Assembly: GCA_002083775.1 (NCBI GenBank)
Contig: MTEI01000004.1
Coordinates: 1 to 64,000 of the forward strand
Source of the DNA: Rhodoferax ferrireducens
Lineage (GTDB): Bacteria; Pseudomonadota; Gammaproteobacteria; Burkholderiales; Burkholderiaceae_C
DNA: 64,000 nucleotides
Reading direction: 5' to 3'
This document shows, piece by piece, positions 1 to 64,000 of the stretch (its first letter is position 1; each line of letters opens with the position of its first letter). Under the pieces are notes generated by a model that did not search any database, was not told the origin of the DNA, and saw only the letters and a program-made list of their open reading frames with translations. The position numbers were made by a program, and so were the translations under genes.

Positions 1-63
1 CCCTGCGATGGTGATAATCAACCAGGAACCCGACAAAACCGGGGTCTAAACACAAGAGTCCAA

Positions 64-390
64 ATGTGTCCGTGGGAACGGGTCAAGTCCAAACCTACCG
101 CCGGGCTGGACCCGCAAAATGCCGCAGGTTTCGATGAACTAGTGGTGAATTTGCGCGACACGCTGGGGCTGACGGTGGTCATGATCACGCACGACCTGGA
201 TCTGCTTTGGCAAGTGGCCGACCGGGTGGCGGTGTTGGCTGACGGCATCGTCCAGGGCATCGGCTCCATGACTGAACTCGCCGCCATGGCTACACCTGCC
301 ATCCGGATCTTCTTTGAGGGTCCGCGCGCCCGTGCGGCCCAGGCGCAAGCCTTTTTAACCCGACAGGAGCCATCATCGAAACCAAAGTGA
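64..390 (+). pseudogene. MlaF-like ABC transporter ATPase, C-terminal fragment
   Basis: This is the C-terminal part of an ABC ATPase of the Mla/MCE lipid-transport type. The D-loop region PTAGLDP, the switch histidine motif (VVMITHD, near residue 40) and the tail typical of MlaF-like proteins are present. The Walker A, signature motif and Walker B are not. The residues just before PTAGLDP read VKSK, where the family has a hydrophobic strand ending in LDE, so homology breaks sharply near base 93. The frame is open to the window edge. A rearrangement or insertion upstream, or an assembly join, could explain this. It sits directly before an MCE-domain gene, which supports the family call. An ATPase lacking these motifs would not work. 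Confidence 0.75.
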
Positions 391-1316
391 ACTATGCGTT
401 GGTTGGCGCCTTTGTGCTGGTGCTGGGTGCCGCGCTTGTCGCGGGGGCCCTGTGGCTGGCAGCGGGAGGGGCTTGGCAAAAGACATACGACGTGTATCAG
501 GCGGTGATGGAGGAATCGGTGGCCGGGCTCAATCTGAACGCGCCGGTGAAATACAACGGTGTGGATGTCGGAAAAGTGCAGGCCATCACCCTGGATGGTA
601 CCAATCCCAAAAAAGTCAACCTGCTTTTTGCTATCGAGCAGGGCACACCCGTCAAGGAAGACACCCTCGCCGTGCTGAAGACGCAGGGCCTCACCGGCAT
701 CGCCTATGTGGAGCTGGGTGGCGGCAGCGTCGCCTCACCCATGCTGCTGGCCAAAGCACCTGCCCGCTACCCGGAGATCCGCACCTCGCCGTCTTTGTCG
801 GCCCGGCTGGACCACGTGCTGACCCGTGTCTTGGCCAAGCTCGACAGCACCTCCACCAACCTCAACGCGATTCTCAGCAAAGAGAACCAAGCCGCCTTTC
901 ACAACATACTGGCAGACGTTGCCGCCATTGCGCGCACCTTGGCCGCTCGCAAAGACAGCCTCGATGCTGGCATTGTGGACGGCGCCCGCACCCTGAAAAA
1001 CACGGCCAAGGCCAGCGCCGAGTTTGAAGCCCTGACCCAAGGCCTGGCCCGCAGCGCAGAGGCGGTTGAAAGAATGGGCACCGAAGTGGCCAAGACCAGT
1101 CTCAGCGCGGGCAAAACCATCGACGTTGTTGGTAACGATGTCAAGCGTTTCAGTTCGGAAACCTTGCCTGAACTTGAGCGCCTGTTGGCCGAGTTGAGCA
1201 CCATGAGCCGGTCACTGCAACTGCTGACAGAACAGACGCGACGTGACCCCAGTGGTCTGTTCTTTGGCCACAAAACCGTGCCCGATGGACCGGGCGAATC
1301 CGCAGGAAAACCATGA
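387..1316 (+). CDS. MlaD-like MCE-domain lipid transport protein
   Basis: This is a periplasmic, membrane-anchored substrate-binding component of an Mla-type phospholipid ABC transporter. One N-terminal transmembrane helix (about residues 5-27) is followed by an MCE domain (about 38-115) and a long helical C-terminal region. The length of about 309 residues fits the long MlaD/PqiB-like class. The start is uncertain. GTG at 387 lies 17 bases after the only good ribosome-binding site (AGGAG, 365-369). An ATC codon at 375, five bases after that site, would give the IETKVNYALVG start expected for the family. The gene overlaps the downstream lipoprotein gene by four bases, so the two are probably translationally coupled. 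Confidence 0.9.
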   Translation: MNYALVGAFVLVLGAALVAGALWLAAGGAWQKTYDVYQAVMEESVAGLNLNAPVKYNGVDVGKVQAITLDGTNPKKVNLLFAIEQGTPVKEDTLAVLKTQGLTGIAYVELGGGSVASPMLLAKAPARYPEIRTSPSLSARLDHVLTRVLAKLDSTSTNLNAILSKENQAAFHNILADVAAIARTLAARKDSLDAGIVDGARTLKNTAKASAEFEALTQGLARSAEAVERMGTEVAKTSLSAGKTIDVVGNDVKRFSSETLPELERLLAELSTMSRSLQLLTEQTRRDPSGLFFGHKTVPDGPGESAGKP

Positions 1317-1969
1317 CCACCTTGCTTCTTCAAGCCTCTGTTCCCGTCGTCCGGCGCACGGCACTGACCGCTGCCGTGTTGACGCTGGCAGCATGCAGTG
1401 CCCTGCGGCCAACCCCGTCGCAACCCTCGGTCTTCTACCTGCTGAACGTTCCGCGCAGCACGGTGGCAACGCCCGCTCTGGGTGGCGCTGCCAGGTCCTT
1501 GCCCACGCTGCTGGTCAACCCCGCGCAGGCGGCTGCAGGCTATGGCAGCCAACACATCATTTACCTGCGTCAAGACCACAAGCTGGAGTACTTTGCGCAC
1601 AGTGAGTGGGCGGAGCCGCCTGCGCGCATGCTGGGGCCATTGCTGGTGGCCGCCATCGACCCAACGGGTGTGTTTGGCAGCGTGGTGCTGACACCTGCCA
1701 GCGCGTCTGGTGATCTGCGACTCTCAACCCAGATCATCCGCCTGCAGCAGAACTTTCAAACCAGCCCGAGTCGGGTGCAATTCACCCTGCGCGCTTACCT
1801 GACCGACGAGAAAACCCGTGGGGTGCTGGCCTGGCGTGAGTTCAGTGCCGAGGCCCCAGCGCCCAGCGACAACGCGCAGGGCGGTGTGACAGCGGCGAAT
1901 CTGGCTGTTCAGGACGTGCTGGCGCAGCTTGCGCAGTTTCTGGCCGTCACAGGTTTGCGCGAGCCATAG
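1313..1969 (+). CDS. ABC-type transport auxiliary lipoprotein (PqiC/MlaX-like)
   Basis: A predicted outer-membrane lipoprotein partner of MCE transport systems. The N-terminus carries a signal peptide ending in the lipobox LAAC (residues about 25-28), followed by a Pro/Ser linker and a domain resembling the ABC-transporter auxiliary lipoprotein family. At 218 residues it has the usual length. Its ATG overlaps the MCE gene stop (ATGA), placing it third in an ATPase-MCE-lipoprotein operon. In related systems the lipoprotein docks the MCE tunnel to the outer membrane. Its last 61 bases overlap the end of the convergent BrkB gene. Confidence 0.85.
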   Translation: MTTLLLQASVPVVRRTALTAAVLTLAACSALRPTPSQPSVFYLLNVPRSTVATPALGGAARSLPTLLVNPAQAAAGYGSQHIIYLRQDHKLEYFAHSEWAEPPARMLGPLLVAAIDPTGVFGSVVLTPASASGDLRLSTQIIRLQQNFQTSPSRVQFTLRAYLTDEKTRGVLAWREFSAEAPAPSDNAQGGVTAANLAVQDVLAQLAQFLAVTGLREP

Positions 1970-2805
1970 GCGTTGGCATAAACCCAGGTGAATTCGGCAC
2001 CAAGGAGAAAAATCTGGGCCGAGTAGTAAACCCAAAGCAAGACCACCACCAGAGAACCAGCGGCACCAAAACCCGAGATCGCCCCACTGCGACCAATGTA
2101 GAGGCCAATCAGGAACTTGCCAAAAGTAAACAGCGTGGCGGTGAACACGGCACCAGTCCAGACATCTTTCCACTGAACCTGCACACGTGGCATCACCTTG
2201 TAGATCAATGCAAACATGGCTGCAACCATCAAGAAACTGCCAATCGCGTTGACCACTGCGGCCAACGCCAACCAGACACCAAACAGCGGTTGCAGCCAGG
2301 CACCCATGGCGCCCAGCACGGAACTGACAACAAGCGACACGGTCAACAAAAACCCGATGGCCAGAATCATCCCGAAAGACAGCAGCCGCGCCCGCACCAA
2401 CATCAACCAGCCCGGTCGGGATTCACGCGCCGACACGCGCCAGATGCGATCCAGCGAGTCTTGCAACTCTGCAAAGACCGTCGTCGCACCCACAACCAGC
2501 ATCAGCAAGCCAACAACCGTGGCCACCGAGCCTTCCAGCGGTTTGTCTACGCTCGACAGCAGGTCTTGGACCGCTCTGGCACCTGCCTCGCCCATCAGGG
2601 CGCTCAGTTGGAGCACGATTTCTCCGCGAGCGGCGTCCTCACCAAAAATCAAACCAGCTACCGCGACGACGATCAGCAACAGTGGTGCCATGGAAAACAA
2701 GGTGTAGTAGGCCAGCGCCGCACCCATGCTGGGCGCATAGTCACCCAGCCACGAGCGGATCGTCTGCTTCAGCAAAGACCAGAAGGCATCAGGATCCCAT
2801 GGCAT
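1909..2805 (-). CDS. YihY/BrkB-family inner-membrane protein
   Basis: A polytopic membrane protein of the YihY/BrkB family, once called ribonuclease BN. The start SWLGDYAPSMGAALAYYTLF is characteristic, followed by about six hydrophobic segments and the conserved DxxxRIW-like stretch near residue 130. Members are proposed inner-membrane transporters or channels, and their function is not settled. The expected family end is around YANAYGSR. The last ten or so residues are read antisense to the convergent lipoprotein gene and look like a non-homologous tail. No operon partner is visible. Confidence 0.88.
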   Translation of the reverse strand: MPWDPDAFWSLLKQTIRSWLGDYAPSMGAALAYYTLFSMAPLLLIVVAVAGLIFGEDAARGEIVLQLSALMGEAGARAVQDLLSSVDKPLEGSVATVVGLLMLVVGATTVFAELQDSLDRIWRVSARESRPGWLMLVRARLLSFGMILAIGFLLTVSLVVSSVLGAMGAWLQPLFGVWLALAAVVNAIGSFLMVAAMFALIYKVMPRVQVQWKDVWTGAVFTATLFTFGKFLIGLYIGRSGAISGFGAAGSLVVVLLWVYYSAQIFLLGAEFTWVYANAYGSRKPVTARNCASCASTS

Positions 2806-3010
2806 GTCAGATGGCCAGTTCCGTCAAGCGAGACCCCTTGAACAGGTGCTGTTCATTGGCAAATTTGGCAACATTCGTGCCTAAGATTGGTGATTGAGCG
2901 GAGAGTATGGCGCTTTGGGGCTGCCTTTGATGTTCGCCAACGCACACACAGGTCGGCACCCAGAGCCCGTTTGAGCAGTGTGCGCCGGGGCGGCTCAGCG
3001 CCAAATCACG

Positions 3011-3613
3011 TTATTGCCAGCGCAATTCAAAGCGACAGGCGTCATCGCCCTGCGCTTCACAGGCGGTTTCTTCCACCTTGGTTTTGGGGTGCACCAACAC
3101 TTGAAACAGGCGCTCAAACGTGGCGGAGTAAAAGTCGCACACCGGCACGTCGGTGCGCACCTCGCGGCACAGCGGATTGTTGCGGATGGTCAGCACCACC
3201 GCCTCACCCACCTCGTAGCTGAACTCGCCGCTGCCGGCAAAGGTCCAGCTGTGTCCACCAATGGTTTTGAGCAGCAGCCGTGCCGACAGCGCCGCTGGCA
3301 GCGCCTTGAAAACCACCTGCGCAAATTTGGGGATACGGTTGGCCAGCAGATAGTCGGCCGTTTTCAGACCGGCTTTCCAGGTGATCTCGGCGCAGCCGGG
3401 TTGCCCCAGCGACGCACGCAGCACGTTGTGCAGGCGCAGCACCTCGGATTCAACGACCATTTTCTCGGGCAACTTGACCAGATAGTGACCCAAGCCAGCC
3501 TGTTCAAACAGGCCAGCGGTCACGTCTTGCCCAAAGGTCTCGCGCAGGGTTTCTGCCACGCGGATGATCGCGTTGGGGCCAATGCGGCCCGCAACGCCCT
3601 CGGCTGAACTCAT
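3011..3613 (-). CDS. bchJ: BchJ, 4-vinyl reductase-domain protein of bacteriochlorophyll synthesis
   Basis: A 200-residue protein with a V4R (4-vinyl reductase) domain over its C-terminal two thirds, including the small-ligand-binding end with paired cysteines (C-EAQGDDA-C). BchJ was named as a divinyl-protochlorophyllide reductase. Later work points to a substrate-delivery or stabilising role, with BciA/BciB as the main reductases. It starts in a four-base overlap with the bchE stop, so the two are co-transcribed and probably coupled. The pair implies anaerobic bacteriochlorophyll synthesis. The V4R domain also occurs in regulators such as XylR-like proteins, but this context makes BchJ the best call. 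Confidence 0.9.
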
Positions 3614-5286
3614 CCGATCTTGGCCATTTCTTCTTCAGTGAGCTGGTCTTTGCCGCCACCGCAGGCTGAGACGGCTTGCGCGGCGGCCTGCGCTGCGATG
3701 GCTTCCGCAGCGATGTCCTCGCCCTTCTTGCGGCGCATCTCGATCTTGGGGCCGTGCATCGTCACCCAGCCCTCGTCGGCCTGGGCCACCAAAGCGGCAT
3801 CCGGGCGCTCGCGGCGAGTGGCGCTCTCGAACTTGAAGTCGACTTTCTTCTTGCTCTGCGGGCCCCAGTAGCCGACACGGCCCAGGTCGTAGAACTTGCG
3901 CTCGAAACCGCTCTTCAGGAAGGCTTTCAGACAGCCCATCAAGTACCGGCGACGCACGGGGTCGCGCGTCCATGGGTACTGGAAGAAGGTCTTGTTCATG
4001 AAGAACCGGCGGTAGTTGTTCATCACCCGGTCAAGCAGCTCGGCGCGGTCCATCGCGTTGGGCTTCATGATGGGGGTGACGAAGTTGTATTTTTCGTAAT
4101 CGAACACTTCGACCTTGTCACCGAGTTCCTGGAACAGATCCGAGAACGGCCACGGGGTGTACATCGCCCAGTTGGCCATGTCAGGGTTCCAGTCGCGCGT
4201 CATGCGGTAGGTTTCCTCGATGGTCTCGGCGGTCTCATTCTCCAGGCCGACGATGAACTGGGCTTCGGTCACGATACCGGCTTCGCGCAGCAGGCGGATG
4301 GCCTTCTTGTTCTGCTCGATCGTTGTTTCTTTGTTGAAGCGGTCCAGTTGCAACTGCGCAGCCGCTTCGGTACCCAGCGAGATGTGAATCAGACCGGCCT
4401 TGCGGTACATCGGCAGCAGCTTTTCGTCACGCAGGATGTCGGTCACACGGGTGTTGATGCCCCAATACACCGGCAGCTTGCGCTCAATAAGCTCTTCGCA
4501 GAACTGGATGAACTTCTTGCGGTGAATGGTCGGCTCTTCGTCAGCCAGGATGAAGAAGCCGACCTTGTGGTCGCGCACCAGTGCTTCGATTTCGTCCACC
4601 ACTTTCTTCGGGTCACGAATCCGGTAGTCGCGCCAGAACTTCCACTGGCTACAGAAACTGCAGGTGAACGGGCAGCCGCGCGCAAAATTGGGAATAGCCA
4701 CGCGCACGTTCAGCGGGGTGTAGATGTATTTGCTCCAGTCCAGAATGCCCCAGTCAGGCGTGATGGTATCTAGATCCTGAATGGGCGGCTCGGCAGCGGT
4801 CGAGACAATCTTGCCCTCTTCGTTACGGAAGGCAATGCCGGGCACCGATTCGCGGTTTTGCAGGAAATTGCCTGCATCCACAGCCTTGACCAGGTTCAAG
4901 AACACCGCCTCGCCTTCACCACGCACCACCGCATCAATCCAGGGTGACTCACCCAGCACCTGCGAGAACATGAAGGTGGCATGGATGCCACCCAGCACGG
5001 TGATGATGTTGGGGTTGACTTCTTTCGCCACCTGCAACAGGCGCTGCGCCTTGTAGATAGAGGGCGTGATGGCCGTGCAGCCAACGATGTCGGGCTTGAT
5101 TTCAGCGAACTTCTTGCGCATCACGTCTTCGCTCAGGTCCAGCGTCATCGCGTCAACAAACACGATGTCGTTGTACCCACCCGCTTTGAGATAACCCGTC
5201 AGGTAGGCGACCCAAGCTGGCGGCCAAGTGCCGGCGATTTCAGCACCACCCGAGTGGTAATTGGGGTGAACGAACATGATGCGCAT
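3610..5286 (-). CDS. bchE: BchE, anaerobic Mg-protoporphyrin IX monomethyl ester cyclase
   Basis: A cobalamin- and [4Fe-4S]-dependent radical SAM enzyme that forms the isocyclic ring E of bacteriochlorophyll without oxygen. An N-terminal B12-binding domain (about residues 1-150) precedes the radical SAM core with the cluster motif C205-x3-C209-x2-C212. The length of 558 residues is normal. The ATG at 5286 ([14 protein letters not shown]) is chosen because homologues start there; the upstream in-frame ATG would add 24 residues encoded by promoter DNA. The gene is followed by bchJ with a four-base overlap. The upstream region carries PpsR-like and FNR-like sites. The neighbours are not photosynthesis genes. 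Confidence 0.96.
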
Positions 5287-5338
5287 AACTTTTCCAGTCA
5301 GTTGAAGGGTTGGGCTAATGTGCCTACGATGGTACTTT

Positions 5339-5370
5339 TTGACATTGATGAATGTCAACTTTTATTGACA
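5339..5370 (-). promoter_or_regulatory. Putative bchE control region: PpsR-like and FNR-like sites
   Basis: Two overlapping motifs lie 53-84 bases upstream of bchE. TGTC-N10-GACA at 5353-5370 matches the PpsR/CrtJ pattern TGT-N12-ACA exactly, including the flanking C and G. TTGAT-N4-GTCAA at 5345-5358 matches the FNR consensus at nine of ten bases, and its centre is 65 bases from the start codon. The segment 5339-5358 is also a near-palindrome with arms TTGACATT/AATGTCAA, and TTGACATT recurs at 5365. Repression by PpsR in air and light and activation by FNR without oxygen are known for bchE in Rhodobacter. Application here is inferred from sequence. Confidence 0.65.
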
Positions 5371-5520
5371 TTCTGGCGACATTTTGACTTGCCTCAAGTC
5401 TTTGTACAACTCATTTGACTTGGCAGAAGATCGGTCTGGTGTGAACGGCTCCAGGCGCCTGCCCTTCCCGCCGCTGGGCTGCCGGTTATGCGGTTGGTGA
5501 AGCTTGCTAGACTTCTGCCG

Positions 5521-8139
5521 ATGACCGACACCGCCAAGCTGCACACCCCCATGATGGCCCAGTACTGGGGCCTAAAGGCGGACTACCCCGACACGCTGCT
5601 GTTTTACCGCATGGGGGATTTTTACGAACTGTTTTTTGCCGATGCTGAAAAGGCCGCGCGCTTGCTCAACATCACCCTGACGCAGCGTGGCCAAAGCGCC
5701 GGGCAGCCGGTGGTGATGGCCGGGGTGCCGTTTCACGCGGTTGAAACCTACCTGGCGCGGCTCATCAAGCTGGGGGAATCGGTGGCCATTTGCGAGCAGG
5801 TGGGCGATGTCGCCACCGCCAAGGGGCCGGTGGAGCGCAAAGTGGTGCGCGTGGTGACCCCTGGCACGCTGACGGACCTGGAACTGCTCAGCGACAAGAC
5901 CGAAGCGCTGCTGCTGGCTGTGCACCAGGGTCCGCGCGCCACCTGCGGGCTGGCCTGGTTGAGTGTGACGCAAGGCGTGGTGCATCTGGCCGAATGTGCG
6001 GCAGACGACCTGAGCGCCTGGGTGCAGCGCATCGGCGCTGGCGAGCTGATCTTCAGCGCCGGGGCCACACCGGCTTTTGAAGCGCGGTTGCGCGCCATTC
6101 CCGCTGCGCCACCGCTGTCGATCTCGGTGCGGCCTGACTGGCAGTTTGACGCTGGACTGGGCCAACGCACCCTCACCCAGCATCTGCAGGCTGCCAGCCT
6201 GGCACCCTGGCAGGCGCAGGATCTGCTGCAGGCGCAGGCCGCCGCCGCTGCGCTGCTGGGCTACGCCGAACACACCCAGGGCCGCGCGCTGAGCCACATT
6301 CACAGCGTGCGCGTGCAGCGGCAAGACGAACTGATGGACCTGCCCGCCACCACCCGGCGCAACCTGGAGCTGGTGCAAACCCTGCGCGGCGAAGAGGCAC
6401 CCACTTTGTTCTCTCTGCTGGACACCTGCAAAACCGGCATGGGCAGCCGCCTGCTCAAAAGCTGGTTGTTATCACCCCGGCGCGACCGCACTGAGGCCCG
6501 CCAGCGGCTAGGTGCCATTGAGGCACTGCGCTCGGGCGCCGCCCTGTCAGCAGGCGCTGGCCCGTGGAACAGCTTGCGCCAGCAGCTCAAGGGCAGCACC
6601 GACGTGCAACGCATCACCGCACGTATTGCGCTGCGCCAGGTGCGCCCGCGAGAGCTGGTAGGCCTGCAAAGTACACTACAAAAAACAGAGCTAATAGCCC
6701 CCGTATTACAAGGGCTAGAGGCCTATTTGACACTGATCTCTGAAAACCTGCTGCCACCCGCTGGTTGCGCCGACTTGCTGCGTAGCGCCATCCAAGCTGA
6801 GCCCGCCGCGCTGGTGCGTGACGGCGGCGTGATCGCCAGCGGGTTTGATGCCGAGTTGGACGAATTACGCGCCATTCAGACCAACTGCGACAGCTTTTTG
6901 CTCGATCTGGAAACCCGCGAGCGCGAGCGCACCGGCATCAGCAACCTGCGCGTGCAATACAACAAGGTGCACGGCTTCTATATAGAGGTGACGCAAGGCC
7001 AGGCCAGCAAGGTGCCCGACGACTACCGGCGCCGCCAGACCCTGAAAAACGCCGAGCGCTTCATCACCCCCGAACTCAAAGCCTTCGAGGACAAAGCCCT
7101 GAGCGCCCAGGAGCGCGCCCTGGCACGTGAAAAATGGCTGTACGAACAGTTGCTGGACCAACTGCAGGCTTTTGTACCCGCCCTCACCAAGCTGGCCGAG
7201 GCGCTGGCCACGCTGGACGCCCTGTGTGCGCTGGCCGAGCGCAGCCTCACCTTGGACTGGTGCGCGCCACAGTTTGTGAAAGAACCATGCATCGACATTG
7301 AGGCCGGGCGTCACCCGGTGGTGCAGGCGCGCTTGGCTGAACTGAGTTCGGGCGCCTTCATTGCCAACGACACACGTTTGGGCCCACGCCAGCGCATGCA
7401 GATCATCACCGGCCCGAATATGGGCGGCAAATCCACTTACATGCGCCAAATTGCGGTGATCGTGCTGCTGGCCAGCATGGGCAGTTATGTGCCCGCCGCC
7501 AGTTGCCGCCTCGGGCCGATCGACGCCATCCACACCCGCATCGGCGCCGCCGACGACCTGGCCAACGCCCAGTCCACCTTCATGCTGGAGATGCTGGAAG
7601 CGGCGCAGATATTGAACGCCGCCACCCCCAACTCACTGGTATTGATGGACGAAATTGGCCGCGGTACCAGCACCTTTGACGGCCTGGCGCTGGCCAGCGC
7701 CATTGCCACCCAGTTGCACGACAAAACCCAGGCGTTCACCCTGTTTGCCACGCACTACTTTGAGTTGACCGAGTTTCCAGCCACGCATCACCACGCCCAC
7801 AATGTGCATGTGAGCGCGGCAGAAAGTGGCCGCGACATCGTCTTTCTGCATGAAATCCAGAGCGGCCCGGCGAGCAAAAGTTACGGCATCCAGGTGGCGC
7901 GACTCGCCGGTATGCCCGCGGCAGTGCTCAACCATGCGCGCCATACCCTGGAGGCGCTGGAGGCGCAAGCCAGCCAGCATCAGGCGCAGGTGGATTTGTT
8001 TGCCGCGCCGGTTACTTCGGAAGTCATAGCTGAAAGCCCAGTAGATATATGGGCTAGAGCCCTAAATCCTGATAACTTTAGCCCGCGCGAGGCGCTGGAG
8101 GCGCTGTACCAGCTGAAGAAGCTGGTGGCCGGTTTGTAG
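5521..8139 (+). CDS. mutS: MutS, DNA mismatch recognition ATPase
   Basis: The mismatch-repair sensor that binds mispairs and small loops and recruits MutL. The mismatch-wedge motif F34-Y35-E36, the Walker [10 protein letters not shown] (631-639) and the Walker B DE (710-711) are all present. At 872 residues it is of usual size. ATG 5521 ([16 protein letters not shown]) is chosen over ATG 5488 because homology begins there, although no clear ribosome-binding site is seen. Two segments (about residues 388-405 and 835-852) are encoded by copies of a dispersed hairpin repeat and fall in poorly conserved linkers. The gene is divergent from bchE and convergent with the DsrE-like gene. Confidence 0.97.
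6679..6733 (+). repeat. Dispersed hairpin repeat, copy A (inside mutS)
   Basis: A copy of the window's roughly 55-bp repeat. GAGCTAATAGCCCCC and AAGGGCTAGAGGCC flank a short loop, followed by TATTTGACAC. It is in frame within mutS and encodes about residues 388-405 ([17 protein letters not shown]), where MutS homologues vary. Confidence 0.7.
8023..8076 (+). repeat. Dispersed hairpin repeat, copy B (inside mutS)
   Basis: CATAGCTGAAAGCCCA and TGGGCTAGAGCCC flank a short loop, matching the repeat consensus. It is in frame in the linker before the C-terminal MutS helix and encodes [16 protein letters not shown]. Confidence 0.65.
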
Positions 8140-8140
8140 C

Positions 8141-8641
8141 CTACCAGGCCAGGTAGGCGTAGCCTTGGCGCTGCAGGCGCATGATGGCCGAGGCGCCAAA
8201 GTCTTCCACCTCAGCAAACTCCTGCATATCACTGGCGCTCCAGCCAATGGTCCGCATGGTGTTTTCGCAAGCGATGAACTTCACCCCATACGACTCAGCC
8301 ATGCTGCGTACCCGCTGCTGAAACAGCTTGGACACCGGCCGCTTCGGGTTTTTGGCCAACACATGGATGCCCGGCCCCCACACCACCACCACGATGCTGA
8401 TGTCATCCACAAACTTGCCCAGCAGGGCGCTGATGGAGTTGAAGATTTCCTCCTGGTACTCCGGGTCGGCCTTGTTGAGCTGGTAAACGATGCGGTTGAG
8501 CGTGGCAATGTCGTCGGCAGCCGCGCCAGTGCTTTGGCCTGCCGGGCTGGGTGCGGCCGGGGCGTTCAGGCTGGCCGTGGCGGCGGCCAGACCAGCCAGA
8601 CCGGTCATCAGGTGGCGCCGCGAAGTCGGGTTGAATGTCAT
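8141..8641 (-). CDS. DsrE-family-like protein with Tat-like signal
   Basis: A 166-residue protein whose first 35 residues look like a twin-arginine signal (SRRHLMTG followed by an Ala-rich stretch). The mature part resembles the DsrE/DsrF-like fold: a beta-alpha core with FVDDISIVVVVWGPGIHVLA and a conserved Cys in FIACENTM, in the position where DsrE-like proteins carry a reactive cysteine. Such proteins act in sulfur relay or are uncharacterised. ATG 8641 is chosen because the upstream extension has no signal or homology character. A perfect FNR-type box lies about 100 bases upstream, suggesting oxygen-responsive control. It is convergent with mutS with one base between stops. Confidence 0.75.
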   Translation of the reverse strand: MTFNPTSRRHLMTGLAGLAAATASLNAPAAPSPAGQSTGAAADDIATLNRIVYQLNKADPEYQEEIFNSISALLGKFVDDISIVVVVWGPGIHVLAKNPKRPVSKLFQQRVRSMAESYGVKFIACENTMRTIGWSASDMQEFAEVEDFGASAIMRLQRQGYAYLAW

Positions 8642-8738
8642 GGTGGGCAGATGTCCGAAAGATGTACTGGGAATGACGGCCAAAATAACAACAGTGGCAA
8701 AAGCAGGGCTCACGCCACCCTGCAAATATAAGCCAGGA

Positions 8739-8752
8739 TTGATTTTGATCAA
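8739..8752. promoter_or_regulatory. Perfect FNR/ANR box
   Basis: TTGATTTTGATCAA matches TTGAT-N4-ATCAA at all ten consensus bases. It lies between the divergent DsrE-like gene (start 8641) and the Anbu gene (start 8879). A TATATT hexamer on the minus strand (8725-8730) sits 18 bases from its centre, too close for a standard class II activator. The site could therefore repress, or act on another promoter. Confidence 0.7.
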
Positions 8753-8878
8753 TCTCACTTGACTAAACTACTAGGGCTTACCCCACACGCCGGGTTGTCT
8801 GGCGCCGCGCTTACCCTCAGGGGGTCTGAGGGACAATAGCCCCTTTTGCTTCTAATTTTTGCTTTGCTATCCACATCC

Positions 8879-9706
8879 ATGACTTACTGCGTCGCCATCA
8901 AACTCAATGCCGGGCTGGTGTTCCTGTCCGACTCCCGCACCAATGCCGGGCTGGACCAGATCAGCACCTTTCGCAAAATGATCGTTTACGAAAAACCCAA
9001 CGACCGCTTCATGGTGCTGCTGTCGGCGGGCAACCTGAGCATTTCGCAGTCGGTGCGCGAGATTTTGCAGGTGGAAAAGCTCAAGGACCACGACGAGGAC
9101 GATGGCATCACCATCTGGAACGCCAAAAGCATGTTTGACGCCGCCCGCGTGCTGGGCTCGGCCATTCGGCATGTGTATGAACGCGATGCCGCTGCGCTCA
9201 AGCTCGCCGGGGTCGATTTCAACGTCAGCCTGATCTTTGGTGGCCAGATCAAGGGCGAAGGCATGCGCCTGTTCCAGGTGTATTCAGCGGGCAACTTCAT
9301 CGAAGCCACGCCCGAGACGCCGTATTTCCAGGTGGGCGAGTCCAAATACGGCAAGCCGGTGCTGGACCGCGTCATCACCCCCACCACCCCGCTGGACGAA
9401 GCCGCCAAGTGTGCGCTGGTGTCGATGGACTCCACCCTCAAATCAAATTTGTCGGTAGGCCTGCCGCTGGATCTGGTGGTGTATGAGGCCGACCGATTCC
9501 AGACCGACAAGGTGGTCTGCGTTGACGAAAACAACCCCTACTTCAAGATGCTGCACAACAGCTGGGGCGTAAAACTGCGCGAAGTGTTTGACAGCATTGA
9601 AGACCCGATGTGGAACGGCGAAGTCACCAGCGTACCACTCATGATGGCCGCCGGGCGCAGCCTGCCGCTGAAGAAAATCACCACCCCGGAAGAAAAGTTA
9701 ATCTAA
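8879..9706 (+). CDS. Anbu proteasome-type peptidase
   Basis: An Ntn-hydrolase of the Anbu (ancestral beta subunit) family related to HslV and the 20S proteasome beta subunit. The start MTYCVAIKL places Thr2 at the N-terminus after Met removal, as expected for the nucleophile. The following GLVFLSDSRTNAG and STFRKM segments are hallmark Anbu motifs. At 275 residues it is slightly longer than many. ATG 8879 is chosen because the nucleophile must be next to the initiator. Anbu usually lies beside a circularly permuted ATP-grasp, an alpha-E and a transglutaminase-like gene. None are here. Family structures are open helical rings and the physiological substrate is not established. Confidence 0.9.
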   Translation: MTYCVAIKLNAGLVFLSDSRTNAGLDQISTFRKMIVYEKPNDRFMVLLSAGNLSISQSVREILQVEKLKDHDEDDGITIWNAKSMFDAARVLGSAIRHVYERDAAALKLAGVDFNVSLIFGGQIKGEGMRLFQVYSAGNFIEATPETPYFQVGESKYGKPVLDRVITPTTPLDEAAKCALVSMDSTLKSNLSVGLPLDLVVYEADRFQTDKVVCVDENNPYFKMLHNSWGVKLREVFDSIEDPMWNGEVTSVPLMMAAGRSLPLKKITTPEEKLI

Positions 9707-9715
9707 TTGCATTGC

Positions 9716-9756
9716 GGGACAGACCAGGGCTATACGCAGTGACCCTGCTCTGTCCC
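9716..9756 (+). terminator. Hairpin between Anbu and hydrolase genes
   Basis: GGGACAGA (9716-9723) pairs perfectly with TCTGTCCC (9749-9756), with a second inner GGG/CCC pairing. There is no T-tract, so it may be a weak terminator or an mRNA-end structure rather than a classic intrinsic terminator. Confidence 0.4.
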
Positions 9757-9763
9757 CAACCGA

Positions 9764-10588
9764 ATGAAAATCGTTTTCTCGCATGCCAACAGCTTTAATG
9801 CAGACACCTACCGCATGATGTTTGCGGCGCTGCGCCAGCGCGGCCTGGAAGTTCAGGCCATCGACCAGTTTGGCCACGACCCACGTTACCCGGTTACCAG
9901 CAACTGGCCGCACCTGGTGCAGCAGCTCATCGACTTTGCCCAGCCACTGGTGCAGGCGGCGGGGCAACCGATGTTTTTCGTCGGTCACTCTCTGGGAGGT
10001 TTCCTGAGCCTGATGGCGGCTGCCAAAGCGCCTGGACTGGTGCGCGGTGTGCTGCTACTCGACGCCCCGGTGATCGGCGGCTGGCGCGCCACCGCCCTGG
10101 GTATGGCCAAACGTGCGCAGCTGGTGGGGGCGGTGTCACCCGGCAAGGTGAGCCGGCGCCGACGCAACCAGTGGGCCGACGCCGCCGAGGCCCTGGCGCA
10201 TTTTCAAAGCAAGCGCGCCTTTGCCCGCTGGCACCCGCAGGTGCTGGCCGACTACATCAGCCACGGCACGGTCAACACGCTGGTGGACGGTCAGCGCAAA
10301 CGCATGCTGCGTTTTGACCGCGATATAGAAACCGCCATCTACAACACCCTGCCCGACAACCTGGAAGCGATGCTCAAACAGCACCCGGTGAGCTGCCCGG
10401 TGGCTTTCATTGGTGGCACCCAGTCGGCTGAGATCAGGCAGGTGGGCATGGTGCTGACCCAGCGCGTAACCCATGGCCGCATCATGATGCTGGATGGCAG
10501 CCACCTGTTTCCGATGGAGCAACCGCTGGTGACCGCTGCCGCCATTGAAGCGGCGCTGCTGAACCTGGCAGTTGCCGCTCCGCTTTAA
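9764..10588 (+). CDS. Alpha/beta-hydrolase fold protein
   Basis: A 274-residue hydrolase. The nucleophile elbow GHSLGG (residues 74-79, Ser76) is clear, an oxyanion-type HANSFN stretch lies at residues 7-12, and a late Asp/His region ([10 protein letters not shown]) fits the catalytic histidine. The substrate cannot be deduced. It starts eight bases after the hairpin that follows the Anbu gene and is convergent with sthA. Close relatives are annotated only as alpha/beta hydrolase. Confidence 0.88.
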
Positions 10589-10594
10589 ACCCGC

Positions 10595-11992
10595 TCAGAA
10601 CAACCGGTTCAGACCGTTCAGCGCCGCCACCCGGTAAGCCTCGGCCATGGTGGGGTAATTGAACGTGGTCTCGGTGAAGTAGCTCAGCGTGTTGCCCGCG
10701 CCGGGCTGCGCCATGATGGCCTGGCCAATGTGCACAATCTCGGCCGCCTGCTCGCCAAAGCAGTGGATGCCCAGAATCTCCAGCGTGTCACGGTGAAACA
10801 GCACTTTGAGCATGCCCACCGTGTGCCCGGTGATTTGCGCCCGGGCAATGGATTTGAAGTCGGCCTGGGCCACCTCGTAAGGCACCTGGCGCTCCGTCAG
10901 CTCACGCTCGGTGCGGCCAATCGACGAAATCTCAGGCACGGTGTAGATGCCGGTGGGGAATTCTTCCACCAGAGACCAGTCACATTCACCGTTGAGGATG
11001 TGGGCCCCGACAAAACGACCCTGGTCGTAGCTGGCACTGGCCAGGCCCGGCGCACCCACCACGTCGCCCACGGCGTAGATGTGGGGCAGCACTGTCTGGT
11101 AGCTGCGATTCACTTCCAACTGCCCGCGGCTGTTGGCGGCCAGCCCAACCGCCTCCAGGTTCAGCTCTTGGGTGTTGCCGGTGCGGCCATTGGCCCACAG
11201 CAACACCTCGCTCATGAACTTCTTGCCTGATTTGCAATGCACCACCACACCATCGTCGCGCGTCTCCACCCGGTCGTAGGTTTCGTTATTGCGTATCACC
11301 ACCCCGCCCTGGCGCAGGTGGTACGACAAGGCATCGGTGATTTCATCGTCCAGAAACGACAGCAGGCGGTCCCGGGTGTTCACCAGGTTCACCTTGACAT
11401 CCAGGTTGCTGAAAATCGAGGCGTATTCGCAGCCAATCACCCCGGCGCCATAGATGGTGATCGAGCGCGGGGTGTGCGCCAGCTTCAGAATGCTGTCGCT
11501 GTCGTGGACGCGCGGGTGACTGAAGTCAAGCTCTGGCGGGTGATAGGGCCGCGAGCCGGTGGCAATCACAATGTGGCGGGCTTCCAGCAGCAGCGTGGCG
11601 CCATTGGGCCGCTGCACTGCCAAACGGTTGGGCGCAGCAAACCGCGCATGGCCAAAAATCACCTCCAGCCGGTTGCGCTGGTAATAGCGGTAACGGGTGC
11701 GCACTTGCTCGCTGATCACGCCGTCGGCGGCGCGCAGCAGGTCCGGAAAATCCACCTGCACCTGGTCGCGGGTGTGCTGAAACAAGGGGTTGCGCCGGTA
11801 ATCCGCCAGCATCTGGATGGAATGGCGAAGCGCCTTGCTGGGTATCGTGCCCCAATGGGTGCAGCCGCCACCCACCGCGTTGTAAGCCTCCACCACCGCC
11901 ACCCGCCACCCGGACTTGGCCAGCTTCATGGCAGCGCCTTCGCCACCCGGCCCGGTACCGATCACGATGCAGTCAAACTCACGAACCGTCAT
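10595..11992 (-). CDS. sthA: Soluble pyridine nucleotide transhydrogenase (Si-specific)
   Basis: A cytosolic FAD enzyme that transfers hydride between NADPH and NAD+, usually oxidising excess NADPH. The FAD-binding GTGPGG (12-17), the second nucleotide site [13 protein letters not shown] and the C-terminal dimerisation domain are present. The motif [13 protein letters not shown] has only one cysteine where dihydrolipoamide dehydrogenases have the CxxxxC pair, which is diagnostic of SthA. Its 465 residues match the E. coli protein (466). It stands alone, convergent with the hydrolase gene. Confidence 0.96.
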
Positions 11993-12084
11993 GCTGGACT
12001 CCTGACAACAACCCAGAGGAAAAACTCAAAAACCACCGCCCAGCAACAAGCAAGGTTGATGCCCGCCAAGGGCTTGGCGAGAGG

Positions 12085-13767
12085 TCAGGCCTGCGCGGAA
12101 GTACCAGCCGCTTCCGGCATCACCCGGGGCAGAAACACGGTCATGGTGGTGCCCTGGCCCAGCAGGCTTTTCACCTCGATATGCCCGCCATGCTTTTTGA
12201 CAATATCGTAAGACAGTGACAGGCCCAGCCCGGTGCCTTTGCCCACCGGCTTGGTGGTGAAAAACGGGTCAAAAATGCGCGGCAGATTCTCGGGGGCAAT
12301 GCCCTTGCCGGTGTCCTGCACGGCGATCCAGACCTGTTCGTCGTCAAAACCGGTGCGTATGGTGATCTTTCCCTTGTCCACCAGCGCGTGCGAGGCATTC
12401 ACCAGCAGGTTCATGAACACCTGGTTCAGCTGGAACGGGTAACACATCACCGGCGGCAGTCCGGCAAACTCCTTGACCACCTCGGCCTTGTATTTGAGCT
12501 CGTTCCAGACCACACGCAGCGTACTTTCCAGGCCGTCTTCCAGGTTGGCCGACTGGCGCGCGGATTCGTCCACGTGCGAGAAGTTTTTCAGATCCTGCAC
12601 GATGTGCGTCACACGTTTCAGGCCGTCCAGCGACTCGGTCAGCAGCGCAGTGATGTCGTCACACATGAAGGCAAAGTCAATGTCTTTCTTGACCTGGGCG
12701 ATCTGCAAGGCCGCCGGGGCCGCCAAAGCGCCCTCAGTCTGCTCATAAGCGGCCAGCAGCTTGAGCAGGTTCATCACATAGGTTTGCAGCGACCCCAGGT
12801 TGGAGTTCACAAAACCCACCGGGTTGTTGATTTCATGCGCCACACCGGCTGCCAGCTGGCCAATGGAGGCCATGCGCTCCGACTGCATCAGTTGTGCCTG
12901 CGTGGCTTCCAGCTCTTTCACCAGATGCGCCAGTCGCTCTTTGTCCTGGTTTAGCGTGTCATTCAAAGCATGCAAATCAGCAGTACGCGCCAACACGCGC
13001 TGCTCCATCTGGTCGCGCGAGTCGCGTAGCGCCTGGGCGTCCAGGGTGCGCTGGGTGATGTCTTGTACGCTGAACACCCGGCCAATGATCTGCTGGTCCA
13101 GGTATTGCGGGCGGGCGCTGATGTCAAACACCCGGCCATCGCGGTGGCGAAGGGTGTCCTCGGTCTGAACAGGGTCCACCACGGCTTTCAGGCGCGTGCG
13201 CAGCCGCTCGGGCTCTGCCACCGCGTTGACGATGAAGTCCAGCACCCCGGCGTCGTCCTGGGCGCGCAGCAGTTCGTCGGGCAGCGCCCACATCCGGCTG
13301 AACTGCCGGTTCATGCTGTTGACCTTGCCACGCCAGTCCAGCACCAGAATGCCGTTGCCGGTGGACTCCAGCGTGGCGCGCAATTGCGACAGCGTTTGCG
13401 CCAGCGCGTCCTGCACGTCGCGCACGCCCTGCGCCTGGGTGGCCAACACCAGCAACAGCACCCGCCCGTCATGCTGCACAACACGGATGGACTGGGTCAC
13501 CGCCAGCAGCTCGCCATCCGCACGTCGGTATTGGCCCTCCTGGTTTTGCACCTCAGCGTGCTGGCCAGCGCGCACGTCTTCCCAGTAAAAAACGTCCTGC
13601 AGCGCACTCTCGATATCGGTGATGAACATGCCCGGCAACTGATCTGGCGTATAGCCCAGCGCTTTGGCCACTGGCACATTGGCCTTCACCACTTGCAGGG
13701 TGACAGGGTCCACCAGCAGCAGCATCTCGGGGCTGTTGTCCAGCATGAGCTGGGCCAGATCTTTCAT
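12085..13767 (-). CDS. Cytosolic PAS-domain sensor histidine kinase
   Basis: A 560-residue kinase with two PAS domains (about 1-115 and 125-250), a coiled-coil linker (about 255-300), a dimerisation/phosphoacceptor segment with HEINNP (about residue 314) and an HATPase_c domain (N-box NQVFMNLLVNASHA, G1 DTGKGIAP, G2 GKGTGLGLSL). No transmembrane helix is seen, so it senses an internal signal. No response regulator is adjacent. It overlaps the upstream HD-GYP gene by four bases, which suggests one operon linking kinase sensing with cyclic-di-GMP turnover. Confidence 0.92.
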   Translation of the reverse strand: MKDLAQLMLDNSPEMLLLVDPVTLQVVKANVPVAKALGYTPDQLPGMFITDIESALQDVFYWEDVRAGQHAEVQNQEGQYRRADGELLAVTQSIRVVQHDGRVLLLVLATQAQGVRDVQDALAQTLSQLRATLESTGNGILVLDWRGKVNSMNRQFSRMWALPDELLRAQDDAGVLDFIVNAVAEPERLRTRLKAVVDPVQTEDTLRHRDGRVFDISARPQYLDQQIIGRVFSVQDITQRTLDAQALRDSRDQMEQRVLARTADLHALNDTLNQDKERLAHLVKELEATQAQLMQSERMASIGQLAAGVAHEINNPVGFVNSNLGSLQTYVMNLLKLLAAYEQTEGALAAPAALQIAQVKKDIDFAFMCDDITALLTESLDGLKRVTHIVQDLKNFSHVDESARQSANLEDGLESTLRVVWNELKYKAEVVKEFAGLPPVMCYPFQLNQVFMNLLVNASHALVDKGKITIRTGFDDEQVWIAVQDTGKGIAPENLPRIFDPFFTTKPVGKGTGLGLSLSYDIVKKHGGHIEVKSLLGQGTTMTVFLPRVMPEAAGTSAQA

Positions 13768-15062
13768 GCCTGGCTCGCGGGTGGCCGCTTGGCGGCGGCG
13801 TCAAAGTAGTAGCTCACACGTTTGCGCGGGCTCAGGTAGTTGTAAACCTCGCGCGGCACCTGCGCGGGCCGGATGGCCTTGCCGATGTTCAGGTCGGCCT
13901 GGGTGTCCATGTCGAGCAAAATGGCTTCTTCTTTGGGCACCTCGGCGTCATACACCACCACGATCGGCTTCATGGGCCGGGCCGTGTTCACCGTGGACAC
14001 CATGCCGATAAAGCCGTTGGACAGTTGCACGATGGTGCCCGGCGGGTACACCCCCAGGCAGCGGATAAAGGCGCTCAGCAGCTTGGGGTCAAACTTGCCG
14101 CGCAGCTTGGCAAACATGAGCGACAGGGCTTCGTGCGGCGTCAAGGCGTCGGCAATCGACATCGGGTTGCATAACTCATCGTAAAAGTTGGCAATCACCA
14201 CCATGCGCGACAGCATGTGAATGGCCTCACCCTTGAGCTTGTTGGGAAAACCGGTGCCGTCAAACAGCTCATGGTGCTCACCAATGATGCCCATGGCCAC
14301 GGCGGAGAGGTGCATGCGCTTGGCCATTTCCACGCCATAGGTGGGGTGCAGTTCATAAAAATTGCGCTCAGCGGGGGTCAGGGGCTCGGTTTTCAGCAAA
14401 ATCTTGTCCGGCACTTCCTTGCGGCCAATGTCGTGCAACAAGGCACCCACACCCAGCGCGCCCACCACTTCCACCGGCAATTTGAGGTCGCGCGCCATCA
14501 TCATCGACAGCATGGTCACATTCAGCGAGTGAAAGTACAGCTCTTCACCGCCGAGCTTGTCGCCCATCACCTGAATGGCCAGCTCAGGGGCGCTCAAAAT
14601 CGAATCGGCAATCTTCTGCACCAGTTTGCTGGCTTGCTGCACCGTCTCGGCAGGTCGGCTGTAGAGGTTTTTCTCAATATCGCGCACGGTTTGTGCCGTG
14701 TCGACAAAGGCCCGCTCAATGCGCTCGGCAGTTTCCCGGCGCTGCTTCATCTGCGCCATCATGGCGCGCTTGGCCAGCATGGCGGGCGACGGCTCTTGCG
14801 GAACTTCGGGTGCTGGCGCAGCAGCCGCTGGCGGGGCAACCGCGCCGTCAAAGGGCGACAGCACAGTCCGCAGGGCACCATCGCTGAGTTCCGGGCTGAA
14901 ACGCAAGGCTTTCAGCCCCAGGCTGCGGATGGTCTTGATCTGGTCTGTGCTGGTGATCTTGAAATGACTGAAGGCAAACGGATGATCAAACCACTTCAGG
15001 TCCAGGTGGACGTACATCCCCACCTGAAGCTGCTCGGGTGTGATGGTGGTGGTTTGCGGCAT
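13764..15062 (-). CDS. HD-GYP cyclic-di-GMP phosphodiesterase with DUF3391
   Basis: A 432-residue protein. The N-terminal DUF3391-like region (ITPEQLQVGMYVHLDLKWFD) precedes an HD-GYP domain with an intact LLHDIGRKEVPDKIL motif and a variant GYP motif, HHELFDGTGFPNKLKG, where Tyr is replaced by Phe. HD-GYP proteins hydrolyse cyclic-di-GMP. The metal-binding residues are kept, so activity is plausible. It overlaps the downstream PAS kinase by four bases and follows uppP in the same direction after a four-base gap, so the three may share a transcript. Confidence 0.93.
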   Translation of the reverse strand: MPQTTTITPEQLQVGMYVHLDLKWFDHPFAFSHFKITSTDQIKTIRSLGLKALRFSPELSDGALRTVLSPFDGAVAPPAAAAPAPEVPQEPSPAMLAKRAMMAQMKQRRETAERIERAFVDTAQTVRDIEKNLYSRPAETVQQASKLVQKIADSILSAPELAIQVMGDKLGGEELYFHSLNVTMLSMMMARDLKLPVEVVGALGVGALLHDIGRKEVPDKILLKTEPLTPAERNFYELHPTYGVEMAKRMHLSAVAMGIIGEHHELFDGTGFPNKLKGEAIHMLSRMVVIANFYDELCNPMSIADALTPHEALSLMFAKLRGKFDPKLLSAFIRCLGVYPPGTIVQLSNGFIGMVSTVNTARPMKPIVVVYDAEVPKEEAILLDMDTQADLNIGKAIRPAQVPREVYNYLSPRKRVSYYFDAAAKRPPASQA

Positions 15063-15066
15063 GTGC

Positions 15067-15900
15067 TTATTCTGCCCAAGTCACCACACCGGTCCAGGAG
15101 GTGGCCAGTACCAGCAGGCCAAACGCAATCCGGTAATAGGCAAAACCGACAAAGCTGTGGGTAGAAATAAAGGCCAGCAGCCAGCGGATGCACAGCCAGG
15201 CACTCAAAAACGACATCACCAGCCCCACGCCAAACATGGGCGCATCAGCCATAGACAACAAAGCCCGTTCTTTGTACAGGCTGTAGGCGCCGGCGCCAAT
15301 GAGTGTAGGAATGGCCAGGTAAAACGAAAAATCGGTCGCCGCCTTGCGTGACAGACCCAACAACATGCCACCAATGATGGTGGCCCCGCTGCGGCTGGTG
15401 CCGGGAATCATGGCAAAACACTGCGCCAGGCCCACCTTCAGGGCGTCCAGCGGGGTCATCTCGTCGACATCCTGAATGCGGGAGGTGGCCGGGTTTTTGG
15501 CCTGGCGGTGCTCTGCCCACAAAATGATGAAGCCACCAATGATGAAAGCGCTGGCCACCACCTCCGGGGTGAACAGGTGGGCCTTGATGGCCTTGCCAAA
15601 CAACAGCCCCAGAATCACCGCAGGGAAAAAGGCGATGGTCACATTCAGCGCAAAACGCTGCGCCTGCTTCTCGGAAGGCAGCGCCACCACCGTATCGCGG
15701 ATTTTTTGCCAGTACACCAGAATCACGGCAAAGATCGCACCGGTCTGGATGGCAATGTCAAACACCTTGGCCTTCTCGTCATCGAAGCCGAGCAAAGCAC
15801 CGGCCAGAATCAGATGGCCTGTGGAAGAAATGGGCAAAAACTCGGTCAAGCCCTCCACCAGTCCCATGATGGCGGCCTTGATCAACAACACAATATCCAC
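15067..15900 (-). CDS. uppP: Undecaprenyl-diphosphatase UppP (BacA)
   Basis: An integral membrane phosphatase that recycles undecaprenyl diphosphate to the lipid carrier for peptidoglycan and other polymers; overexpression gives bacitracin resistance. The signature motifs [17 protein letters not shown] (about 15-31) and [10 protein letters not shown] (about 166-175) are intact, with about eight hydrophobic segments. The 277 residues fit the family. Confidence 0.97.
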
Positions 15901-16043
15901 GCAAACTCCTTAGCTGATTGACGATTATCGCTGCCCGCATGCTGCGGCTTCTATGGCGCGATGCAGGATTCACGCCAAACACGTCGGTGCGCAAAGCTGT
16001 TTTTTTCGTGGGATCATTGACACCAAACTGATTGATCTCACCC

Positions 16044-16703
16044 ATGACCGACACCCTTGCGCTCCAATCCCTGCCCCTGTTTCCGCTGGGCACGGTGCTG
16101 TTTCCGGGTGGCTACCTGCCACTGCAGATTTTTGAGGTGCGTTACCTCGACATGATCGGCAAGTGCTTCAAAACCGGCGCCCCCTTTGGCGTGGTATCGC
16201 TGAACCGGGGCAGTGAAGTGCGCCAGGCCCCCGGCAACAAACCCGGTGGCGACAGCTTTGCCCAGGAAATTTTTTACCCTACGGGAACCTTGGCGCGCAT
16301 CACCCACCTGAGCCGACCGCAACCCGGGCTGATGCTGATTCAATGCACCGGCGAGCAGCGCTTTGGCGTGCAAAACCACCATTTGATGAAACACGGCCTG
16401 TGGGTGGCTGATGTAGCCCTGCTGCCAGACGACCAGAAAGTGCCCATACCGCCCGACCTGCGGGCAGTGGCCACCACGCTCAAGCGCGTGATCGACACGC
16501 TGCAATCGCAAGACCTGGAGCCCGACCAGATGCCGATCCAGCCGCCTTACCAGTTGGAGGACTGCGCCTGGGTGGCCAACCGCTGGTGTGAACTGCTGCC
16601 GATGGCACTGGAGCTCAAACACCGCATGATGGCGCTGGACAACCCGCTGGTGCGGCTGGAGCTGGTGAGTGACCTGCTGGAGCGCAACGGTATCCCGACT
16701 TGA
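16044..16703 (+). CDS. LON peptidase substrate-binding domain protein
   Basis: A stand-alone Lon N-terminal-like domain protein of 219 residues. LPLFPLGTVLFPGGYLPLQIFEVRY near the start (split across residues 9-33) is the family hallmark. No ATPase or protease domain follows. Such proteins are widespread in proteobacteria and their role is unclear, probably protein binding. ATG 16044 is chosen over an ATG four codons upstream because homologues begin MTD-like. It is divergent from uppP. Confidence 0.9.
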   Translation: MTDTLALQSLPLFPLGTVLFPGGYLPLQIFEVRYLDMIGKCFKTGAPFGVVSLNRGSEVRQAPGNKPGGDSFAQEIFYPTGTLARITHLSRPQPGLMLIQCTGEQRFGVQNHHLMKHGLWVADVALLPDDQKVPIPPDLRAVATTLKRVIDTLQSQDLEPDQMPIQPPYQLEDCAWVANRWCELLPMALELKHRMMALDNPLVRLELVSDLLERNGIPT

Positions 16704-16803
16704 TTCCGCTTTCATAGCATCCGTGTCGTTGTTGCTTCGCCTTGCCGTGCTGAAGCGCTGTCTTCGGCTTCGCGCCTAAACACGAATGCTTTGAAAACGG
16801 AAT
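16703..16803. repeat. 101-bp imperfect inverted repeat (MITE-like)
   Basis: Arms 16703-16726 and 16780-16803 are inverted copies that match at 21 of 24 bases (outer ATTCCG, inner CGTGT). The interior holds GAAGCGCTGTCTTCGGCTTC, a second small hairpin. It starts at the stop codon of the LON-domain gene. It has the form of a miniature inverted-repeat element, or a large terminator-like structure without a T-tract. Confidence 0.55.
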
Positions 16804-16885
16804 GGGGCAGCTTTAGGAGCTTGCATAATTGCCTTTTTCTGGCACACCATTGCCGGAGAAGTCGTTATTCAACCGGTGACCCATC

Positions 16886-17476
16886 ATGAGTATTCGCTAC
16901 GCCAACGTCATCAACCACCTGCCTGAAACCAAGATGCGCCTTTACCCCACCAAGGTGATCAACATCATTGGCGGGCCAGGTAGCGACAAATCCCTGTTTT
17001 CAGCGGCGATCGTGCTGCACCTGAGCTTGCACGGCAAAACGGTCGAAACCATTCCCGACTTTGCCAAATCCCTGGTCTGGCAGCAAAACTTTGAAGTGCT
17101 GAAGAACCAGTATTTCATTGCCCAGCGGCAATTTGAAATGCTCAACCTGATTGACGGCCAGGTGCATTTTTTGATCACCGAATGCTCTTTGCCGCAAGTG
17201 CTGTTCTATAACGAAAACTACGCTGACAACATCTGCGACGTGGCCAAAACCCGCGAACAGATCCTGGAGTGGTACCGGCAAAACGACAACGTCAACATTC
17301 TGGTCAAGCGTGGCGACAAAAAATACGTACGCTCGGGCCGTTTTCAGGACGAAGAACAGGCCCGCGAGGTGGACGAGGGCCTGCGCGAAATTTTGATCCG
17401 CGAGAAGCTGCCCTTCACCGAGCTGGCGCCCGACCTCAAAGCCATCCACGCTTTCGCCGAGACGCTGATGGTTTAG
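16886..17476 (+). CDS. P-loop ATPase-like protein with altered Walker A
   Basis: A 196-residue protein resembling AAA-type/NadR-like small P-loop kinases, with the layout nucleotide-binding strand, P-loop and helix, then a middle segment FLITECSLP like a Walker B region. The P-loop reads GGPGSDKS. The invariant Gly before Lys is Asp (codon GAC, one transition from GGC). This could weaken nucleotide binding or be a sequence error. No function can be assigned. It lies alone, between the inverted repeat and a convergent membrane-protein gene. Confidence 0.7.
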   Translation: MSIRYANVINHLPETKMRLYPTKVINIIGGPGSDKSLFSAAIVLHLSLHGKTVETIPDFAKSLVWQQNFEVLKNQYFIAQRQFEMLNLIDGQVHFLITECSLPQVLFYNENYADNICDVAKTREQILEWYRQNDNVNILVKRGDKKYVRSGRFQDEEQAREVDEGLREILIREKLPFTELAPDLKAIHAFAETLMV

Positions 17477-17484
17477 TCAGCGCC

Positions 17485-18630
17485 TCACAGGTCTTGCCTG
17501 GGCCGCAGCCCCGCTGGCAACCAGGCCGCAAAGTAGGCGTTGATGTCGTCCTCGTGCCGCTGCCACCAGATGCCAAGCGCCACCACCCCCAAGCCCAGCA
17601 GCGTCAGCACAAAGGCAAACCCCAGGCTGTCGCCAAACACCCGGTACGACAAATAACCCAGATAGCTGGCCACGCCCAGCCCGCCAAACACGGTGAACAC
17701 CCGCCGACCGATGGCCGCCCCGGCAAACACCAGCACCAGGTTGATCAGGCAGTACACCGCTTTGCCCAGCTCTGAATCCGAATCGCGCCAGCTTAAGCCC
17801 CCCCAAAACATCAGCGTGCCAAAGATGTAGAGCCAAAACGCGTAGTCTTGCCGCCACTCCGCCTCATGCGCTTGGCGGCTGCGTGCATCCACCCACAGGG
17901 CGATGGCCACCGTGGCAATGCCAAACACCAGCGTCACATCACGCATGAAGTAAAAGTCCCAATGCTCGCCTTGGACCATCAGGCCATGAGCCACGTCCAT
18001 ACTCAGGTACCAGAGCGTGATGGCAATCGGCATCACCATGAACGGCAGCCGGTAGCGCCATAACATCACCACCCCGGCGGCCAGGGTGACAAACTCCAGG
18101 GTGAGCCATCGCCAGTTGATCTGCGTGTGATAGGCCGAATAACTCACCGGCCCGCCCGGTGGCCACCAGCCCATGCCGTGCTGAAAACACCACACCAACA
18201 GCGGCACCAGCACCACCGCCAGCGTGGCCAGAATACCGGCGGGTATGGGCAAGTGACGGCTTTTTAAATGATCGGCCACCTTCAGGCAGGCCAGCAAGTA
18301 GGCGGCGCTCAGCAGCATCAGGCCCCAGGCACCAAAGGCGTCCCAGCTCAGGCGCATGAACAGCGACATGGCACCAATGGCGACCATGCCGCCAAAGTAA
18401 TACAAGGTGTTGGTAAAGCTGAAGCGCGGCCCGCTGGCGGGTGCCACCGTGGCTGGCTGGGGCGCCTGCGGCACGGCGCTGGCTAGGCTTGCCCAGCGTG
18501 CCCACAGCGCCTGCGCCTGCTGGCGGGTGATCACGCCGTCTTGCACTGCCAGCAACAGTTCGCGCTGCCCCACCTGGGCCACAACAGGCATGGTTTTTTC
18601 AGGTACGGCAGAGGGTGGTGATTCAGACAT
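17485..18630 (-). CDS. Polytopic membrane protein, DUF2157-like
   Basis: A 381-residue protein. A soluble N-terminus (VGQRELLLAVQDGVITRQQAQALWARW, here named by its ends VGQREL and ALWARW) resembles the start of DUF2157/DUF4401 proteins. About ten hydrophobic segments follow. The function is unknown. ATG 18630 (MSESPPSAVP) is chosen because the upstream extension is Cys/Arg-rich and lies in the divergent promoter region shared with glnS. Confidence 0.8.
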   Translation of the reverse strand: MSESPPSAVPEKTMPVVAQVGQRELLLAVQDGVITRQQAQALWARWASLASAVPQAPQPATVAPASGPRFSFTNTLYYFGGMVAIGAMSLFMRLSWDAFGAWGLMLLSAAYLLACLKVADHLKSRHLPIPAGILATLAVVLVPLLVWCFQHGMGWWPPGGPVSYSAYHTQINWRWLTLEFVTLAAGVVMLWRYRLPFMVMPIAITLWYLSMDVAHGLMVQGEHWDFYFMRDVTLVFGIATVAIALWVDARSRQAHEAEWRQDYAFWLYIFGTLMFWGGLSWRDSDSELGKAVYCLINLVLVFAGAAIGRRVFTVFGGLGVASYLGYLSYRVFGDSLGFAFVLTLLGLGVVALGIWWQRHEDDINAYFAAWLPAGLRPRQDL

Positions 18631-18741
18631 GATGAACTTTGTGGCAAACGCACACACTGTGCGGCCATAAATCATAGCCAACACACGCCACAGCTGACGC
18701 ATTTCACGGCTGGCGCAGGGGTGCCGCCTAAAATCGCCAAC

Positions 18742-20598
18742 ATGAGCCACCCCACCCCACCCCAGAATAAAACAGCCGCTGACCCTGCGGCCCCCGACGT
18801 CGTCAAACCGAGCAACTTTTTACGCCAGATCATCGAAAGCGACCTTGAAAAAGGCACCTACGCCAGCCGCCACTGGGGCGGCAGCCCCGGTGACGCCGCG
18901 CACCACGCCGCAGGCCCGCTGGACCCCGCCAAAATCCGCACCCGTTTCCCGCCCGAACCCAATGGGTACCTGCACGTGGGCCACGCCAAAAGCATTTGCC
19001 TGAACTTTGGCCTGGCTCGTGATTACGGCGGCGTGTGCCACCTGCGGTTTGACGACACCAACCCCGAAAAAGAAGACACCGAATACGTTGACAGCATCAT
19101 CGACTCGGTGAAATGGCTCGGCTTTGACTGGAGCCAGCCCGGCAACACCCTGCCGTACCAGGCCAGCGACTATTTCGACTTCATGTACCGCGCAGCGGAA
19201 TACCTGATTGAAGCCGATTACGCCTATGTGGACGAACAAACGCCCGACGAAATGCGCGCCAACCGCGGTGACTTTGGCAAACCCGGTATGGACAGCCCCT
19301 ACCGCAACCGCACGCCTGCCGAGAATTTGGAGCGTTTTCGGCAGATGGCCCAAGGGCTACATGAAGATGGTGCTATGGTTTTGCGCGCCAAGATCGATAT
19401 GGCCAGCCCCAACATCAACATGCGCGACCCGGCCATCTACCGCATCAAACACGCCGAACACCACAACACCGGCAACAAATGGTGCATCTACCCAATGTAC
19501 ACCTTTGCCCACCCGATTGAAGACGCGCTGGAGCAGATCACCCACAGCATCTGCACGCTGGAGTTTGAAGACCAGCGGCCGTTTTACGACTGGCTGATGG
19601 ACCGCCTCTCGGAAACGGTCACGCTTTCCGATGGCCGTGTCATTGGCGGCCTGCTGGCACAGCCCGCGCCGCACCAGTACGAATTTGCCCGCTTGAACCT
19701 GACCTACGTGATCACCAGCAAGCGCAAGCTGGCAGCGCTAGTGAACGAAAACAAGGTCAACGGCTGGGACGACCCGCGCATGCCAACCATCGTCGGCCTG
19801 CGCCGCCGGGGCTACACCCCCGCTGCCCTGCAAGCCTTTGCCGAACGCATTGGCGTCACCAAAAGCGACAGCTGGATCGACTACAGCACGCTGGAAGGCT
19901 GCCTGCGCGAAGACCTGGAGCTCAAAGCCCACCGTGGTTTTGCCGTGCTGAACCCGGTGAAACTGGTGCTGACAAACTGGGACGAGCTCATGGGCGCCGG
20001 GCACCTGGAACCCTGCACCCAGCCCGCCCTGCCCCACCCGCCCGACGGCGTTGAGGCCCACACACGCCACTTCACGATTGGCAAAGAGGTGTGGATCGAG
20101 CGCGAAGACTTCTGTGAAGTGCCGCCCAAGGGCTTCAAGCGTTTGTTCCCAGGCAACAAGGTGCGCCTGAAAGGCGGCTACGTCATCGAATGCACCGGCT
20201 GCACCAAAGATGCCGATGGCAAGATTACCGAAGTGCTGGCCACGGTGGTGCCCGACACCAAAAGCGGCACCCCTGGCAGCGACAGCGTCAAGGTCAAAGC
20301 CGCCATCACCTGGGTGGGCGTGAATGATGGCGTGAACGCCGAAGTGCGCCTGTACGACCGCCTGTTCCTGGACGCCCAGCCCGACGCGGGCGGCAAAGAC
20401 TACCTGGAAATCCTGAACCCCAACAGCCTGAAAGTCATCACCGCGATCGTCGAGCCCTCACTGGCCAACGCAGCAGCGGGCCAGAACTTCCAGTTTGAGC
20501 GGCATGGGTACTTTGTGGCGGACCGGGTGGACCACGTTCAAGGTTCCAAGCCGGTGTTTAACTTGGCGGTGGGGTTGAGGGATAGTTGGGGGAAGTAG
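18742..20598 (+). CDS. glnS: Glutaminyl-tRNA synthetase
   Basis: A class I synthetase that charges tRNA-Gln. The HIGH-type motif PPEPNGYLHVGHAKS (about residues 71-85) and the KMSKS-type VITSKRKL are present, with a C-terminal anticodon-binding beta-barrel region. At 618 residues it is slightly longer than the E. coli enzyme (about 554), owing to an N-terminal extension and a C-terminal insertion. ATG 18742 (MSHPTPPQNK) is preferred over an ATG seven codons upstream. It is divergent from the DUF2157-like gene. Confidence 0.96.
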   Translation: MSHPTPPQNKTAADPAAPDVVKPSNFLRQIIESDLEKGTYASRHWGGSPGDAAHHAAGPLDPAKIRTRFPPEPNGYLHVGHAKSICLNFGLARDYGGVCHLRFDDTNPEKEDTEYVDSIIDSVKWLGFDWSQPGNTLPYQASDYFDFMYRAAEYLIEADYAYVDEQTPDEMRANRGDFGKPGMDSPYRNRTPAENLERFRQMAQGLHEDGAMVLRAKIDMASPNINMRDPAIYRIKHAEHHNTGNKWCIYPMYTFAHPIEDALEQITHSICTLEFEDQRPFYDWLMDRLSETVTLSDGRVIGGLLAQPAPHQYEFARLNLTYVITSKRKLAALVNENKVNGWDDPRMPTIVGLRRRGYTPAALQAFAERIGVTKSDSWIDYSTLEGCLREDLELKAHRGFAVLNPVKLVLTNWDELMGAGHLEPCTQPALPHPPDGVEAHTRHFTIGKEVWIEREDFCEVPPKGFKRLFPGNKVRLKGGYVIECTGCTKDADGKITEVLATVVPDTKSGTPGSDSVKVKAAITWVGVNDGVNAEVRLYDRLFLDAQPDAGGKDYLEILNPNSLKVITAIVEPSLANAAAGQNFQFERHGYFVADRVDHVQGSKPVFNLAVGLRDSWGK

Positions 20599-20640
20599 GG
20601 TCAGCGGCTCTGCTATTCGGCCCAAAGCCGTGGGGAAAAC

Positions 20641-21546
20641 TCAGTCAAAAAACTCTTCATCGACCTTTTTGATCTGAATCGTTTCCTCTACACGGCACCC
20701 AATGTCATAGCGAATCATCAGTCTCGTTAACAGATTGCCGTCAATGAGCACGATACGCTTGCTCAAAAGATCTGCTGTTTCCTTTGCCGCTGGTGAAAAA
20801 CTGGATGTCGTGACGAACAATCCCTTGCTTGCCTTGAATCGATCGAGAGAGCCAAAAAAATCGCGGATGTCTCCGGCCGAAACTTTGTTGTCGGCATAGC
20901 GCTTTGCCTGAACGTAGATTCGATCCAGGCCCAATGCATCTTGGTCGATCACACCGTCCACTCCACCATCACCACTCTTGCCCAATGCACGCCCTGCATC
21001 AGCGGCAGATCCGCCGTAGCCCATGGCCACAAGCAGTTGAACAACCAAACGCTCGAAAAAATCTGGAGGTGCTGCTAAAACTTTGCCTAAGAGTTCTGCG
21101 CTGAGTGATTTATCCAACTCGGCATGCGCTGATCGAATAATTTCGTCTGGCGTCAAATTCTTAAGGTTGACCGCAGGGATCGCTGGAATTTCAGAAGATT
21201 GACCACCACCCTCCCTGAACAACCGGAAGTCAGGAAATGTTTCCAAAAACTTGATGTTGATCGACGTCGGGGGAGCAGCCAGCACCGCGCGTCCTTTTTC
21301 ACTGATAACAAAGCAACCACGACGGGTCATGTCGATCAAGCCAGCTTTTCCAAGGTAACTCTTCGCCCAATTCACCCGATTGGCAAAAGTGGTCTGTTTA
21401 CCGGAAGGTAACAACTCCGAAAGCTCAGCATCATTCAGCCTCAGTTGGGAGCCCAGCGCGCTCACCACCTCAGAAATCTTCACTTCACCATTGGCAGACG
21501 CCCGCAAAACCGGAAGCATCAAGGACTGAAAATCGGGTATGGCCAT
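20641..21546 (-). CDS. Mrr-family restriction endonuclease
   Basis: A 301-residue protein with an N-terminal winged-helix-like Mrr_N domain (about 1-95) and a C-terminal Mrr catalytic domain (about 165-285). The PD-(D/E)xK-type motif is visible as GDGGVDGVI followed by IYVQAKRY (D-Q-K). Mrr proteins are type IV restriction enzymes that cut modified DNA. The gene is visibly richer in AT than its neighbours and lies between glnS and an MNT-domain gene, which suggests a horizontally acquired defence gene. No methyltransferase is nearby, as expected for type IV. Confidence 0.88.
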   Translation of the reverse strand: MAIPDFQSLMLPVLRASANGEVKISEVVSALGSQLRLNDAELSELLPSGKQTTFANRVNWAKSYLGKAGLIDMTRRGCFVISEKGRAVLAAPPTSINIKFLETFPDFRLFREGGGQSSEIPAIPAVNLKNLTPDEIIRSAHAELDKSLSAELLGKVLAAPPDFFERLVVQLLVAMGYGGSAADAGRALGKSGDGGVDGVIDQDALGLDRIYVQAKRYADNKVSAGDIRDFFGSLDRFKASKGLFVTTSSFSPAAKETADLLSKRIVLIDGNLLTRLMIRYDIGCRVEETIQIKKVDEEFFD

Positions 21547-21672
21547 GAAAGCAAGTCCTCCACTTGTTTTTATCTTGACTCGATTATCGACGTAGAAATA
21601 TACCTATCTAAACTGGTGGCGGGTAGCACTTGCAGGCTTGACAGCTTAGTGTGCCGCTGCACGATGCTTCTC

Positions 21673-21735
21673 TTTACATAGCTGATAGCGCTTATTGCAA
21701 AAGGGCTATCAGCATTTTTGGCTTACATTTTTTAA
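21673..21735 (+). repeat. Dispersed hairpin repeat, copy C
   Basis: TAGCTGATAGCGCTTATTGC followed by AAAAGGGCTATCAGC, then ATTTTTGGCTTACA. It matches the consensus seen in copy D (TTATTGCAAAAGGGCT). Here the outer arms CTGATAG/CTATCAG also pair. It lies upstream of the MNT-domain gene. Confidence 0.7.
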
Positions 21736-21747
21736 AAAACCCAAAAA

Positions 21748-21776
21748 GGGTATGATCATCCCCAATATGGGTATGA
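21748..21776 (+). promoter_or_regulatory. Putative operator/promoter of the MNT-domain regulator
   Basis: Two direct copies of GGGTATGA (21748-21755 and 21769-21776) are spaced 21 bases apart, two helical turns, with CCCAAT before the second. TATGAT (21751-21756) in the first copy is a good -10 hexamer, and the second copy contains the proposed ATG, so the mRNA leader would be very short. The same arrangement recurs at 23314-23342. Confidence 0.5.
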
Positions 21777-22390
21777 CGATCAATCCAACCGAGTCAACTT
21801 CGCTTGCAGACGCGCTTTTCCCTAAGGTGCGCCAACGGATACTGGCCGTGCTGTTTGGGGCGCCTGACCGCAGCTTTTACGCCAACGAGTTGATCGCGCT
21901 GGCAGCTTCAGGCACGGGCGCGGTACAGCGGGAGCTGGCCAATTTGTCAGAGTCCGGGTTGCTCACCGTCAACAAGCAAGGCAACCAGAAACATTACCAG
22001 GCCAACGCGAACGCGCCGGTGTTTGCCGAAATTCGCTCGCTGGTGCTCAAAACCATGGGATTGGCCGATGTGTTGCGCCATGCGCTGAGCCCGTTGGCGG
22101 CGCAGATCGACTTTGCTTTTGTATACGGGTCGGTGGCGCGCCAGCAAGACACCGCGCAGAGTGATGTGGACGTGATGATCGTCAGCACCAACCTGGGTTA
22201 TGGCGAGGTGTTTGGCGCGCTGGAGCAGGCGGCCGTGTCGCTCGGACGCAAGGTCAACCCCACGCTCTACACCCCGCAGGAATGGTCCAAACGCTTGGCG
22301 CAAGACAGCGCCTTTGTCACCCGCGTGGTGCAGCAACCCAAAATTTGGCTGATTGGAACCGAGGAACAAATCCATGCACCCAGCGCTTGA
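21773..22390 (+). CDS. MNT-domain nucleotidyltransferase with winged-helix N-terminus
   Basis: A 205-residue protein. The N-terminal winged-helix region (about 10-75, FYANELIALAASGTGAVQRE) looks like a transcriptional regulator. The C-terminal part has the minimal nucleotidyltransferase motif G119-S120 with S130-D131-V132-D133. MNT proteins pair with HEPN ribonucleases in toxin-antitoxin modules, where the MNT can AMPylate the toxin. The HEPN gene that should follow is present only as a short remnant (22374-22550). ATG 21773 (MTINPTES) is chosen; ATG 21752 is also in frame. Confidence 0.85.
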   Translation: MTINPTESTSLADALFPKVRQRILAVLFGAPDRSFYANELIALAASGTGAVQRELANLSESGLLTVNKQGNQKHYQANANAPVFAEIRSLVLKTMGLADVLRHALSPLAAQIDFAFVYGSVARQQDTAQSDVDVMIVSTNLGYGEVFGALEQAAVSLGRKVNPTLYTPQEWSKRLAQDSAFVTRVVQQPKIWLIGTEEQIHAPSA

Positions 22391-22550
22391 TAACTTGAGT
22401 GGCCCCGGCAAGTCGCTCAAGGCAGAAGCACCAGACACGAATGAGCTGGCAGGCTTGATTCGCACCGGCCTGGCCCGCCTGCAGGACGCACGCCTGGTTA
22501 CGGACTTGATTACCGCTACAGACGCGTTGGCCAAAGCTATTCAAAAGTAG
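22374..22550 (+). pseudogene. Truncated HEPN-domain toxin remnant
   Basis: The 58-residue frame MHPALDNLSGPGKSLKAE, then LAGLIRTGLARLQDARL, resembles the N-terminus of HEPN partners of MNT proteins. It ends after about 45 homologous residues, where such proteins continue to about 130 with the RxxxxH active site. That region is missing. It overlaps the MNT gene end, as intact HEPN genes do. The change is probably an internal deletion. The identification rests on recognition of the N-terminal pattern and context. Confidence 0.55.
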
Positions 22551-22557
22551 ACGGGGC

Positions 22558-23199
22558 ATGAGCGAAACAAACCACCAACCCTTCGTGATCGGTGTCGCAG
22601 GGGGTAGCGGCAGCGGCAAGTCAACGGTCACGCGCCAGGTGCTGGCGTCCATCGGGCAGGACATGGCGTCGGTGTTGTACCAGGACGACTACTACCTGGA
22701 CCAGTCCGACATGTCGCGCGAGGCACGGCGCAAAACCAATTACGACCACCCGCAGGCGTTTGACTGGCCGCTGATGGTGCAGCACCTGCAGGCACTGCGC
22801 CGTGGCGAGCCGATTAAGATGCCGCGCTACGACTTCACGCAGGACAACCGCGCCAGCCAGACCATTCCCATCAAGCCCGCGCCGGTGATTGTGGTGGAGG
22901 GCCTGTTTGCGCTGTTTGATGCCGACCTGCGCAAGATGATGTCGCTGAAAATTTTTGTCGACACCGCGCCAGACGTGCGCTTTATCCGCCGCCTGCAGCG
23001 CGACATGGCCGAGCGCGGCCGCAGCGCCGAGAGCGTGATCAACCAGTACCTGGACACCGTGCGCCCAATGCACAAGCAGTTCATCGAGCCCACCAAGCGC
23101 CATGCCGACGTGATCCTGCCGCACGGCGCCAACGGGCCAGCGGTGGACATCATCACCACCAAGGTGCTGACCCTGATCCGCGATCTGGATCGCGCTTAA
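22558..23199 (+). CDS. udk: Uridine kinase
   Basis: Phosphorylates uridine and cytidine in pyrimidine salvage. The Walker A GGSGSGKST (residues 15-23), the DDYYLD substrate loop, the NYDHPQAFDW motif and VVEGLFAL are all characteristic. The 213 residues match the E. coli enzyme (213). It starts eight bases after the HEPN remnant and lacks an obvious relation to it. Confidence 0.97.
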   Translation: MSETNHQPFVIGVAGGSGSGKSTVTRQVLASIGQDMASVLYQDDYYLDQSDMSREARRKTNYDHPQAFDWPLMVQHLQALRRGEPIKMPRYDFTQDNRASQTIPIKPAPVIVVEGLFALFDADLRKMMSLKIFVDTAPDVRFIRRLQRDMAERGRSAESVINQYLDTVRPMHKQFIEPTKRHADVILPHGANGPAVDIITTKVLTLIRDLDRA

Positions 23200-23238
23200 G
23201 GGCATGGTGGCGTGGTGTGGCGCTGCCAGCCACTACGT

Positions 23239-23295
23239 TCTTGATAGCTTTTAGCCCTTATTGCAAAAGGGCTAGAGGGTGATTTGGCATATAAG
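23239..23295 (+). repeat. Dispersed hairpin repeat, copy D
   Basis: TTGATAGCTTTTAGCCCTTA, loop TTGCA, AAAGGGCTAGAGGG, then TGATTTGGCATATAA. It is one of the best matches to the consensus. It lies downstream of udk, where its stem could end transcription. Confidence 0.75.
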
Positions 23296-23313
23296 TATTT
23301 GCAAACTCATTTT

Positions 23314-23342
23314 GGGTTCGATCCAACCCAATTTGGGTATGA
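23314..23342 (+). promoter_or_regulatory. Second operator-like site, upstream of the GIY-YIG-like gene
   Basis: GGGTTCGATC (from 23314) and CCCAATTTGGGTATGA (23327-23342) match the arrangement at 21748-21776. The two GGGT starts are 21 bases apart in both, and GATC plus CCCAAT-TGGGTATGA are shared. The following gene starts at 23383. Confidence 0.45.
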
Positions 23343-23382
23343 AACCCCTGTATCACCCAGTTGACAATGGACGCTACCCACC

Positions 23383-23709
23383 ATGCCCCGCCGCAAGCAC
23401 CACCACGTCTATGTGATTGAACTGTCCAAGGACGTGCTCTTTGAGCCGCGCTTTCGGAAGAACAACCCTGATTACATCGAGGGCAAGCCGTGCGTGTACG
23501 TGGGCATGACCGGGCTGGACCCGGATGTTCGTTTTGACAAACACAAGGCCGGCATTCAGGCCAACAGTTATGCGCAGAAATACGGCCTGCGCTTGCTGCC
23601 GGACCTGTACGAAGCATTCAACCCCATGCGCTACAAGGACGCGGTGGACAAAGAGATCGAGATCGGTATCGATCTGCGCTCAGCGGGGTTTGGTGTTTGG
23701 CAGGCTTGA
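23383..23709 (+). CDS. GIY-YIG-like small protein
   Basis: A 108-residue protein. HVYVIEL near the start and CVYVGMTGLDPDVRFDKHKAG resemble the GIY-YIG core with its following conserved Arg. This family includes DNA-cutting enzymes and uncharacterised single-domain proteins. The motif here is a variant (VYV/VYVG), so catalysis is unproven. The gene is preceded by an operator-like site shared with the MNT-domain gene 1.6 kb upstream. ATG 23383 fits the start of homologous-looking proteins (MPRRKHHHVYV). Confidence 0.6.
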   Translation: MPRRKHHHVYVIELSKDVLFEPRFRKNNPDYIEGKPCVYVGMTGLDPDVRFDKHKAGIQANSYAQKYGLRLLPDLYEAFNPMRYKDAVDKEIEIGIDLRSAGFGVWQA

Positions 23710-23769
23710 GGCGTGATGCGTCAGTCGAATCTGTGTAGCATGCAGCTTTTGCACCTTGAGAGGTTCGCC

Positions 23770-24138
23770 ATGTCCAGCTACATGCTCCTGATCATCGAGC
23801 CACCGGCCCAGCGCGCCACCCGCACCGAAGCGCAGGGCCGTGAGGTTTACGCCCGCATGCAAAGTTTTGGCAACGGCCTGCGCCAGCAGGGCAAGCTGCT
23901 GGCGGTGGCGTCGCTGGCGTCGCAGGCCAGCGCGGTGCGTGTGAGTGGGGTGGACGGCGATTGCCGTGTGCTGGACGGCCCTTTTTCTGAAGCCAAGGAA
24001 ATGGTCGGAGGTTTTTTCATGATCGATTGCGCCAACCTGAACGAGGCGGTGGCCATCGCCCGGCACTGCCCGGCGGCCGAGTGGGCCACGGTGGAGGTGC
24101 GCGCACTCGCGCCCTGTTACGACGACAGCCAGGCTTGA
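23770..24138 (+). CDS. YciI-like DGPF-domain protein (1)
   Basis: A 122-residue ferredoxin-fold protein of the YCII-related family. The name-giving motif appears as VLDGPFSEAKEMVGGFF (about residues 63-79). Such DGPF proteins are genetically linked to ECF42 sigma factors, and one lies 2 kb downstream. The biochemical role is unknown. ATG 23770 follows GAGAGG (23758-23763) at good spacing, which selects it over upstream ATGs. Confidence 0.87.
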   Translation: MSSYMLLIIEPPAQRATRTEAQGREVYARMQSFGNGLRQQGKLLAVASLASQASAVRVSGVDGDCRVLDGPFSEAKEMVGGFFMIDCANLNEAVAIARHCPAAEWATVEVRALAPCYDDSQA

Positions 24139-24171
24139 TCTGAGCGCTGGGGTTTGTACTGAGATGGGTGA

Positions 24172-24198
24172 TGTCGAAAACGCCCGGCCTGTTTCGTC
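24172..24198 (+). promoter_or_regulatory. Putative ECF42-type promoter
   Basis: TGTCGA (24172-24177), 17 bases, then CGTC (24195-24198) fit the TGTCGA/CG(A/T)C pattern described for ECF42 sigma factors. It lies 84 bases upstream of the SRPBCC gene and in the right direction to transcribe the following four genes and the sigma gene. Confidence 0.6.
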
Positions 24199-24281
24199 GT
24201 ACCTATAGAAGCCATCGAGTTGGCTTCACACGAGGCACGGCAAACCCGCCGCCGCCCGCGTCAACCACTTTGGAGTGCCCC

Positions 24282-24725
24282 ATGACCACCCAGCATTTCG
24301 ACATCTTCATCCGCGCCCCGCCCAAGCAGGTGTGGGCAACCATGCTGCAGTCGCCCACCTACGAGCGCTGGACCGCCGCCTTCTGCGAAGGCTCGCGTTT
24401 TGAAGGCTCTTGGGACGAAGGCCAGCAGATCCGTTTTCTCAACCCGCAAGGCCTGGGCATGGTGGCAGAGATCGCGGCGCATCGGCCGGCCGAATTTGTC
24501 TCGATCCGCCACCTGGGCATGATCGGCCAGGGTGTGGAAGACACCACCAGCAACGCGGCGAGCATTTGGACGCCGTGTTTTGAAAACTACACCTTCACCC
24601 TTGATGCGGGCGGCACCCGCTTGCGTGTTGACTGCGACGAGTTCGGCGACTGTGCGGACTGGATGGCACAGACCTGGCCCAAGGCGCTGCAGGCCCTCAA
24701 GACACTGTGTGAAACCCCCACCTGA
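24282..24725 (+). CDS. SRPBCC-fold (START/AHSA1-like) protein
   Basis: A 147-residue protein of the hydrophobic-ligand-binding SRPBCC superfamily. The pattern IRAPPKQVWATMLQSPTYERW at the start (around residues 9-29) and the late TWPKALQALK helix fit the helix-grip fold. The ligand is unknown. It lies first behind the ECF42-type promoter, 11 bases before a VOC gene, so it is probably part of the ECF42 regulon. Confidence 0.85.
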   Translation: MTTQHFDIFIRAPPKQVWATMLQSPTYERWTAAFCEGSRFEGSWDEGQQIRFLNPQGLGMVAEIAAHRPAEFVSIRHLGMIGQGVEDTTSNAASIWTPCFENYTFTLDAGGTRLRVDCDEFGDCADWMAQTWPKALQALKTLCETPT

Positions 24726-24736
24726 AGGAGAAACCC

Positions 24737-25156
24737 ATGAGCACCGTCACCGTTCCCATGTGTTCCGTCGTGCACTTCGAGATGCCGTACAAGGACCGCG
24801 AGCGCGCCGAGCGTTTTTACGCCGCCGCCTTCGGCTGGACCCACCAGTTCCTGGGCCCCGAGATGGGCGACTATGTTCTGGTTACCACCGCGCCCGCAGG
24901 CGCCCACCCACCGATGCCGCCCGAAGCCGCGCTGGGCTCCATCAACGGCGGCCTGTTCCCCTTCAAGGTCGACTGGCCGATGCAACATCCCTCGGTGGTG
25001 ATCGGGGTGGACGACATCCGCGCCGCCATGCAACGCGTCAAGGCGGCGGGCGGTGAGGTGATCGGTGAACCCATGGTCATTCCCGGTGTGGGCGAATACG
25101 TGGTGTTCCGCGACACCGAAGGCAACCACAACAGCATGATGCAGCCGAAGATGTGA
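24737..25156 (+). CDS. VOC-family protein (1)
   Basis: A 139-residue glyoxalase/bleomycin-resistance/dioxygenase-superfamily protein with two beta-alpha-beta-beta-beta units. VVHFEMPYKDRERAERFYAAAFGW opens the first (about residues 12-35), and the second ends in EYVVFRDTEGNHNSMMQ. A good AGGAG site lies at 24725-24729. The reaction is unknown. It sits within the ECF42-linked cluster. Confidence 0.88.
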   Translation: MSTVTVPMCSVVHFEMPYKDRERAERFYAAAFGWTHQFLGPEMGDYVLVTTAPAGAHPPMPPEAALGSINGGLFPFKVDWPMQHPSVVIGVDDIRAAMQRVKAAGGEVIGEPMVIPGVGEYVVFRDTEGNHNSMMQPKM

Positions 25157-25270
25157 CCACCCCGTTGCTTGCTCGCTGCGCGTAGCCGCATACCCCTCAA
25201 GGTGCAACACCAGCGGCCCGGCGGAGCCGGTTCCGCGGTGTTCTGGCCTTGCATTTACAGAGGAACAACC

Positions 25271-25693
25271 ATGCGATTCATCATCTTCGTCAAATCCTGC
25301 CCCGAGTTCGAGGCCGAGGTCACGCCCGCCGCGCCGGAAGAACTCATGGCCGACATGGCCGCCTACCACGAAGAGTTGGCGCGCGCGGGCGTGCTGCTGG
25401 ACGGCAGCGGCCTGCACCCCAGCCGCACCGGCTGGCGCATCCACTACGACGCGACTGGCCAGCGGGTGGTGGACGGCCCGTTTGCCGAGGCCAAGGAGCT
25501 GATCGCCGGTTACACGCTGATCCAGGTGAGCTCGCGCGACGAGGCCCTGGAATGGAGCCGCCGTTTCCCCAACCCCGCCGGGCGCGGCAAAGAGGCCGTG
25601 ATTGAACTGCGCCAGCTCATCGAGCTCAACGAGTTCCCGCCCAGCGATGCGCTGGACAAGTTCAAGCAGCTGGAAGCCAGCCAGAAAACCTGA
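25271..25693 (+). CDS. YciI-like DGPF-domain protein (2)
   Basis: A 140-residue YCII-related protein with the motif VVDGPFAEAKELIAGY (about residues 62-77). It differs clearly from the first copy, so it is not a recent tandem duplicate. The DGPF pairing with an ECF42 sigma factor is a conserved gene neighbourhood in many bacteria. ATG 25271 is chosen by the homologous start MRFIIFVK and the AGAGGA site just upstream. Confidence 0.88.
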   Translation: MRFIIFVKSCPEFEAEVTPAAPEELMADMAAYHEELARAGVLLDGSGLHPSRTGWRIHYDATGQRVVDGPFAEAKELIAGYTLIQVSSRDEALEWSRRFPNPAGRGKEAVIELRQLIELNEFPPSDALDKFKQLEASQKT

Positions 25694-25728
25694 ACCTTGC
25701 GCACTTAACAACGACCAGGAGACCCACC

Positions 25729-26139
25729 ATGTTTCGCCAAATCTTTGTCAACCTGCCCATCAAGGACATGGCCCGTTCACAGGCCTTCTTCAAGGCGCTG
25801 GGCCTTTCGTTCAACCCGCGCTTCACCAACGAACAAGGCGCCTGCCTGGAGATTGGCGAGAACTTCTACGCCATGCTGCTGGTGGAACCGTTCTTCCAGG
25901 GCTTCACCAAAAAGCCCATCAGCGATGCCCACCAAAGCACCGAAGTGCTGCTGGCGCTGTCGGTTGACAGCCGTGCCGAGGTCGACGACGTGATCGCCAA
26001 GGCTGTGGCCGCCGGTACCACCACGCCCAATGCGCCGCAAGACCACGGGTTCATGGTCCAGCACGGTTTTGCCGACCTGGACGGCCACCAGTGGGAGGTG
26101 TTCTGGATGGACGAAGCAGCGGCGCCCGCGCAGATGTGA
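25729..26139 (+). CDS. VOC-family protein (2)
   Basis: A 136-residue VOC protein (MFRQIFVNLPIKDMARSQAF, then FFKALG). It ends in the usual DLDGHQWEVFWMD. This type is common next to DGPF and sigma-factor genes. A GGAG site lies at 25719-25722. It ends ten bases before the sigma-factor start. Confidence 0.88.
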   Translation: MFRQIFVNLPIKDMARSQAFFKALGLSFNPRFTNEQGACLEIGENFYAMLLVEPFFQGFTKKPISDAHQSTEVLLALSVDSRAEVDDVIAKAVAAGTTTPNAPQDHGFMVQHGFADLDGHQWEVFWMDEAAAPAQM

Positions 26140-26148
26140 AAACGGCGC

Positions 26149-27411
26149 GTGCATTCCGCCGTCCACAACACCATTGCCGCCGTCTGGCGAATCGAGTCCG
26201 CGCACATCGTCGCGGCGGTGGCGCGGCGTGTGCGCGACCTTGGCGTGGCCGAAGAACTGGCGCAAGACGCCTTGGTGGCCGCGCTGGAACACTGGCCCCA
26301 AGACGGTCTGCCGAATAACCCCGCTGCCTGGCTCATGACCACCGCAATAAACCGCGCGCTGGACTGGCTGCGCCACCGCCAGATGGTGGATGCGCGGCAC
26401 AACGACATCGCCAATGATCTGGAGGTCCAGCAAGCCCACGTGGTGCCGGATTTTGTTGACGCACTCGATGCCGCGCGGCAGGACGACATTGGTGACGACC
26501 TGTTGCGCCTGGTCTTCACCGCCTGCCACCCGGTGCTGACCCGCGACGCGCGGGTAGCGCTCACACTCAAGCTGCTTGGCGGCCTCAGCACCCACGAAAT
26601 TGCACGTGCCTTTCTGGTGCCCGAGGCCACCATCGCGCAGCGCATCGTGCGCGCCAAACGCACACTGGCCGACTCGCACGTGCCATTTGAGGTGCCGCGA
26701 GGTGAACAACTGACAGAGCGCCTGGGCGCCGTGCTCGAAGTGGTTTACCTGGTGTTCAACGAGGGCTACACCGCCACCAGCGGCGGTGACTGGATGCGCC
26801 CCGAACTCTGCAATGAAGCTCTGCGCCTTGGCCGCATGTTGGCCGAACTGACACCGCAGCAGGCCGAGGTGCATGGCCTGGTCGCGTTGATGGAAATACA
26901 GGCTTCGCGCACGGCGGCGCGCACTAACGCCCAAGGCAACCCGGTGCTGCTCAACCAGCAAAACCGCGCCCGCTGGGACCACCTGCTGATCCGCCGTGGC
27001 CTGGCTGCGCTGGAATGCGCCGAACGTCTGGGCCAGGCGCCGGGCAGTTACACCCTGCAGGCCGCCATTGCCGCGTGCCATGCCCGCGCCCCAACCGCGG
27101 AAGACACCGACTGGGCCCACATGGCCGCGCTCTACGCCAAACTCATGCGGGTAGCGCCTTCACCGGTGGTGGAACTCAATCGCGCGGTGGCCGTGGCCAT
27201 GCACCAAGGCCCGGCGGCAGGCCTGGCCATCGTCGACACCCTGTTGCAGGACAAAACCCTGCAGCGTTACCACCTGCTGCACGCCGTGCACGCCGACCTG
27301 CTGCAAAAACTCGGCCGCCAGGACGAGGCCCGGGCAGCGCTGCACCGGGCTGCGGCACTGGCGGGCAACGAGAAAGAGCGTGCCTTGCTGGCGCAGCGGG
27401 CACAAGCGTAG
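26149..27411 (+). CDS. ECF42-type RNA polymerase sigma factor
   Basis: A 420-residue sigma factor with region 2 (AEELAQDALVAALEHWP, about 31-47), region 4 (LGGLSTHEIARAFLVPEATIAQR, named by its ends LGGLST and ATIAQR, about 143-165) and a long C-terminal domain of about 220 residues with repeated helix pairs. The extension and linkage to DGPF genes define ECF42. This group has no anti-sigma factor, and its C-terminal domain is needed for activity. The start is GTG 26149 (MHSAVHNTIAAVWRIES), nine bases after the preceding stop. Confidence 0.9.
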   Translation: MHSAVHNTIAAVWRIESAHIVAAVARRVRDLGVAEELAQDALVAALEHWPQDGLPNNPAAWLMTTAINRALDWLRHRQMVDARHNDIANDLEVQQAHVVPDFVDALDAARQDDIGDDLLRLVFTACHPVLTRDARVALTLKLLGGLSTHEIARAFLVPEATIAQRIVRAKRTLADSHVPFEVPRGEQLTERLGAVLEVVYLVFNEGYTATSGGDWMRPELCNEALRLGRMLAELTPQQAEVHGLVALMEIQASRTAARTNAQGNPVLLNQQNRARWDHLLIRRGLAALECAERLGQAPGSYTLQAAIAACHARAPTAEDTDWAHMAALYAKLMRVAPSPVVELNRAVAVAMHQGPAAGLAIVDTLLQDKTLQRYHLLHAVHADLLQKLGRQDEARAALHRAAALAGNEKERALLAQRAQA

Positions 27412-27438
27412 GCCGGGTATGCGCTGCAATTTGCTTCA

Positions 27439-27495
27439 TTCTTGGTAGCTACTCACCCTTGAAATCAAAGGGCTGGAGACCGATTTAACTTACAA
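27439..27495 (+). repeat. Dispersed hairpin repeat, copy E
   Basis: TTGGTAGCTACTCACCCTTG, loop, CAAAGGGCTGGAGACCGATT, then TAACTTACAA. Its right end overlaps the last codons and stop of the minus-strand M14 gene. It sits between two convergent genes. Confidence 0.65.
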
Positions 27496-28396
27496 ACGCC
27501 AGCACCGCACCCACCGCCGCCACCTGTGCGGCGATGCATTGCTCGGGCGTAGCGCGCGGGCTGTCGGGGTAGACCTCGGTGGTGCTGGAGTACCGCGCAC
27601 CGCTGATACCCGCGCACAGACCCAGCGCTGTCATCGCGTAATGGATGACGCCGTGCGCCACCAAAGGCGAGCCGATGATGCCGCCCTGCGCGTCAGCAGG
27701 GGCGATGTGGGTCACCTGCTGCACCGCCGCGATGATGGCCTGCTGGAAGGCGGGTTGCGGGTTGGCGCTGTCGTCCACCAAATAGAAACCGTCGGGGACG
27801 GTGCCGGTTTCAAAGGTTTTGCCGTCGCGCGCGGCCACTGCCGGGCGGAACTCTGACTCGTCACTGTTGGTGGTTTCGTGCAGGTCGATGTGGGCTACTA
27901 ACTGCCCACGCAACGGTGCCGCCAGTTCCATCAGCGCTGCAGACTCCTGCGCCGGGCTGGCCTCTCGAAACGACCGATTCGGGTCGATGGCATCAAAGTT
28001 CCAGCGCTGGAAACGTTCATAGGCCCAGGGGCTGACACAGGGTGCCACCAGCAGGTTGACCCGGCCTGCATAACGCGGCGCCAGTTGTTGCAGGCAGCGC
28101 AGCGCACCGTGTACGCCGCTGGTCTCGTAGCCATGCACACCACCGGTGACCAGAACGCCTGGCAAACCCGGCTGCCAGTAGCGGCTGCGCACCGCCATCA
28201 GCGGAAAGTGTTCGTCGCCGTACACCACCTCGCCATAGGTGGCCAGGTCAAAACTGTCACGTAGTTGTTCGATGGTCGTCAATACATCATCGGCATAACT
28301 GCGTTGGCGCACCTGGCGCGCGCGCCACTGGTCTAGTTCTACGGCGCCCCAGGGCTGGCCGGGGGTGCCGATGGGGTAAAAGTGGGAAGGGCTCAT
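27485..28396 (-). CDS. M14-family zinc carboxypeptidase-like protein
   Basis: A 303-residue protein with the zinc-binding pattern GGVHGYETSG (H and E, about residues 86-95) and the later HIDLHETT (about 170-177). It resembles the M14 metallopeptidase/succinylglutamate desuccinylase-aspartoacylase group. A late Glu for catalysis is plausible at TTEVYPD. The substrate is unknown. Its stop codon lies within dispersed repeat copy E. Confidence 0.83.
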   Translation of the reverse strand: MSPSHFYPIGTPGQPWGAVELDQWRARQVRQRSYADDVLTTIEQLRDSFDLATYGEVVYGDEHFPLMAVRSRYWQPGLPGVLVTGGVHGYETSGVHGALRCLQQLAPRYAGRVNLLVAPCVSPWAYERFQRWNFDAIDPNRSFREASPAQESAALMELAAPLRGQLVAHIDLHETTNSDESEFRPAVAARDGKTFETGTVPDGFYLVDDSANPQPAFQQAIIAAVQQVTHIAPADAQGGIIGSPLVAHGVIHYAMTALGLCAGISGARYSSTTEVYPDSPRATPEQCIAAQVAAVGAVLAFVS

Positions 28397-28515
28397 GGGT
28401 CTGTGTGCAGCGTGGGCGGCTCTGGAAAAATCAGGGCGCCATTATCTGGCGGGTGTGTTGGTTAACAGACCACCCTGACCTGGCGACATGTAATGCAGTT
28501 TTTTTGGAGACCGCC

Positions 28516-28734
28516 ATGACCCAACACGCCACCATCAACGACCACGTGACCTTCCGACCCAGCGACGGCGTGCCGATGGTGATTCCGATCGGCCCGGTCG
28601 AGGTGGACCTGACTGCCGACAACAGCGCCACGCTGAGCTGGGTCGCCGACAACGGTGCCGCTGGCCTGGCCGCCATCCCGCTGACACAGTTCAACGAGTA
28701 CGTGAAACAGAAACGCATCACGCTGACGAAGTGA
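28516..28734 (+). CDS. Small conserved-looking protein of unknown function
   Basis: A 72-residue protein (MTQHATINDHVTFRPSDGVP) with no recognised domain and no membrane segment. ATG 28516 follows GGAG (28506-28509), which selects this start over the longer frame. A strong intrinsic terminator follows eight bases after the stop, indicating a monocistronic gene. Confidence 0.7.
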   Translation: MTQHATINDHVTFRPSDGVPMVIPIGPVEVDLTADNSATLSWVADNGAAGLAAIPLTQFNEYVKQKRITLTK

Positions 28735-28742
28735 CCCCTCAC

Positions 28743-28779
28743 ACCAAGCCGAAATCACCGCGATGTCGGCTTGGTTTTT
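28743..28779 (+). terminator. Intrinsic terminator
   Basis: ACCAAGCCGA (28743-28752) pairs perfectly with TCGGCTTGGT (28766-28775), followed by TTTT. A 10-bp stem and T-tract make it a strong terminator for the small gene upstream. Confidence 0.9.
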
Positions 28780-28838
28780 AGCTATAAACTAGATAGCTTC
28801 CAGCCCCTTATGCATAAGGGCTACAGGTCAATGTGATC
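28780..28838 (+). repeat. Dispersed hairpin repeat, copy F
   Basis: AGATAGCTTCCAGCCCCTTA, TGC, ATAAGGGCTACAGGTCAATG. The stem CCCTTATGCATAAGGG is nearly perfect. It lies directly after the intrinsic terminator. Confidence 0.72.
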
Positions 28839-28919
28839 TAGGGTCTCCGTGCCTCGGCCGTCTTTCTTGCAAGACCTGCCCGCCGTGGTGATACTGCGCT
28901 TTCTGTGCGAAAGGGTCCC

Positions 28920-29189
28920 ATGGTGACTGTCGAATTTGCGGCCAGTCTGCGCCGCCATGTGGCGTGTGTGCCGCAAACCGTGGCGGCGGGCAACCTGCGC
29001 TCGGTGCTGCATGCAGCGCTGGCAGCGGCCCCAGAGTTGAGCCACTACGTGCTGGATGATCAGGGCCACATCCGCAAACATGTGGCGGTGTTTGTCAACC
29101 AGACCCTGGTGCGGGACCGGCAACACCTCAACCAGCCTGTGGCCAGTGGCGACCACGTGCTGGTGATTCAGGCCCTGACGGGCGGTTAG
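28920..29189 (+). CDS. MoaD/ThiS-like beta-grasp sulfur carrier
   Basis: An 89-residue ubiquitin-fold protein ending in LTGG, the C-terminal diglycine that in MoaD and ThiS is adenylated and thiocarboxylated. No MoeB/ThiF activating enzyme is adjacent. It precedes a beta-propeller gene by 49 bases, a pairing I recall from other proteobacteria. ATG 28920 (MVTVEFAASL) is chosen as the homologous start. Confidence 0.82.
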   Translation: MVTVEFAASLRRHVACVPQTVAAGNLRSVLHAALAAAPELSHYVLDDQGHIRKHVAVFVNQTLVRDRQHLNQPVASGDHVLVIQALTGG

Positions 29190-29238
29190 TCAGTTCACAC
29201 CCCAGCGCCCGCGCAGCTAACCCAAAGGGAGGATCACC

Positions 29239-30339
29239 ATGCAGACTTTGCTGATCGCCAGTCGAAAAGGCCTGTTTGTGGTGCGCGGCCAGGGTTCGCT
29301 GTGGGCCATCACCCGGCACTACTTTGCGGGCGACCCGGTGACCCAGGTGATGGTTGACCCGCGCAACGGCCATTGGTATGCCGCGCTGCGCCTGGGGCAC
29401 TTCGGCGTGAAGCTGCGTAAAAGTGTCGACCAGGGTGCCCACTGGACCGAGGTAGCGTCGCCCGCTTTCCCGCCCAAACCGCAGGATGGCCCGCTGGCCG
29501 ACGACCCCACACCATGGAGCGTGGACCTGATCTGGAGCCTGGCCGCTGGCGGCGCTGACCAGCCCGATACCTTGTGGGCAGGTTGTATGCCCGCAGGGTT
29601 GTTCAGATCAGACGACAGCGGCCAAAGCTGGGCGCTGAACACCATGCTGTGGCAAGACCCCAGGCGCCTGGGCTGGTTTGGCGGCGGCAACGATAACCCG
29701 GGCATGCACTCGGTGCTGGTGGACCCGCGCAATGCACAGTACCTCACCGTGGCGGTATCTTGCGGCGGTATCTGGCAAACCACAGACGGAGGCCAGTCCT
29801 GGCTGCTGACTGCCGATGGCATGAAGGCCGACTACCTGCCGCCCGACAGCGCGCAAGACCCCAACACCCAGGACCCGCACCGTCTGGTGCAATGTGCGAT
29901 ACAGCCCGATGTGCTGTGGGTGCAACACCATTGCGGGCTGTACCGCTCCACCAACGCGGGGCACCTGTGGACAGGCATCCCGGCGCCTGCGCCTTCAGCC
30001 TTCGGTTTTGCCGTGGCCTGCGACCCGATGGACCCGATGCGCGCCTGGTTTGTGCCAGCACAAGCAGACACACATCGTTATGCCGTAGACGGCAAGATGG
30101 TGGTGAACCGCACCGATGACGGCGGCGCCACGTTCACAAGCTTCACCCGTGGGCTGCCGCACGACCATGCCTACCACCTGGTTTACAGACACGGCCTGGA
30201 TTTGTCCCCTGACCGCCACACGCTGGCCATGGCGTCCACCACCGGCGGCCTGTGGATCAGCGCCGATGCAGGAGAGCAATGGCACTGCGTTTCACACGAC
30301 CTGCCACCCGTGGCCGCTCTGGGGTGGGCGGTGGCATGA
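29239..30339 (+). CDS. Sialidase-like (BNR/Asp-box) beta-propeller protein
   Basis: A 366-residue protein with at least five Asp-box motifs (SVDQGAHW, SDDSGQSW, TTDGGQSW, STNAGHLW, TDDGGATF, SADAGEQW), which mark blades of a beta-propeller as in sialidases and Vps10-type proteins. No signal peptide is seen, so it is probably cytosolic. True sialidase catalytic residues are not evident. It follows the MoaD/ThiS-like gene with a GGGAGG site at 29228-29233. The function of the pair is unknown. Confidence 0.82.
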   Translation: MQTLLIASRKGLFVVRGQGSLWAITRHYFAGDPVTQVMVDPRNGHWYAALRLGHFGVKLRKSVDQGAHWTEVASPAFPPKPQDGPLADDPTPWSVDLIWSLAAGGADQPDTLWAGCMPAGLFRSDDSGQSWALNTMLWQDPRRLGWFGGGNDNPGMHSVLVDPRNAQYLTVAVSCGGIWQTTDGGQSWLLTADGMKADYLPPDSAQDPNTQDPHRLVQCAIQPDVLWVQHHCGLYRSTNAGHLWTGIPAPAPSAFGFAVACDPMDPMRAWFVPAQADTHRYAVDGKMVVNRTDDGGATFTSFTRGLPHDHAYHLVYRHGLDLSPDRHTLAMASTTGGLWISADAGEQWHCVSHDLPPVAALGWAVA

Positions 30340-30370
30340 TGCCGGGCACAACAACCTACAGGACACCACC

Positions 30371-30994
30371 ATGAGCCATCTCAAACTCACCTATTTCGAC
30401 ATCCAAGGCGGGCGCGCTGAGCCGATCCGGCTGGCGCTGCATCTGGGCGGCGTGGCTTTTGAGGATTTCCGTTTTCCCTTTGCCGACTTTGCCGAGGTGC
30501 GCAAGACCACGCCATTCAGCCAGGTGCCCACGCTGATGGTGGACGACGTGCAGATCACGCAGTGCGACGCCATCCTGCGCTACGCAGGCAAGCTGGCCAA
30601 TTTGTACCCCACCGACCCGTTTCAGGCGCTGCTGTGTGACGAGGTGATGTATGTCGCCGAAGAAGCCAATGTCAAGCTCGGCCCCACCTTCCGCCTGACC
30701 GGTGACGCGCAAAAAGAAGCACGCCTGGCACTGGTGAACGGCTCGATGTCGGTGTACCTGGCCTGGCTGCAGACGCAGCTGGTGGCGCACGGCGGCGAGT
30801 TTTTTGCCGACAACCGCCTCACCGTGGCCGACCTGAAGGTGTTTGTGGATGTGCGTGCGCTCAACTCAGGCTGGCTGGACCATGTGCCCACCGATCTGGT
30901 CGAAAAAGTGGCCCCACTGGTGCACCAGCACGTTCAGCGCATTGCCAATCACCCGGCGGTGCAGGCGTATTACGCCAAGTTTCCCGCCAAGTAA
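30371..30994 (+). CDS. Glutathione S-transferase
   Basis: A 207-residue GST. The thioredoxin-like N-terminal domain (LTYFDIQGGRAEPIRLAL, with Tyr in the usual catalytic place) carries the cis-Pro segment QVPTLMVD, followed by an all-helical C-terminal domain with the N-capping box (LTVADLKVF). It resembles the sigma/alpha/mu-type with YF..RGRAE. The substrate is unknown. Confidence 0.9.
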   Translation: MSHLKLTYFDIQGGRAEPIRLALHLGGVAFEDFRFPFADFAEVRKTTPFSQVPTLMVDDVQITQCDAILRYAGKLANLYPTDPFQALLCDEVMYVAEEANVKLGPTFRLTGDAQKEARLALVNGSMSVYLAWLQTQLVAHGGEFFADNRLTVADLKVFVDVRALNSGWLDHVPTDLVEKVAPLVHQHVQRIANHPAVQAYYAKFPAK

Positions 30995-31122
30995 GCCGGA
31001 TCAAGCGCGGCCAGGCGCCGCCCGATGCGTCAGGGGCAGGTAGCCTGACCAAAGCCGAATGCTCCAAGCTGGGCAAAGACCTGCAGGACTATCTGGTGCC
31101 GGACTGGCTGCTGCAGGGCTGA
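30995..31122 (+). other. Possible coding remnant
   Basis: One plus-strand frame is open through this gap and ends in a sensible-looking peptide (LTKAECSKLGKDLQDYLVPD, then a stop at 31120-31122). There is no start codon, so this may be the end of a deleted gene. I do not recognise it. Confidence 0.3.
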
Positions 31123-31142
31123 GTCGATGCCGTTTTTTACTG

Positions 31143-31203
31143 TTAATTCAATAGCTATCAGCCCTTACAGATAGAAGGCTAGAGGCCAATTTTATACATA
31201 ACA
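31143..31203 (+). repeat. Dispersed hairpin repeat, copy G
   Basis: AATAGCTATCAGCCCTTACA, then GATAGAAGGCTAGAGGCC, AATTTTATACATAA. It abuts the stop codon of the minus-strand gene at 31205. Confidence 0.75.
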
Positions 31204-31204
31204 T

Positions 31205-31729
31205 TCAACTCTGCCGCAACACCCCCACCTCATGCACCAGCCCATCCACATCCACCACCCGGTGCAGCAAGCTGTAGCCCACGCGCCACTGGCTGGGGCC
31301 GCATTGCAGGGTGACGGTTTTGTCGTTCAGGCGGATGATTTGGCCGGTGCGCTGCTGCTGGGCACGGTCTAAAAATCCCACCACATCGCCCAGCGCCACC
31401 TCGTTGCGGCCCAGACCCTGCGGCTTTTGCTCGCGAATCTGCACATCAGCGCCGTCCAGATTGATGGCCGCGTAAGACAGCGTCCAGCGCAGTGCGTCGT
31501 CCAGATCCAGCACCACCAGCTCTTTGCGGCGCATCTCCAGCACCTGGCAGCGCTTGAGCTTGTTGGCGCGCACGTCGAAAAACTGCACCGTCTGGCCCAC
31601 TTTGAGTCGGCTCTGGATGGCCTGCAGCCAGCGCGGCTCGTCCAGGGCGCGGTCAATGGCAGCGCGCAACCGGTACAAGTCAAAGGCCGATGCCTGGTTC
31701 AGGTTCTGGAAAACTTCAGAAAAGTTCAT
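31205..31729 (-). CDS. Hypothetical protein
   Basis: A 174-residue soluble protein with no family I can name. A helical N-terminal segment (FQNLNQASAFDLYRLRAAID) is followed by a beta-rich region, including VGQTVQFFDVRANKLKRCQV and a late repeat GQIIRLNDKTVTLQC. These look like two small barrel (SH3/KOW-like) units. ATG 31729 is chosen; ATG 31771 would add 14 residues. Confidence 0.6.
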   Translation of the reverse strand: MNFSEVFQNLNQASAFDLYRLRAAIDRALDEPRWLQAIQSRLKVGQTVQFFDVRANKLKRCQVLEMRRKELVVLDLDDALRWTLSYAAINLDGADVQIREQKPQGLGRNEVALGDVVGFLDRAQQQRTGQIIRLNDKTVTLQCGPSQWRVGYSLLHRVVDVDGLVHEVGVLRQS

Positions 31730-31843
31730 GGGCGCACCGGGCGTGGTGTTGGGGTGGATGAAGGCCGCCATCCTACTAGCAAACCCGGCACACACCCGGC
31801 ACACTATGATGCTGACCCCTACCCACCGGCCTCGAGGACCTCC

Positions 31844-32092
31844 ATGAAAAAACTCAATGTCACCATCACACTGGAAATGTCGGTGCCCGACGACTGGGCG
31901 CTGACCGAAACCTCTGAAGGCACCCAGGTGCTGGCACTGCCGCACGGCCAGTTTCTGGACCTGACTGTCGAGCCCCTGTTCACCGACAACCCCGAAGCCA
32001 TCTGGGCCAGCACCGACGATGAGGGCGAACTCCACACCGTGCTGGATATGGTTGACAGCGAAGAGGTGAACTACGCCTTTGTCACCCCCTGA
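31844..32092 (+). CDS. Small acidic hypothetical protein
   Basis: An 82-residue protein, strongly acidic in its second half (ASTDDEGELHTVLDMVDSEE). No domain is recognised. Its stop overlaps an ATG at 32092, so it may be coupled to the TerB-like gene. The start follows GAGGAC. Confidence 0.68.
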   Translation: MKKLNVTITLEMSVPDDWALTETSEGTQVLALPHGQFLDLTVEPLFTDNPEAIWASTDDEGELHTVLDMVDSEEVNYAFVTP

Positions 32093-32127
32093 TGGCTCCG
32101 TTCACTGCTCATTTGTCACCCCAAAAC

Positions 32128-32607
32128 ATGCTCAGCCCGCTCAAATCACTGTTCTCCAGTTTCTTTTTGCCTGAAGGCGGCAACACGCCGCAGGACGATG
32201 CCCGCTTTCTGCAACTCGCCACCGCCGTGCTGCTGGTGGAGGTGATGCGCTCAGACACCAGCGTGACCGATGCCGAGCGCAGCACCACGCTGGCCGCCTT
32301 ACGCAGCAAATTTGCCCTGAGTGCTGGCGAACTGGCCCGCCTGGTGGCTCAGGCCGAGGCCACCGCCAAGGGCGCCAACGACTACTTTGCCTTCACCAGC
32401 GCGATGAACGAGCAGTTCACCCAGCCGCAAAAAATCCAGGTGGTGGAACACATGTGGCAAGTAGCCTATGCCGACGGTGACCTGGACGCCAACGAGAACC
32501 ACCTGATCAGCAAAATTGCCGGCCTGCTGCATGTGACGCACGGCGAGTACATCGCCGCCAAGCTACACGCCAAACAAGCGGCGCAGTCGGGGCTAAGCAG
32601 CGCATGA
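32128..32607 (+). CDS. TerB-like tellurite-resistance-fold protein
   Basis: A helical TerB-family protein of about 160 residues. Paired acidic segments (EVMRSDTSVTDAER and VAYADGDLDANENHLI) match the metal-binding helices of the TerB fold. Single TerB-domain proteins are common and need not give tellurite resistance. ATG 32128 (MLSPLKSLF) fits the family start; ATG 32092, overlapping the previous stop, is possible. Its end overlaps the next gene by four bases. Confidence 0.82.
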   Translation: MLSPLKSLFSSFFLPEGGNTPQDDARFLQLATAVLLVEVMRSDTSVTDAERSTTLAALRSKFALSAGELARLVAQAEATAKGANDYFAFTSAMNEQFTQPQKIQVVEHMWQVAYADGDLDANENHLISKIAGLLHVTHGEYIAAKLHAKQAAQSGLSSA

Positions 32608-33266
32608 CCAGCCCCGACTTCAGCCCGTCTGCCGAGCAGAACAAGCGCCCGATCCTGAGCCAGCTGCTGCAGCTGCTGCCCCCACATGGCCGCGCGCTGG
32701 AAATCGCTTCTGGCACCGGGCAGCACGCCGCCTGCTTCGCCAGCCACCTGCCGCTCTGGTCCTGGCAGCCCACTGACACCCACGCCGAAGCGTTTCCCAG
32801 CATCCGCCACTACGCCCGGCAAGCCGGTGCAGCCAACGTGTTGCCGCCGCAACTGCTGGACGTGTGCGCCGAGCGTTGGCTGGCGCAGCAGCCAGCAGCA
32901 GCCGATGTGCCGCCCGCGTTTGACCTGATTTTTTGCGCCAACATGCTGCACATTGCGCCCTGGGCCGCCTGCACCGGGCTGATGCAGGGCAGCGCCCGCC
33001 ACCTCTCCCCCGGCGGGGTGCTGGTCACCTACGGCCCGTACCTCGAGCAGGACGTGGCCACCGCCCCCAGCAACCTGGACTTTGATGCCAGCCTGCGCGC
33101 ACGCAACGCCGCCTGGGGCGTGCGCCAGCGCGAAGCCGTCGAAGAGCAGGCGCTGCTGGCAGGCCTGTGCCTGGCGCAGCGGCACGCCATGCCGGCCAAC
33201 AATCTGCTGCTGGTCTGGACCCGGCCCGAGGCTGCGCAAGGCCTGGTCAATCAGCTGGCGCTTTAG
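32604..33266 (+). CDS. DUF938 SAM-dependent methyltransferase-like protein
   Basis: A 220-residue protein. [14 protein letters not shown] (about 33-46) is the SAM-binding motif I, and [11 protein letters not shown] is the family's distinctive motif IV. DUF938 proteins are predicted methyltransferases of unknown substrate. It overlaps the TerB-like gene (ATGA), so the two are probably co-translated. Confidence 0.88.
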
Positions 33267-33290
33267 CCCCCCGCTGACTATCATCCGCCC

Positions 33291-34997
33291 ATGCTGATAG
33301 AAACTCTGGGCGCGGCGCGCGATATGGGGCGCCTCAATGAAATCGCCGGGGTGCTGGTGCGCCACGGGCTGGGTGACAGCGTGCGCCGCCTGGGCCTGGC
33401 TGACCGGCTGGAGCGTGCCGGCCATGCCCTGCACTGGGAGCACGCCGCCGACCTGGCCCGGCTGGAGCCACCGGTGCAGGTTCGCCTGGCACTGGAAGAG
33501 TTGGGCCCGGCCTTTGTCAAGCTGGGGCAAATTCTGGCGGGCCGTGCCGACCTGTTTGGCCCCGACTGGATCACCGAATTTGAAAAGCTCCACAGCCATG
33601 TGCCCGCCGTGCCGCTGGCGCAGCTGCTGCCCCAACTGCGCGAAGACCTGGGCGGCGAGCCTGGCGACGTTTTTGCCCGCTTTGACGCCGAGCCGCTGGC
33701 AGCGGCGTCCATTGCCCAGGTGCACCGGGCGCAGCTCAAAGACGGCACCGAAGTGGTGGTCAAAATCCGCCGCCCCGGTATCTCGGAAGTGATTGAGGCC
33801 GACTTGCGCCTGCTGGGCCGCCTGGCCGCGCTAGCTGAGGCCGAGCTGCCCGCGCTCAAACCCTATCGCCCACAACTGCTGGTGCGCGAGTTTGCCAAAT
33901 CGCTACAGCGCGAGCTGAACCTGGCCACCGAGTGCCACAACGCCGAACGCATTGCCGCCAACATGGCAGCGCAGCCGTTCATCGTGATCCCGCGGGTGCA
34001 CTGGGCGCACACCCGCGAGCGGGTGAACGTGCAAGACTTCATCAACGGCATACCGGGTGACCAGCTGGCACAGCTTACCGCCGAGGCCGGGTTTAACCGC
34101 CGCCTGCTGGCTGAGCGTGGTGCCCGTGCGGTACTGAAAATGATTGTGCAGGACGGCTTTTTTCATGCCGACCCGCACCCCGGCAACGTGTTTTACCTGA
34201 GTGGCAACCGCGTGGCCTTCATCGACTTTGGCATGGTGGGGCGGCTCTCAGCCCGCCGGCGCGAGGAGCTGCTGCAGCTGCTGCTGGGCCTGGTGGAGCG
34301 CAACCCGCAGGCCGTGGCCGACATCCTGCTGGACTGGGCGGGTGACGAGCATGGCGTGAACCCGTCGCAACTCGAGTCCGAAATCGAAGCCTTTGTGGAC
34401 CAGTACCACGGCACGCCACTGGCTCAGCTGAGCCTGGGGCAAATGCTCAGCGATGTGACCGTGATCCTGCGCGACCACCACCTGGGTCTGCCCGCTGACT
34501 TGGCGCTGCTGATCAAGGCCTTTATCTCGCTCGAAGGCATGGGCCGCGAGCTCGACCCCGACTTTCATATGGCCTCTGAGGCTACCCCGATGCTGCGCGA
34601 GGTGGTGCGCGCCGGTTACCGGCCCCAGGTGCTGGCCCGGCGCGCCTGGCAAACGCTGCGCCGCACCCTGGCCATGGCCGAACAGCTGCCGCACGATGTG
34701 TCGCGCCTGATGCGCAATGCGCGGCGCGGGCGCCTGCAGATCCATATTGAGTTGGCGCACCTGAAACGCGTGGGCGACCAGATTGACCGGGCGGCCAACC
34801 GCCTGTCGATGGCGCTGGTGATTGCGGCGCTCATCATCGGCTCATCGATCGTGATGAATGTGCGTGGCGGCCCCACCCTGCTGGGCCTGCCGGCACTGGG
34901 GTTGATGGGATTCATTGGCGCGGCGGTGGGCGGCATGTGGCTGGTGCGCTCCATCTGGCGCAGCAGTCACAACCGCAGCGCGGACGACGACGTTTAA
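33291..34997 (+). CDS. UbiB/ABC1 (ADCK) atypical kinase
   Basis: A 568-residue protein of the UbiB family, which supports ubiquinone synthesis or lipid metabolism. The inhibitory KxGQ motif is seen (FVKLGQILAGR), along with the Ala-rich loop AAASIAQVH, the ExxD/QREL segment, HADPHPGN and the DFG-like IDFGMVG. Two C-terminal hydrophobic helices (about 505-550) anchor it in the membrane. It is not beside ubiE/ubiJ, so it may be a paralogue rather than the housekeeping ubiB. Confidence 0.87.
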   Translation: MLIETLGAARDMGRLNEIAGVLVRHGLGDSVRRLGLADRLERAGHALHWEHAADLARLEPPVQVRLALEELGPAFVKLGQILAGRADLFGPDWITEFEKLHSHVPAVPLAQLLPQLREDLGGEPGDVFARFDAEPLAAASIAQVHRAQLKDGTEVVVKIRRPGISEVIEADLRLLGRLAALAEAELPALKPYRPQLLVREFAKSLQRELNLATECHNAERIAANMAAQPFIVIPRVHWAHTRERVNVQDFINGIPGDQLAQLTAEAGFNRRLLAERGARAVLKMIVQDGFFHADPHPGNVFYLSGNRVAFIDFGMVGRLSARRREELLQLLLGLVERNPQAVADILLDWAGDEHGVNPSQLESEIEAFVDQYHGTPLAQLSLGQMLSDVTVILRDHHLGLPADLALLIKAFISLEGMGRELDPDFHMASEATPMLREVVRAGYRPQVLARRAWQTLRRTLAMAEQLPHDVSRLMRNARRGRLQIHIELAHLKRVGDQIDRAANRLSMALVIAALIIGSSIVMNVRGGPTLLGLPALGLMGFIGAAVGGMWLVRSIWRSSHNRSADDDV

Positions 34998-35653
34998 GAG
35001 GCGGCCAGGCCCAGCGCCTCGTACACGCGGATCGCCGCGTAGGCATCGTTGGCGGCGTAGACCAGTTGCGCTTCGGTCAGGCGCAGATTGGCCCAGTTGC
35101 TGGTGGCGGCTTTTTTGGACTTGATGAAGCGCTGGTTGAACAGCACCGCCACCGCGCCTTTCACGCCCATGTCTTTGCGGTAACCGCGCTCGCGAAACAC
35201 AGTGTTGAGCTCCAACACACCCGCAGGCTCCACGCCCAGCTTGTGAATGATGCGTTTGCGGTCATCGCCCAGGCCAAAACCGGCCTTGGCAAAACCACCC
35301 AGCGCCAGCAGTTCTGCCGCCACAGCGCGGCAATCAGGTTCATGCAACTGGAACACCCACGCATGCTGGCGTGTGGACAACTGCAAAATGTGCGGCCCGT
35401 CAGACAACTCACCGACGCGAAAGGTGGGTTTGGATTCGGTATCAAAGCCCCAGGCGGGTGCATCGGCCAGCGCAGCAGCGGCTTCACGCGCTGCCGCACC
35501 CGTGCTCACCAACGTGATGCGATCCAGCCCAAGCCGCGCAAACTCTGGCAGCAGGGCCATGGCGTCTTTGTCGGGCGTGGCGTGGCGCGTGGGCTGGTCG
35601 GAACTGTGGGGCCGCGCCAAAGGCTGGCCAGCGATGTCGGGCGGCGAACTCAC
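34994..35653 (-). CDS. 3'-5' exonuclease, DEDDy/RNase D-like
   Basis: A 219-residue protein with the DEDDy exonuclease motifs: FDTES (Exo I, D-x-E), GLGDDRK (Exo II region) and YAANDAYA (Exo III, Y-x3-D). There are no HRDC domains, so it is a short family member. It is translationally coupled to the CoA-binding gene upstream (4-base overlap) and touches the convergent UbiB-family gene. Confidence 0.87.
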   Translation of the reverse strand: MSSPPDIAGQPLARPHSSDQPTRHATPDKDAMALLPEFARLGLDRITLVSTGAAAREAAAALADAPAWGFDTESKPTFRVGELSDGPHILQLSTRQHAWVFQLHEPDCRAVAAELLALGGFAKAGFGLGDDRKRIIHKLGVEPAGVLELNTVFRERGYRKDMGVKGAVAVLFNQRFIKSKKAATSNWANLRLTEAQLVYAANDAYAAIRVYEALGLAAS

Positions 35654-36096
35654 TGCATCGCCTGACGCGCGTGGTCAATTTTGAGACAGCGGTTTTGTAC
35701 CGCCACCATGCCCGCCGCGCGAGCGCGCGCCAGCGTGGCGTCGTGGCTGATGCCCAGTTGCAGCCAGATGGCCTTGAGGCCCAGCGCAATGGCTTCGTCC
35801 ACCACCGGCGGCACGTCGTCGCTGTTGCGAAACACATCCACCAGGTCCAGTGCTTCATGTTGGGCGGCATCGGTCAGCGTGGCATAAACCTTTTCACCCA
35901 GGATGGTCTGGCCGCTGGCGGCTGCCACCGGGTTGATCGGCACAATGCGCCAGCCCGCGGCCTGCATGTAGTCGGCCACGTGGTAGCTTTCGCGGTGCGC
36001 CTTGGGCGACAGACCTACCACCGCCACGGTTCGGCAGTGGGTGAGGATGTGCGCTATGGCCTGAGACTCGGTCATGTCGGGGGCGTTGGTTGTCAT
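35650..36096 (-). CDS. CoA-binding (YccU-like) protein
   Basis: A 148-residue Rossmann-fold protein of the CoA_binding_2 family. TVAVVGLSPKAHRESYHVADYM and VDVFRNSDDVPPVVDEAI (split about residues 23-44 and 87-104) are diagnostic. The role is unknown. It lies between tatD and the exonuclease with 4-base overlaps on both sides. Confidence 0.9.
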   Translation of the reverse strand: MTTNAPDMTESQAIAHILTHCRTVAVVGLSPKAHRESYHVADYMQAAGWRIVPINPVAAASGQTILGEKVYATLTDAAQHEALDLVDVFRNSDDVPPVVDEAIALGLKAIWLQLGISHDATLARARAAGMVAVQNRCLKIDHARQAMQ

Positions 36097-36983
36097 GCGG
36101 TCTCCTGAAGGTTTGAAGTGGTTTGCTGCAGCGCATCTGCCGCCAGCAGGGCGCCCAGCTTGGGGAAAGCTTCCAGCGCATTGCGGGTGGTGGCATCGGC
36201 CAGGGCTTCAGGGCTGATACCGCGCAGCGCAGCCAGCTCAGCACCAATGCGCGGCAGCTCGGCCGGTGAGTTGATGCCCTGCTGCTCGCCCGTGGCACGT
36301 TGTTCGGCAGATTTGTAGAGCCAGCGCGGAGGCATGTCGGGCGAATCGGTTTCCAGCACGATGGCTTCCAGTGGCAGGCCGGTCACCAGGCTGCGCAGCT
36401 GTTTGGCCCGCTCGTAGGTGACCGCGCCACCAAAACCCAGCTTCATGCCCAATTTGATGAACGCCTGCGCCTGCTGAAAGCTGCCGTTGAAAGCATGCAC
36501 CACACCACGCCAGCGCCCACCGGGGCCAGCCACCTGGCGCATCGCCTTCAGAATCTGATCCACCGAGCGGCGCGAATGCACCACCACCGGCAACCCGTGC
36601 GCACGTGCCAGCCGCAACTGCGCATAAAAAAAGTCCTGCTGGCGCTCACGCCACGGGCTTTTGCACAGGTCAGGCACAAAGAAGTCGAGCCCGATCTCGC
36701 CAATGGCCATCAGCCGCGGGTCGTCATGGTAGCGCTGCACAGCCGCCGTCAGCTGACTCAGGGCGTCTTGTGCAGCGTAAGGCACATTCATCGGCGTGAT
36801 GCCCAAGCAATAACTGTCCGCGTTGCGGTGGGCCAGGGTGCGCACCACCTCGAAGTTGGCGACCTCGATCGCAGGCAGCACACAGTGCGCTACACCGTTA
36901 GTAGCAGCCAGCGCTCTCTGGTTGTGGGTTGTCGCACCAAACTCTGGTGCATCCAGATGGCAATGGGTGTCGATCCAGCGCAT
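36093..36983 (-). CDS. TatD-family metal-dependent deoxyribonuclease
   Basis: A 296-residue TIM-barrel metallohydrolase. The IDTHCHLD metal motif (4-11), GEIGLDF, the HSRRS histidine and ETDSP near the end are all in place. TatD-type enzymes have 3'-5' exonuclease activity. It is the first gene of the overlapping tatD, CoA-binding, exonuclease set. Confidence 0.93.
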   Translation of the reverse strand: MRWIDTHCHLDAPEFGATTHNQRALAATNGVAHCVLPAIEVANFEVVRTLAHRNADSYCLGITPMNVPYAAQDALSQLTAAVQRYHDDPRLMAIGEIGLDFFVPDLCKSPWRERQQDFFYAQLRLARAHGLPVVVHSRRSVDQILKAMRQVAGPGGRWRGVVHAFNGSFQQAQAFIKLGMKLGFGGAVTYERAKQLRSLVTGLPLEAIVLETDSPDMPPRWLYKSAEQRATGEQQGINSPAELPRIGAELAALRGISPEALADATTRNALEAFPKLGALLAADALQQTTSNLQETA

Positions 36984-37000
36984 GTTGCCCCTGGTAACTG

Positions 37001-37384
37001 TCAGGCCCAGACAGCCAGATACTGGGCCAGCTCTGCATCCTGGTTGACCACGTGCCGGTGCGCCCAGTCAGTCATCACCCCGACGATGGCTTTCTTGTTC
37101 ATGTGGCCCTTGCCCACATCCATGCTGCGGTCTCGCAGACGGCTCAGCAGGTGCTGGTGGTCTTCAGCATGCGCCTGTGCGCCCGGAAAAGCAGCTTTGG
37201 CCATCAGCGCTTCTTCCAGCTCAAACTGGGTTTGCATCTGCTTGAACAGCGCCACGATCATCGGGCGCAGGGCCATCCAGTCCTCAGACGCGGCGATCTG
37301 GTTCGCCAGATCAAACAGCGCTTGTTGCGATGCATCAACCTCGGCATTGCCAATTTTGTAACTCTCCAGCCATTCAATGCTCAT
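37001..37384 (-). CDS. Hemerythrin-like protein lacking two iron ligands
   Basis: A 127-residue protein with the bacteriohemerythrin layout. By alignment from memory to the Methylococcus protein, E57, H72, H76, H111 and D116 are kept. The two histidines that bind the second iron are Gln20 and Gln53 instead. It may bind one metal or none, and oxygen carriage is unlikely. It lies 17 bases upstream of tatD on the same strand. Confidence 0.82.
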   Translation of the reverse strand: MSIEWLESYKIGNAEVDASQQALFDLANQIAASEDWMALRPMIVALFKQMQTQFELEEALMAKAAFPGAQAHAEDHQHLLSRLRDRSMDVGKGHMNKKAIVGVMTDWAHRHVVNQDAELAQYLAVWA

Positions 37385-37420
37385 ACGTTTTACTCCAACT
37401 ATAAAAAACTGTGGCCACGG

Positions 37421-38128
37421 TCAGGCGGCTTGGGAAATGCCCTCGGCCAGCCGCCCCTGCACCAGAGTGAACTGGCGGGCACAACGCGCAGCCAGAGTCA
37501 CATCGTGCGTCACCACCACAAACGCGGTGCCCTGGGTACGCGCCAGCTCCAGCATCAAGTCAAACACCCCATGCGCCGTGCTGCGGTCCAGGTTGCCAGT
37601 GGGCTCATCCGCCAAAACGCAAGCTGGCCGGGTCACCAAAGCGCGGGCAATCGCGACGCGCTGGCGCTCGCCGCCTGACAACTCGCTGGGCCGGTGGTGT
37701 AGCCGCTCACCCAAACCTACTTCGGTGAGTATTTTCGAAGCTATTTGCGCGGCTTGTGCGCGATCAGAGCGCCTTATCCACAAAGGAATGGCCACATTGT
37801 CCAGCGCACTGAACTCGGCCAGCAAGTGGTGAAACTGGTAAACGAACCCCAAATGCTGGTTGCGCAGACGCCCCTGCTCGGCCGCACTCTGGTGCGCCAG
37901 GTCTTGCCCCAGCAGCGCCACCGAGCCACTGGTCGGGGCATCCAGCCCGCCCAGCAGGTGCAGCAGCGTGCTTTTGCCCGAGCCCGAGGCGCCCACAATC
38001 GCCAGTGTTTCACCGGCAAACACGTCCAGGTCGACGCCCTGCAACACAGTCACATCCAGGCGCCCCTCGGTAAAGCGCTTGGTCAGGCCGCGCGCGCTCA
38101 ACACCAGTTTCATGGGCTGATCACTCAT
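37421..38128 (-). CDS. lolD: LolD, lipoprotein-releasing ABC ATPase
   Basis: The ATPase of the LolCDE complex that extracts outer-membrane lipoproteins from the inner membrane. Walker [10 protein letters not shown] (46-54), the LolD-type [12 protein letters not shown]-loop, signature LSGGERQR and ADEPTGNLD are intact. The 235 residues are normal. It overlaps the lolC/E gene by eight bases. Confidence 0.95.
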
Positions 38129-39377
38129 ACCGCAGGGCCTCCGCCGGGTTGACCCGGGACGCGCGCCAACTGGGGTAAATCGTGGCCAAAAACGCCAGCA
38201 CCAGCGATATCACGGCAATCGGCAGGATGTCGGCCTGTTGCGGGTCGCTGGGCATGCGGCTGATCAGGTACACGTCGCGCGGCAAAAAGGTAGCGCCCAG
38301 CAGCTGCTCCAGCGCGGGCACGATCACATCGATATTGAAGGCCACACCCAGCCCCAGCGCCAGACCGGCCAGCGTGCCGATCACCCCGACCATGGCGCCC
38401 TGCACCACAAAAATGCCCATGATGCTGGCCGGGCTAGCACCCAGCGTGCGCAGGATGGCAATGTCGGCACGTTTGTCGGTGACCGTCATCACCAGGGTAC
38501 TCACCAGGTTGAAGGCCGCCACTGCCACGATGAGCGTGAGGATGATGAACATCATGCGTTTTTCAAGCTGCACGGCGGCAAACCAGGTGCGGTTTTGGCG
38601 CGTCCAGTCGCGCACCAGCAGGTTGTCGGTGAGGGTGTCGGCCAGCTCTGCCGCCACCTGGCGCGCCTGGTGCAGGTCTTTGAGCCGCACCCGCACGCCG
38701 GTCGGGCCTTCCAGGCGGAAGATGCGCGCCGCGTCTTCCAGGTGCATGAGCACCAGCGCCGAGTCGTATTCATAGTGGCCAGAGTCAAACGTGCCCACCA
38801 CCGTCATCTGCTTCAGGCGCGGCACCACCCCGGCCGGTGTCACCTGCCCGCTGGGGGCCACCAGCGTGACCACATCACCGCGCACCACACCCAGCGAGCG
38901 CGCCAGCTCGCCGCCGAGCACCAGACCAAACTCACCCGGAATCAGGCGCGTCAGGGCGGAGTTTTTCAGGTCAACAGCCAGGTCGGTCACATCCGGCTCA
39001 CGGGCCGGGTCAATACCCCGCACCATAGTGCCTTTCATATCCTCACCCCTTGCCAGTAAAGCCTGTGTAGCTATGAAAGGTGCAGCACCAATAACCTGCG
39101 GGTTGGCCTGCACCTCGCGCAACGTACGGGCCACGTCGGTCATGGCGGCACCGTTGGGGGCAAAAATCTCGATGTGTGACACCACGCCGAGCATGCGGTC
39201 GCGCACTTCTTTCTGAAAGCCGTTCATCACGCTCAGCACAATGATCAGTGCCGCCACCCCCAATGCGATGCCCAGCATGGACACACCGGAGATGAACGAA
39301 ATGAACCCATTGCGTCGGGTGGCGCGGCCAGCGCGGGTGTAGCGCCAGCCAAGGGTGAGTTCAAAAGGGATAGGCAT
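38121..39377 (-). CDS. LolC/LolE-family lipoprotein-releasing permease
   Basis: A 418-residue permease with the N-terminal helix ([20 protein letters not shown]), a large periplasmic domain and three C-terminal helices. [15 protein letters not shown] is the family's cytoplasmic coupling segment. Only one permease gene is adjacent, so this lineage may use a homodimeric LolF-like arrangement. ATG 39377 ([13 protein letters not shown]) is the homologous start. Confidence 0.93.
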
Positions 39378-39443
39378 CGGGTGGTGGGGTTGCGGCGCGC
39401 ACGCCAACATGTCAACCTGGGATTATCCCGGACAATGCCGGCC

Positions 39444-40394
39444 ATGCACCTGATCATTCCTTATGCTGCCTCTTTGTCGCAAGGATATGCCGACGCGCTG
39501 GCGGCCCTGCCATTGCCCCATCTGCAGAAGTTGTTGGCCCGCCTGACGCCCCAGCCTCCCGACAACGGTGACGAGTTCAGCCTGTCGCCCCCGCATGAGC
39601 GTGCGCTGGCTCGGGCCTGGGGCTTGAATGCCGCCGACGGGCAGGCCCCGTGGGCAGCGCTGCAAGCCCGCCAGAGCGGCCTGGCAGCCGGTGGCAGCAA
39701 CGCCTGGGCGTTCATCACGCTGTGCCACTGGAAGCTCAATACCGGCCAGGTCACCATGAGCCAGCTGCCGCTGCCTGCGCTCTCCGACGCGCAGTCCGAG
39801 GCGCTGCTGCAAGACATGCGCCCCTATTTTGAAGAGGATGGCATCACCCTCCACCCGGACGGTCAGCCCGGCCGCTGGCTGGCGCAGAGTGATCTGTTCA
39901 CCGGCTTGGCCAGCGCCTCGACTGACCGGGTGGTAGGCCGCGACCTGGCCGTCTGGATGACCACCGGCCCAGAGGCCGCTCCGCTGCGCCGTCTGCAAAA
40001 CGAGATGCAGATGCTGCTCTACACCCACCCGGTGAACGACGCCCGCGAGACGCTGAACCTAACGCCAGTGAATTCTTTCTGGCTCCACGGCAGCGGCGCG
40101 CTGCCCGCGGGTTACCAGCCACCCGCCGAGTCGGCCCGGCCCAGGGTCATCGACAGACTGAAGCCGCTGGCGCTGGCAGAAGACTGGCCCGCCTGGGCGC
40201 AGGCGTGGAAGGAGATCGACGCCACCCAACTGCCCGAACTTTTGGCCAGAGCCAGCCGGGGCGAGCCGGTACAACTCACGCTGTGTGGCGAGCGCAGCAG
40301 CCAGTGCTGGCAGGCTCAGGCCCAGCCAGTGTGGCAGAAACTTAAAGGTTTTTTTGCCTCTCAGCCCTTATCAGTATTGCTTGAGAAGCTATGA
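39444..40394 (+). CDS. RpfE-type (phosphoglycerate mutase-like) protein
   Basis: A protein of about 316 residues like the RpfE-type regulatory proteins found beside recJ in Xanthomonas and Burkholderiales, related in sequence to cofactor-independent phosphoglycerate mutase. The function is unknown. ATG 39444 (MHLIIPYAA) is chosen; ATG 39435 is three codons earlier. The last 18 or so codons (KLKGFFASQPLSVLLEKL) are supplied by dispersed repeat copy H, which also holds the stop and the recJ start. Confidence 0.78.
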   Translation: MHLIIPYAASLSQGYADALAALPLPHLQKLLARLTPQPPDNGDEFSLSPPHERALARAWGLNAADGQAPWAALQARQSGLAAGGSNAWAFITLCHWKLNTGQVTMSQLPLPALSDAQSEALLQDMRPYFEEDGITLHPDGQPGRWLAQSDLFTGLASASTDRVVGRDLAVWMTTGPEAAPLRRLQNEMQMLLYTHPVNDARETLNLTPVNSFWLHGSGALPAGYQPPAESARPRVIDRLKPLALAEDWPAWAQAWKEIDATQLPELLARASRGEPVQLTLCGERSSQCWQAQAQPVWQKLKGFFASQPLSVLLEKL

Positions 40395-40399
40395 AAATT
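40341..40399 (-). repeat. Dispersed hairpin repeat, copy H
   Basis: Read on the minus strand: TCATAGCTTCTCAAGCAATA, then CTGATAAGGGCTGAGAGGC, AAAAAAACC. It covers the junction of the RpfE-like gene and recJ, supplying the end of one and the ATGA overlap. Confidence 0.65.
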
Positions 40400-42169
40400 A
40401 TTGTGAGAGACGTGCCGCCGCGCAGCGTTTGGGCGCTGGAAAAAGCGGGCATTCACCCGCTGCTGGCGCAGTTGTATGCCGCGCGCGGTGTGCTGGAGCC
40501 GTCCGAGCTGGACGCCGCGCTGGTCCATCTGCTGCCGCCCACCGCGATGAAAGGCACGGCAGAGGCGGCACGCCTGCTGGCCGATGCGATTCACCAAGAC
40601 AAAAAACTCTGCATCGTGGCCGACTACGACTGCGACGGTGCCACTGCCTGCGCCGTGGCCGTGCGCGGCTTGCGCCTGCTTGGCGCCAAACACGTGGATT
40701 ACATCGTGCCCGACCGGGTGCAAGACGGCTACGGCCTGACACCACCGATCTCGCAGCGCGTCAAAGCCAGCGGTGCCGATGTGCTGATCACCGTCGACAA
40801 CGGCATCGCCAGTTTTGACGGCGTGGCCACCGCGCGTGCGCTGGGTCTGCAGGTGCTGGTGACCGACCACCACCTGTGCGCCAGCATCAACGGCGCAGTC
40901 GCCCTGCCCGACGCCGATGTGATCGTCAACCCGAACCAGCCCGGTTGCAGTTTTGCAAGCAAATCCATCGCCGGTGTCGGCGTGATGTTTTACGTGCTGC
41001 TGGCGTTGCGCGCCGAGTTGCGCGCGCGCGGTGCTTTTGCCTCACGGCCTGACGCAACCGCAACCGTAGCGGATGCCTCCCCGGCTGTCGCCAAAAAGCC
41101 GGAACCCAAGCTCGACACCCTGCTACCCCTCGTCGCTTTGGGCACCGTGGCCGACGTGGTGCGACTGGACGCGAATAACCGCCGCCTCGTTGCTCAAGGA
41201 CTAAAACGGGTCCGAGCCCTTACCCTGCCTGCGGGTTTAGCTGCTTTATTTGTAGCATCTTCACGCGATACTGCCACTGCCACCACCTTTGATTTCGGCT
41301 TCGCCCTGGGGCCGCGCATCAACGCCGCCGGGCGCCTGTCCGACATGACCCTGGGCATTGAATGCCTGCTCACCGACGACCCGAACCGCGCCCTGGAACT
41401 GGCCAAAACCCTCGACAACATCAACCGCGAACGCCGCGAGATAGAAGGCAACATGCGCGAACAAGCGCTGCTGGTGGCCGAGTCGCTGTTTGAAGACACC
41501 GCCGAGGCACCCGCCGCCATCTGTGTGTTTGACCCGGATTTTCATGAGGGCGTGGTCGGCATCGTCGCCTCGCGCATCAAGGACAAATTGCATCGCCCGG
41601 CGTTTGTGTTTGCACCCAGCGGTGCCACCGGCCATGGCCATGAACTCAAAGGGTCAGGCCGCTCCATCCCCGGTTTTCACCTGCGCGACGCGCTCGACTT
41701 GGTGGCCAAACGCCACCCTGGCGTGTTGCTGCGGTTTGGCGGGCACGCCATGGCAGCGGGTTGCACCATTGCCGAAGCGCACTTTGAAACCTTTGAGCAG
41801 GGTCTGGCACAGGTGGCGCAGGAGTGGCTGTCTGCCGCCACGCTGCTGCGCCGCCTGGACACCGACGGGCCCCTGAAGCCCGAATACCGCCGTGTGGACT
41901 TGGTCGATGCGCTACACCATGAGGTCTGGGGCCAGGGTTTTGCTGCACCCACTTTCAGCGAAGAGCTGGAAGTGGTGTCGCAGCGACTGGTGGGTGAAAA
42001 ACACCTGTCTCTCAAGCTCAAACACCGCGGCGAGCCGGTCGACGGCATCTGGTTTGGCCGCACCGAACCGCTGCCCGCGCGCGTCAAGCTCGCCTTCCGG
42101 CTCGATGCCGACAGCTGGCGCGGTGAGCGCAAGGTGCGCTTTCTGGTGGAAGCAGCTGAACTGTTGTAG
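40391..42169 (+). CDS. recJ: RecJ single-strand-specific 5'-3' exonuclease
   Basis: Acts in recombination and mismatch repair. DHH-family motifs VADYDCDGATA (about 75-85), VTDHH and DHH1/RecJ OB regions (GPRINAAGRL, FGGHAMAAG) are present. At 592 residues it is slightly longer than usual, with an Ala/Pro-rich insertion near residues 217-236. It overlaps the upstream RpfE-type gene by four bases. Confidence 0.95.
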   Translation: MKIIVRDVPPRSVWALEKAGIHPLLAQLYAARGVLEPSELDAALVHLLPPTAMKGTAEAARLLADAIHQDKKLCIVADYDCDGATACAVAVRGLRLLGAKHVDYIVPDRVQDGYGLTPPISQRVKASGADVLITVDNGIASFDGVATARALGLQVLVTDHHLCASINGAVALPDADVIVNPNQPGCSFASKSIAGVGVMFYVLLALRAELRARGAFASRPDATATVADASPAVAKKPEPKLDTLLPLVALGTVADVVRLDANNRRLVAQGLKRVRALTLPAGLAALFVASSRDTATATTFDFGFALGPRINAAGRLSDMTLGIECLLTDDPNRALELAKTLDNINRERREIEGNMREQALLVAESLFEDTAEAPAAICVFDPDFHEGVVGIVASRIKDKLHRPAFVFAPSGATGHGHELKGSGRSIPGFHLRDALDLVAKRHPGVLLRFGGHAMAAGCTIAEAHFETFEQGLAQVAQEWLSAATLLRRLDTDGPLKPEYRRVDLVDALHHEVWGQGFAAPTFSEELEVVSQRLVGEKHLSLKLKHRGEPVDGIWFGRTEPLPARVKLAFRLDADSWRGERKVRFLVEAAELL

Positions 42170-42274
42170 CCCACACCGGTACGTTATGTAGGTGCCAGCC
42201 GAGCGCCTCGGACAGGTGTAGGGCTGATTTGCCACCACCCCGCCCGGTAGGCGATAGCTCCCTAAAATCGGCCG

Positions 42275-43147
42275 ATGACCCCCACTCTGAACGCTGATCT
42301 GCATTGCCACTCGGTTATCTCCGATGGCACCCTGACACCTGAAGAGTTGGCGCAGCGTGCCAAAGACAAAGGTGTCGACCTGTGGGCACTGACCGACCAC
42401 GATGAGGTAGGCGGCCAGGCGCGGGCCATGGCGGCGGCAGAAGCGGTTGGCCTGGACTACTTGACAGGCGTCGAAATTTCGGTGAGTTTTCTGGAGCAGA
42501 CCGTGCACATCGTCGGTTTGGGCTTTGACGCCAGCAACGAACCGCTGCGGCAAGGCTTACAGCGCACCCGCGGCGGACGCGCCCAGCGCGCCCATGAGAT
42601 GGCCAATGGTTTGGCGCTGGTGGGGATCAAGGGCGCCTTTGAAGGTGCATTGACCTACGCAGGCAATCGCGATCTGATCTCACGTACCCATTTCGCCCGC
42701 TTTCTGGTCGAAACAGGCGTGTGCAAAGACACCTACGAGGTGTTTCGCAAATACCTCACCGAAGGCAAACCCGGCTATGTGCCTCACCGCTGGGCCACCC
42801 TGAAAGAGGCCGTGAGCTGGATTCGGGACGCTGGCGGCCTGGCGGTGGTGGCGCACCCGGCGCGCTACAAGTTCAGCGCCAACGAAGAATTTGCACTTTT
42901 TACCGAGTTCAAGGGCCTGGGTGGCCAAGGGGTGGAAGTGGTCACCGGCAGCCACTCGGCCGCAGAAAGCGTCACTTACGCCGATGTGGCGCGCGAATTT
43001 GACCTGGCAGCCTCCCGCGGCAGCGACTTCCATTGCCCGCAGGAAAGCCGCACCGAGTTGGGCAACCTGCCGCCCCTGCCTGCACAGCTCACCCCGGTTT
43101 GGGCGCTGCTACAAGACCGCATCCAGAGAGCCCCGGCAAGACCATGA
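42275..43147 (+). CDS. PHP-domain 3',5'-nucleotide phosphatase / RNase AM-like
   Basis: A 290-residue PHP-domain phosphoesterase. Metal motifs DLHCHSVISDG (8-18), LTDHDE, and later AHPARY and SDFH are intact. E. coli YciV (Rnm) and Chromobacterium homologues hydrolyse 3',5'-bisphosphates and short RNA 5' ends. The same activity is likely here. Confidence 0.88.
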   Translation: MTPTLNADLHCHSVISDGTLTPEELAQRAKDKGVDLWALTDHDEVGGQARAMAAAEAVGLDYLTGVEISVSFLEQTVHIVGLGFDASNEPLRQGLQRTRGGRAQRAHEMANGLALVGIKGAFEGALTYAGNRDLISRTHFARFLVETGVCKDTYEVFRKYLTEGKPGYVPHRWATLKEAVSWIRDAGGLAVVAHPARYKFSANEEFALFTEFKGLGGQGVEVVTGSHSAAESVTYADVAREFDLAASRGSDFHCPQESRTELGNLPPLPAQLTPVWALLQDRIQRAPARP

Positions 43148-43222
43148 CTTTGATGGCGCGGCGGGCGCATTGCCGGGCAACCGCGTTGTGGCCTGGCAAA
43201 CCAGGCGGGCCATCCACCACCC

Positions 43223-44122
43223 ATGACTGAGAAGATTCCAGGTTTTTGGCGCACCGGCCAGGGTGGCGGGATTCTGCTGATCATGGCCGCCACGCTGTCG
43301 TTTGCCCTGGGCGATTCGGCTGCCCGCCACATCACCCAGTTGGCGCCGGTGCTGATGCTGTTGTGGTTCCGTTATACGTTTCAAACCGTTGCCACCCTGT
43401 TGATGCGTTTCCCGACACAAAGAACAGGTCTGTTTGTCACCCCCAACCCGAAGTTCCAGGTATTGCGTGGCGGGTTGCTGCTGGTGACCAGTTTCTGCAC
43501 CTTCTTGGCGCTGCAACACCTGCCGGTGGCCGAGTTCACTGCCATGGTCATGCTGTCACCGATGGTCGCTACCGCCATGGCAGCCGTTGCGCTTAAAAAC
43601 CATGTGGCGCATCTGCGCTGGGTTCTGATGGCGGTGGGTCTGGGCGGTGTGCTGCTGGTGGTGCGCCCCGGTGGCCAGGTGTTTGGCTGGGCCTTGCTCT
43701 TTCCGCTGCTGCTGGTGTGCACCTACGCCTGGTTCCAGGTGCTGACCAGCCGCCTGAGTGGCGATGAGAACCCTTACACCACCCAGTTTTATACCGGGCT
43801 GGTGGGCGCGCTGGTGACCAGCCCCATGCTGCTGTGGAGTTGGAACACCCAGGCGTTGCTGGACTATTGGCCCTGGTTTCTGGCCTTGGGTTTGTCTGCG
43901 ACCTTCGGCCATTTGATGCTGATTCGCGCCTTCAACCGCGCCAGCGCGGTGGTACTGTCGCCCTACCTGTACACCCAGATCGCCTTTGCCACGCTGGCGG
44001 GCTGGGTCTTTTTCAGCCACTTGCCCGACGCGCTGGCATGGGTTGGCATCGGCGTGATTGCACTCAGCGGCGTGGGCAACGCGCTGCTGTCGATCCGCGA
44101 GGCTGCGCCCAAGCGACAATAG
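43223..44122 (+). CDS. EamA-type drug/metabolite transporter
   Basis: A 299-residue protein with ten predicted helices in two EamA repeats, typical of the DMT superfamily. LMLLWFRYTFQTVATL in the first repeat and HLMLIRAFNRASAVVLSPY in the second are characteristic. The substrate is unknown. It is followed after four bases by the YciO-like gene. Confidence 0.9.
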   Translation: MTEKIPGFWRTGQGGGILLIMAATLSFALGDSAARHITQLAPVLMLLWFRYTFQTVATLLMRFPTQRTGLFVTPNPKFQVLRGGLLLVTSFCTFLALQHLPVAEFTAMVMLSPMVATAMAAVALKNHVAHLRWVLMAVGLGGVLLVVRPGGQVFGWALLFPLLLVCTYAWFQVLTSRLSGDENPYTTQFYTGLVGALVTSPMLLWSWNTQALLDYWPWFLALGLSATFGHLMLIRAFNRASAVVLSPYLYTQIAFATLAGWVFFSHLPDALAWVGIGVIALSGVGNALLSIREAAPKRQ

Positions 44123-44126
44123 ACGC

Positions 44127-44750
44127 ATGCCGCAGCTTTTTGAAATTCACCCAGATAACCCGCAGCCACGCCTGCTGAAGCAGGCCACCGCCCTGCTCGA
44201 CAAGGGCGAAGTGCTGGCCGTGCCCACCGATTCGAGTTACGCGCTGGTCTGCCACCTAGACGACAAGGCCGCTGCCGACAAGCTGCGCCGCATCCGTGGC
44301 GTGGACGACAAACACCACCTGACCCTGCTGTGCCGCGACCTCTCTGAGCTGGCCACTTACGCCCAGGTGGACAACACCCAGTACCGCCGCCTGAAAGCCG
44401 CCACGCCGGGTGCTTACACCTTCATCCTGCAAGCCACCAAAGAAGTGCCGCGCCGCCTGAGCCACCCGGCGCGCAAGACGATTGGCCTGCGGGTGCCCGA
44501 CCATAAAGTGCTCCAGGAGCTTCTAGCCCTTCACAGTACGCCGCTTCTAGCTACCACCTTGATAGCGCCTGGCGAAGACCACCCGCTTAACGATGCCGAC
44601 GAGATCCGCGAGCGCTACCACGGCCGCATCGCCGCCATCATCGACTCGGGCGCCTGCCCGCGTGAGCCCACCACTGTGGTTGACCTGACCGGTGCGGAGC
44701 CAGTGATCATTCGCGAAGGCCGTGGCCCCCTGGCACTGCTGGGTTTGTAA
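44127..44750 (+). CDS. YciO/Sua5-family (threonylcarbamoyl-AMP synthase-like) protein
   Basis: A 207-residue YrdC-fold protein. VPTDSSYALVC, DKHHLTLLCRDLSELA and the PTTVVDLTG end match the YciO subgroup. YrdC/Sua5 make threonylcarbamoyl-AMP for tRNA t6A; YciO itself has weak or unclear activity. ATG 44127 (MPQLFEIHPDN) is the homologous start. Confidence 0.9.
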   Translation: MPQLFEIHPDNPQPRLLKQATALLDKGEVLAVPTDSSYALVCHLDDKAAADKLRRIRGVDDKHHLTLLCRDLSELATYAQVDNTQYRRLKAATPGAYTFILQATKEVPRRLSHPARKTIGLRVPDHKVLQELLALHSTPLLATTLIAPGEDHPLNDADEIRERYHGRIAAIIDSGACPREPTTVVDLTGAEPVIIREGRGPLALLGL

Positions 44751-44769
44751 GCACCGAAACCATCCCACC

Positions 44770-45411
44770 ATGGACATTGCCAACCTGATCCAGACGATTG
44801 CGATATACGCCATTCCGGTGCTGCTATCGATCACCTTGCACGAGGCCGCGCACGGCTACGCGGCGCGGCATTTTGGCGACAACACCGCTTACCTCGCCGG
44901 GCGCATCACGCTCAACCCGTTCAAACACATCGACCCGGTGGGCACCATCCTGATGCCCCTGATCCTGTACCTGGCTACCTCGGGCGCCTTTTTGTTTGGC
45001 TATGCCAAACCGGTGCCGGTGCGCTTTGGCAACCTGCGCCACCCCAAACAAGACATGGTGTGGGTAGCACTGGCCGGGCCAGGCTCCAACTTCTTTCAGG
45101 CGCTATTGTGGGGCGCGGTGTTTTACCTGTTGCAGGCCTTTGGCGTGAGTGAGCCGTTTTTCATCGAGATGGCGCAGGGCGGCATTCTGGTGAACATCGT
45201 CATGTTTGTGTTCAACCTGTTTCCGCTGCCGCCGCTGGACGGCGGCCGCATCCTGGTCGGCCTGTTGCCCTACAAGCAGGCCATGCTGGTGTCACGCGTG
45301 GAGCCGTACGGATTTTTCATCGTCATGGCCCTGGTGCTGGCCGGGGTGGTCAGCAGCCTGTGGATGCGCCCGCTGATGGGGTTAAGATCAACCTGCTGCT
45401 CACGCCCCTGA
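44770..45411 (+). CDS. Site-2 protease-family (M50) membrane peptidase, 3' frameshifted
   Basis: An intramembrane metalloprotease of the Rip1/SREBP short type. The HEAAH zinc motif (near residue 24) and NLFPLPPLDGGR are intact. The frame ends abnormally in RSTCCSRP. One extra G in the run at 45378-45381 would restore KINLLLTPLIMLAR and a stop at 45426-45428, a hydrophobic end that suits the family. The change may be real or a homopolymer error. Catalysis should be unaffected either way. Confidence 0.88.
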   Translation: MDIANLIQTIAIYAIPVLLSITLHEAAHGYAARHFGDNTAYLAGRITLNPFKHIDPVGTILMPLILYLATSGAFLFGYAKPVPVRFGNLRHPKQDMVWVALAGPGSNFFQALLWGAVFYLLQAFGVSEPFFIEMAQGGILVNIVMFVFNLFPLPPLDGGRILVGLLPYKQAMLVSRVEPYGFFIVMALVLAGVVSSLWMRPLMGLRSTCCSRP

Positions 45412-45531
45412 TCATGCTGGCCAGATAGCCATGCCATCGATGCCGACCGGCGTCATGGGTTGGGGGTCAGGCCTGCCATGACAGCCGCTTTGTCCATTGT
45501 GTTTTGTTAATCTTTTTTCCGTTTATCTTCT

Positions 45532-46842
45532 ATGAGTATCGAGCGCTTTTTGACCGGCATCACCCCGTCCGGCACCCCGCATCTGGGCAACTACGTGGGG
45601 TCAATTCGCCCCTCGGTGGCGGCGAGTCTGCGCAGTGATGTGCAGAGTTTTTACTTTCTGGCCGACTACCATGCGCTGATCAAGATCGATGACCCGGCGC
45701 GCATCCAGCGCTCCACGCTGGAAATTGCCGCCAGCTGGCTGGCTTGCGGCCTGGACCCGGAGCGTGTGGTGTTTTACCGCCAGTCGGACGTGCCCGAAAT
45801 CCCTGAACTCACCTGGTTTCTGAGTTGCGTGCTGGGCAAAGGTGTGCTCAACCGCGCCCATGCCTACAAGGCCGCCGTCGACAAAAACAACGCGGCCGGC
45901 CTGGACCCGGATGCCGAAGTGAACGTGGGCCTGTTCATGTACCCAGTGCTGATGGGGGCCGACATCCTGATGTTCAACGCGCACCAGGTGCCGGTGGGAC
46001 GCGACCAGGTGCAGCACATCGAGATGGCGCGCGACATGGCCAACAGCTTCAACCACCGCTACGGCCCGCATTTCACACCACCCGAGGCCGCCATTGAAGA
46101 CAACGTAGCCACCCTGCCCGGCCTCGACGGCCGCAAGATGAGCAAAAGCTACGACAACACCATCCCGCTGTTTGCCACGCGTGTGCAGTTGCAAAAACTC
46201 ATTGGCGGCATCGTGACCGACAGCAAGGCCCCAGGCGAGCCCAAAAGCGTGGATGGCTCAGCCCTGTTCCAGATCTACCAGGCCTTTGCCAACGCGGAGG
46301 ACACTGACGCGCTGCGCCAGGCCTATGCCGACGGCATCAGCTGGCGCGACGCAAAACAACTCGTTTTTGAGCGCATCGATCAGGACATTGCCCCCCTGCG
46401 GGCCAATTACGAAGCGCTGATGAACAACCCCGGCAAGATCGAAGCCATTTTCAAGGCAGGTGCCGACAAGGCGCGCGCCATTGCCACGCCGTTCATGGCC
46501 GAACTGCGCCACGCCGTGGGCCTGCGCGACCTGCGGGCCCAAGACGCCGCCAGCGCCAAGTCGGCCAAAGTGGCGCTGCCGGTGTTCAAGCAATATCGGG
46601 AGGCGGACGGCCAGTTTTACTTCAAATTGCAGAGCGCTGAAGGCAAGCTGCTGCTGCAAAGCGCTGCGTTTGCCTCGCCCAAAGTCGCAGGCCAAAGTAT
46701 TGCGGCGCTGCAAACCCAGGGTGCTGCGGCGCTGGCCAACATGGCGGGTCAGGTTCAACTGACAGACGGCGTGACCGCCGACGAACTCGACGCTGCGATG
46801 CAGGCGCTGCGTGAAGCCAAGGCCGAATCCAAAGCCAAATAA
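45532..46842 (+). CDS. trpS: Tryptophanyl-tRNA synthetase with C-terminal extension
   Basis: A class I synthetase with HIGH-type [13 protein letters not shown] (10-22) and KMSKS (GRKMSKS). At 436 residues it is about 100 longer than E. coli TrpS. The extra C-terminal part ([20 protein letters not shown], about 364-383) resembles a DUF1508/YegP-like unit, known to me only as a pattern in Burkholderiales TrpS. It lies 25 bases upstream of tRNA-Ser. Confidence 0.95.
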
Positions 46843-46867
46843 GCCGCTGATACAATCACACCTTCGC

Positions 46868-46955
46868 GGAGAGATGGCAGAGTGGCCGAATGTACCTGAC
46901 TCGAAATCAGGCGTACCGCAAGGTACCGTGGGTTCGAATCCCACTCTCTCCGCCA
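46868..46955 (+). tRNA. tRNA-Ser (anticodon CGA)
   Basis: An 88-base class II tRNA with encoded CCA. The acceptor GGAGAGA pairs with TCTCTCC, the discriminator is G, the anticodon stem CCTGA/TCAGG holds loop CTCGAAA, there is a long variable arm, and the T arm is GTGGG-TTCGAAT-CCCAC. It reads UCG. Its 3' end is the integration site of the adjacent element. Confidence 0.97.
46942..46955 (+). other. attL core in tRNA-Ser 3' end
   Basis: CACTCTCTCCGCCA, the tRNA 3' end, recurs as CACTCTCCCGCCA at 55462-55474 with one base missing. The integrase gene begins about 200 bases after it. Confidence 0.6.
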
Positions 46956-47000
46956 AAGATCAGTTTTCGACTGTCCACATCAGTCCAAACAAACCCCTTG

Positions 47001-47036
47001 AAAGCCCTTGTTTCCCAGTGAGACACGGGCTTTTTT
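47001..47036 (+). terminator. Intrinsic terminator after tRNA-Ser
   Basis: AAAGCCC (47001-47007) pairs with GGGCTTT (47027-47033), with further weak pairing and a T6 tract. It lies inside the element's left end, so it would serve the tRNA after integration. Confidence 0.75.
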
Positions 47037-47080
47037 GTTGCCTTAAGTCTTTCTGGGTACACTTCAAGCCACGGTTTTTT

Positions 47081-47121
47081 GTTGGTACATCTGTTGGTAG
47101 TTGGTATACCGGCTGTTGGTA
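47081..47121 (+). repeat. Left arm-type repeats (GTTGGTA x4)
   Basis: GTTGGTA occurs at 47081, 47093, 47100 and 47115, just before the integrase gene. The last is in CTGTTGGTATAT, also found at the right end (55378). These fit integrase arm-binding sites. Confidence 0.6.
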
Positions 47122-47153
47122 TATCTGGAACCCAACAAATTCAGGGGGTCAAC

Positions 47154-48368
47154 ATGGCACTGACTGACACGGCGATCAAAAAGGCACAAGTCACGGACAA
47201 GCTGCAAAAGCTGTCAGACGGTGGCGGGCTGCAGCTTCACATACCAACAACCGGCGGCAAATTGTGGCGCTGGGCGTACCGGTTCGAGGGCAAACAAAAG
47301 GCCATGGCGCTGGGCATATACCCGGCGGTGTCATTGGCCCAAGCCCGCGACAAACGCAACGAGGCAGCCAAATTGCTGGCGGCTGGCACCGACCCCATGG
47401 CCCAAAAGAAAGCCGACAAGCAGGCCAAAGAACTAGCCAGCGAAAACACCTTTGAAGCCGTAGCGGCTGATTGGCTGGCGCATTGGTCACCTGATAAAAG
47501 CCCACGCCATGCCGGGTACGTGCTGCGCAGGCTTGAAGCCGACATCTTCCCCGCCATTGGCAAACGTCCCATTGCTGACATCCAAGCCCCTGAACTGGTG
47601 GCCATGCTCAAGGCCATAGAGGCACGCGGCGCGCGTGACATCGCCAAACGGGCGCATGAAACCACCGGGCAAATATTCCGGCACGCCATCGCCCACGGTA
47701 AGGCCAGCCGTAACCCGTCCACCGACTTCAAACCCAGCGACTTTCTGAAAACCCACCGGAAAGAAAACTATGCGCGGGTTGACGCAACCGACCTACCCCA
47801 ACTGCTGCGCAAAATCGAAGCCTATCAAGGCACCCCGACCACCCGACTAGCTATTAAATTGATGTCATTGACGTTTGTTCGCACTGGTGAACTTATCGGC
47901 GCGCGCTGGGCAGAGTTCAACCTTGACGCGGCACGCTGGGACATTCCCGCCGAACGCACGAAAATGAAAACGCCTCATATCGTGCCACTGTCACCCCAAG
48001 CCCTGGACGTGCTGCGCACCCTGCACACGGTGACTGGTGGGCGGGAACTGCTGTTCCCCGGTGAACGTGACCACGCCAAACCCATGAGCAACAACACCAT
48101 TTTGAAAGCCTTGGAACGCATGGGCTACAAGGGCACCATGACCGGTCACGGGTTCCGGGGCATCGCGTCAACGGTGTTGCACGAGCACGGGTTTGACCAC
48201 GCCCACATTGAACTACAGCTGGCGCATATGGAACGCAACGCGGTGAGCGCAGCCTATAACCACGCCCTGTACCTGCCACAGCGCGCCAAGATGATGGCAT
48301 GGTGGGGCAACTACCTTGACGGTCTGACCCGTAGCAACGTGCTGCCGCTGCGCAGTCTGGCGGCGTGA
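47154..48368 (+). CDS. P4-type tyrosine integrase
   Basis: A 404-residue tyrosine recombinase with the N-terminal DUF4102-type arm-binding domain (MALTDTAIKKAQVTDKLQKL), a SAM-like core-binding domain and a catalytic domain holding R243, H332-x2-R335, H361 and a tyrosine at 368 or 374. The start is set by AGGGGG at 47143-47147. It is next to attL and reads into the element, as usual for tRNA-integrating islands. Confidence 0.95.
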   Translation: MALTDTAIKKAQVTDKLQKLSDGGGLQLHIPTTGGKLWRWAYRFEGKQKAMALGIYPAVSLAQARDKRNEAAKLLAAGTDPMAQKKADKQAKELASENTFEAVAADWLAHWSPDKSPRHAGYVLRRLEADIFPAIGKRPIADIQAPELVAMLKAIEARGARDIAKRAHETTGQIFRHAIAHGKASRNPSTDFKPSDFLKTHRKENYARVDATDLPQLLRKIEAYQGTPTTRLAIKLMSLTFVRTGELIGARWAEFNLDAARWDIPAERTKMKTPHIVPLSPQALDVLRTLHTVTGGRELLFPGERDHAKPMSNNTILKALERMGYKGTMTGHGFRGIASTVLHEHGFDHAHIELQLAHMERNAVSAAYNHALYLPQRAKMMAWWGNYLDGLTRSNVLPLRSLAA

Positions 48369-48377
48369 GGGGTGGCA

Positions 48378-48854
48378 ATGCTTGAACGTGAGGTAAGGGA
48401 CTTTCGGCGGGTAGTGCTGGAACTGATGCAAACAGGGTGCACGCTTGAACACGCCAAACACGATGCGGCATATTTGTTGGGGGTTGTATCGCCGTTTGAC
48501 GGGGAATCCATGCCAACCATGCCGCTGTCGCAAACGCGGGCGCGTGTGGGTAAACCAGCGGCTGAAGGCCTAAGCAAACGTGATGCCGTGGCCGCTGTGG
48601 CGGTTTATTTTGAGTCCGTTGGGGCTGGCACTGAGCAGGCCATAAATGAGGCCAAACGCTGGCTAAACGTGTCGCTATCCAGACGGGTGGCGAAAGATGC
48701 GGTTGCAGCTTTTAAGAGCAACACCGCCCCGGATCAATACAGGGTTCAGGCGCAGTGGGCGTATCTGACCTACAAGCCGGGAACAACTCTAAAGCTGCCT
48801 GAGACTGTCGTTAAAACCAGAAAGAAGCGACAAACCAAATGCGAATTAGGGTGA
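48378..48854 (+). CDS. Hypothetical protein of the element
   Basis: A 158-residue protein, mostly helical, with a basic C-terminus (KTRKKRQTK). No family is recognised. GTG 48372 is an alternative start. It follows the integrase by nine bases and may be co-transcribed. Confidence 0.65.
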   Translation: MLEREVRDFRRVVLELMQTGCTLEHAKHDAAYLLGVVSPFDGESMPTMPLSQTRARVGKPAAEGLSKRDAVAAVAVYFESVGAGTEQAINEAKRWLNVSLSRRVAKDAVAAFKSNTAPDQYRVQAQWAYLTYKPGTTLKLPETVVKTRKKRQTKCELG

Positions 48855-48912
48855 CAGTTATCTAGTCAAACCACCCTGACCATACAGGCACACAGAAACA
48901 ACTGGAGCCTGT

Positions 48913-49164
48913 ATGAACGGAAAAACACAAACTTCTGCCGAAGCATGGCAGGGGCTGATGGCGGCAAAAGAAGTTTGCCAACTGACTGGCGTATCGCGCG
49001 CCCACTGGCATTCGTTGGTTAAAGAGGGACGGGCACCAGCCCCGGCACTGCGGTGGGGGACTCGGTTCACCCGTTGGAAATCCAGCGATGTGCAGGGATG
49101 GCTAGCTGACCCTCAAGGCTGGATAGCTGCCCACGCAAGCGACACGCAAGAGGTGGCCGCATGA
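48913..49164 (+). CDS. AlpA-like helix-turn-helix protein
   Basis: An 83-residue protein with a MerR/AlpA-type HTH (LMAAKEVCQLTGVSRAHWHSL, about 15-35) and the following GRAPAPALRWGTRFTRW wing. AlpA-like proteins activate integrase or act as excisionases in P4-like elements. It overlaps the next gene by four bases. Confidence 0.85.
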   Translation: MNGKTQTSAEAWQGLMAAKEVCQLTGVSRAHWHSLVKEGRAPAPALRWGTRFTRWKSSDVQGWLADPQGWIAAHASDTQEVAA

Positions 49165-49475
49165 CCCCGGACATGCTCAAAAACGAACTGGACCGGGCGG
49201 AAGATGCCGAACTGCAGAGTGATGAACAACTGCGCCAGCTAACCGACCTGATCGACAAAACTTGCGGGCCGAGTCCGGCAATGAACGCCAGCGACTGCGC
49301 AAAGGTGGTTACGGCGGCGCTGGCGCTGAATGATCGACTTCGGACACGAACCGAAAAGCTGCGCAGTGAAGTCCGAATGGTCGCGGCGCGGGCTGAATCA
49401 GACGTGCGAAACGCACAGTTCAAAGCCCTGACCCAGAAGCAGTTTGCAGCGGCCAACCAGTCCGCCAAATCCTAA
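49161..49475 (+). CDS. Coiled-coil hypothetical protein
   Basis: A 104-residue, strongly helical and charged protein. LNDRLRTRTEKLRSEVRMVA suggests a coiled coil. It is coupled to the AlpA-like gene by a four-base overlap and lies 52 bases upstream of the primase-helicase gene. No family is recognised. Confidence 0.68.
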   Translation: MTPDMLKNELDRAEDAELQSDEQLRQLTDLIDKTCGPSPAMNASDCAKVVTAALALNDRLRTRTEKLRSEVRMVAARAESDVRNAQFKALTQKQFAAANQSAKS

Positions 49476-49527
49476 CCCCACAAAAAAGAACGCCCCGCTT
49501 ATTAGGGCAGGGCAAAAGGTTTACAAG

Positions 49528-52035
49528 ATGATTTTACCAAATGGACAAGAGCCGGGCGCGCCCGGTGGGGGCAACCCTGAAAGCGATGCACCGCCGCCAG
49601 TGGCACCAGTACGCCCCGTTTTGATAGAGCCCGCTCAGTTCTTTGCTGACATTGCAGTGACCCACCCCGACGGCGTGCAGGGCATCGTTATGTGTGGGCG
49701 AGACGGTACGCCGAATGACCTTCTACTGAATACGCGCGGTGCTGATCCTGGCACTTGGATGGATGAAAAAGCCAAGGGTAAAAAGCCCGCATATGGGACC
49801 ATGGGCACATTCAAACGCGACGGCGTTTCACGGTTCAAAGGGCGCACCAAAGACAACGTATTGGCGCTGGGTGGGTTCTGGATTGATGTTGAGGGCAGCG
49901 AAGCCAAAGGCGGGTATGAGGGGCAAAAAAAGGTCCTGGCCGCTGCTGTTGCATTTGGCCGGGCGACTTCAATCACCCCCACTCATTTAGTGATGACGGG
50001 CAGTGGTGGCGCCCACCTGCATTACGTCCTGACCGAGCCGATTACCCCGGCTGAGTGGCTGGGCCGGGCACAAACCCTGGTGGCGTTGGCTGCAGAACAT
50101 GGATTCAGGATTGACGCGCAGTGCACCACAGACGCGGCGCGAATCATGCGCGCGCCGGGTTCCATTCACCAGAAAACCGGCGTTGAAGTTCAGGCATACC
50201 GCTGGCGCACTGAGAATTTCACACTGCAGGGATGGGACAAGCTGACCGGCTATGTCCCCGGCGCGGTGATGGTCCCCGGTCAAGTCTCGAAGCCCCCTAA
50301 ATATGACCTGTCCGTGAACGGTGACGTGGTGGGGGCTTACGACCCATTCAGCTACAAACGAGCTGCTGAAAAATGCGGGGCCATGCGGAAAGCTGTAGAG
50401 CGCAACGGGCGCGATACACCTTACCCGGTCTGGATACTGGCGGCGAAAACCGCTGACCTTTCTATTGAGGGCCGCGAGTTCGCCCATGAAATGAGCTGTG
50501 CTCATGAGGACTACGACCAAGCCGCTACCGACAAGAAAATCGACACTCTGACCGGTGGTCCTGCGGGCTGTCTGGCTTGGGCAGCTGCGTATGGTGCGGG
50601 CGGTCCGTGTGACACCTGCGAATGGCGCGGTAAGGTGAAAAACCCGGCTGTTCAGTTTGGCACTGATGTTGACGTAACCCCGCCGGGTGAAGTGGCGCTT
50701 ATCGACCCTGAAGCCGCGCCGGACTGGGTGCAGGAACTGAACCAGCGGTTTGCCGTAGTACGCCACGGGTCCAAGATGGTGATTGCTGACCTCCAAACCC
50801 CAAACATGACCGGGCGCGGCATGGTGGATGGGATGGGTTTTCTCGACATTGGCGCGTTCTGTCAGATGCACAAAGGGCGGTTCGCCCCACTGGAAAACCC
50901 CAAGGACAAAGCGCGACCGCTGGCCCCTGCGTGGCTTGAGCACCAAGGACGGCGGCAATACGCGGGCATTGTGTACGCCCCCGGTGAAGAACTTCCACCC
51001 AATATCCTGAACCTGTGGCAAGGGTACGCTATGGCCTCCGTTGCTGGCGATGTGTCGCTGTGGCTTGAAGTGCTGGCGGCCTTGGTGCCAAACGAGTCTG
51101 AGCGAGCCTATGTGTTGCGGTGGCTGGCCTGGAAGATACAGAACCCCGGCGGCGTCCCTGACACCATCCTGATATTTAAGGGCGCAAAGGGTACGGGCAA
51201 AAACTCCCTGTTCGATCCCCTGATCCTGCTGTTTGGCCGCCATGCCATGCTGGCTGATGACCCTGAGTTGATCGCCGGGCGCTTCACTTGGCACCTCATG
51301 AGCTTGTCATTCGCCGTGCTGGACGAGGCCGTTTTCATCCAAGACCCCCGACAGGCTGACCGCATCAAATCCCGCGTGACTGCCAAAACCATGCAGTACG
51401 AGCAAAAGGGCATGGACCCGGTGCAGGGTGTCAACCGCTGCGCGTTCGTGATGCTGACCAATCATGAATACGTTTGGCCTGCCACCCGCGACGAACGCCG
51501 GGCGGTGGTGAATGAAGTTGGTGAGAGCCTGCGCGGTAATCTGGAATTCTGGACGCGTTATCACGCCTGGGCGGCAGGTTCTGGACCGGCTGCGCTGCTG
51601 CATTACCTGCAGAGCGTTGACCTGACCGGCTTCAATCCCCGCCAAATCCCCAAGGGTGAAGCCCTGCGCAAACAGGTAGAGCAAACCACATTACGCACGC
51701 CAGCGGCGGCATGGTGGCACCAGTGCTTGACCGAGGGGGCCATTCGCTGGCGCGATGGTGGGGACCGGGTTGTGTTCCTGGAGGAAGCCGCCGAAACTGA
51801 AATTGACCGGGCGGCACTGCGTTTGTCCTATGAGCAAAGCGCCGGGGCGCGTGGCCGGGTTTCATCAGACTGGGCATCCGTGGCACGGCGCATCAATGCT
51901 TGGGCGGGGGCGGCTGGCATCGGAAAAACAAGGGTCAGAACCAGTGCCGGGCGGGAATGGCGCGACGTGCTGCCTGCACTGCCAGAACTGCGGGCGGCGT
52001 TCACCACGGCAACTCAAGTGCAGGTGAATGAATGA
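49528..52035 (+). CDS. Primase-helicase of the element (PrimPol plus SF3-like helicase)
   Basis: An 835-residue replication protein. The N-terminal third has primase-polymerase features: GFWIDVEGSEAKGG, MTGSGGAHLHYVL and DAQCTTDAARIMRAPGSIH. The C-terminal part is a DUF5906/D5-like helicase with Walker A GAKGTGKNS (552-560), Walker B VLDEA (D599) and NHEYVWPATRDERR with arginine-finger candidates. This corresponds to P4 alpha. ATG 49528 is chosen over an upstream TTG. An iteron array follows directly, fitting the origin it would bind. Confidence 0.88.
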   Translation: MILPNGQEPGAPGGGNPESDAPPPVAPVRPVLIEPAQFFADIAVTHPDGVQGIVMCGRDGTPNDLLLNTRGADPGTWMDEKAKGKKPAYGTMGTFKRDGVSRFKGRTKDNVLALGGFWIDVEGSEAKGGYEGQKKVLAAAVAFGRATSITPTHLVMTGSGGAHLHYVLTEPITPAEWLGRAQTLVALAAEHGFRIDAQCTTDAARIMRAPGSIHQKTGVEVQAYRWRTENFTLQGWDKLTGYVPGAVMVPGQVSKPPKYDLSVNGDVVGAYDPFSYKRAAEKCGAMRKAVERNGRDTPYPVWILAAKTADLSIEGREFAHEMSCAHEDYDQAATDKKIDTLTGGPAGCLAWAAAYGAGGPCDTCEWRGKVKNPAVQFGTDVDVTPPGEVALIDPEAAPDWVQELNQRFAVVRHGSKMVIADLQTPNMTGRGMVDGMGFLDIGAFCQMHKGRFAPLENPKDKARPLAPAWLEHQGRRQYAGIVYAPGEELPPNILNLWQGYAMASVAGDVSLWLEVLAALVPNESERAYVLRWLAWKIQNPGGVPDTILIFKGAKGTGKNSLFDPLILLFGRHAMLADDPELIAGRFTWHLMSLSFAVLDEAVFIQDPRQADRIKSRVTAKTMQYEQKGMDPVQGVNRCAFVMLTNHEYVWPATRDERRAVVNEVGESLRGNLEFWTRYHAWAAGSGPAALLHYLQSVDLTGFNPRQIPKGEALRKQVEQTTLRTPAAAWWHQCLTEGAIRWRDGGDRVVFLEEAAETEIDRAALRLSYEQSAGARGRVSSDWASVARRINAWAGAAGIGKTRVRTSAGREWRDVLPALPELRAAFTTATQVQVNE

Positions 52036-52059
52036 AACTGTTACACGTTACACATAAAT

Positions 52060-52354
52060 GGTCCGGGTGGTCCAAGCATGGTCCAAGCATCAGCTATAAA
52101 TGTAATAGCACTAAACCCATACTGGCATTGCTCTGGTCCGGGTGGTCTAAGTGGTCTAAGCATTTTCACACTTTAATAATTTTATATGCTATAGATACCA
52201 TAGCATCACCTATGACCACGCGAGTTGCAAACTTGCGAAATTACGTGGACCACTTAGACCACCCGGACCAAGCCTTTATCCACGCCATTCCTTGCTATCA
52301 CTTTTGATTGAATGCTTGGACCATGCTTGGACCACCCCGGACCATGCCTAGACC
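52060..52354. other. Putative iteron replication origin
   Basis: About 13 copies of a GGTCC/GGTCT unit form four clusters. Two are on the plus strand (52060-52090 with GGTCCAAGCAT twice; 52135-52163 with GGTCCGGGT, GGTCTAAGT, GGTCTAAGCAT). Two are inverted (52245-52269 and 52312-52354 with ATGCTTGGACC twice). They face each other across an AT-rich stretch containing ATGCTAT/ATAGCAT as a palindrome. The position directly after the primase-helicase gene and the symmetric layout are those of an origin. Confidence 0.72.
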
Positions 52355-52426
52355 ACCCCAATGCGACCTAAATATTCAGGCCACGCACCATCACCCCGCC
52401 AACCACCACCAGAAAGGACCCTACCC

Positions 52427-53110
52427 ATGAAACCCCACCACGCCCAATTCGACACCCCGCAAGGCATGGCCGCACTCAACGCCATTGATGCCCGGTTGCG
52501 GGCACGGTTGCACACCAAAGCAGATGCCACGACGCACGCCGCCGCTTGGTATGAGTACAGGCAAGAACGCTATGTAGAGCTTGGGCTTGAGGGGCTGACC
52601 GGCCCTGATTCCTGCTACCACTTCCGAGACGCTGCCGACTACATTTTCTGGGCGGCTGGCACGTTGACCAACTCCGGCGGGTACGCTTTACACCACCCCA
52701 AAAACAAGCACCCCATCACTGCCGTCAACGTCCTGGCGAAAGGGTTCGGGTATCGCTACCTGCGGGCACTGCGCGGCCTGAATGACGCACTGATTGAAGC
52801 CGACGTTTCACCACGCAAGCTGGCGCGATTTGATGCTGAGTGCCAAGAGTTCATCGACGTGTTTATGCCCCAACTGAACGCCGCCGGGATGGTCAATGCC
52901 AAGGGGCAGAACCCGCAAGCCGTGTTTGAGGTCATTGAGATGTTCGCCCGTGAGATGGAGCGGGTTTGCGACTGGCTGGAAATGACCGGGCAATACCACC
53001 GGGCGGTCGGCATTCAGCGCACCGTGGACGATGCCCTGCACAAACTGCACACCCCGCCAGCCGATGCCCCACCACCACGCCGCCGGAAAAAGAACAAATA
53101 CTGGTGCTAA
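52427..53110 (+). CDS. Hypothetical protein of the element
   Basis: A 227-residue protein with no recognised domain. It is helical throughout, with an aromatic-rich middle (DAADYIFWAAGTLTNSGGYA) and a basic end (RRRKKNKYW). ATG 52427 follows AAAGGA at good spacing. It begins about 70 bases after the last iteron. Confidence 0.7.
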   Translation: MKPHHAQFDTPQGMAALNAIDARLRARLHTKADATTHAAAWYEYRQERYVELGLEGLTGPDSCYHFRDAADYIFWAAGTLTNSGGYALHHPKNKHPITAVNVLAKGFGYRYLRALRGLNDALIEADVSPRKLARFDAECQEFIDVFMPQLNAAGMVNAKGQNPQAVFEVIEMFAREMERVCDWLEMTGQYHRAVGIQRTVDDALHKLHTPPADAPPPRRRKKNKYWC

Positions 53111-53149
53111 ACGCGTACGCAAGCCCCTGACATCGGCTGATTTTTCAGC

Positions 53150-53782
53150 TTATGCAGTTGGGTGCGTGACGTACTTCTTTTTGTTTCGAAGTGCAATCCA
53201 TAAACTCCCTAATCCCAAAAGCATCAATGCGTAACTTGCAGGTTCGGGCACTGGCGTGGCTGGCACTTCGTTTATTGTGATGGAACCTAAGCGCACACTT
53301 AGCGCTGCCAGCTCTGGCTGGCCGATTGCTATAGACTGAACACCTTCAATATTTTCGGAATACACCGAAAATGAATTGTCAGCAGACACAAAAAGTTCAC
53401 GTACGGCAAGAGATATACCCCCGGCCCCGGAAAATTCCAGAAGGATTGGGTAGGGGTAACGACCCATACCAAAGTCGTCCCAAGGCCAACCACCAATTTC
53501 AATAGAGTTGAAGGTAAACGTGCCAAATGCACTGGTTAACGCCCCGCGGTTTCCGGGGATGTATGGCGCGTTTCTAGTGTCTGCACCGTAATTTGAGCTC
53601 CAATAGGGGTTGAAATCAAATCCTCCTATGGTCGGCCACGTTAGCGAACTAAATGAATGTGCTCCTTCTGGCACAGTGAAGATTATTTGAGTGGCACTGG
53701 CAGTTACTGAACCAAAAAGGGAAATCAACAGCAGGAATCGTAGCAATGCTCGCCGCATCGATAAACAAAAGAGAATCTTCAT
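53150..53782 (-). CDS. PEP-CTERM sorting-signal protein (cargo)
   Basis: A 210-residue exported protein. A signal peptide (about 1-30, LLRFLLLISLFGSVTASA) is followed by a beta-rich body and a C-terminal PEP-CTERM signal (VPEPASYALMLLGLG, then a basic tail RNKKK). Such proteins are processed by exosortase/archaeosortase-type EpsH and reach the surface. The gene is opposite in direction and more AT-rich than its neighbours, so it looks like cargo. No exosortase is in the window. Confidence 0.85.
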   Translation of the reverse strand: MKILFCLSMRRALLRFLLLISLFGSVTASATQIIFTVPEGAHSFSSLTWPTIGGFDFNPYWSSNYGADTRNAPYIPGNRGALTSAFGTFTFNSIEIGGWPWDDFGMGRYPYPILLEFSGAGGISLAVRELFVSADNSFSVYSENIEGVQSIAIGQPELAALSVRLGSITINEVPATPVPEPASYALMLLGLGSLWIALRNKKKYVTHPTA

Positions 53783-54096
53783 TCAACCCTTAGATGAATG
53801 CGGCCGCTCTATGGCAGTTGCTCCGCGTGTGCACAAGTATCCATACGACTTTGTGAGTTCATCTTACCCGGCATGAGACGGCGAATCGGCACCAACTCCC
53901 AAAATATATGGAGTCTAAAAAGACGGGGGGCGGGGTCAAATTTCACAGCATGAAACCGAAACCGAAATCGGGTTTCGATACAGGCGCCCCTCTCTGTGGT
54001 GGCGGGGGGCATGAAAAGCCCTTGGTCCCACGGCATCCACCGGGGGGGGTACCCTGCCAGACGGTTGACCTGATCCCCTTGCCATAGGAGATCAAC
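53783..54096. other. Non-coding gap with G-tracts
   Basis: No convincing gene. It should hold the PEP-CTERM promoter on the minus strand. The plus strand has G-runs at 53925-53930, 53932-53935, 54004-54009 and 54042-54049 (eight Gs). Confidence 0.5.
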
Positions 54097-54540
54097 ATGC
54101 CCAACTACCCACACCCCATCATCCTGCAGGCACTTGAACTGCTGGCCTGCGAGATACGCCACACCGACACGCTGACATCACCCGATGCCGTCAAGGATTA
54201 CCTACGGTTGAAGCTGGCGCCTATGCAGAGGGAGGTGTTCGCGGTGTTGTTCCTTGACTGTCAACACCGGGTCATTGAGTATGAAGAACTGTTCCAAGGG
54301 ACGTTGACTCAGACTAGCGTCTACCCCCGTGAAGTGGTCCGGGCCGCACTGATGCACAACGCGGCAGCGGTCATCCTGGCGCACAACCACCCGTCAGGCA
54401 GCGCCACACCATCACGGGCCGATGAACTGCTGACCCAGACCCTAAAACAAGCCCTGGCGCTGGTTGACGTTCGGGTGTTGGATCATCTTGTTGTCACGAC
54501 TGGCGAATGCCTGAGCATGGCTGAGCATGGCCTGATGTGA
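54097..54540 (+). CDS. RadC-like JAB-domain protein
   Basis: A 147-residue JAMM/MPN-domain protein without the N-terminal HhH part of chromosomal RadC. The metal motif H96-x-H98 with D109 ([14 protein letters not shown]) is intact. Short RadC proteins are common on integrative elements and phage satellites. Their role is unproven, with DNA repair doubtful. Confidence 0.92.
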
Positions 54541-54626
54541 ATTTGTTTTTCATTGGTAATAATAGCTTGACAAACTATGATAAACAGGTAAAATGTAGGC
54601 TTCAATCAACCACTTGAAAGCCCGCC

Positions 54627-55040
54627 ATGCGCACCCCATCCAAGGAAATAATCGAAACCCGCCTGCACCAGTGGAAACTGTTCTTTGAGTCCGAACAAGC
54701 CCGGTCTACGGGGTTCGGCACTGTGCTGGCGGACAACGACCCACGGCTGATCCAAGAGGGTGCGGACCCCAAAACATGCGACGTTGATGCAGTGACCGAA
54801 GCGGCGGCACGGCTGGGTGTCGAGTTGAACGACCTGCCCCTGATCGAATTGGCCGAACTGGTGGACATGATGGCAACCAACTACCTATGGCGCGAAGACG
54901 ACGAACTACACGCCGCGTTGATGCAGGATGACCCAGAACTTGAACCCGACTGCGAGCCACCACCTGCAGCCAATCCAATGACACCCGAAGAACGTGCCAC
55001 CCTGCACGCAGAGCTAGACGCCATCCTTGACGCTGCCTGA
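54627..55040 (+). CDS. Hypothetical acidic protein
   Basis: A 137-residue, strongly acidic protein (DDELHAALMQDDPELEPDCE). No family is recognised. It lies between radC and the element's last gene, facing the same way. Confidence 0.65.
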   Translation: MRTPSKEIIETRLHQWKLFFESEQARSTGFGTVLADNDPRLIQEGADPKTCDVDAVTEAAARLGVELNDLPLIELAELVDMMATNYLWREDDELHAALMQDDPELEPDCEPPPAANPMTPEERATLHAELDAILDAA

Positions 55041-55106
55041 GCATGGCCCCTGCGGGGGCTTTCTCTGTTTGGGGAACGGTAATAAAGACTTTTTGTGAGA
55101 GCAGCT

Positions 55107-55364
55107 ATGGTCAAAGAACAAACACACCCACACGTCAAACTTGACGCTGATCAGCGTGCCGACTTGGTACGCCGTTCCTATGCTGCATGGTTCAAAGCTG
55201 GCGGCACTGAGACCCCCACAGAGCGCAGCGGCGTGAAGATGCGCCTAGGGCTAGCCTATGTGGTGCTGCACGGCACTGGCGGGGTTCTGGCGGTCTATCG
55301 GGTACGTCCTGACAACATGGCACTGAGGGTGCTCAAACGGTGGCCTGTGAGCCTTGAATCATGA
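55107..55364 (+). CDS. Small hypothetical protein at element right end
   Basis: An 85-residue protein (MVKEQTHPHVKLDADQRADL). No family is recognised. ATG 55107 is chosen over GTG 55095. Its end lies 16 bases before the right arm-type repeats. Confidence 0.62.
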   Translation: MVKEQTHPHVKLDADQRADLVRRSYAAWFKAGGTETPTERSGVKMRLGLAYVVLHGTGGVLAVYRVRPDNMALRVLKRWPVSLES

Positions 55365-55379
55365 GCGTCAAAACTACCT

Positions 55380-55398
55380 GTTGGTATATTTGTTGGTA
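55380..55398 (+). repeat. Right arm-type repeats (GTTGGTA x2)
   Basis: GTTGGTA at 55380 and 55392. The first lies in CTGTTGGTATAT, matching the left end at 47113. They sit about 65-80 bases inside the proposed attR. Confidence 0.6.
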
Positions 55399-55461
55399 TG
55401 GCATCGTTTCAATTTTGAAAAACCCAGCATTCATGCGGGTTTGCGGGCATGATAGGAACGA

Positions 55462-55474
55462 CACTCTCCCGCCA
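55462..55474 (+). other. Putative degenerate attR
   Basis: CACTCTCCCGCCA differs from the tRNA-Ser end CACTCTCTCCGCCA by one missing base. It is followed after 12 bases by an intrinsic terminator, which is probably the tRNA's original one. Confidence 0.5.
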
Positions 55475-55486
55475 GGTTGCATAAGA

Positions 55487-55520
55487 AAAGCCCACTATCA
55501 AATACGTAGTGGGCTTTTTT
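55487..55520 (+). terminator. Intrinsic terminator, probably ancestral to tRNA-Ser
   Basis: AAAGCCCACTA (55487-55497) pairs perfectly with TAGTGGGCTTT (55507-55517), followed by more T. It lies just outside attR, the place expected for the tRNA terminator before integration. Confidence 0.85.
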
Positions 55521-55606
55521 ATTTGGTGTTGCCGTGTAGCAACTGTTCAACCATCAGTACGGTTTTTGCATGTCGTCGAACCAGACAACACCGCCAACCA
55601 GTAGCC

Positions 55607-55626
55607 AATACGCCATTAGGCGTATT
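55607..55626. promoter_or_regulatory. Perfect 20-bp palindrome, possible operator
   Basis: AATACGCC-ATTA-GGCGTATT, a perfect 8+4+8 inverted repeat 37 bases before a small gene. The form recalls operators of autoregulated small modules, but no regulator is recognised next to it. Confidence 0.5.
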
Positions 55627-55662
55627 CAAGATTGGGAGAAAATTCGTTAAAGTCCTACTGTT

Positions 55663-55872
55663 ATGCAGAAAAAGCCCGCCAATCCATCATCCAGCCCCAT
55701 CACTGAGGAATCTATTGCCCATCCTGCAACGACAGAAAGGCGAAAGTTCCCGCGGCCTTTGCCCATGCCTGAAGTCAAAGAAGGTTACGGTGGAGATTCT
55801 GAATGGGCTATGTGGCTGGAACATGCCGGAAAGCAACCGCCAATAGATATCAACCTGAATTCGCCAGATTGA
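55663..55872 (+). CDS. Small hypothetical protein
   Basis: A possible 69-residue protein (MQKKPANPSSSPITEES), Pro-rich at first and acidic later. No family is recognised. The palindrome upstream and the defined frame give modest support. Confidence 0.4.
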   Translation: MQKKPANPSSSPITEESIAHPATTERRKFPRPLPMPEVKEGYGGDSEWAMWLEHAGKQPPIDINLNSPD

Positions 55873-55945
55873 AGCAGGTGTGACCCGTTACCATGGATAA
55901 AGCAGGTTCTCTGCAACCTGCCATCTGGTTTCCAAGGAGCACACC

Positions 55946-56407
55946 ATGACCAGTCCCACCAAACCAGCAAACAAGTCCAGCCCGAAAGCCGCACGCAAGA
56001 CAGCGGCAACGACACCCATTCAGGCAGTTGCAAAAAAAGTGGCTGCGAAGCCACCAACGGTGGCCAAGACAGAGAAAGTCGCCGAGCCATCCCTGCGCTT
56101 TTACCACTCAAAAACACTGCGAACCCGCACCCACAGTGTGCTGACTGCTATTGAAACCACACCAGAGGCGCCCGGCCATGGTGAAGCGCTGGCCGATGTG
56201 GTGAATGACCTGATTGATGCGGGCATGGACTATTACTTTTTGCGCCCGCTCAAACAAGCCGAGGTGGGTTTTGTTGCCGAGCAGTCCGCGCGGTTGGGGC
56301 TGTCTGGCGCGGTGCGGCTGATCAGCTCAGTCAGCCGCAAATTCATCGTGCGGATGGAGCCGCAGCAGCTCCAGGTGGTGGCCACACACATCCGTGCGCT
56401 CACATAA
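55946..56407 (+). CDS. Hypothetical protein with Lys/Ala-rich N-terminus
   Basis: A 153-residue protein. The first 50 residues are Lys/Ala/Pro-rich, like histone H1-type or phasin-related tails. The rest is a compact domain (SLRFYHSKTLRTRTHSVLTA onward) I do not recognise. It begins after AAGGAG (55933-55938). DNA binding by the tail is possible but unproven. Confidence 0.7.
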   Translation: MTSPTKPANKSSPKAARKTAATTPIQAVAKKVAAKPPTVAKTEKVAEPSLRFYHSKTLRTRTHSVLTAIETTPEAPGHGEALADVVNDLIDAGMDYYFLRPLKQAEVGFVAEQSARLGLSGAVRLISSVSRKFIVRMEPQQLQVVATHIRALT

Positions 56408-56492
56408 GGCCACGGGCCTGACACCCAAAACGCCACTCAAATCAAGGTAAGCAGGCCCCCGCGACGCAGGTCTTCGCAGTGGTGGCCTGCCT

Positions 56493-57644
56493 TCAGGCTG
56501 TCGGCGGTGCTACTGAGAACCCGAACAAACGCTCTGGCGGCAGGCGCTTGAGCATGGCCTTGTCACTGACCGCGCCAACAATGGCCGAGCCGGGCTCAGC
56601 AGTGTCACGGCGCACGGTTTTGGTAATGAGGCGGGCCTGTGTGTCGGTGATCACGGCGACGATGGGCGCTTTGGCGTTGGCTGTGCGTTGCACCACCACA
56701 CCCTGCTCGCCCGAGGCCAGCTTGACGTAATCTCCCGGCGGGTAAATGCCCAGTTCCTTGATGATGGCGGTTGAAATCGGCCCGCCTTTGTCTTCCCGGT
56801 AGAGTTGGCGCACGGCTTCCTGGGGTGACAACGCCTCACGCAGGGCGCGTGGGCTGATTTTGGCCATCAGCACATCGGCCACACGCAAGGCCACCGCCAT
56901 CTCGCTGACATCACGGGTGCCGCTGGGGTAACCGGTGCCCTCCAGGTGTTCGTGGTGCTGGGCGATGGCGGTTAACCAGTCGGTATCGGTCACTCCCAGT
57001 GCGGTCAACTGCGCCACGGCTTTGTCGGGGTGGGCCCGAATTTCGGCACGCTGCGCGTCTTTTGGCGGCACGTCTTGCGCGGCCATCTGGCCTTGCAAGT
57101 CCAGAATCGTGAGGTTCATAGTGAGCGCCGCTTTCACCAAGCTCATCAAACGCGGCTGCGGCCAGCCCAGGCGCCGCGCCAGCAACACACACAACATGGC
57201 GGTGTGAATGGCGTGGGTGTAGCCGTAATAAAAGTGCTGGTGGTTGTCCTGGCGCACCGCGCGGTAGATGCCAATATCGACCTGGCAGTCCAGCAGGCCC
57301 AGCAGGCGCGTGGCAAAGTCGTCCAGCTGCGTGACAAAGTCTGGCTTTTCCGCCGGGTGCAGCAACAGTTTGCGTAAATCTTCAGCCAATTGGTCCCACA
57401 GGCCAAACAGGTTGGGCGGCACACGCACCGTGGCCCGCTCTGGCTGCGCAGCCTGCTCGCGCGCCACGGCACGGATTTCTTCCACGTCGGCAAAGGCACC
57501 GCGCTCCAGCAGTTGGGTGAGTTGCTGCTCGGTCTGAACCACAAAACCGCGTGACAACAGCAGCTTTCCCTGTTCGTCACGCACGCTCCAGGGCAGCGGC
57601 TGGCCCAGTTGCACTTTGGATCGGGGTAAGCGGATAACTTTCAT
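56493..57644 (-). CDS. HD-GYP-type protein lacking the HD pair
   Basis: A 383-residue protein. The domain layout follows HD-GYP proteins, with HAIHTAMLCVLLA, a conserved RAHPDKAVAQL and HHEHLEGTGYPSG intact. The metal-binding HD dyad is replaced: the segment reads AALTMNLTILDLQ where LLHDIG is expected. Hydrolysis of cyclic-di-GMP is doubtful, and binding or a scaffold role is possible. ATG 57644 (MKVIRLPRSK) is the likely start. Confidence 0.85.
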   Translation of the reverse strand: MKVIRLPRSKVQLGQPLPWSVRDEQGKLLLSRGFVVQTEQQLTQLLERGAFADVEEIRAVAREQAAQPERATVRVPPNLFGLWDQLAEDLRKLLLHPAEKPDFVTQLDDFATRLLGLLDCQVDIGIYRAVRQDNHQHFYYGYTHAIHTAMLCVLLARRLGWPQPRLMSLVKAALTMNLTILDLQGQMAAQDVPPKDAQRAEIRAHPDKAVAQLTALGVTDTDWLTAIAQHHEHLEGTGYPSGTRDVSEMAVALRVADVLMAKISPRALREALSPQEAVRQLYREDKGGPISTAIIKELGIYPPGDYVKLASGEQGVVVQRTANAKAPIVAVITDTQARLITKTVRRDTAEPGSAIVGAVSDKAMLKRLPPERLFGFSVAPPTA

Positions 57645-57760
57645 AGGTGGCTGGGGGTAGCGTGACAGCTTTGGGGGTGGTTTGTCAACTGGCGCAAAGA
57701 CCCGGCGCAGACAGTGCTGCGGCACGGCAAGCTGGGGCAATTCGGTGCCGCTTTGACAGG

Positions 57761-58405
57761 TCAATCCGCATCCACCAGCCGCCCCTGCACCAGCCGCACC
57801 GCCCGGTCGGCCATGTCGCGCGCTTCGGCTTCGTCGTGGGTGACCAGCAGGGTGGGCATGCCAGCCGCCTGGATGCGGGTGCGAAACTCATGGCGCAAGG
57901 CCACGCGCAAGTCAGCGTCCAGCGCGGAAAAAGGCTCGTCGAGCAACAAGGCGCGGGGCTGGGTGATCAGCGCGCGGGCCAGCGCCACGCGCTGCTGCTC
58001 ACCGCCCGACAAGTGCCACACGCGGCGCTGGGCCAGCTCGGTCAGGCCAAAAACACCCAGCATCTGCAGCGCCTGGGCCCGCGCCTGGCGCCTGGGCAAG
58101 CCTTGCTCAATCAGCCCAAAGGCCACGTTGTCCTGCACGTTCAGGTGCGGAAACAGCGCAAAGTCCTGAAACATCAACGCAAAACGGCGCTGCTCGGGTG
58201 GCAGGTGGGTGATGTCCTGGCCGTCAAACCAGACACTGCCAGCGTCCGCCACCTGCAGGCCAGCCACGATGTTGAGCAGGGTGCTTTTGCCGCTGCCCGA
58301 CGGCCCCAGCAGCGCCACGATCTCACCGGCAGCCACGCGCAGGTTCACGTCCTGCAGTAACGGCTGGTGGGCGTAGCGTTGGTGGATCTGGCGGAGTTCA
58401 AGCAT
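57761..58405 (-). CDS. thiQ: ThiQ, thiamine ABC transporter ATPase
   Basis: A 214-residue ATPase with Walker A GPSGSGKST (34-42), signature LSGGEQQR and LLDEPFSALD. The short length and position after thiP mark it as ThiQ. It supplies energy for uptake of thiamine and its phosphates. It overlaps thiP by eight bases and ends the thiBPQ operon. Confidence 0.92.
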   Translation of the reverse strand: MLELRQIHQRYAHQPLLQDVNLRVAAGEIVALLGPSGSGKSTLLNIVAGLQVADAGSVWFDGQDITHLPPEQRRFALMFQDFALFPHLNVQDNVAFGLIEQGLPRRQARAQALQMLGVFGLTELAQRRVWHLSGGEQQRVALARALITQPRALLLDEPFSALDADLRVALRHEFRTRIQAAGMPTLLVTHDEAEARDMADRAVRLVQGRLVDAD

Positions 58406-60056
58406 GTTGGGTCGTGGGGTCGATGTGGGCCATCTGAGGCTTGCGGTTGCGGGCGCGGGCCTCGCCGGGCTCGCGCAACGGCCACTCGATCAGCAAAAAA
58501 GCTGCGAGCGCCAGCGCCATCAGCACACAGGCCAGCACCATCGCGGCGTCCAGGTTGGCCTGGCCCGGGCGACCCAGGCGCTGGTAGATCAGCGTGGTGA
58601 GAGTGGCCCACTCCGGGCGCGACAAAAACAGTGTCACGGCAAATTCACCCAGCGCCGTGGCCGCAGCAAACGCCATGCCTCGGCGCAAGGCGGGGAGCAG
58701 CAGCGGCAATGTCACCCGCCAGAAACAGCGCCACGGGCTGGCGCCCAGCGTGCGCGCGGCCTGGCCCAGATGCACCGGCAGGCTGTCCAGCCCAGCCGCG
58801 AGCGACTTGGCCACAAACGGGTACGCCAGCACCGCATACGCCGCCAGCAGCAACGGCAAACTGGCGGTGAGCGACGGGTACAGTAGCAGCAAACCAAACG
58901 CCACCGTCACCGGCGACACCACAAACGGCAGGTAAGCCGCCGCGCGCCAGGCCACCGAGGCCTGCGCTGCCACAGCGTGCAACACCCCCAGCAGCGTGGC
59001 CACCACCAGCGCCATGGCCGAGAAGCGCAACGTGTTCCAGGTGGCTGCCAGCGTTTCAGCATCAAATATGCCTGTAGCCCCCGTCTCTAAAGCGCTGATA
59101 GCTTTGATAACAATAGCAACAATCGGCAAGGCACAGACGACAAACAGCACCGCCAGTGCCAGCAACAAGCTCAGCCACTGAAGCGAGCTGTGCGGGCGCT
59201 GGCGCGCAACAGGTACTGGGCGCACCGGCGCAGCCAGGCGTTTTTCCAGTGCGGCGTAAGCCAGCGCCACGCCCCCGGTGAGCAACAGCATCCACAGCGC
59301 CAGCACGCTGGCCTGACCCAGCTGCAGCTCGTAGGCGACCAAGGTGTAAATCTCAACCTCCACCGTGGCATAACGCTGGCCGCCCAGCACCAGCGCCAGG
59401 CCAAACCCGGCAAAGCAGTACAAAAACACCAGGCACAAACTCGACACCAGCCACGGCGCAATCGCGGGCCATTCCACCCGCCAGAAAGCGCGCCAAGGTG
59501 TAGCGCCCAAAGATCGCGCAGCGGCCACCTGGCGCGCGTTGACCTGCTCCAGCGCATCGACACCCGCGCGCACCACCAGGCACAGGTTGAAAAACAAATT
59601 TCCGTACAGCAGTAGCCAGGGTGTGTCCTGCAGGTTGATGCCCATCGCCCCGCTGATCAGCCCGTGCGGGCCCCACAACGCCAGCACCCCTAACGCAGCT
59701 ACCAGGGTGGGCACCACAAACGGCAGCATCAGCAGGCGCAGCACCAGCGCGCGCCCGGCAAACTCAAACCGCGCCAGCACCCAGGCCAGTGGCAAACCCA
59801 ACAGCAGCGCCAGCACGCAGGTGATGGCCGCCTGAGCCAGCGACCAGATGACACGCCAGCGCAGGTAGTCGTCTTGCCAGGGTTTCCAGATCGACAGATC
59901 GGCGGAGGGACTCAGATCACCAGAAAAGCCCTCAACAGCCAAGCGGGCTAGCGGTGCCAGCAACAGCAGCAACAAGGCAGCGGCGGGCAACAGCGCCAAC
60001 CACAAACCGGGCCGCTGTGCCCAGTGCGGGCGAGCGTCAAAGTTAAAGGTGGTCAT
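58398..60056 (-). CDS. thiP: ThiP, thiamine ABC transporter permease
   Basis: A 552-residue fused permease with two binding-protein-dependent transport domains, each with about six helices and an EAA-like loop (first AAARSLGATPWRAFWRVEWP, second AARTLGASPWRCFWRVTLP). The linker between the halves includes an in-frame copy of a dispersed repeat (about residues 313-332). It overlaps thiQ and is separated from thiB by a 164-base gap that holds a palindromic element. Confidence 0.93.
   Translation of the reverse strand: MTTFNFDARPHWAQRPGLWLALLPAAALLLLLLAPLARLAVEGFSGDLSPSADLSIWKPWQDDYLRWRVIWSLAQAAITCVLALLLGLPLAWVLARFEFAGRALVLRLLMLPFVVPTLVAALGVLALWGPHGLISGAMGINLQDTPWLLLYGNLFFNLCLVVRAGVDALEQVNARQVAAARSLGATPWRAFWRVEWPAIAPWLVSSLCLVFLYCFAGFGLALVLGGQRYATVEVEIYTLVAYELQLGQASVLALWMLLLTGGVALAYAALEKRLAAPVRPVPVARQRPHSSLQWLSLLLALAVLFVVCALPIVAIVIKAISALETGATGIFDAETLAATWNTLRFSAMALVVATLLGVLHAVAAQASVAWRAAAYLPFVVSPVTVAFGLLLLYPSLTASLPLLLAAYAVLAYPFVAKSLAAGLDSLPVHLGQAARTLGASPWRCFWRVTLPLLLPALRRGMAFAAATALGEFAVTLFLSRPEWATLTTLIYQRLGRPGQANLDAAMVLACVLMALALAAFLLIEWPLREPGEARARNRKPQMAHIDPTTQHA
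59060..59117 (-). repeat. Dispersed hairpin repeat, copy J (inside thiP)
   Basis: Read on the minus strand: ATCAAAGCTATCAGCGCTTT, then AGAGACGGGGGCTACAGGC, ATATTTGATGC. It is in frame in the thiP interdomain linker and encodes IKAISALETGATGIFDAE. Confidence 0.65.
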
Positions 60057-60093
60057 GCGTTGGGGGTCGTGCTTGGGCGGTCACGCTCGGGCC

Positions 60094-60163
60094 GTCATCC
60101 CGGACTCGATCCGGGATCCATAAACCCACGACGCCATGGATTGCGGGTCAAGCCCACAATGAC
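60094..60163. repeat. 70-bp palindromic element inside the thi operon
   Basis: GTCAT and ATGAC at the ends enclose two hairpins: ATCCCGG-ACTCGAT-CCGGGAT and ATTGCGGGTCAAGCCCACAAT. The pattern GTCAT...CCGGGAT resembles a widespread proteobacterial intergenic repeat. It lies between thiB and thiP and could process or stall the transcript. Confidence 0.7.
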
Positions 60164-60220
60164 AACCGCTGTGGATGCCCCCATGGGATTGCCCGGCGAC
60201 AGCATGTTGCGCCACCTGGG

Positions 60221-61243
60221 CTACTTCAGCACCACTTGCGTCCAGCGCGCCACCCACTTGGCACCCTGGTCGGCAATCACCTGCGTTGGCAGGCTCTCAA
60301 ACGCTTTGGGTTCGACAGCGTGGGTCATCACCGGGGCCAGCGGGGTTTTGGCCACTGCGGGGTACATCCACATCTCGGTTTGCAAAGCTTGCTGCACCGG
60401 AGCTGAGCGCATGAAATCGACAAACTTCAAGGCGGCGGCTTTTTGCGCTGTGCCTTTGATCAGCGCCACACCTTCCACCTGGCGGAACACGCCCCCGGCC
60501 AGGTTCAGGCTGGCGGTGGGTGACTCGGTGAGTTTGTCCTTGGCGTAAAACACCTCGGCGGCCGGGCTGGTGGCATAACTCACCACCAGTGTGTGGCTGC
60601 CCTGGTTGCGGGTGAACTCGGTGTAGTAAGCCTCGCTCCAGCCCTTGACCACTTTCAGGCCGTTGGCACGCATCTGCGCCCACCAGGCAAAGGCTTTTTC
60701 TTCACCCATGCCGGCCACGGTGGCCAGCAAAAAGGCGTAGCCCGGGCTGGAGGTGGCCGGGTTGGGCACCACCAGCCAGCCCTTGTAGGCTGGCAACGTC
60801 AAATCTTGCAGGGTTTTGGGCAGCGGCGTGCCGGTTTTGGCTACGGCAGCCTTGTCGTAGTTCAGGGTGACAAACCCATAGTCCACCGCCGCCAACGCAT
60901 CGCCCAGTTGCGTATCCACCGCGCCTGCCGTTTGCGGCAAAGCTGCCTCCAGCACGCCTGCAGCCAGTGCCTTGCTGGCCAGGGTGTTGTCGATGCCATA
61001 CACCACGTCTGCCACCGGCTTGGCACGGGTCAGGATGAGTTTGTTGAGCATTTCCCCCGCATCCCCGCCCTTGATGATGGCCAGCTTGACGCCGTTTTGC
61101 GCTTCAAACTGCGCCAGCAGCGGCTTGGGCAGGGCGAATGAGCTGTGCACCATCACGCGTAATTCGGTGGCGGCATGGGTCAGCGGGGACAAAGTAGCGG
61201 TGGCCAGCGCGGTGGCGGCCAGGGCAAACAGACGACGGTTCAT
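60221..61243 (-). CDS. thiB: ThiB, thiamine-binding periplasmic protein
   Basis: A 340-residue periplasmic binding protein with a signal peptide (1-24, cleaved after THA). ELRVMVHSSFALPKPLLAQF and VADVVYGIDNTLAS are typical of ThiB. The length fits the family. ATG 61243 (MNRRLFALAAT) follows the TPP riboswitch on the minus strand. It heads the thiBPQ operon. Confidence 0.94.
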   Translation of the reverse strand: MNRRLFALAATALATATLSPLTHAATELRVMVHSSFALPKPLLAQFEAQNGVKLAIIKGGDAGEMLNKLILTRAKPVADVVYGIDNTLASKALAAGVLEAALPQTAGAVDTQLGDALAAVDYGFVTLNYDKAAVAKTGTPLPKTLQDLTLPAYKGWLVVPNPATSSPGYAFLLATVAGMGEEKAFAWWAQMRANGLKVVKGWSEAYYTEFTRNQGSHTLVVSYATSPAAEVFYAKDKLTESPTASLNLAGGVFRQVEGVALIKGTAQKAAALKFVDFMRSAPVQQALQTEMWMYPAVAKTPLAPVMTHAVEPKAFESLPTQVIADQGAKWVARWTQVVLK

Positions 61244-61321
61244 GGCATTCCCTTTTGATAGCGCCAGCGCCCGGAGGGCGTGGGCTCGATAGGGGTACAC
61301 CGGCAAGCGGCTATGTCCAAC

Positions 61322-61412
61322 CCATCACGCTCCCTACGCTGGCATGATCCAGATCAGGTGTGGGGACTCTCTCAGCCCGGCTTGCGCCAGACACCCCCGG
61401 TGAAGCTGAGGA
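61322..61412 (-). promoter_or_regulatory. TPP riboswitch (THI element)
   Basis: On the minus strand: GGGGGTGTCTGG, then CTGAGAGAG, ACCTGATCTGGATCATGCCA and GCGTAGGGA, all conserved THI-box parts in order. It lies about 80 bases before thiB and should shut down thiBPQ when thiamine diphosphate is plentiful. Confidence 0.96.
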
Positions 61413-61850
61413 TTGTAAAGGGAGGCTGGTCTGTGGGGCGTTTTCGAGCTTCAACACTGCACGTCAGGGCGACTGGGTCATGCGCATGCGGTTTTGGCAT
61501 GAAATCACGCGCGGGGCTGGATTTTGAGTACGCCACGGGCTGGTTTCGCGCGCCTTTCATCCCAAAGCCCGGTCACATCACCCAATCACCCTGCCCCACC
61601 GGTGTTTGAAAAGTCAGGAGATAAAAATCAGGCGGCACCTGCCTTTTCCATCCTCGTGATGCTGGAGACCGTCGCTGATCATGGGGCACAAGCGGCCAAT
61701 CCAAAACGCGATGATTTCTGCGTTTAAACCGACGGACGGCGGCTTTGTTACTGCATTTCGGTTCACCACGCTGTTGGCACAGTGATCTCTTCAAACCCGA
61801 TGCTGGCACAGCTCTGGATCATTTTCTGATGACCGATTCAAAACGCAGGG
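61413..61850. other. Gap without recognisable gene
   Basis: Contains the thiB promoter region nearest the riboswitch. I see no convincing gene, RNA or repeat in the rest. Confidence 0.5.
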
Positions 61851-62408
61851 TTACAAACCCGTTGTGACCATTATTCCTCGCCGGATCTCATAGATCACCT
61901 CGCCCTGCTCTTGTCCTGGTACAGGGTCTGGAAAGTCGGGAAACACCGTCTCCACGAGGTGAAAACCTGCTTTCTCCAAGACCCGGCGCGACCCTAAATT
62001 GACCGTCATCGTCTGGGCCCGTACGCAATCGAATCCCCGTTGATCGAAGGCGGCTGCGATCAAGGCCTTGGCTCCTTCAGTTGCAAAGCCCTGGCCCCAA
62101 GCCCAGCGAGACAGGCGATAACCGAGCTCAGCGGTATGCAGACCTTTGTGGACACCTTCGTCAAAGATGCCAAACCAGCCAACAAACCGCCCTGTTGCAC
62201 TTTCATGTGCGGCGAGAACGTCTGCTTCGGTTCCACGGGGCGTCAGAAAATCGCTGTGCGTAAGGCCCTCTTCAGGCACCGGGCGCCCACCGTTGAGGTA
62301 TAGCATTACTTCTGGACTCGCTTCTAACGACACCAGATCGTCGCGATCTGCCGGAGTCACAGGGCGAATCGCAAGGCGGGTCGTGTTCAAACGCAAATTA
62401 GCCAGCAT
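61851..62408 (-). CDS. GNAT acetyltransferase, RimJ/RimL type
   Basis: A 185-residue N-acetyltransferase. LNTTRLAIRPVTPADRDDLV opens it, the acetyl-CoA loop is seen as RWAWGQGFATEGAKAL, and NLGSRRVLEKAGFHLV is the typical last motif. The substrate is unknown. ATG 62408 (MLANLRLNTTR) is the homologous start. Confidence 0.88.
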   Translation of the reverse strand: MLANLRLNTTRLAIRPVTPADRDDLVSLEASPEVMLYLNGGRPVPEEGLTHSDFLTPRGTEADVLAAHESATGRFVGWFGIFDEGVHKGLHTAELGYRLSRWAWGQGFATEGAKALIAAAFDQRGFDCVRAQTMTVNLGSRRVLEKAGFHLVETVFPDFPDPVPGQEQGEVIYEIRRGIMVTTGL

Positions 62409-62707
62409 GGGTTGTGATCGAGAAAAGGACGTTTTAGGGTATAAGGAGCCGGAAAATATAGCCCGCTGGACCTTGCGCTTGAACGACCGCAAGCTGCATT
62501 TCTGTCCTCACACGCAGCGGTGAGGCGGGGTGATTCCACCCCATAACCGCATGCGCATCAACCAGTCGCCCCGCCGTTCGTTGCTGACGCTCGACATCGC
62601 TTCGGCAATCAGCCGCAAGCAGATGCCACCGGAAAACACCCCAACCTACGCGCTTGAAGTTGGGCCAGCCAACGCCAGCAAAACCGCTTCGAATCACACC
62701 CAGTCGC
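62409..62707. other. Gap with an imperfect inverted repeat
   Basis: CCCCAACCTACGCGCTTGAA and GTTGGGCCAGCCAAC (62638-62674) form an imperfect inverted repeat. No gene is supported. Confidence 0.4.
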
Positions 62708-64000
62708 TCAACCCTTGGCCATCGCCTCCGCCTGGATGGCGGTGAGGGCAATGGTGAACACAATGTCGTCCACCAGCGCGCCGCGCGACAGGTCGTTCAC
62801 CGGCTTGCGCAGGCCTTGCAACATCGGGCCCACCGACAACACATTGGCCGAGCGCTGCACTGCCTTGTAAGTGGTGTTGCCCGTGTTGAGGTCGGGAAAG
62901 ATCAGCACCGTGGCCTGGCCGGCCACCAGGCTGTTGGGGGCCTTTTGCTTGCCCACGTCGGGCACGGTGGCCGCGTCAAACTGCAGCGGACCATCCAGCA
63001 CCAGGTCTGGCCAGCGGGCTCTGGCCAGTTCGGAGGCGGCGCGCACTTTTTCTACGTCGTCACCCGCCCCTGAGGCCCCGGTGCTGTAGCTGATCATGGC
63101 CACCTTGGGGTCGATGCCAAAGGCGCGCGCGCTCTCAGAACTCTGGTGAGCGATCTCGGCCAGTTCCTCGGCCGTGGGGTCGGGGTTGACGGCGCAGTCA
63201 GCATAAACCATGACCTGATCCGGCATGAGCATGAAAAAGCACGACGACACAATGCTCGATCCCGGCGCGGTCTTGATCAGTTGCAGCGCCGGGCGCACCG
63301 TGTTGGCGGTGGTGTGCACCGCGCCGCTGACCAGGCCATCGACCTCATCCACCGCCAGCATCATGGTGCCCAGCACCACCGTGTCTTCCAGTTGCAGCAG
63401 CGCCTGGCCGGGGGTCAGGCCCTTGGCTTTGCGCAGTTCCACCATGGGGGCCACATAGCGCTCGGCAATCTCGGCGGGGTCCAGAATCTCCAGCTCCACG
63501 GGCAGCTCGACCCCCATGGCGTCGGCCACCGACTGGATGACCTTGCGTTTGCCCAGCAGCACACAACGCGCCAAGCCTTTTTCGGTGCAGGTCACTGCCG
63601 CGCGGATGGTGCGCGGCTCGTCGCCCTCAGGCAACACGATGCGTTTATTGGCTGCACGCGCCTTTTGCATGAGCTGGTAACGAAACGCCGGGGGCGACAT
63701 GCGTTGTGGCAGGGCATGGTCCAGACCAGCGCAGATGGCCACGGTATCGAGTTGCTCGACCACACTGTCAATCACTTGGTTCATGCGGATCAGGTCGTCC
63801 TGCGGGACAGCCAATGGCAGGCGGCTGATGCGGGCAGCGGTCTCGTAGCTGTCGCCGTTCGTGCGCAGCACCGGCAGACCGCTGTGAAACGCCAGCGCAC
63901 CAAAGCGCTGAATGCGCGGGCTGATGAAGCTGTGGTGCGTGAGCACCAGGCCAGCCAGTTCAATGCCGTTACTAGCTGCCAGTGCGACGGCGAGCATGAC
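62708..64000 (-). CDS. pta: Phosphate acetyltransferase, C-terminal part
   Basis: The C-terminal 430 residues of Pta, which interconverts acetyl-CoA and acetyl phosphate. A DRTGG-type middle domain (up to about residue 90 of the visible part) precedes the catalytic PTA_PTB domain with [12 protein letters not shown] and [11 protein letters not shown]. The frame is open at the window edge, so the N-terminus lies outside. Confidence 0.95.

Follow-up and report, generated by a model that had tools for sequence, protein, structure and literature searches.

A putative iteron replication origin with mirrored repeat clusters beside a DUF5906 primase-helicase gene, and similar arrays on islands and small plasmids

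Symmetric iteron sets are said to have been described in a 2012 paper on the SaPIbov1 origin. The origins of PICIs, as the text of Fillol-Salom et al. (2018, PMC6092414) presents them, sit directly 3' of the initiation gene and always comprise two iteron sets around an AT-rich region; the same text calls this organization unique among known bacterial replicons, and one pri-ori pair, that of EcCICFT073, maintained a plasmid in E. coli. For Gram-negative PICIs the origin is likewise reported downstream of pri (PMC10111431), the oppositely oriented repeats of SaPI origins are described as loading two head-to-head hexamers (PMC9894130), and SaPI and SCCmec iterons are placed 3' of the helicase gene, with the C-terminal domain of SCCmec Cch2 binding repeats 3' of its own gene (PMC7581432).

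We analyzed a window of 64,000 nucleotides from Rhodoferax ferrireducens (contig MTEI01000004.1) and found that positions 52059-52355, directly behind a primase-helicase gene, very probably form the replication origin of an integrated island, which the island's own primase-helicase would bind as two facing assemblies. Geometry, position, conservation and a family survey all make an iteron-type origin beside this gene the best reading of the sequence, as the original prediction proposed. That prediction also held that no described satellite origin has such a layout, which is contradicted by the PICI origins, since an AT-rich region with an iteron set on each side, directly 3' of pri/rep, is already published for them (Fillol-Salom et al. 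2018, PMC6092414). The locus resembles the PICI and SaPI origins of that description in lying 3' of an initiator gene and in having two iteron sets around a core that is, here, partly AT-rich; it departs from the PICI descriptions, compared by text only, in its four clusters with an inner pitch of 9 bp and an outer pitch of 9-11 bp. The putative SCCmec Cch2 origin also pairs an initiator helicase with iterons 3' of its gene, but there the repeats are direct (three of AAGTG) and the polymerase-primase is separate, according to the text of PMC7581432. What is new is this member with its repeat unit, the recurrent four-cluster plan with 9-bp pitch, and its presence on plasmids. The GGTCC/GGTCT unit does not appear in the text on PICI and SaPI origins that we covered, as distinct from the published figure of iteron sequences, and the openly available main texts on DUF5906 origins or satellite primase-helicase iterons, apart from figures, supplements and subscription journals, gave no description of a four-cluster plan.

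A candidate satellite island at a tRNA-Ser gene

The island is integrated at a tRNA-Ser(CGA) gene (46868-46955, + strand) identified with ARAGORN and supported as the integration site by comparison with an empty site (L027), where the sequence following this tRNA matches window positions 56084-56394 and a gene resembling 55946-56407 lies within about 0.2 kb of that tRNA. The probable attR, ACTCTCCCGCCA (55463-55474, + strand), lacks one base relative to the tRNA 3' end, ACTCTCTCCGCCA (46943-46955); we infer this pairing, because an ungapped search with up to three mismatches found the tRNA copy alone. With the tRNA-Ser gene as the left end and this probable right end, the island measures about 8.5 kb. 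The + strand of the window contains eight copies of the heptamer GTTGGTA, with four at 47081-47121 and two at 55380-55398, and the copies near both island ends are perhaps integrase arm sites.

On the + strand the island begins with a tyrosine recombinase (integrase) gene (47154-48368; Pfam PF22022, PF13356, PF00589), directly followed by a small gene with no family match (48372-48854), an AlpA-like excisionase or regulator (48913-49164; PF05930, E 7e-6; phrog_66, E 1e-6), a second small gene with no family match that overlaps the AlpA-like gene by four bases (49161-49475), and the primase-helicase gene (49528-52035; DUF5906/SF3-type, PF19263 and phrog_1156), whose start was set by comparison with the relatives L002-L004. 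Beyond the repeats come a + strand gene with no family match (52427-53110), over which the L002 alignment reaches 53097, and a RadC-like JAB protein gene (54097-54540, + strand; PF04002, E 8e-47) with two further small genes behind it. A PEP-CTERM protein gene (53150-53782) is encoded on the - strand, opposite to the other genes, and has the look of cargo.

This gene order is that of the PICMIs of Vibrionaceae, given in the text of PMC10803314 as int, iolg, alpA, up1 and prim: integrase, alpA and a DUF5906/DUF3987 primase are colocalized, the small gene behind int takes the iolg position (from gene order only), and as in PICMIs there is no capsid gene. The island differs in being about 8.5 kb long, in lying outside Vibrionaceae and in its position at tRNA-Ser rather than downstream of fis; the word "iteron" does not occur in the main text of the PICMI paper (PMC10803314). 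With PICIs the island shares int, an AlpA-type regulator and the primase-helicase, whereas family scans matched no helper or packaging gene. More widely, the island proteins gave no match to packaging, terminase, capsid or interference families in Pfam, PHROG and further family scans, nor to a partition family, and five of them match no family at all; PADLOC returned nothing for eight island proteins, and Rfam nothing at gathering score in 46900-55600. Given its int, AlpA and primase-helicase genes, it is plausible to call the island a satellite, as a candidate only.

Mirrored repeat clusters and their core

Between the primase-helicase stop (52035) and the start of the next gene (52427) we counted 13 TGGTC(C/T) units at 52059-52355, in the order +3 +3 -3 -4, which bears out the predicted four GGTCC/GGTCT clusters in plus, plus, minus, minus orientation. 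The first unit, at 52059, follows the stop almost at once, so the repeats begin immediately 3' of the gene, as in PICIs, and the predicted neighborhood of array and primase-helicase gene holds. The outer left triad (52059-52084, + strand) has units at 52059, 52068 and 52079, with pitches of 9 and 11 bp, and the inner left triad (52134-52160, + strand) has units at 52134, 52143 and 52152, all 9 bp apart. On the other side, the inner right triad (52244-52270, - strand; unit low ends 52247, 52256 and 52265) again has a pitch of 9 bp, and the outer right cluster (52318-52355, - strand) consists of four units with low ends at 52318, 52329, 52339 and 52350 and a pitch of 10-11 bp. The pitch is therefore 9 bp in both inner clusters and 9-11 bp across the outer two. 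Although the hexamer TGGTC[CT] occurs 73 times in the window (35 on the + and 38 on the - strand), no 300-bp stretch away from this locus holds more than two, and the Poisson probability of at least 13 units in 300 bp is 1e-16.

This solitary cluster bears on one alternative, that the repeats form a cis region like P4 crr, which the initiator binds and replication requires, with the strand-opening origin elsewhere in the element. In P4, too, a primase-helicase gene, alpha, has repeats directly 3' of it, in crr, with type 1 repeats in both orientations, some of them 9 bp apart, while the annotated ori, with its start at 9086, is about 4.5 kb away. A P4-type element would have a separate ori and crr with the same repeat, but the unit forms one cluster in the window; P4 crr is moreover a direct duplication of a 120-bp block, not a mirror like the island array, and fails to reach four units in the facing-array test described below. 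P4 alpha itself has a Toprim-type primase according to the text of PMC4234260. We regard a crr-like role as very unlikely.

Six unit pairs are symmetric about a common axis near 52201.5 (at 52202.0 in the three inner pairs and at 52201.0-52201.5 in the three outer ones), and the thirteenth unit is unpaired. The inner right triad mirrors the inner left one at 25 of 27 nt within an inverted repeat of 37-nt arms that are 86% complementary, in keeping with the prediction that the second and third clusters are near-perfect inverted copies; a further inverted repeat joins clusters one and four (26-nt arms, 100% complementary), which the prediction had not mentioned.

Arms of this kind could also act as a stem-loop or cruciform, a role proposed for the origin of plasmid pRN1, instead of as protein-bound iterons. 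Folded as a single DNA strand, 52130-52275 has a z score of -10.6 against 200 dinucleotide shuffles, and pRN1, whose origin shares the position 3' of a primase-SF3 helicase gene and the inverted arms around a loop, needs a 100-nt stem-loop 3' of its primase-SF3-winged-helix gene for replication, a stem-loop that according to its authors lacks the iteron structure found in the island (text of PMC4234260). A stem would have no need, however, for arms that repeat themselves at 9 bp, which is what they do: across 12 loci picked by eye, as a descriptive measure only, the mean arm self-match is 0.70 at a shift of 9 and 0.22-0.27 at shifts of 6-8 and 10-13. The looser pitch of the outer clusters also speaks against a stem. 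We give this alternative a slight chance, and favor protein-bound iterons.

The core between the inner triads (52164-52245, 82 bp) has a GC content of 35%, so the predicted AT-rich core stands in its low GC, but it is asymmetric, with the AT-richness concentrated in the left part (52164-52215, 27% GC). The predicted central palindrome exists as a hairpin, ATGCTAT-7-ATAGCAT (52186-52206), though its center near 52196 is about 5.5 bp off the mirror axis; L002 has it as well, but it is missing from the cores of the other three relatives that keep the arrangement (L004, L007 and L009), and we therefore rejected it as a general origin part. The cores of these three have a GC content of 48-51% and look asymmetric despite their mirrored arms, being AT-rich beside the left triad; in L004 and L007, C-rich stretches follow on the gene strand, further right. 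A by-eye look also turned up TTATCCACG near 52277, one letter from what we take to be the DnaA box consensus. This DnaA-box-like TTATCCACG is not kept in L004.

Conservation in relatives and the primase-helicase

A scan of genome contigs gave four loci, and scans of viral contigs (protein, five-sequence profile) gave no relative confirmed by tblastn. The nearest named relatives, Polaromonas and uncultured beta proteobacteria, point to a betaproteobacterial host. The arrangement is kept in four relatives whose primase-helicases share 90% (L002), 65% (L004), 52% (L007) and 30% (L009, over residues 429-859) identity with that of the window. Within each of these loci and the window, the inner arms mirror each other at 22-25 of 27 nt, and the 36-letter arms are separated by 65-77 bp; the cluster order of L009, +2+3-3-2, is like the ++ -- of the window. 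The unit itself is nearly unchanged in L002 and L004, with one and three differing positions, respectively, none of which is shared by the two arms. Four letter changes relative to the window (T>G, C>T, T>C and T>G) occur identically in the two arms of L007, and three (C>A, T>A and A>T) in those of L009. Coordinated change is thus seen in just two of the four relatives, since the differences in L002 and L004 are one-armed. A protein that reads the two arms would enforce identical changes of this kind, and these would preserve a stem as well. A further locus, L003, shows only the left clusters (6613-6772), because its contig ends inside the origin core; the end comes right after the left clusters, as if the inverted repeats had broken the assembly. 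Elsewhere, L042 (G009:C106, approximately 7143-10827) contains two tandem primase-helicase matches, of which the second, a fragment containing two TGA stops, is probably the remains of another island.

The C-terminal half of the primase-helicase is a DUF5906/SF3-type helicase (PF19263, E 9e-16), and the protein matches phage DNA primase families, including phrog_1156 DNA primase. In the N-terminal half, residues 176-223 weakly match a PriS model (E 9e-6, far under the curated cut-off), a hint of an archaeo-eukaryotic primase domain. Among solved structures, the chains closest in sequence are PDB 6k9e and 6k9c, labeled "Primase" (E 2.6e-7 with a five-sequence profile), which we take to be the primase of phage NrS-1. 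A full-length structure model reached a pLDDT of 32. The model of the C-terminal 136 residues, at a mean pLDDT of 62, runs H-E-E-H-H-E-E-H from residue 26, an element order as in a winged helix, though the fold is weakly supported. Foldseek searches of this domain model against PDB and BFVD gave no match at E <= 0.001; the best BFVD matches were a viral DNA helicase (E 0.0075) and Gp33 of phage PhiJL001 (E 0.023), and the P4 origin-binding domain appeared in the PDB comparison at E 0.76 only.

By analogy with Cch2 and P4 alpha, the C-terminal domain would be the part that contacts the iterons. We infer the binding, loading, melting and priming steps and the direction of replication as follows: the island primase-helicase would bind the TGGTC(C/T) units, probably through this domain, and on the oppositely oriented arms two helicase assemblies would be loaded face to face, with the core of about 82-83 bp between them and the outer clusters as additional places to dock. 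The left side of the core, rich in AT, may then melt, the primase domain of the protein would make primers, and a host polymerase would copy the excised circle.

Facing arrays across DUF5906 islands and plasmids

PF19263 has matches in 18 of 274 genomes at class level and in 53 of 299 at phylum level, the window's own genome being included in both. The survey drew on 48 loci (L046-L093), with the phylum-level part made up of the best-scoring 30 loci among more matches; we left out the window itself (L053), a locus with a stop inside the domain (L049) and one whose contig ends before the stop (L051), which left 45 loci in 41 clusters at 60% protein identity. The array test looked up to 500 bp 3' of the stop for a seven-letter word with one mismatch, repeated at a pitch of 8-12 bp, with a reverse array 25-200 bp away, and counted loci with at least five units.

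Facing arrays of at least five units lie behind 23 of the 45 survey loci (among the matches listed) and are missing behind the other 22, compared with 0/45 coding stretches of the same loci and a fraction of 0.000 among 900 dinucleotide shuffles. Downstream of other long ORFs they were found in 2 of 92 stretches (Fisher 1e-11 against the survey loci). These ORFs, of at least 200 codons, were picked mechanically from the window, L022, L023, L040-L045 and L094, mostly other genomes than those of the survey, and gave 97 stretches, less five lying 3' of DUF5906 genes. We gave up four units as a cut-off, since 15 of the 92 reach it. Exact six-letter words in at least four units gave 13 of the 45 survey loci and none of the 45 controls, and a second measure, a 27-nt mirror pair with at least 21 matches, picked out 19/45 loci and 0/165 shuffles. 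Either measure was positive at 28 of the 45 loci among the matches listed, both at 14 and neither at 17.

Same-orientation array pairs of at least five units were enriched as well (17/45 survey loci versus 1/45 coding stretches), which fits the ++ -- layout, so facing arms are not the sole pattern. Cluster order itself was ++ then -- in six survey loci among the matches listed: +4+3-3-3 in L046 and L069, +3+3-3-2 in L061, +3+3-2-2 in L062, +3+3-3-3 in L072 and +2+3-3-2 in L076. In the 23 strong loci the commonest pitch was 9 bp (66 of 131 steps), and core GC fell below that of the locus's own gene in 18 of 22 measurable cores and not in the other four. The cores of L046, L061, L069, L072 and L076 contain alternating CGCGCG/GCGCGC-type or similar stretches and are not simply AT-rich. 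Scoring of relatives took in L007, L009, L010, L012, L014 and L015 and left out L005, as well as L008, L011 and L013, whose genes are cut or incomplete; further relatives scored five (L010, L012 and L015) or four (L014) facing units. Of 449 phage records we took two, L022 and L023, and both scored four units, below the five-unit criterion.

Small plasmids carry the same arrays. Our sample was six small DUF5906 plasmids out of 12 records, with a seventh small one, H23, left out, and at least five facing units were found in four of the six: pMP1, a Roseomonas plasmid, pMNOD07 and pW47-1. The array test found no facing arrays in the Klebsiella and Citrobacter plasmids (L020 and L021); in L021, facing repeats are visible by eye further downstream and stand outside this count. 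No Pfam replication family was matched among the 20 proteins scanned of 37 other annotated ones on five plasmids with incomplete gene tables. On such plasmids the DUF5906 gene and its arrays are natural candidates for initiator and origin.

A last alternative for the island locus is that it serves not as an origin but as a control region, such as a site for partition, incompatibility, transcription or packaging. Iterons can serve in copy control, and the position between two same-strand genes would suit such a site. The family scans, however, matched no partition, terminase or capsid family in the island, five of whose proteins are without any family, and the arrays accompany DUF5906 genes on islands and plasmids alike. 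We consider a control region extremely unlikely, and continue to read the locus as an origin.

The recurrence of the same plan beside many related genes, some of them on small plasmids, suggests a wider rule, and we lean toward the view that the DUF5906 family uses one docking architecture: two facing arms, often of two triads each, with an inner pitch of 9 bp and mostly 65-100 bp between the inner triads, would be common to integrated islands and free small plasmids in Pseudomonadota, with a unit whose sequence turns over but stays matched between the arms. If so, the plan would not be PICI-specific, contrary to the uniqueness statement in the text of PMC6092414, and stem-loop origins like that of pRN1 could represent a related form. 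Facing arrays directly 3' of a DUF5906 gene, with a pitch of about 9 bp, would then offer a sequence-only rule for candidate origins of uncharacterized islands and small plasmids. Because the unit varies while the geometry stays constant between relatives, these loci form a natural series for how a self-loading helicase reads DNA, and they are also suited to working out the face-to-face placement of two helicases. The regularity across the DUF5906 family deserves to be followed up, as does the presence of the arrays on free plasmids.

Two of the array-bearing plasmids also encode tail proteins. In pMP1 (L016), positions 3281-5071 are annotated as a phage tail protein with no Pfam match, and in pW47-1 (L019), 912-3203 encode a PhageMin_Tail protein (PF10145, E 8e-38). 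Small DUF5906 plasmids with tail proteins, such as these two, are possibly plasmid-form phage satellites.
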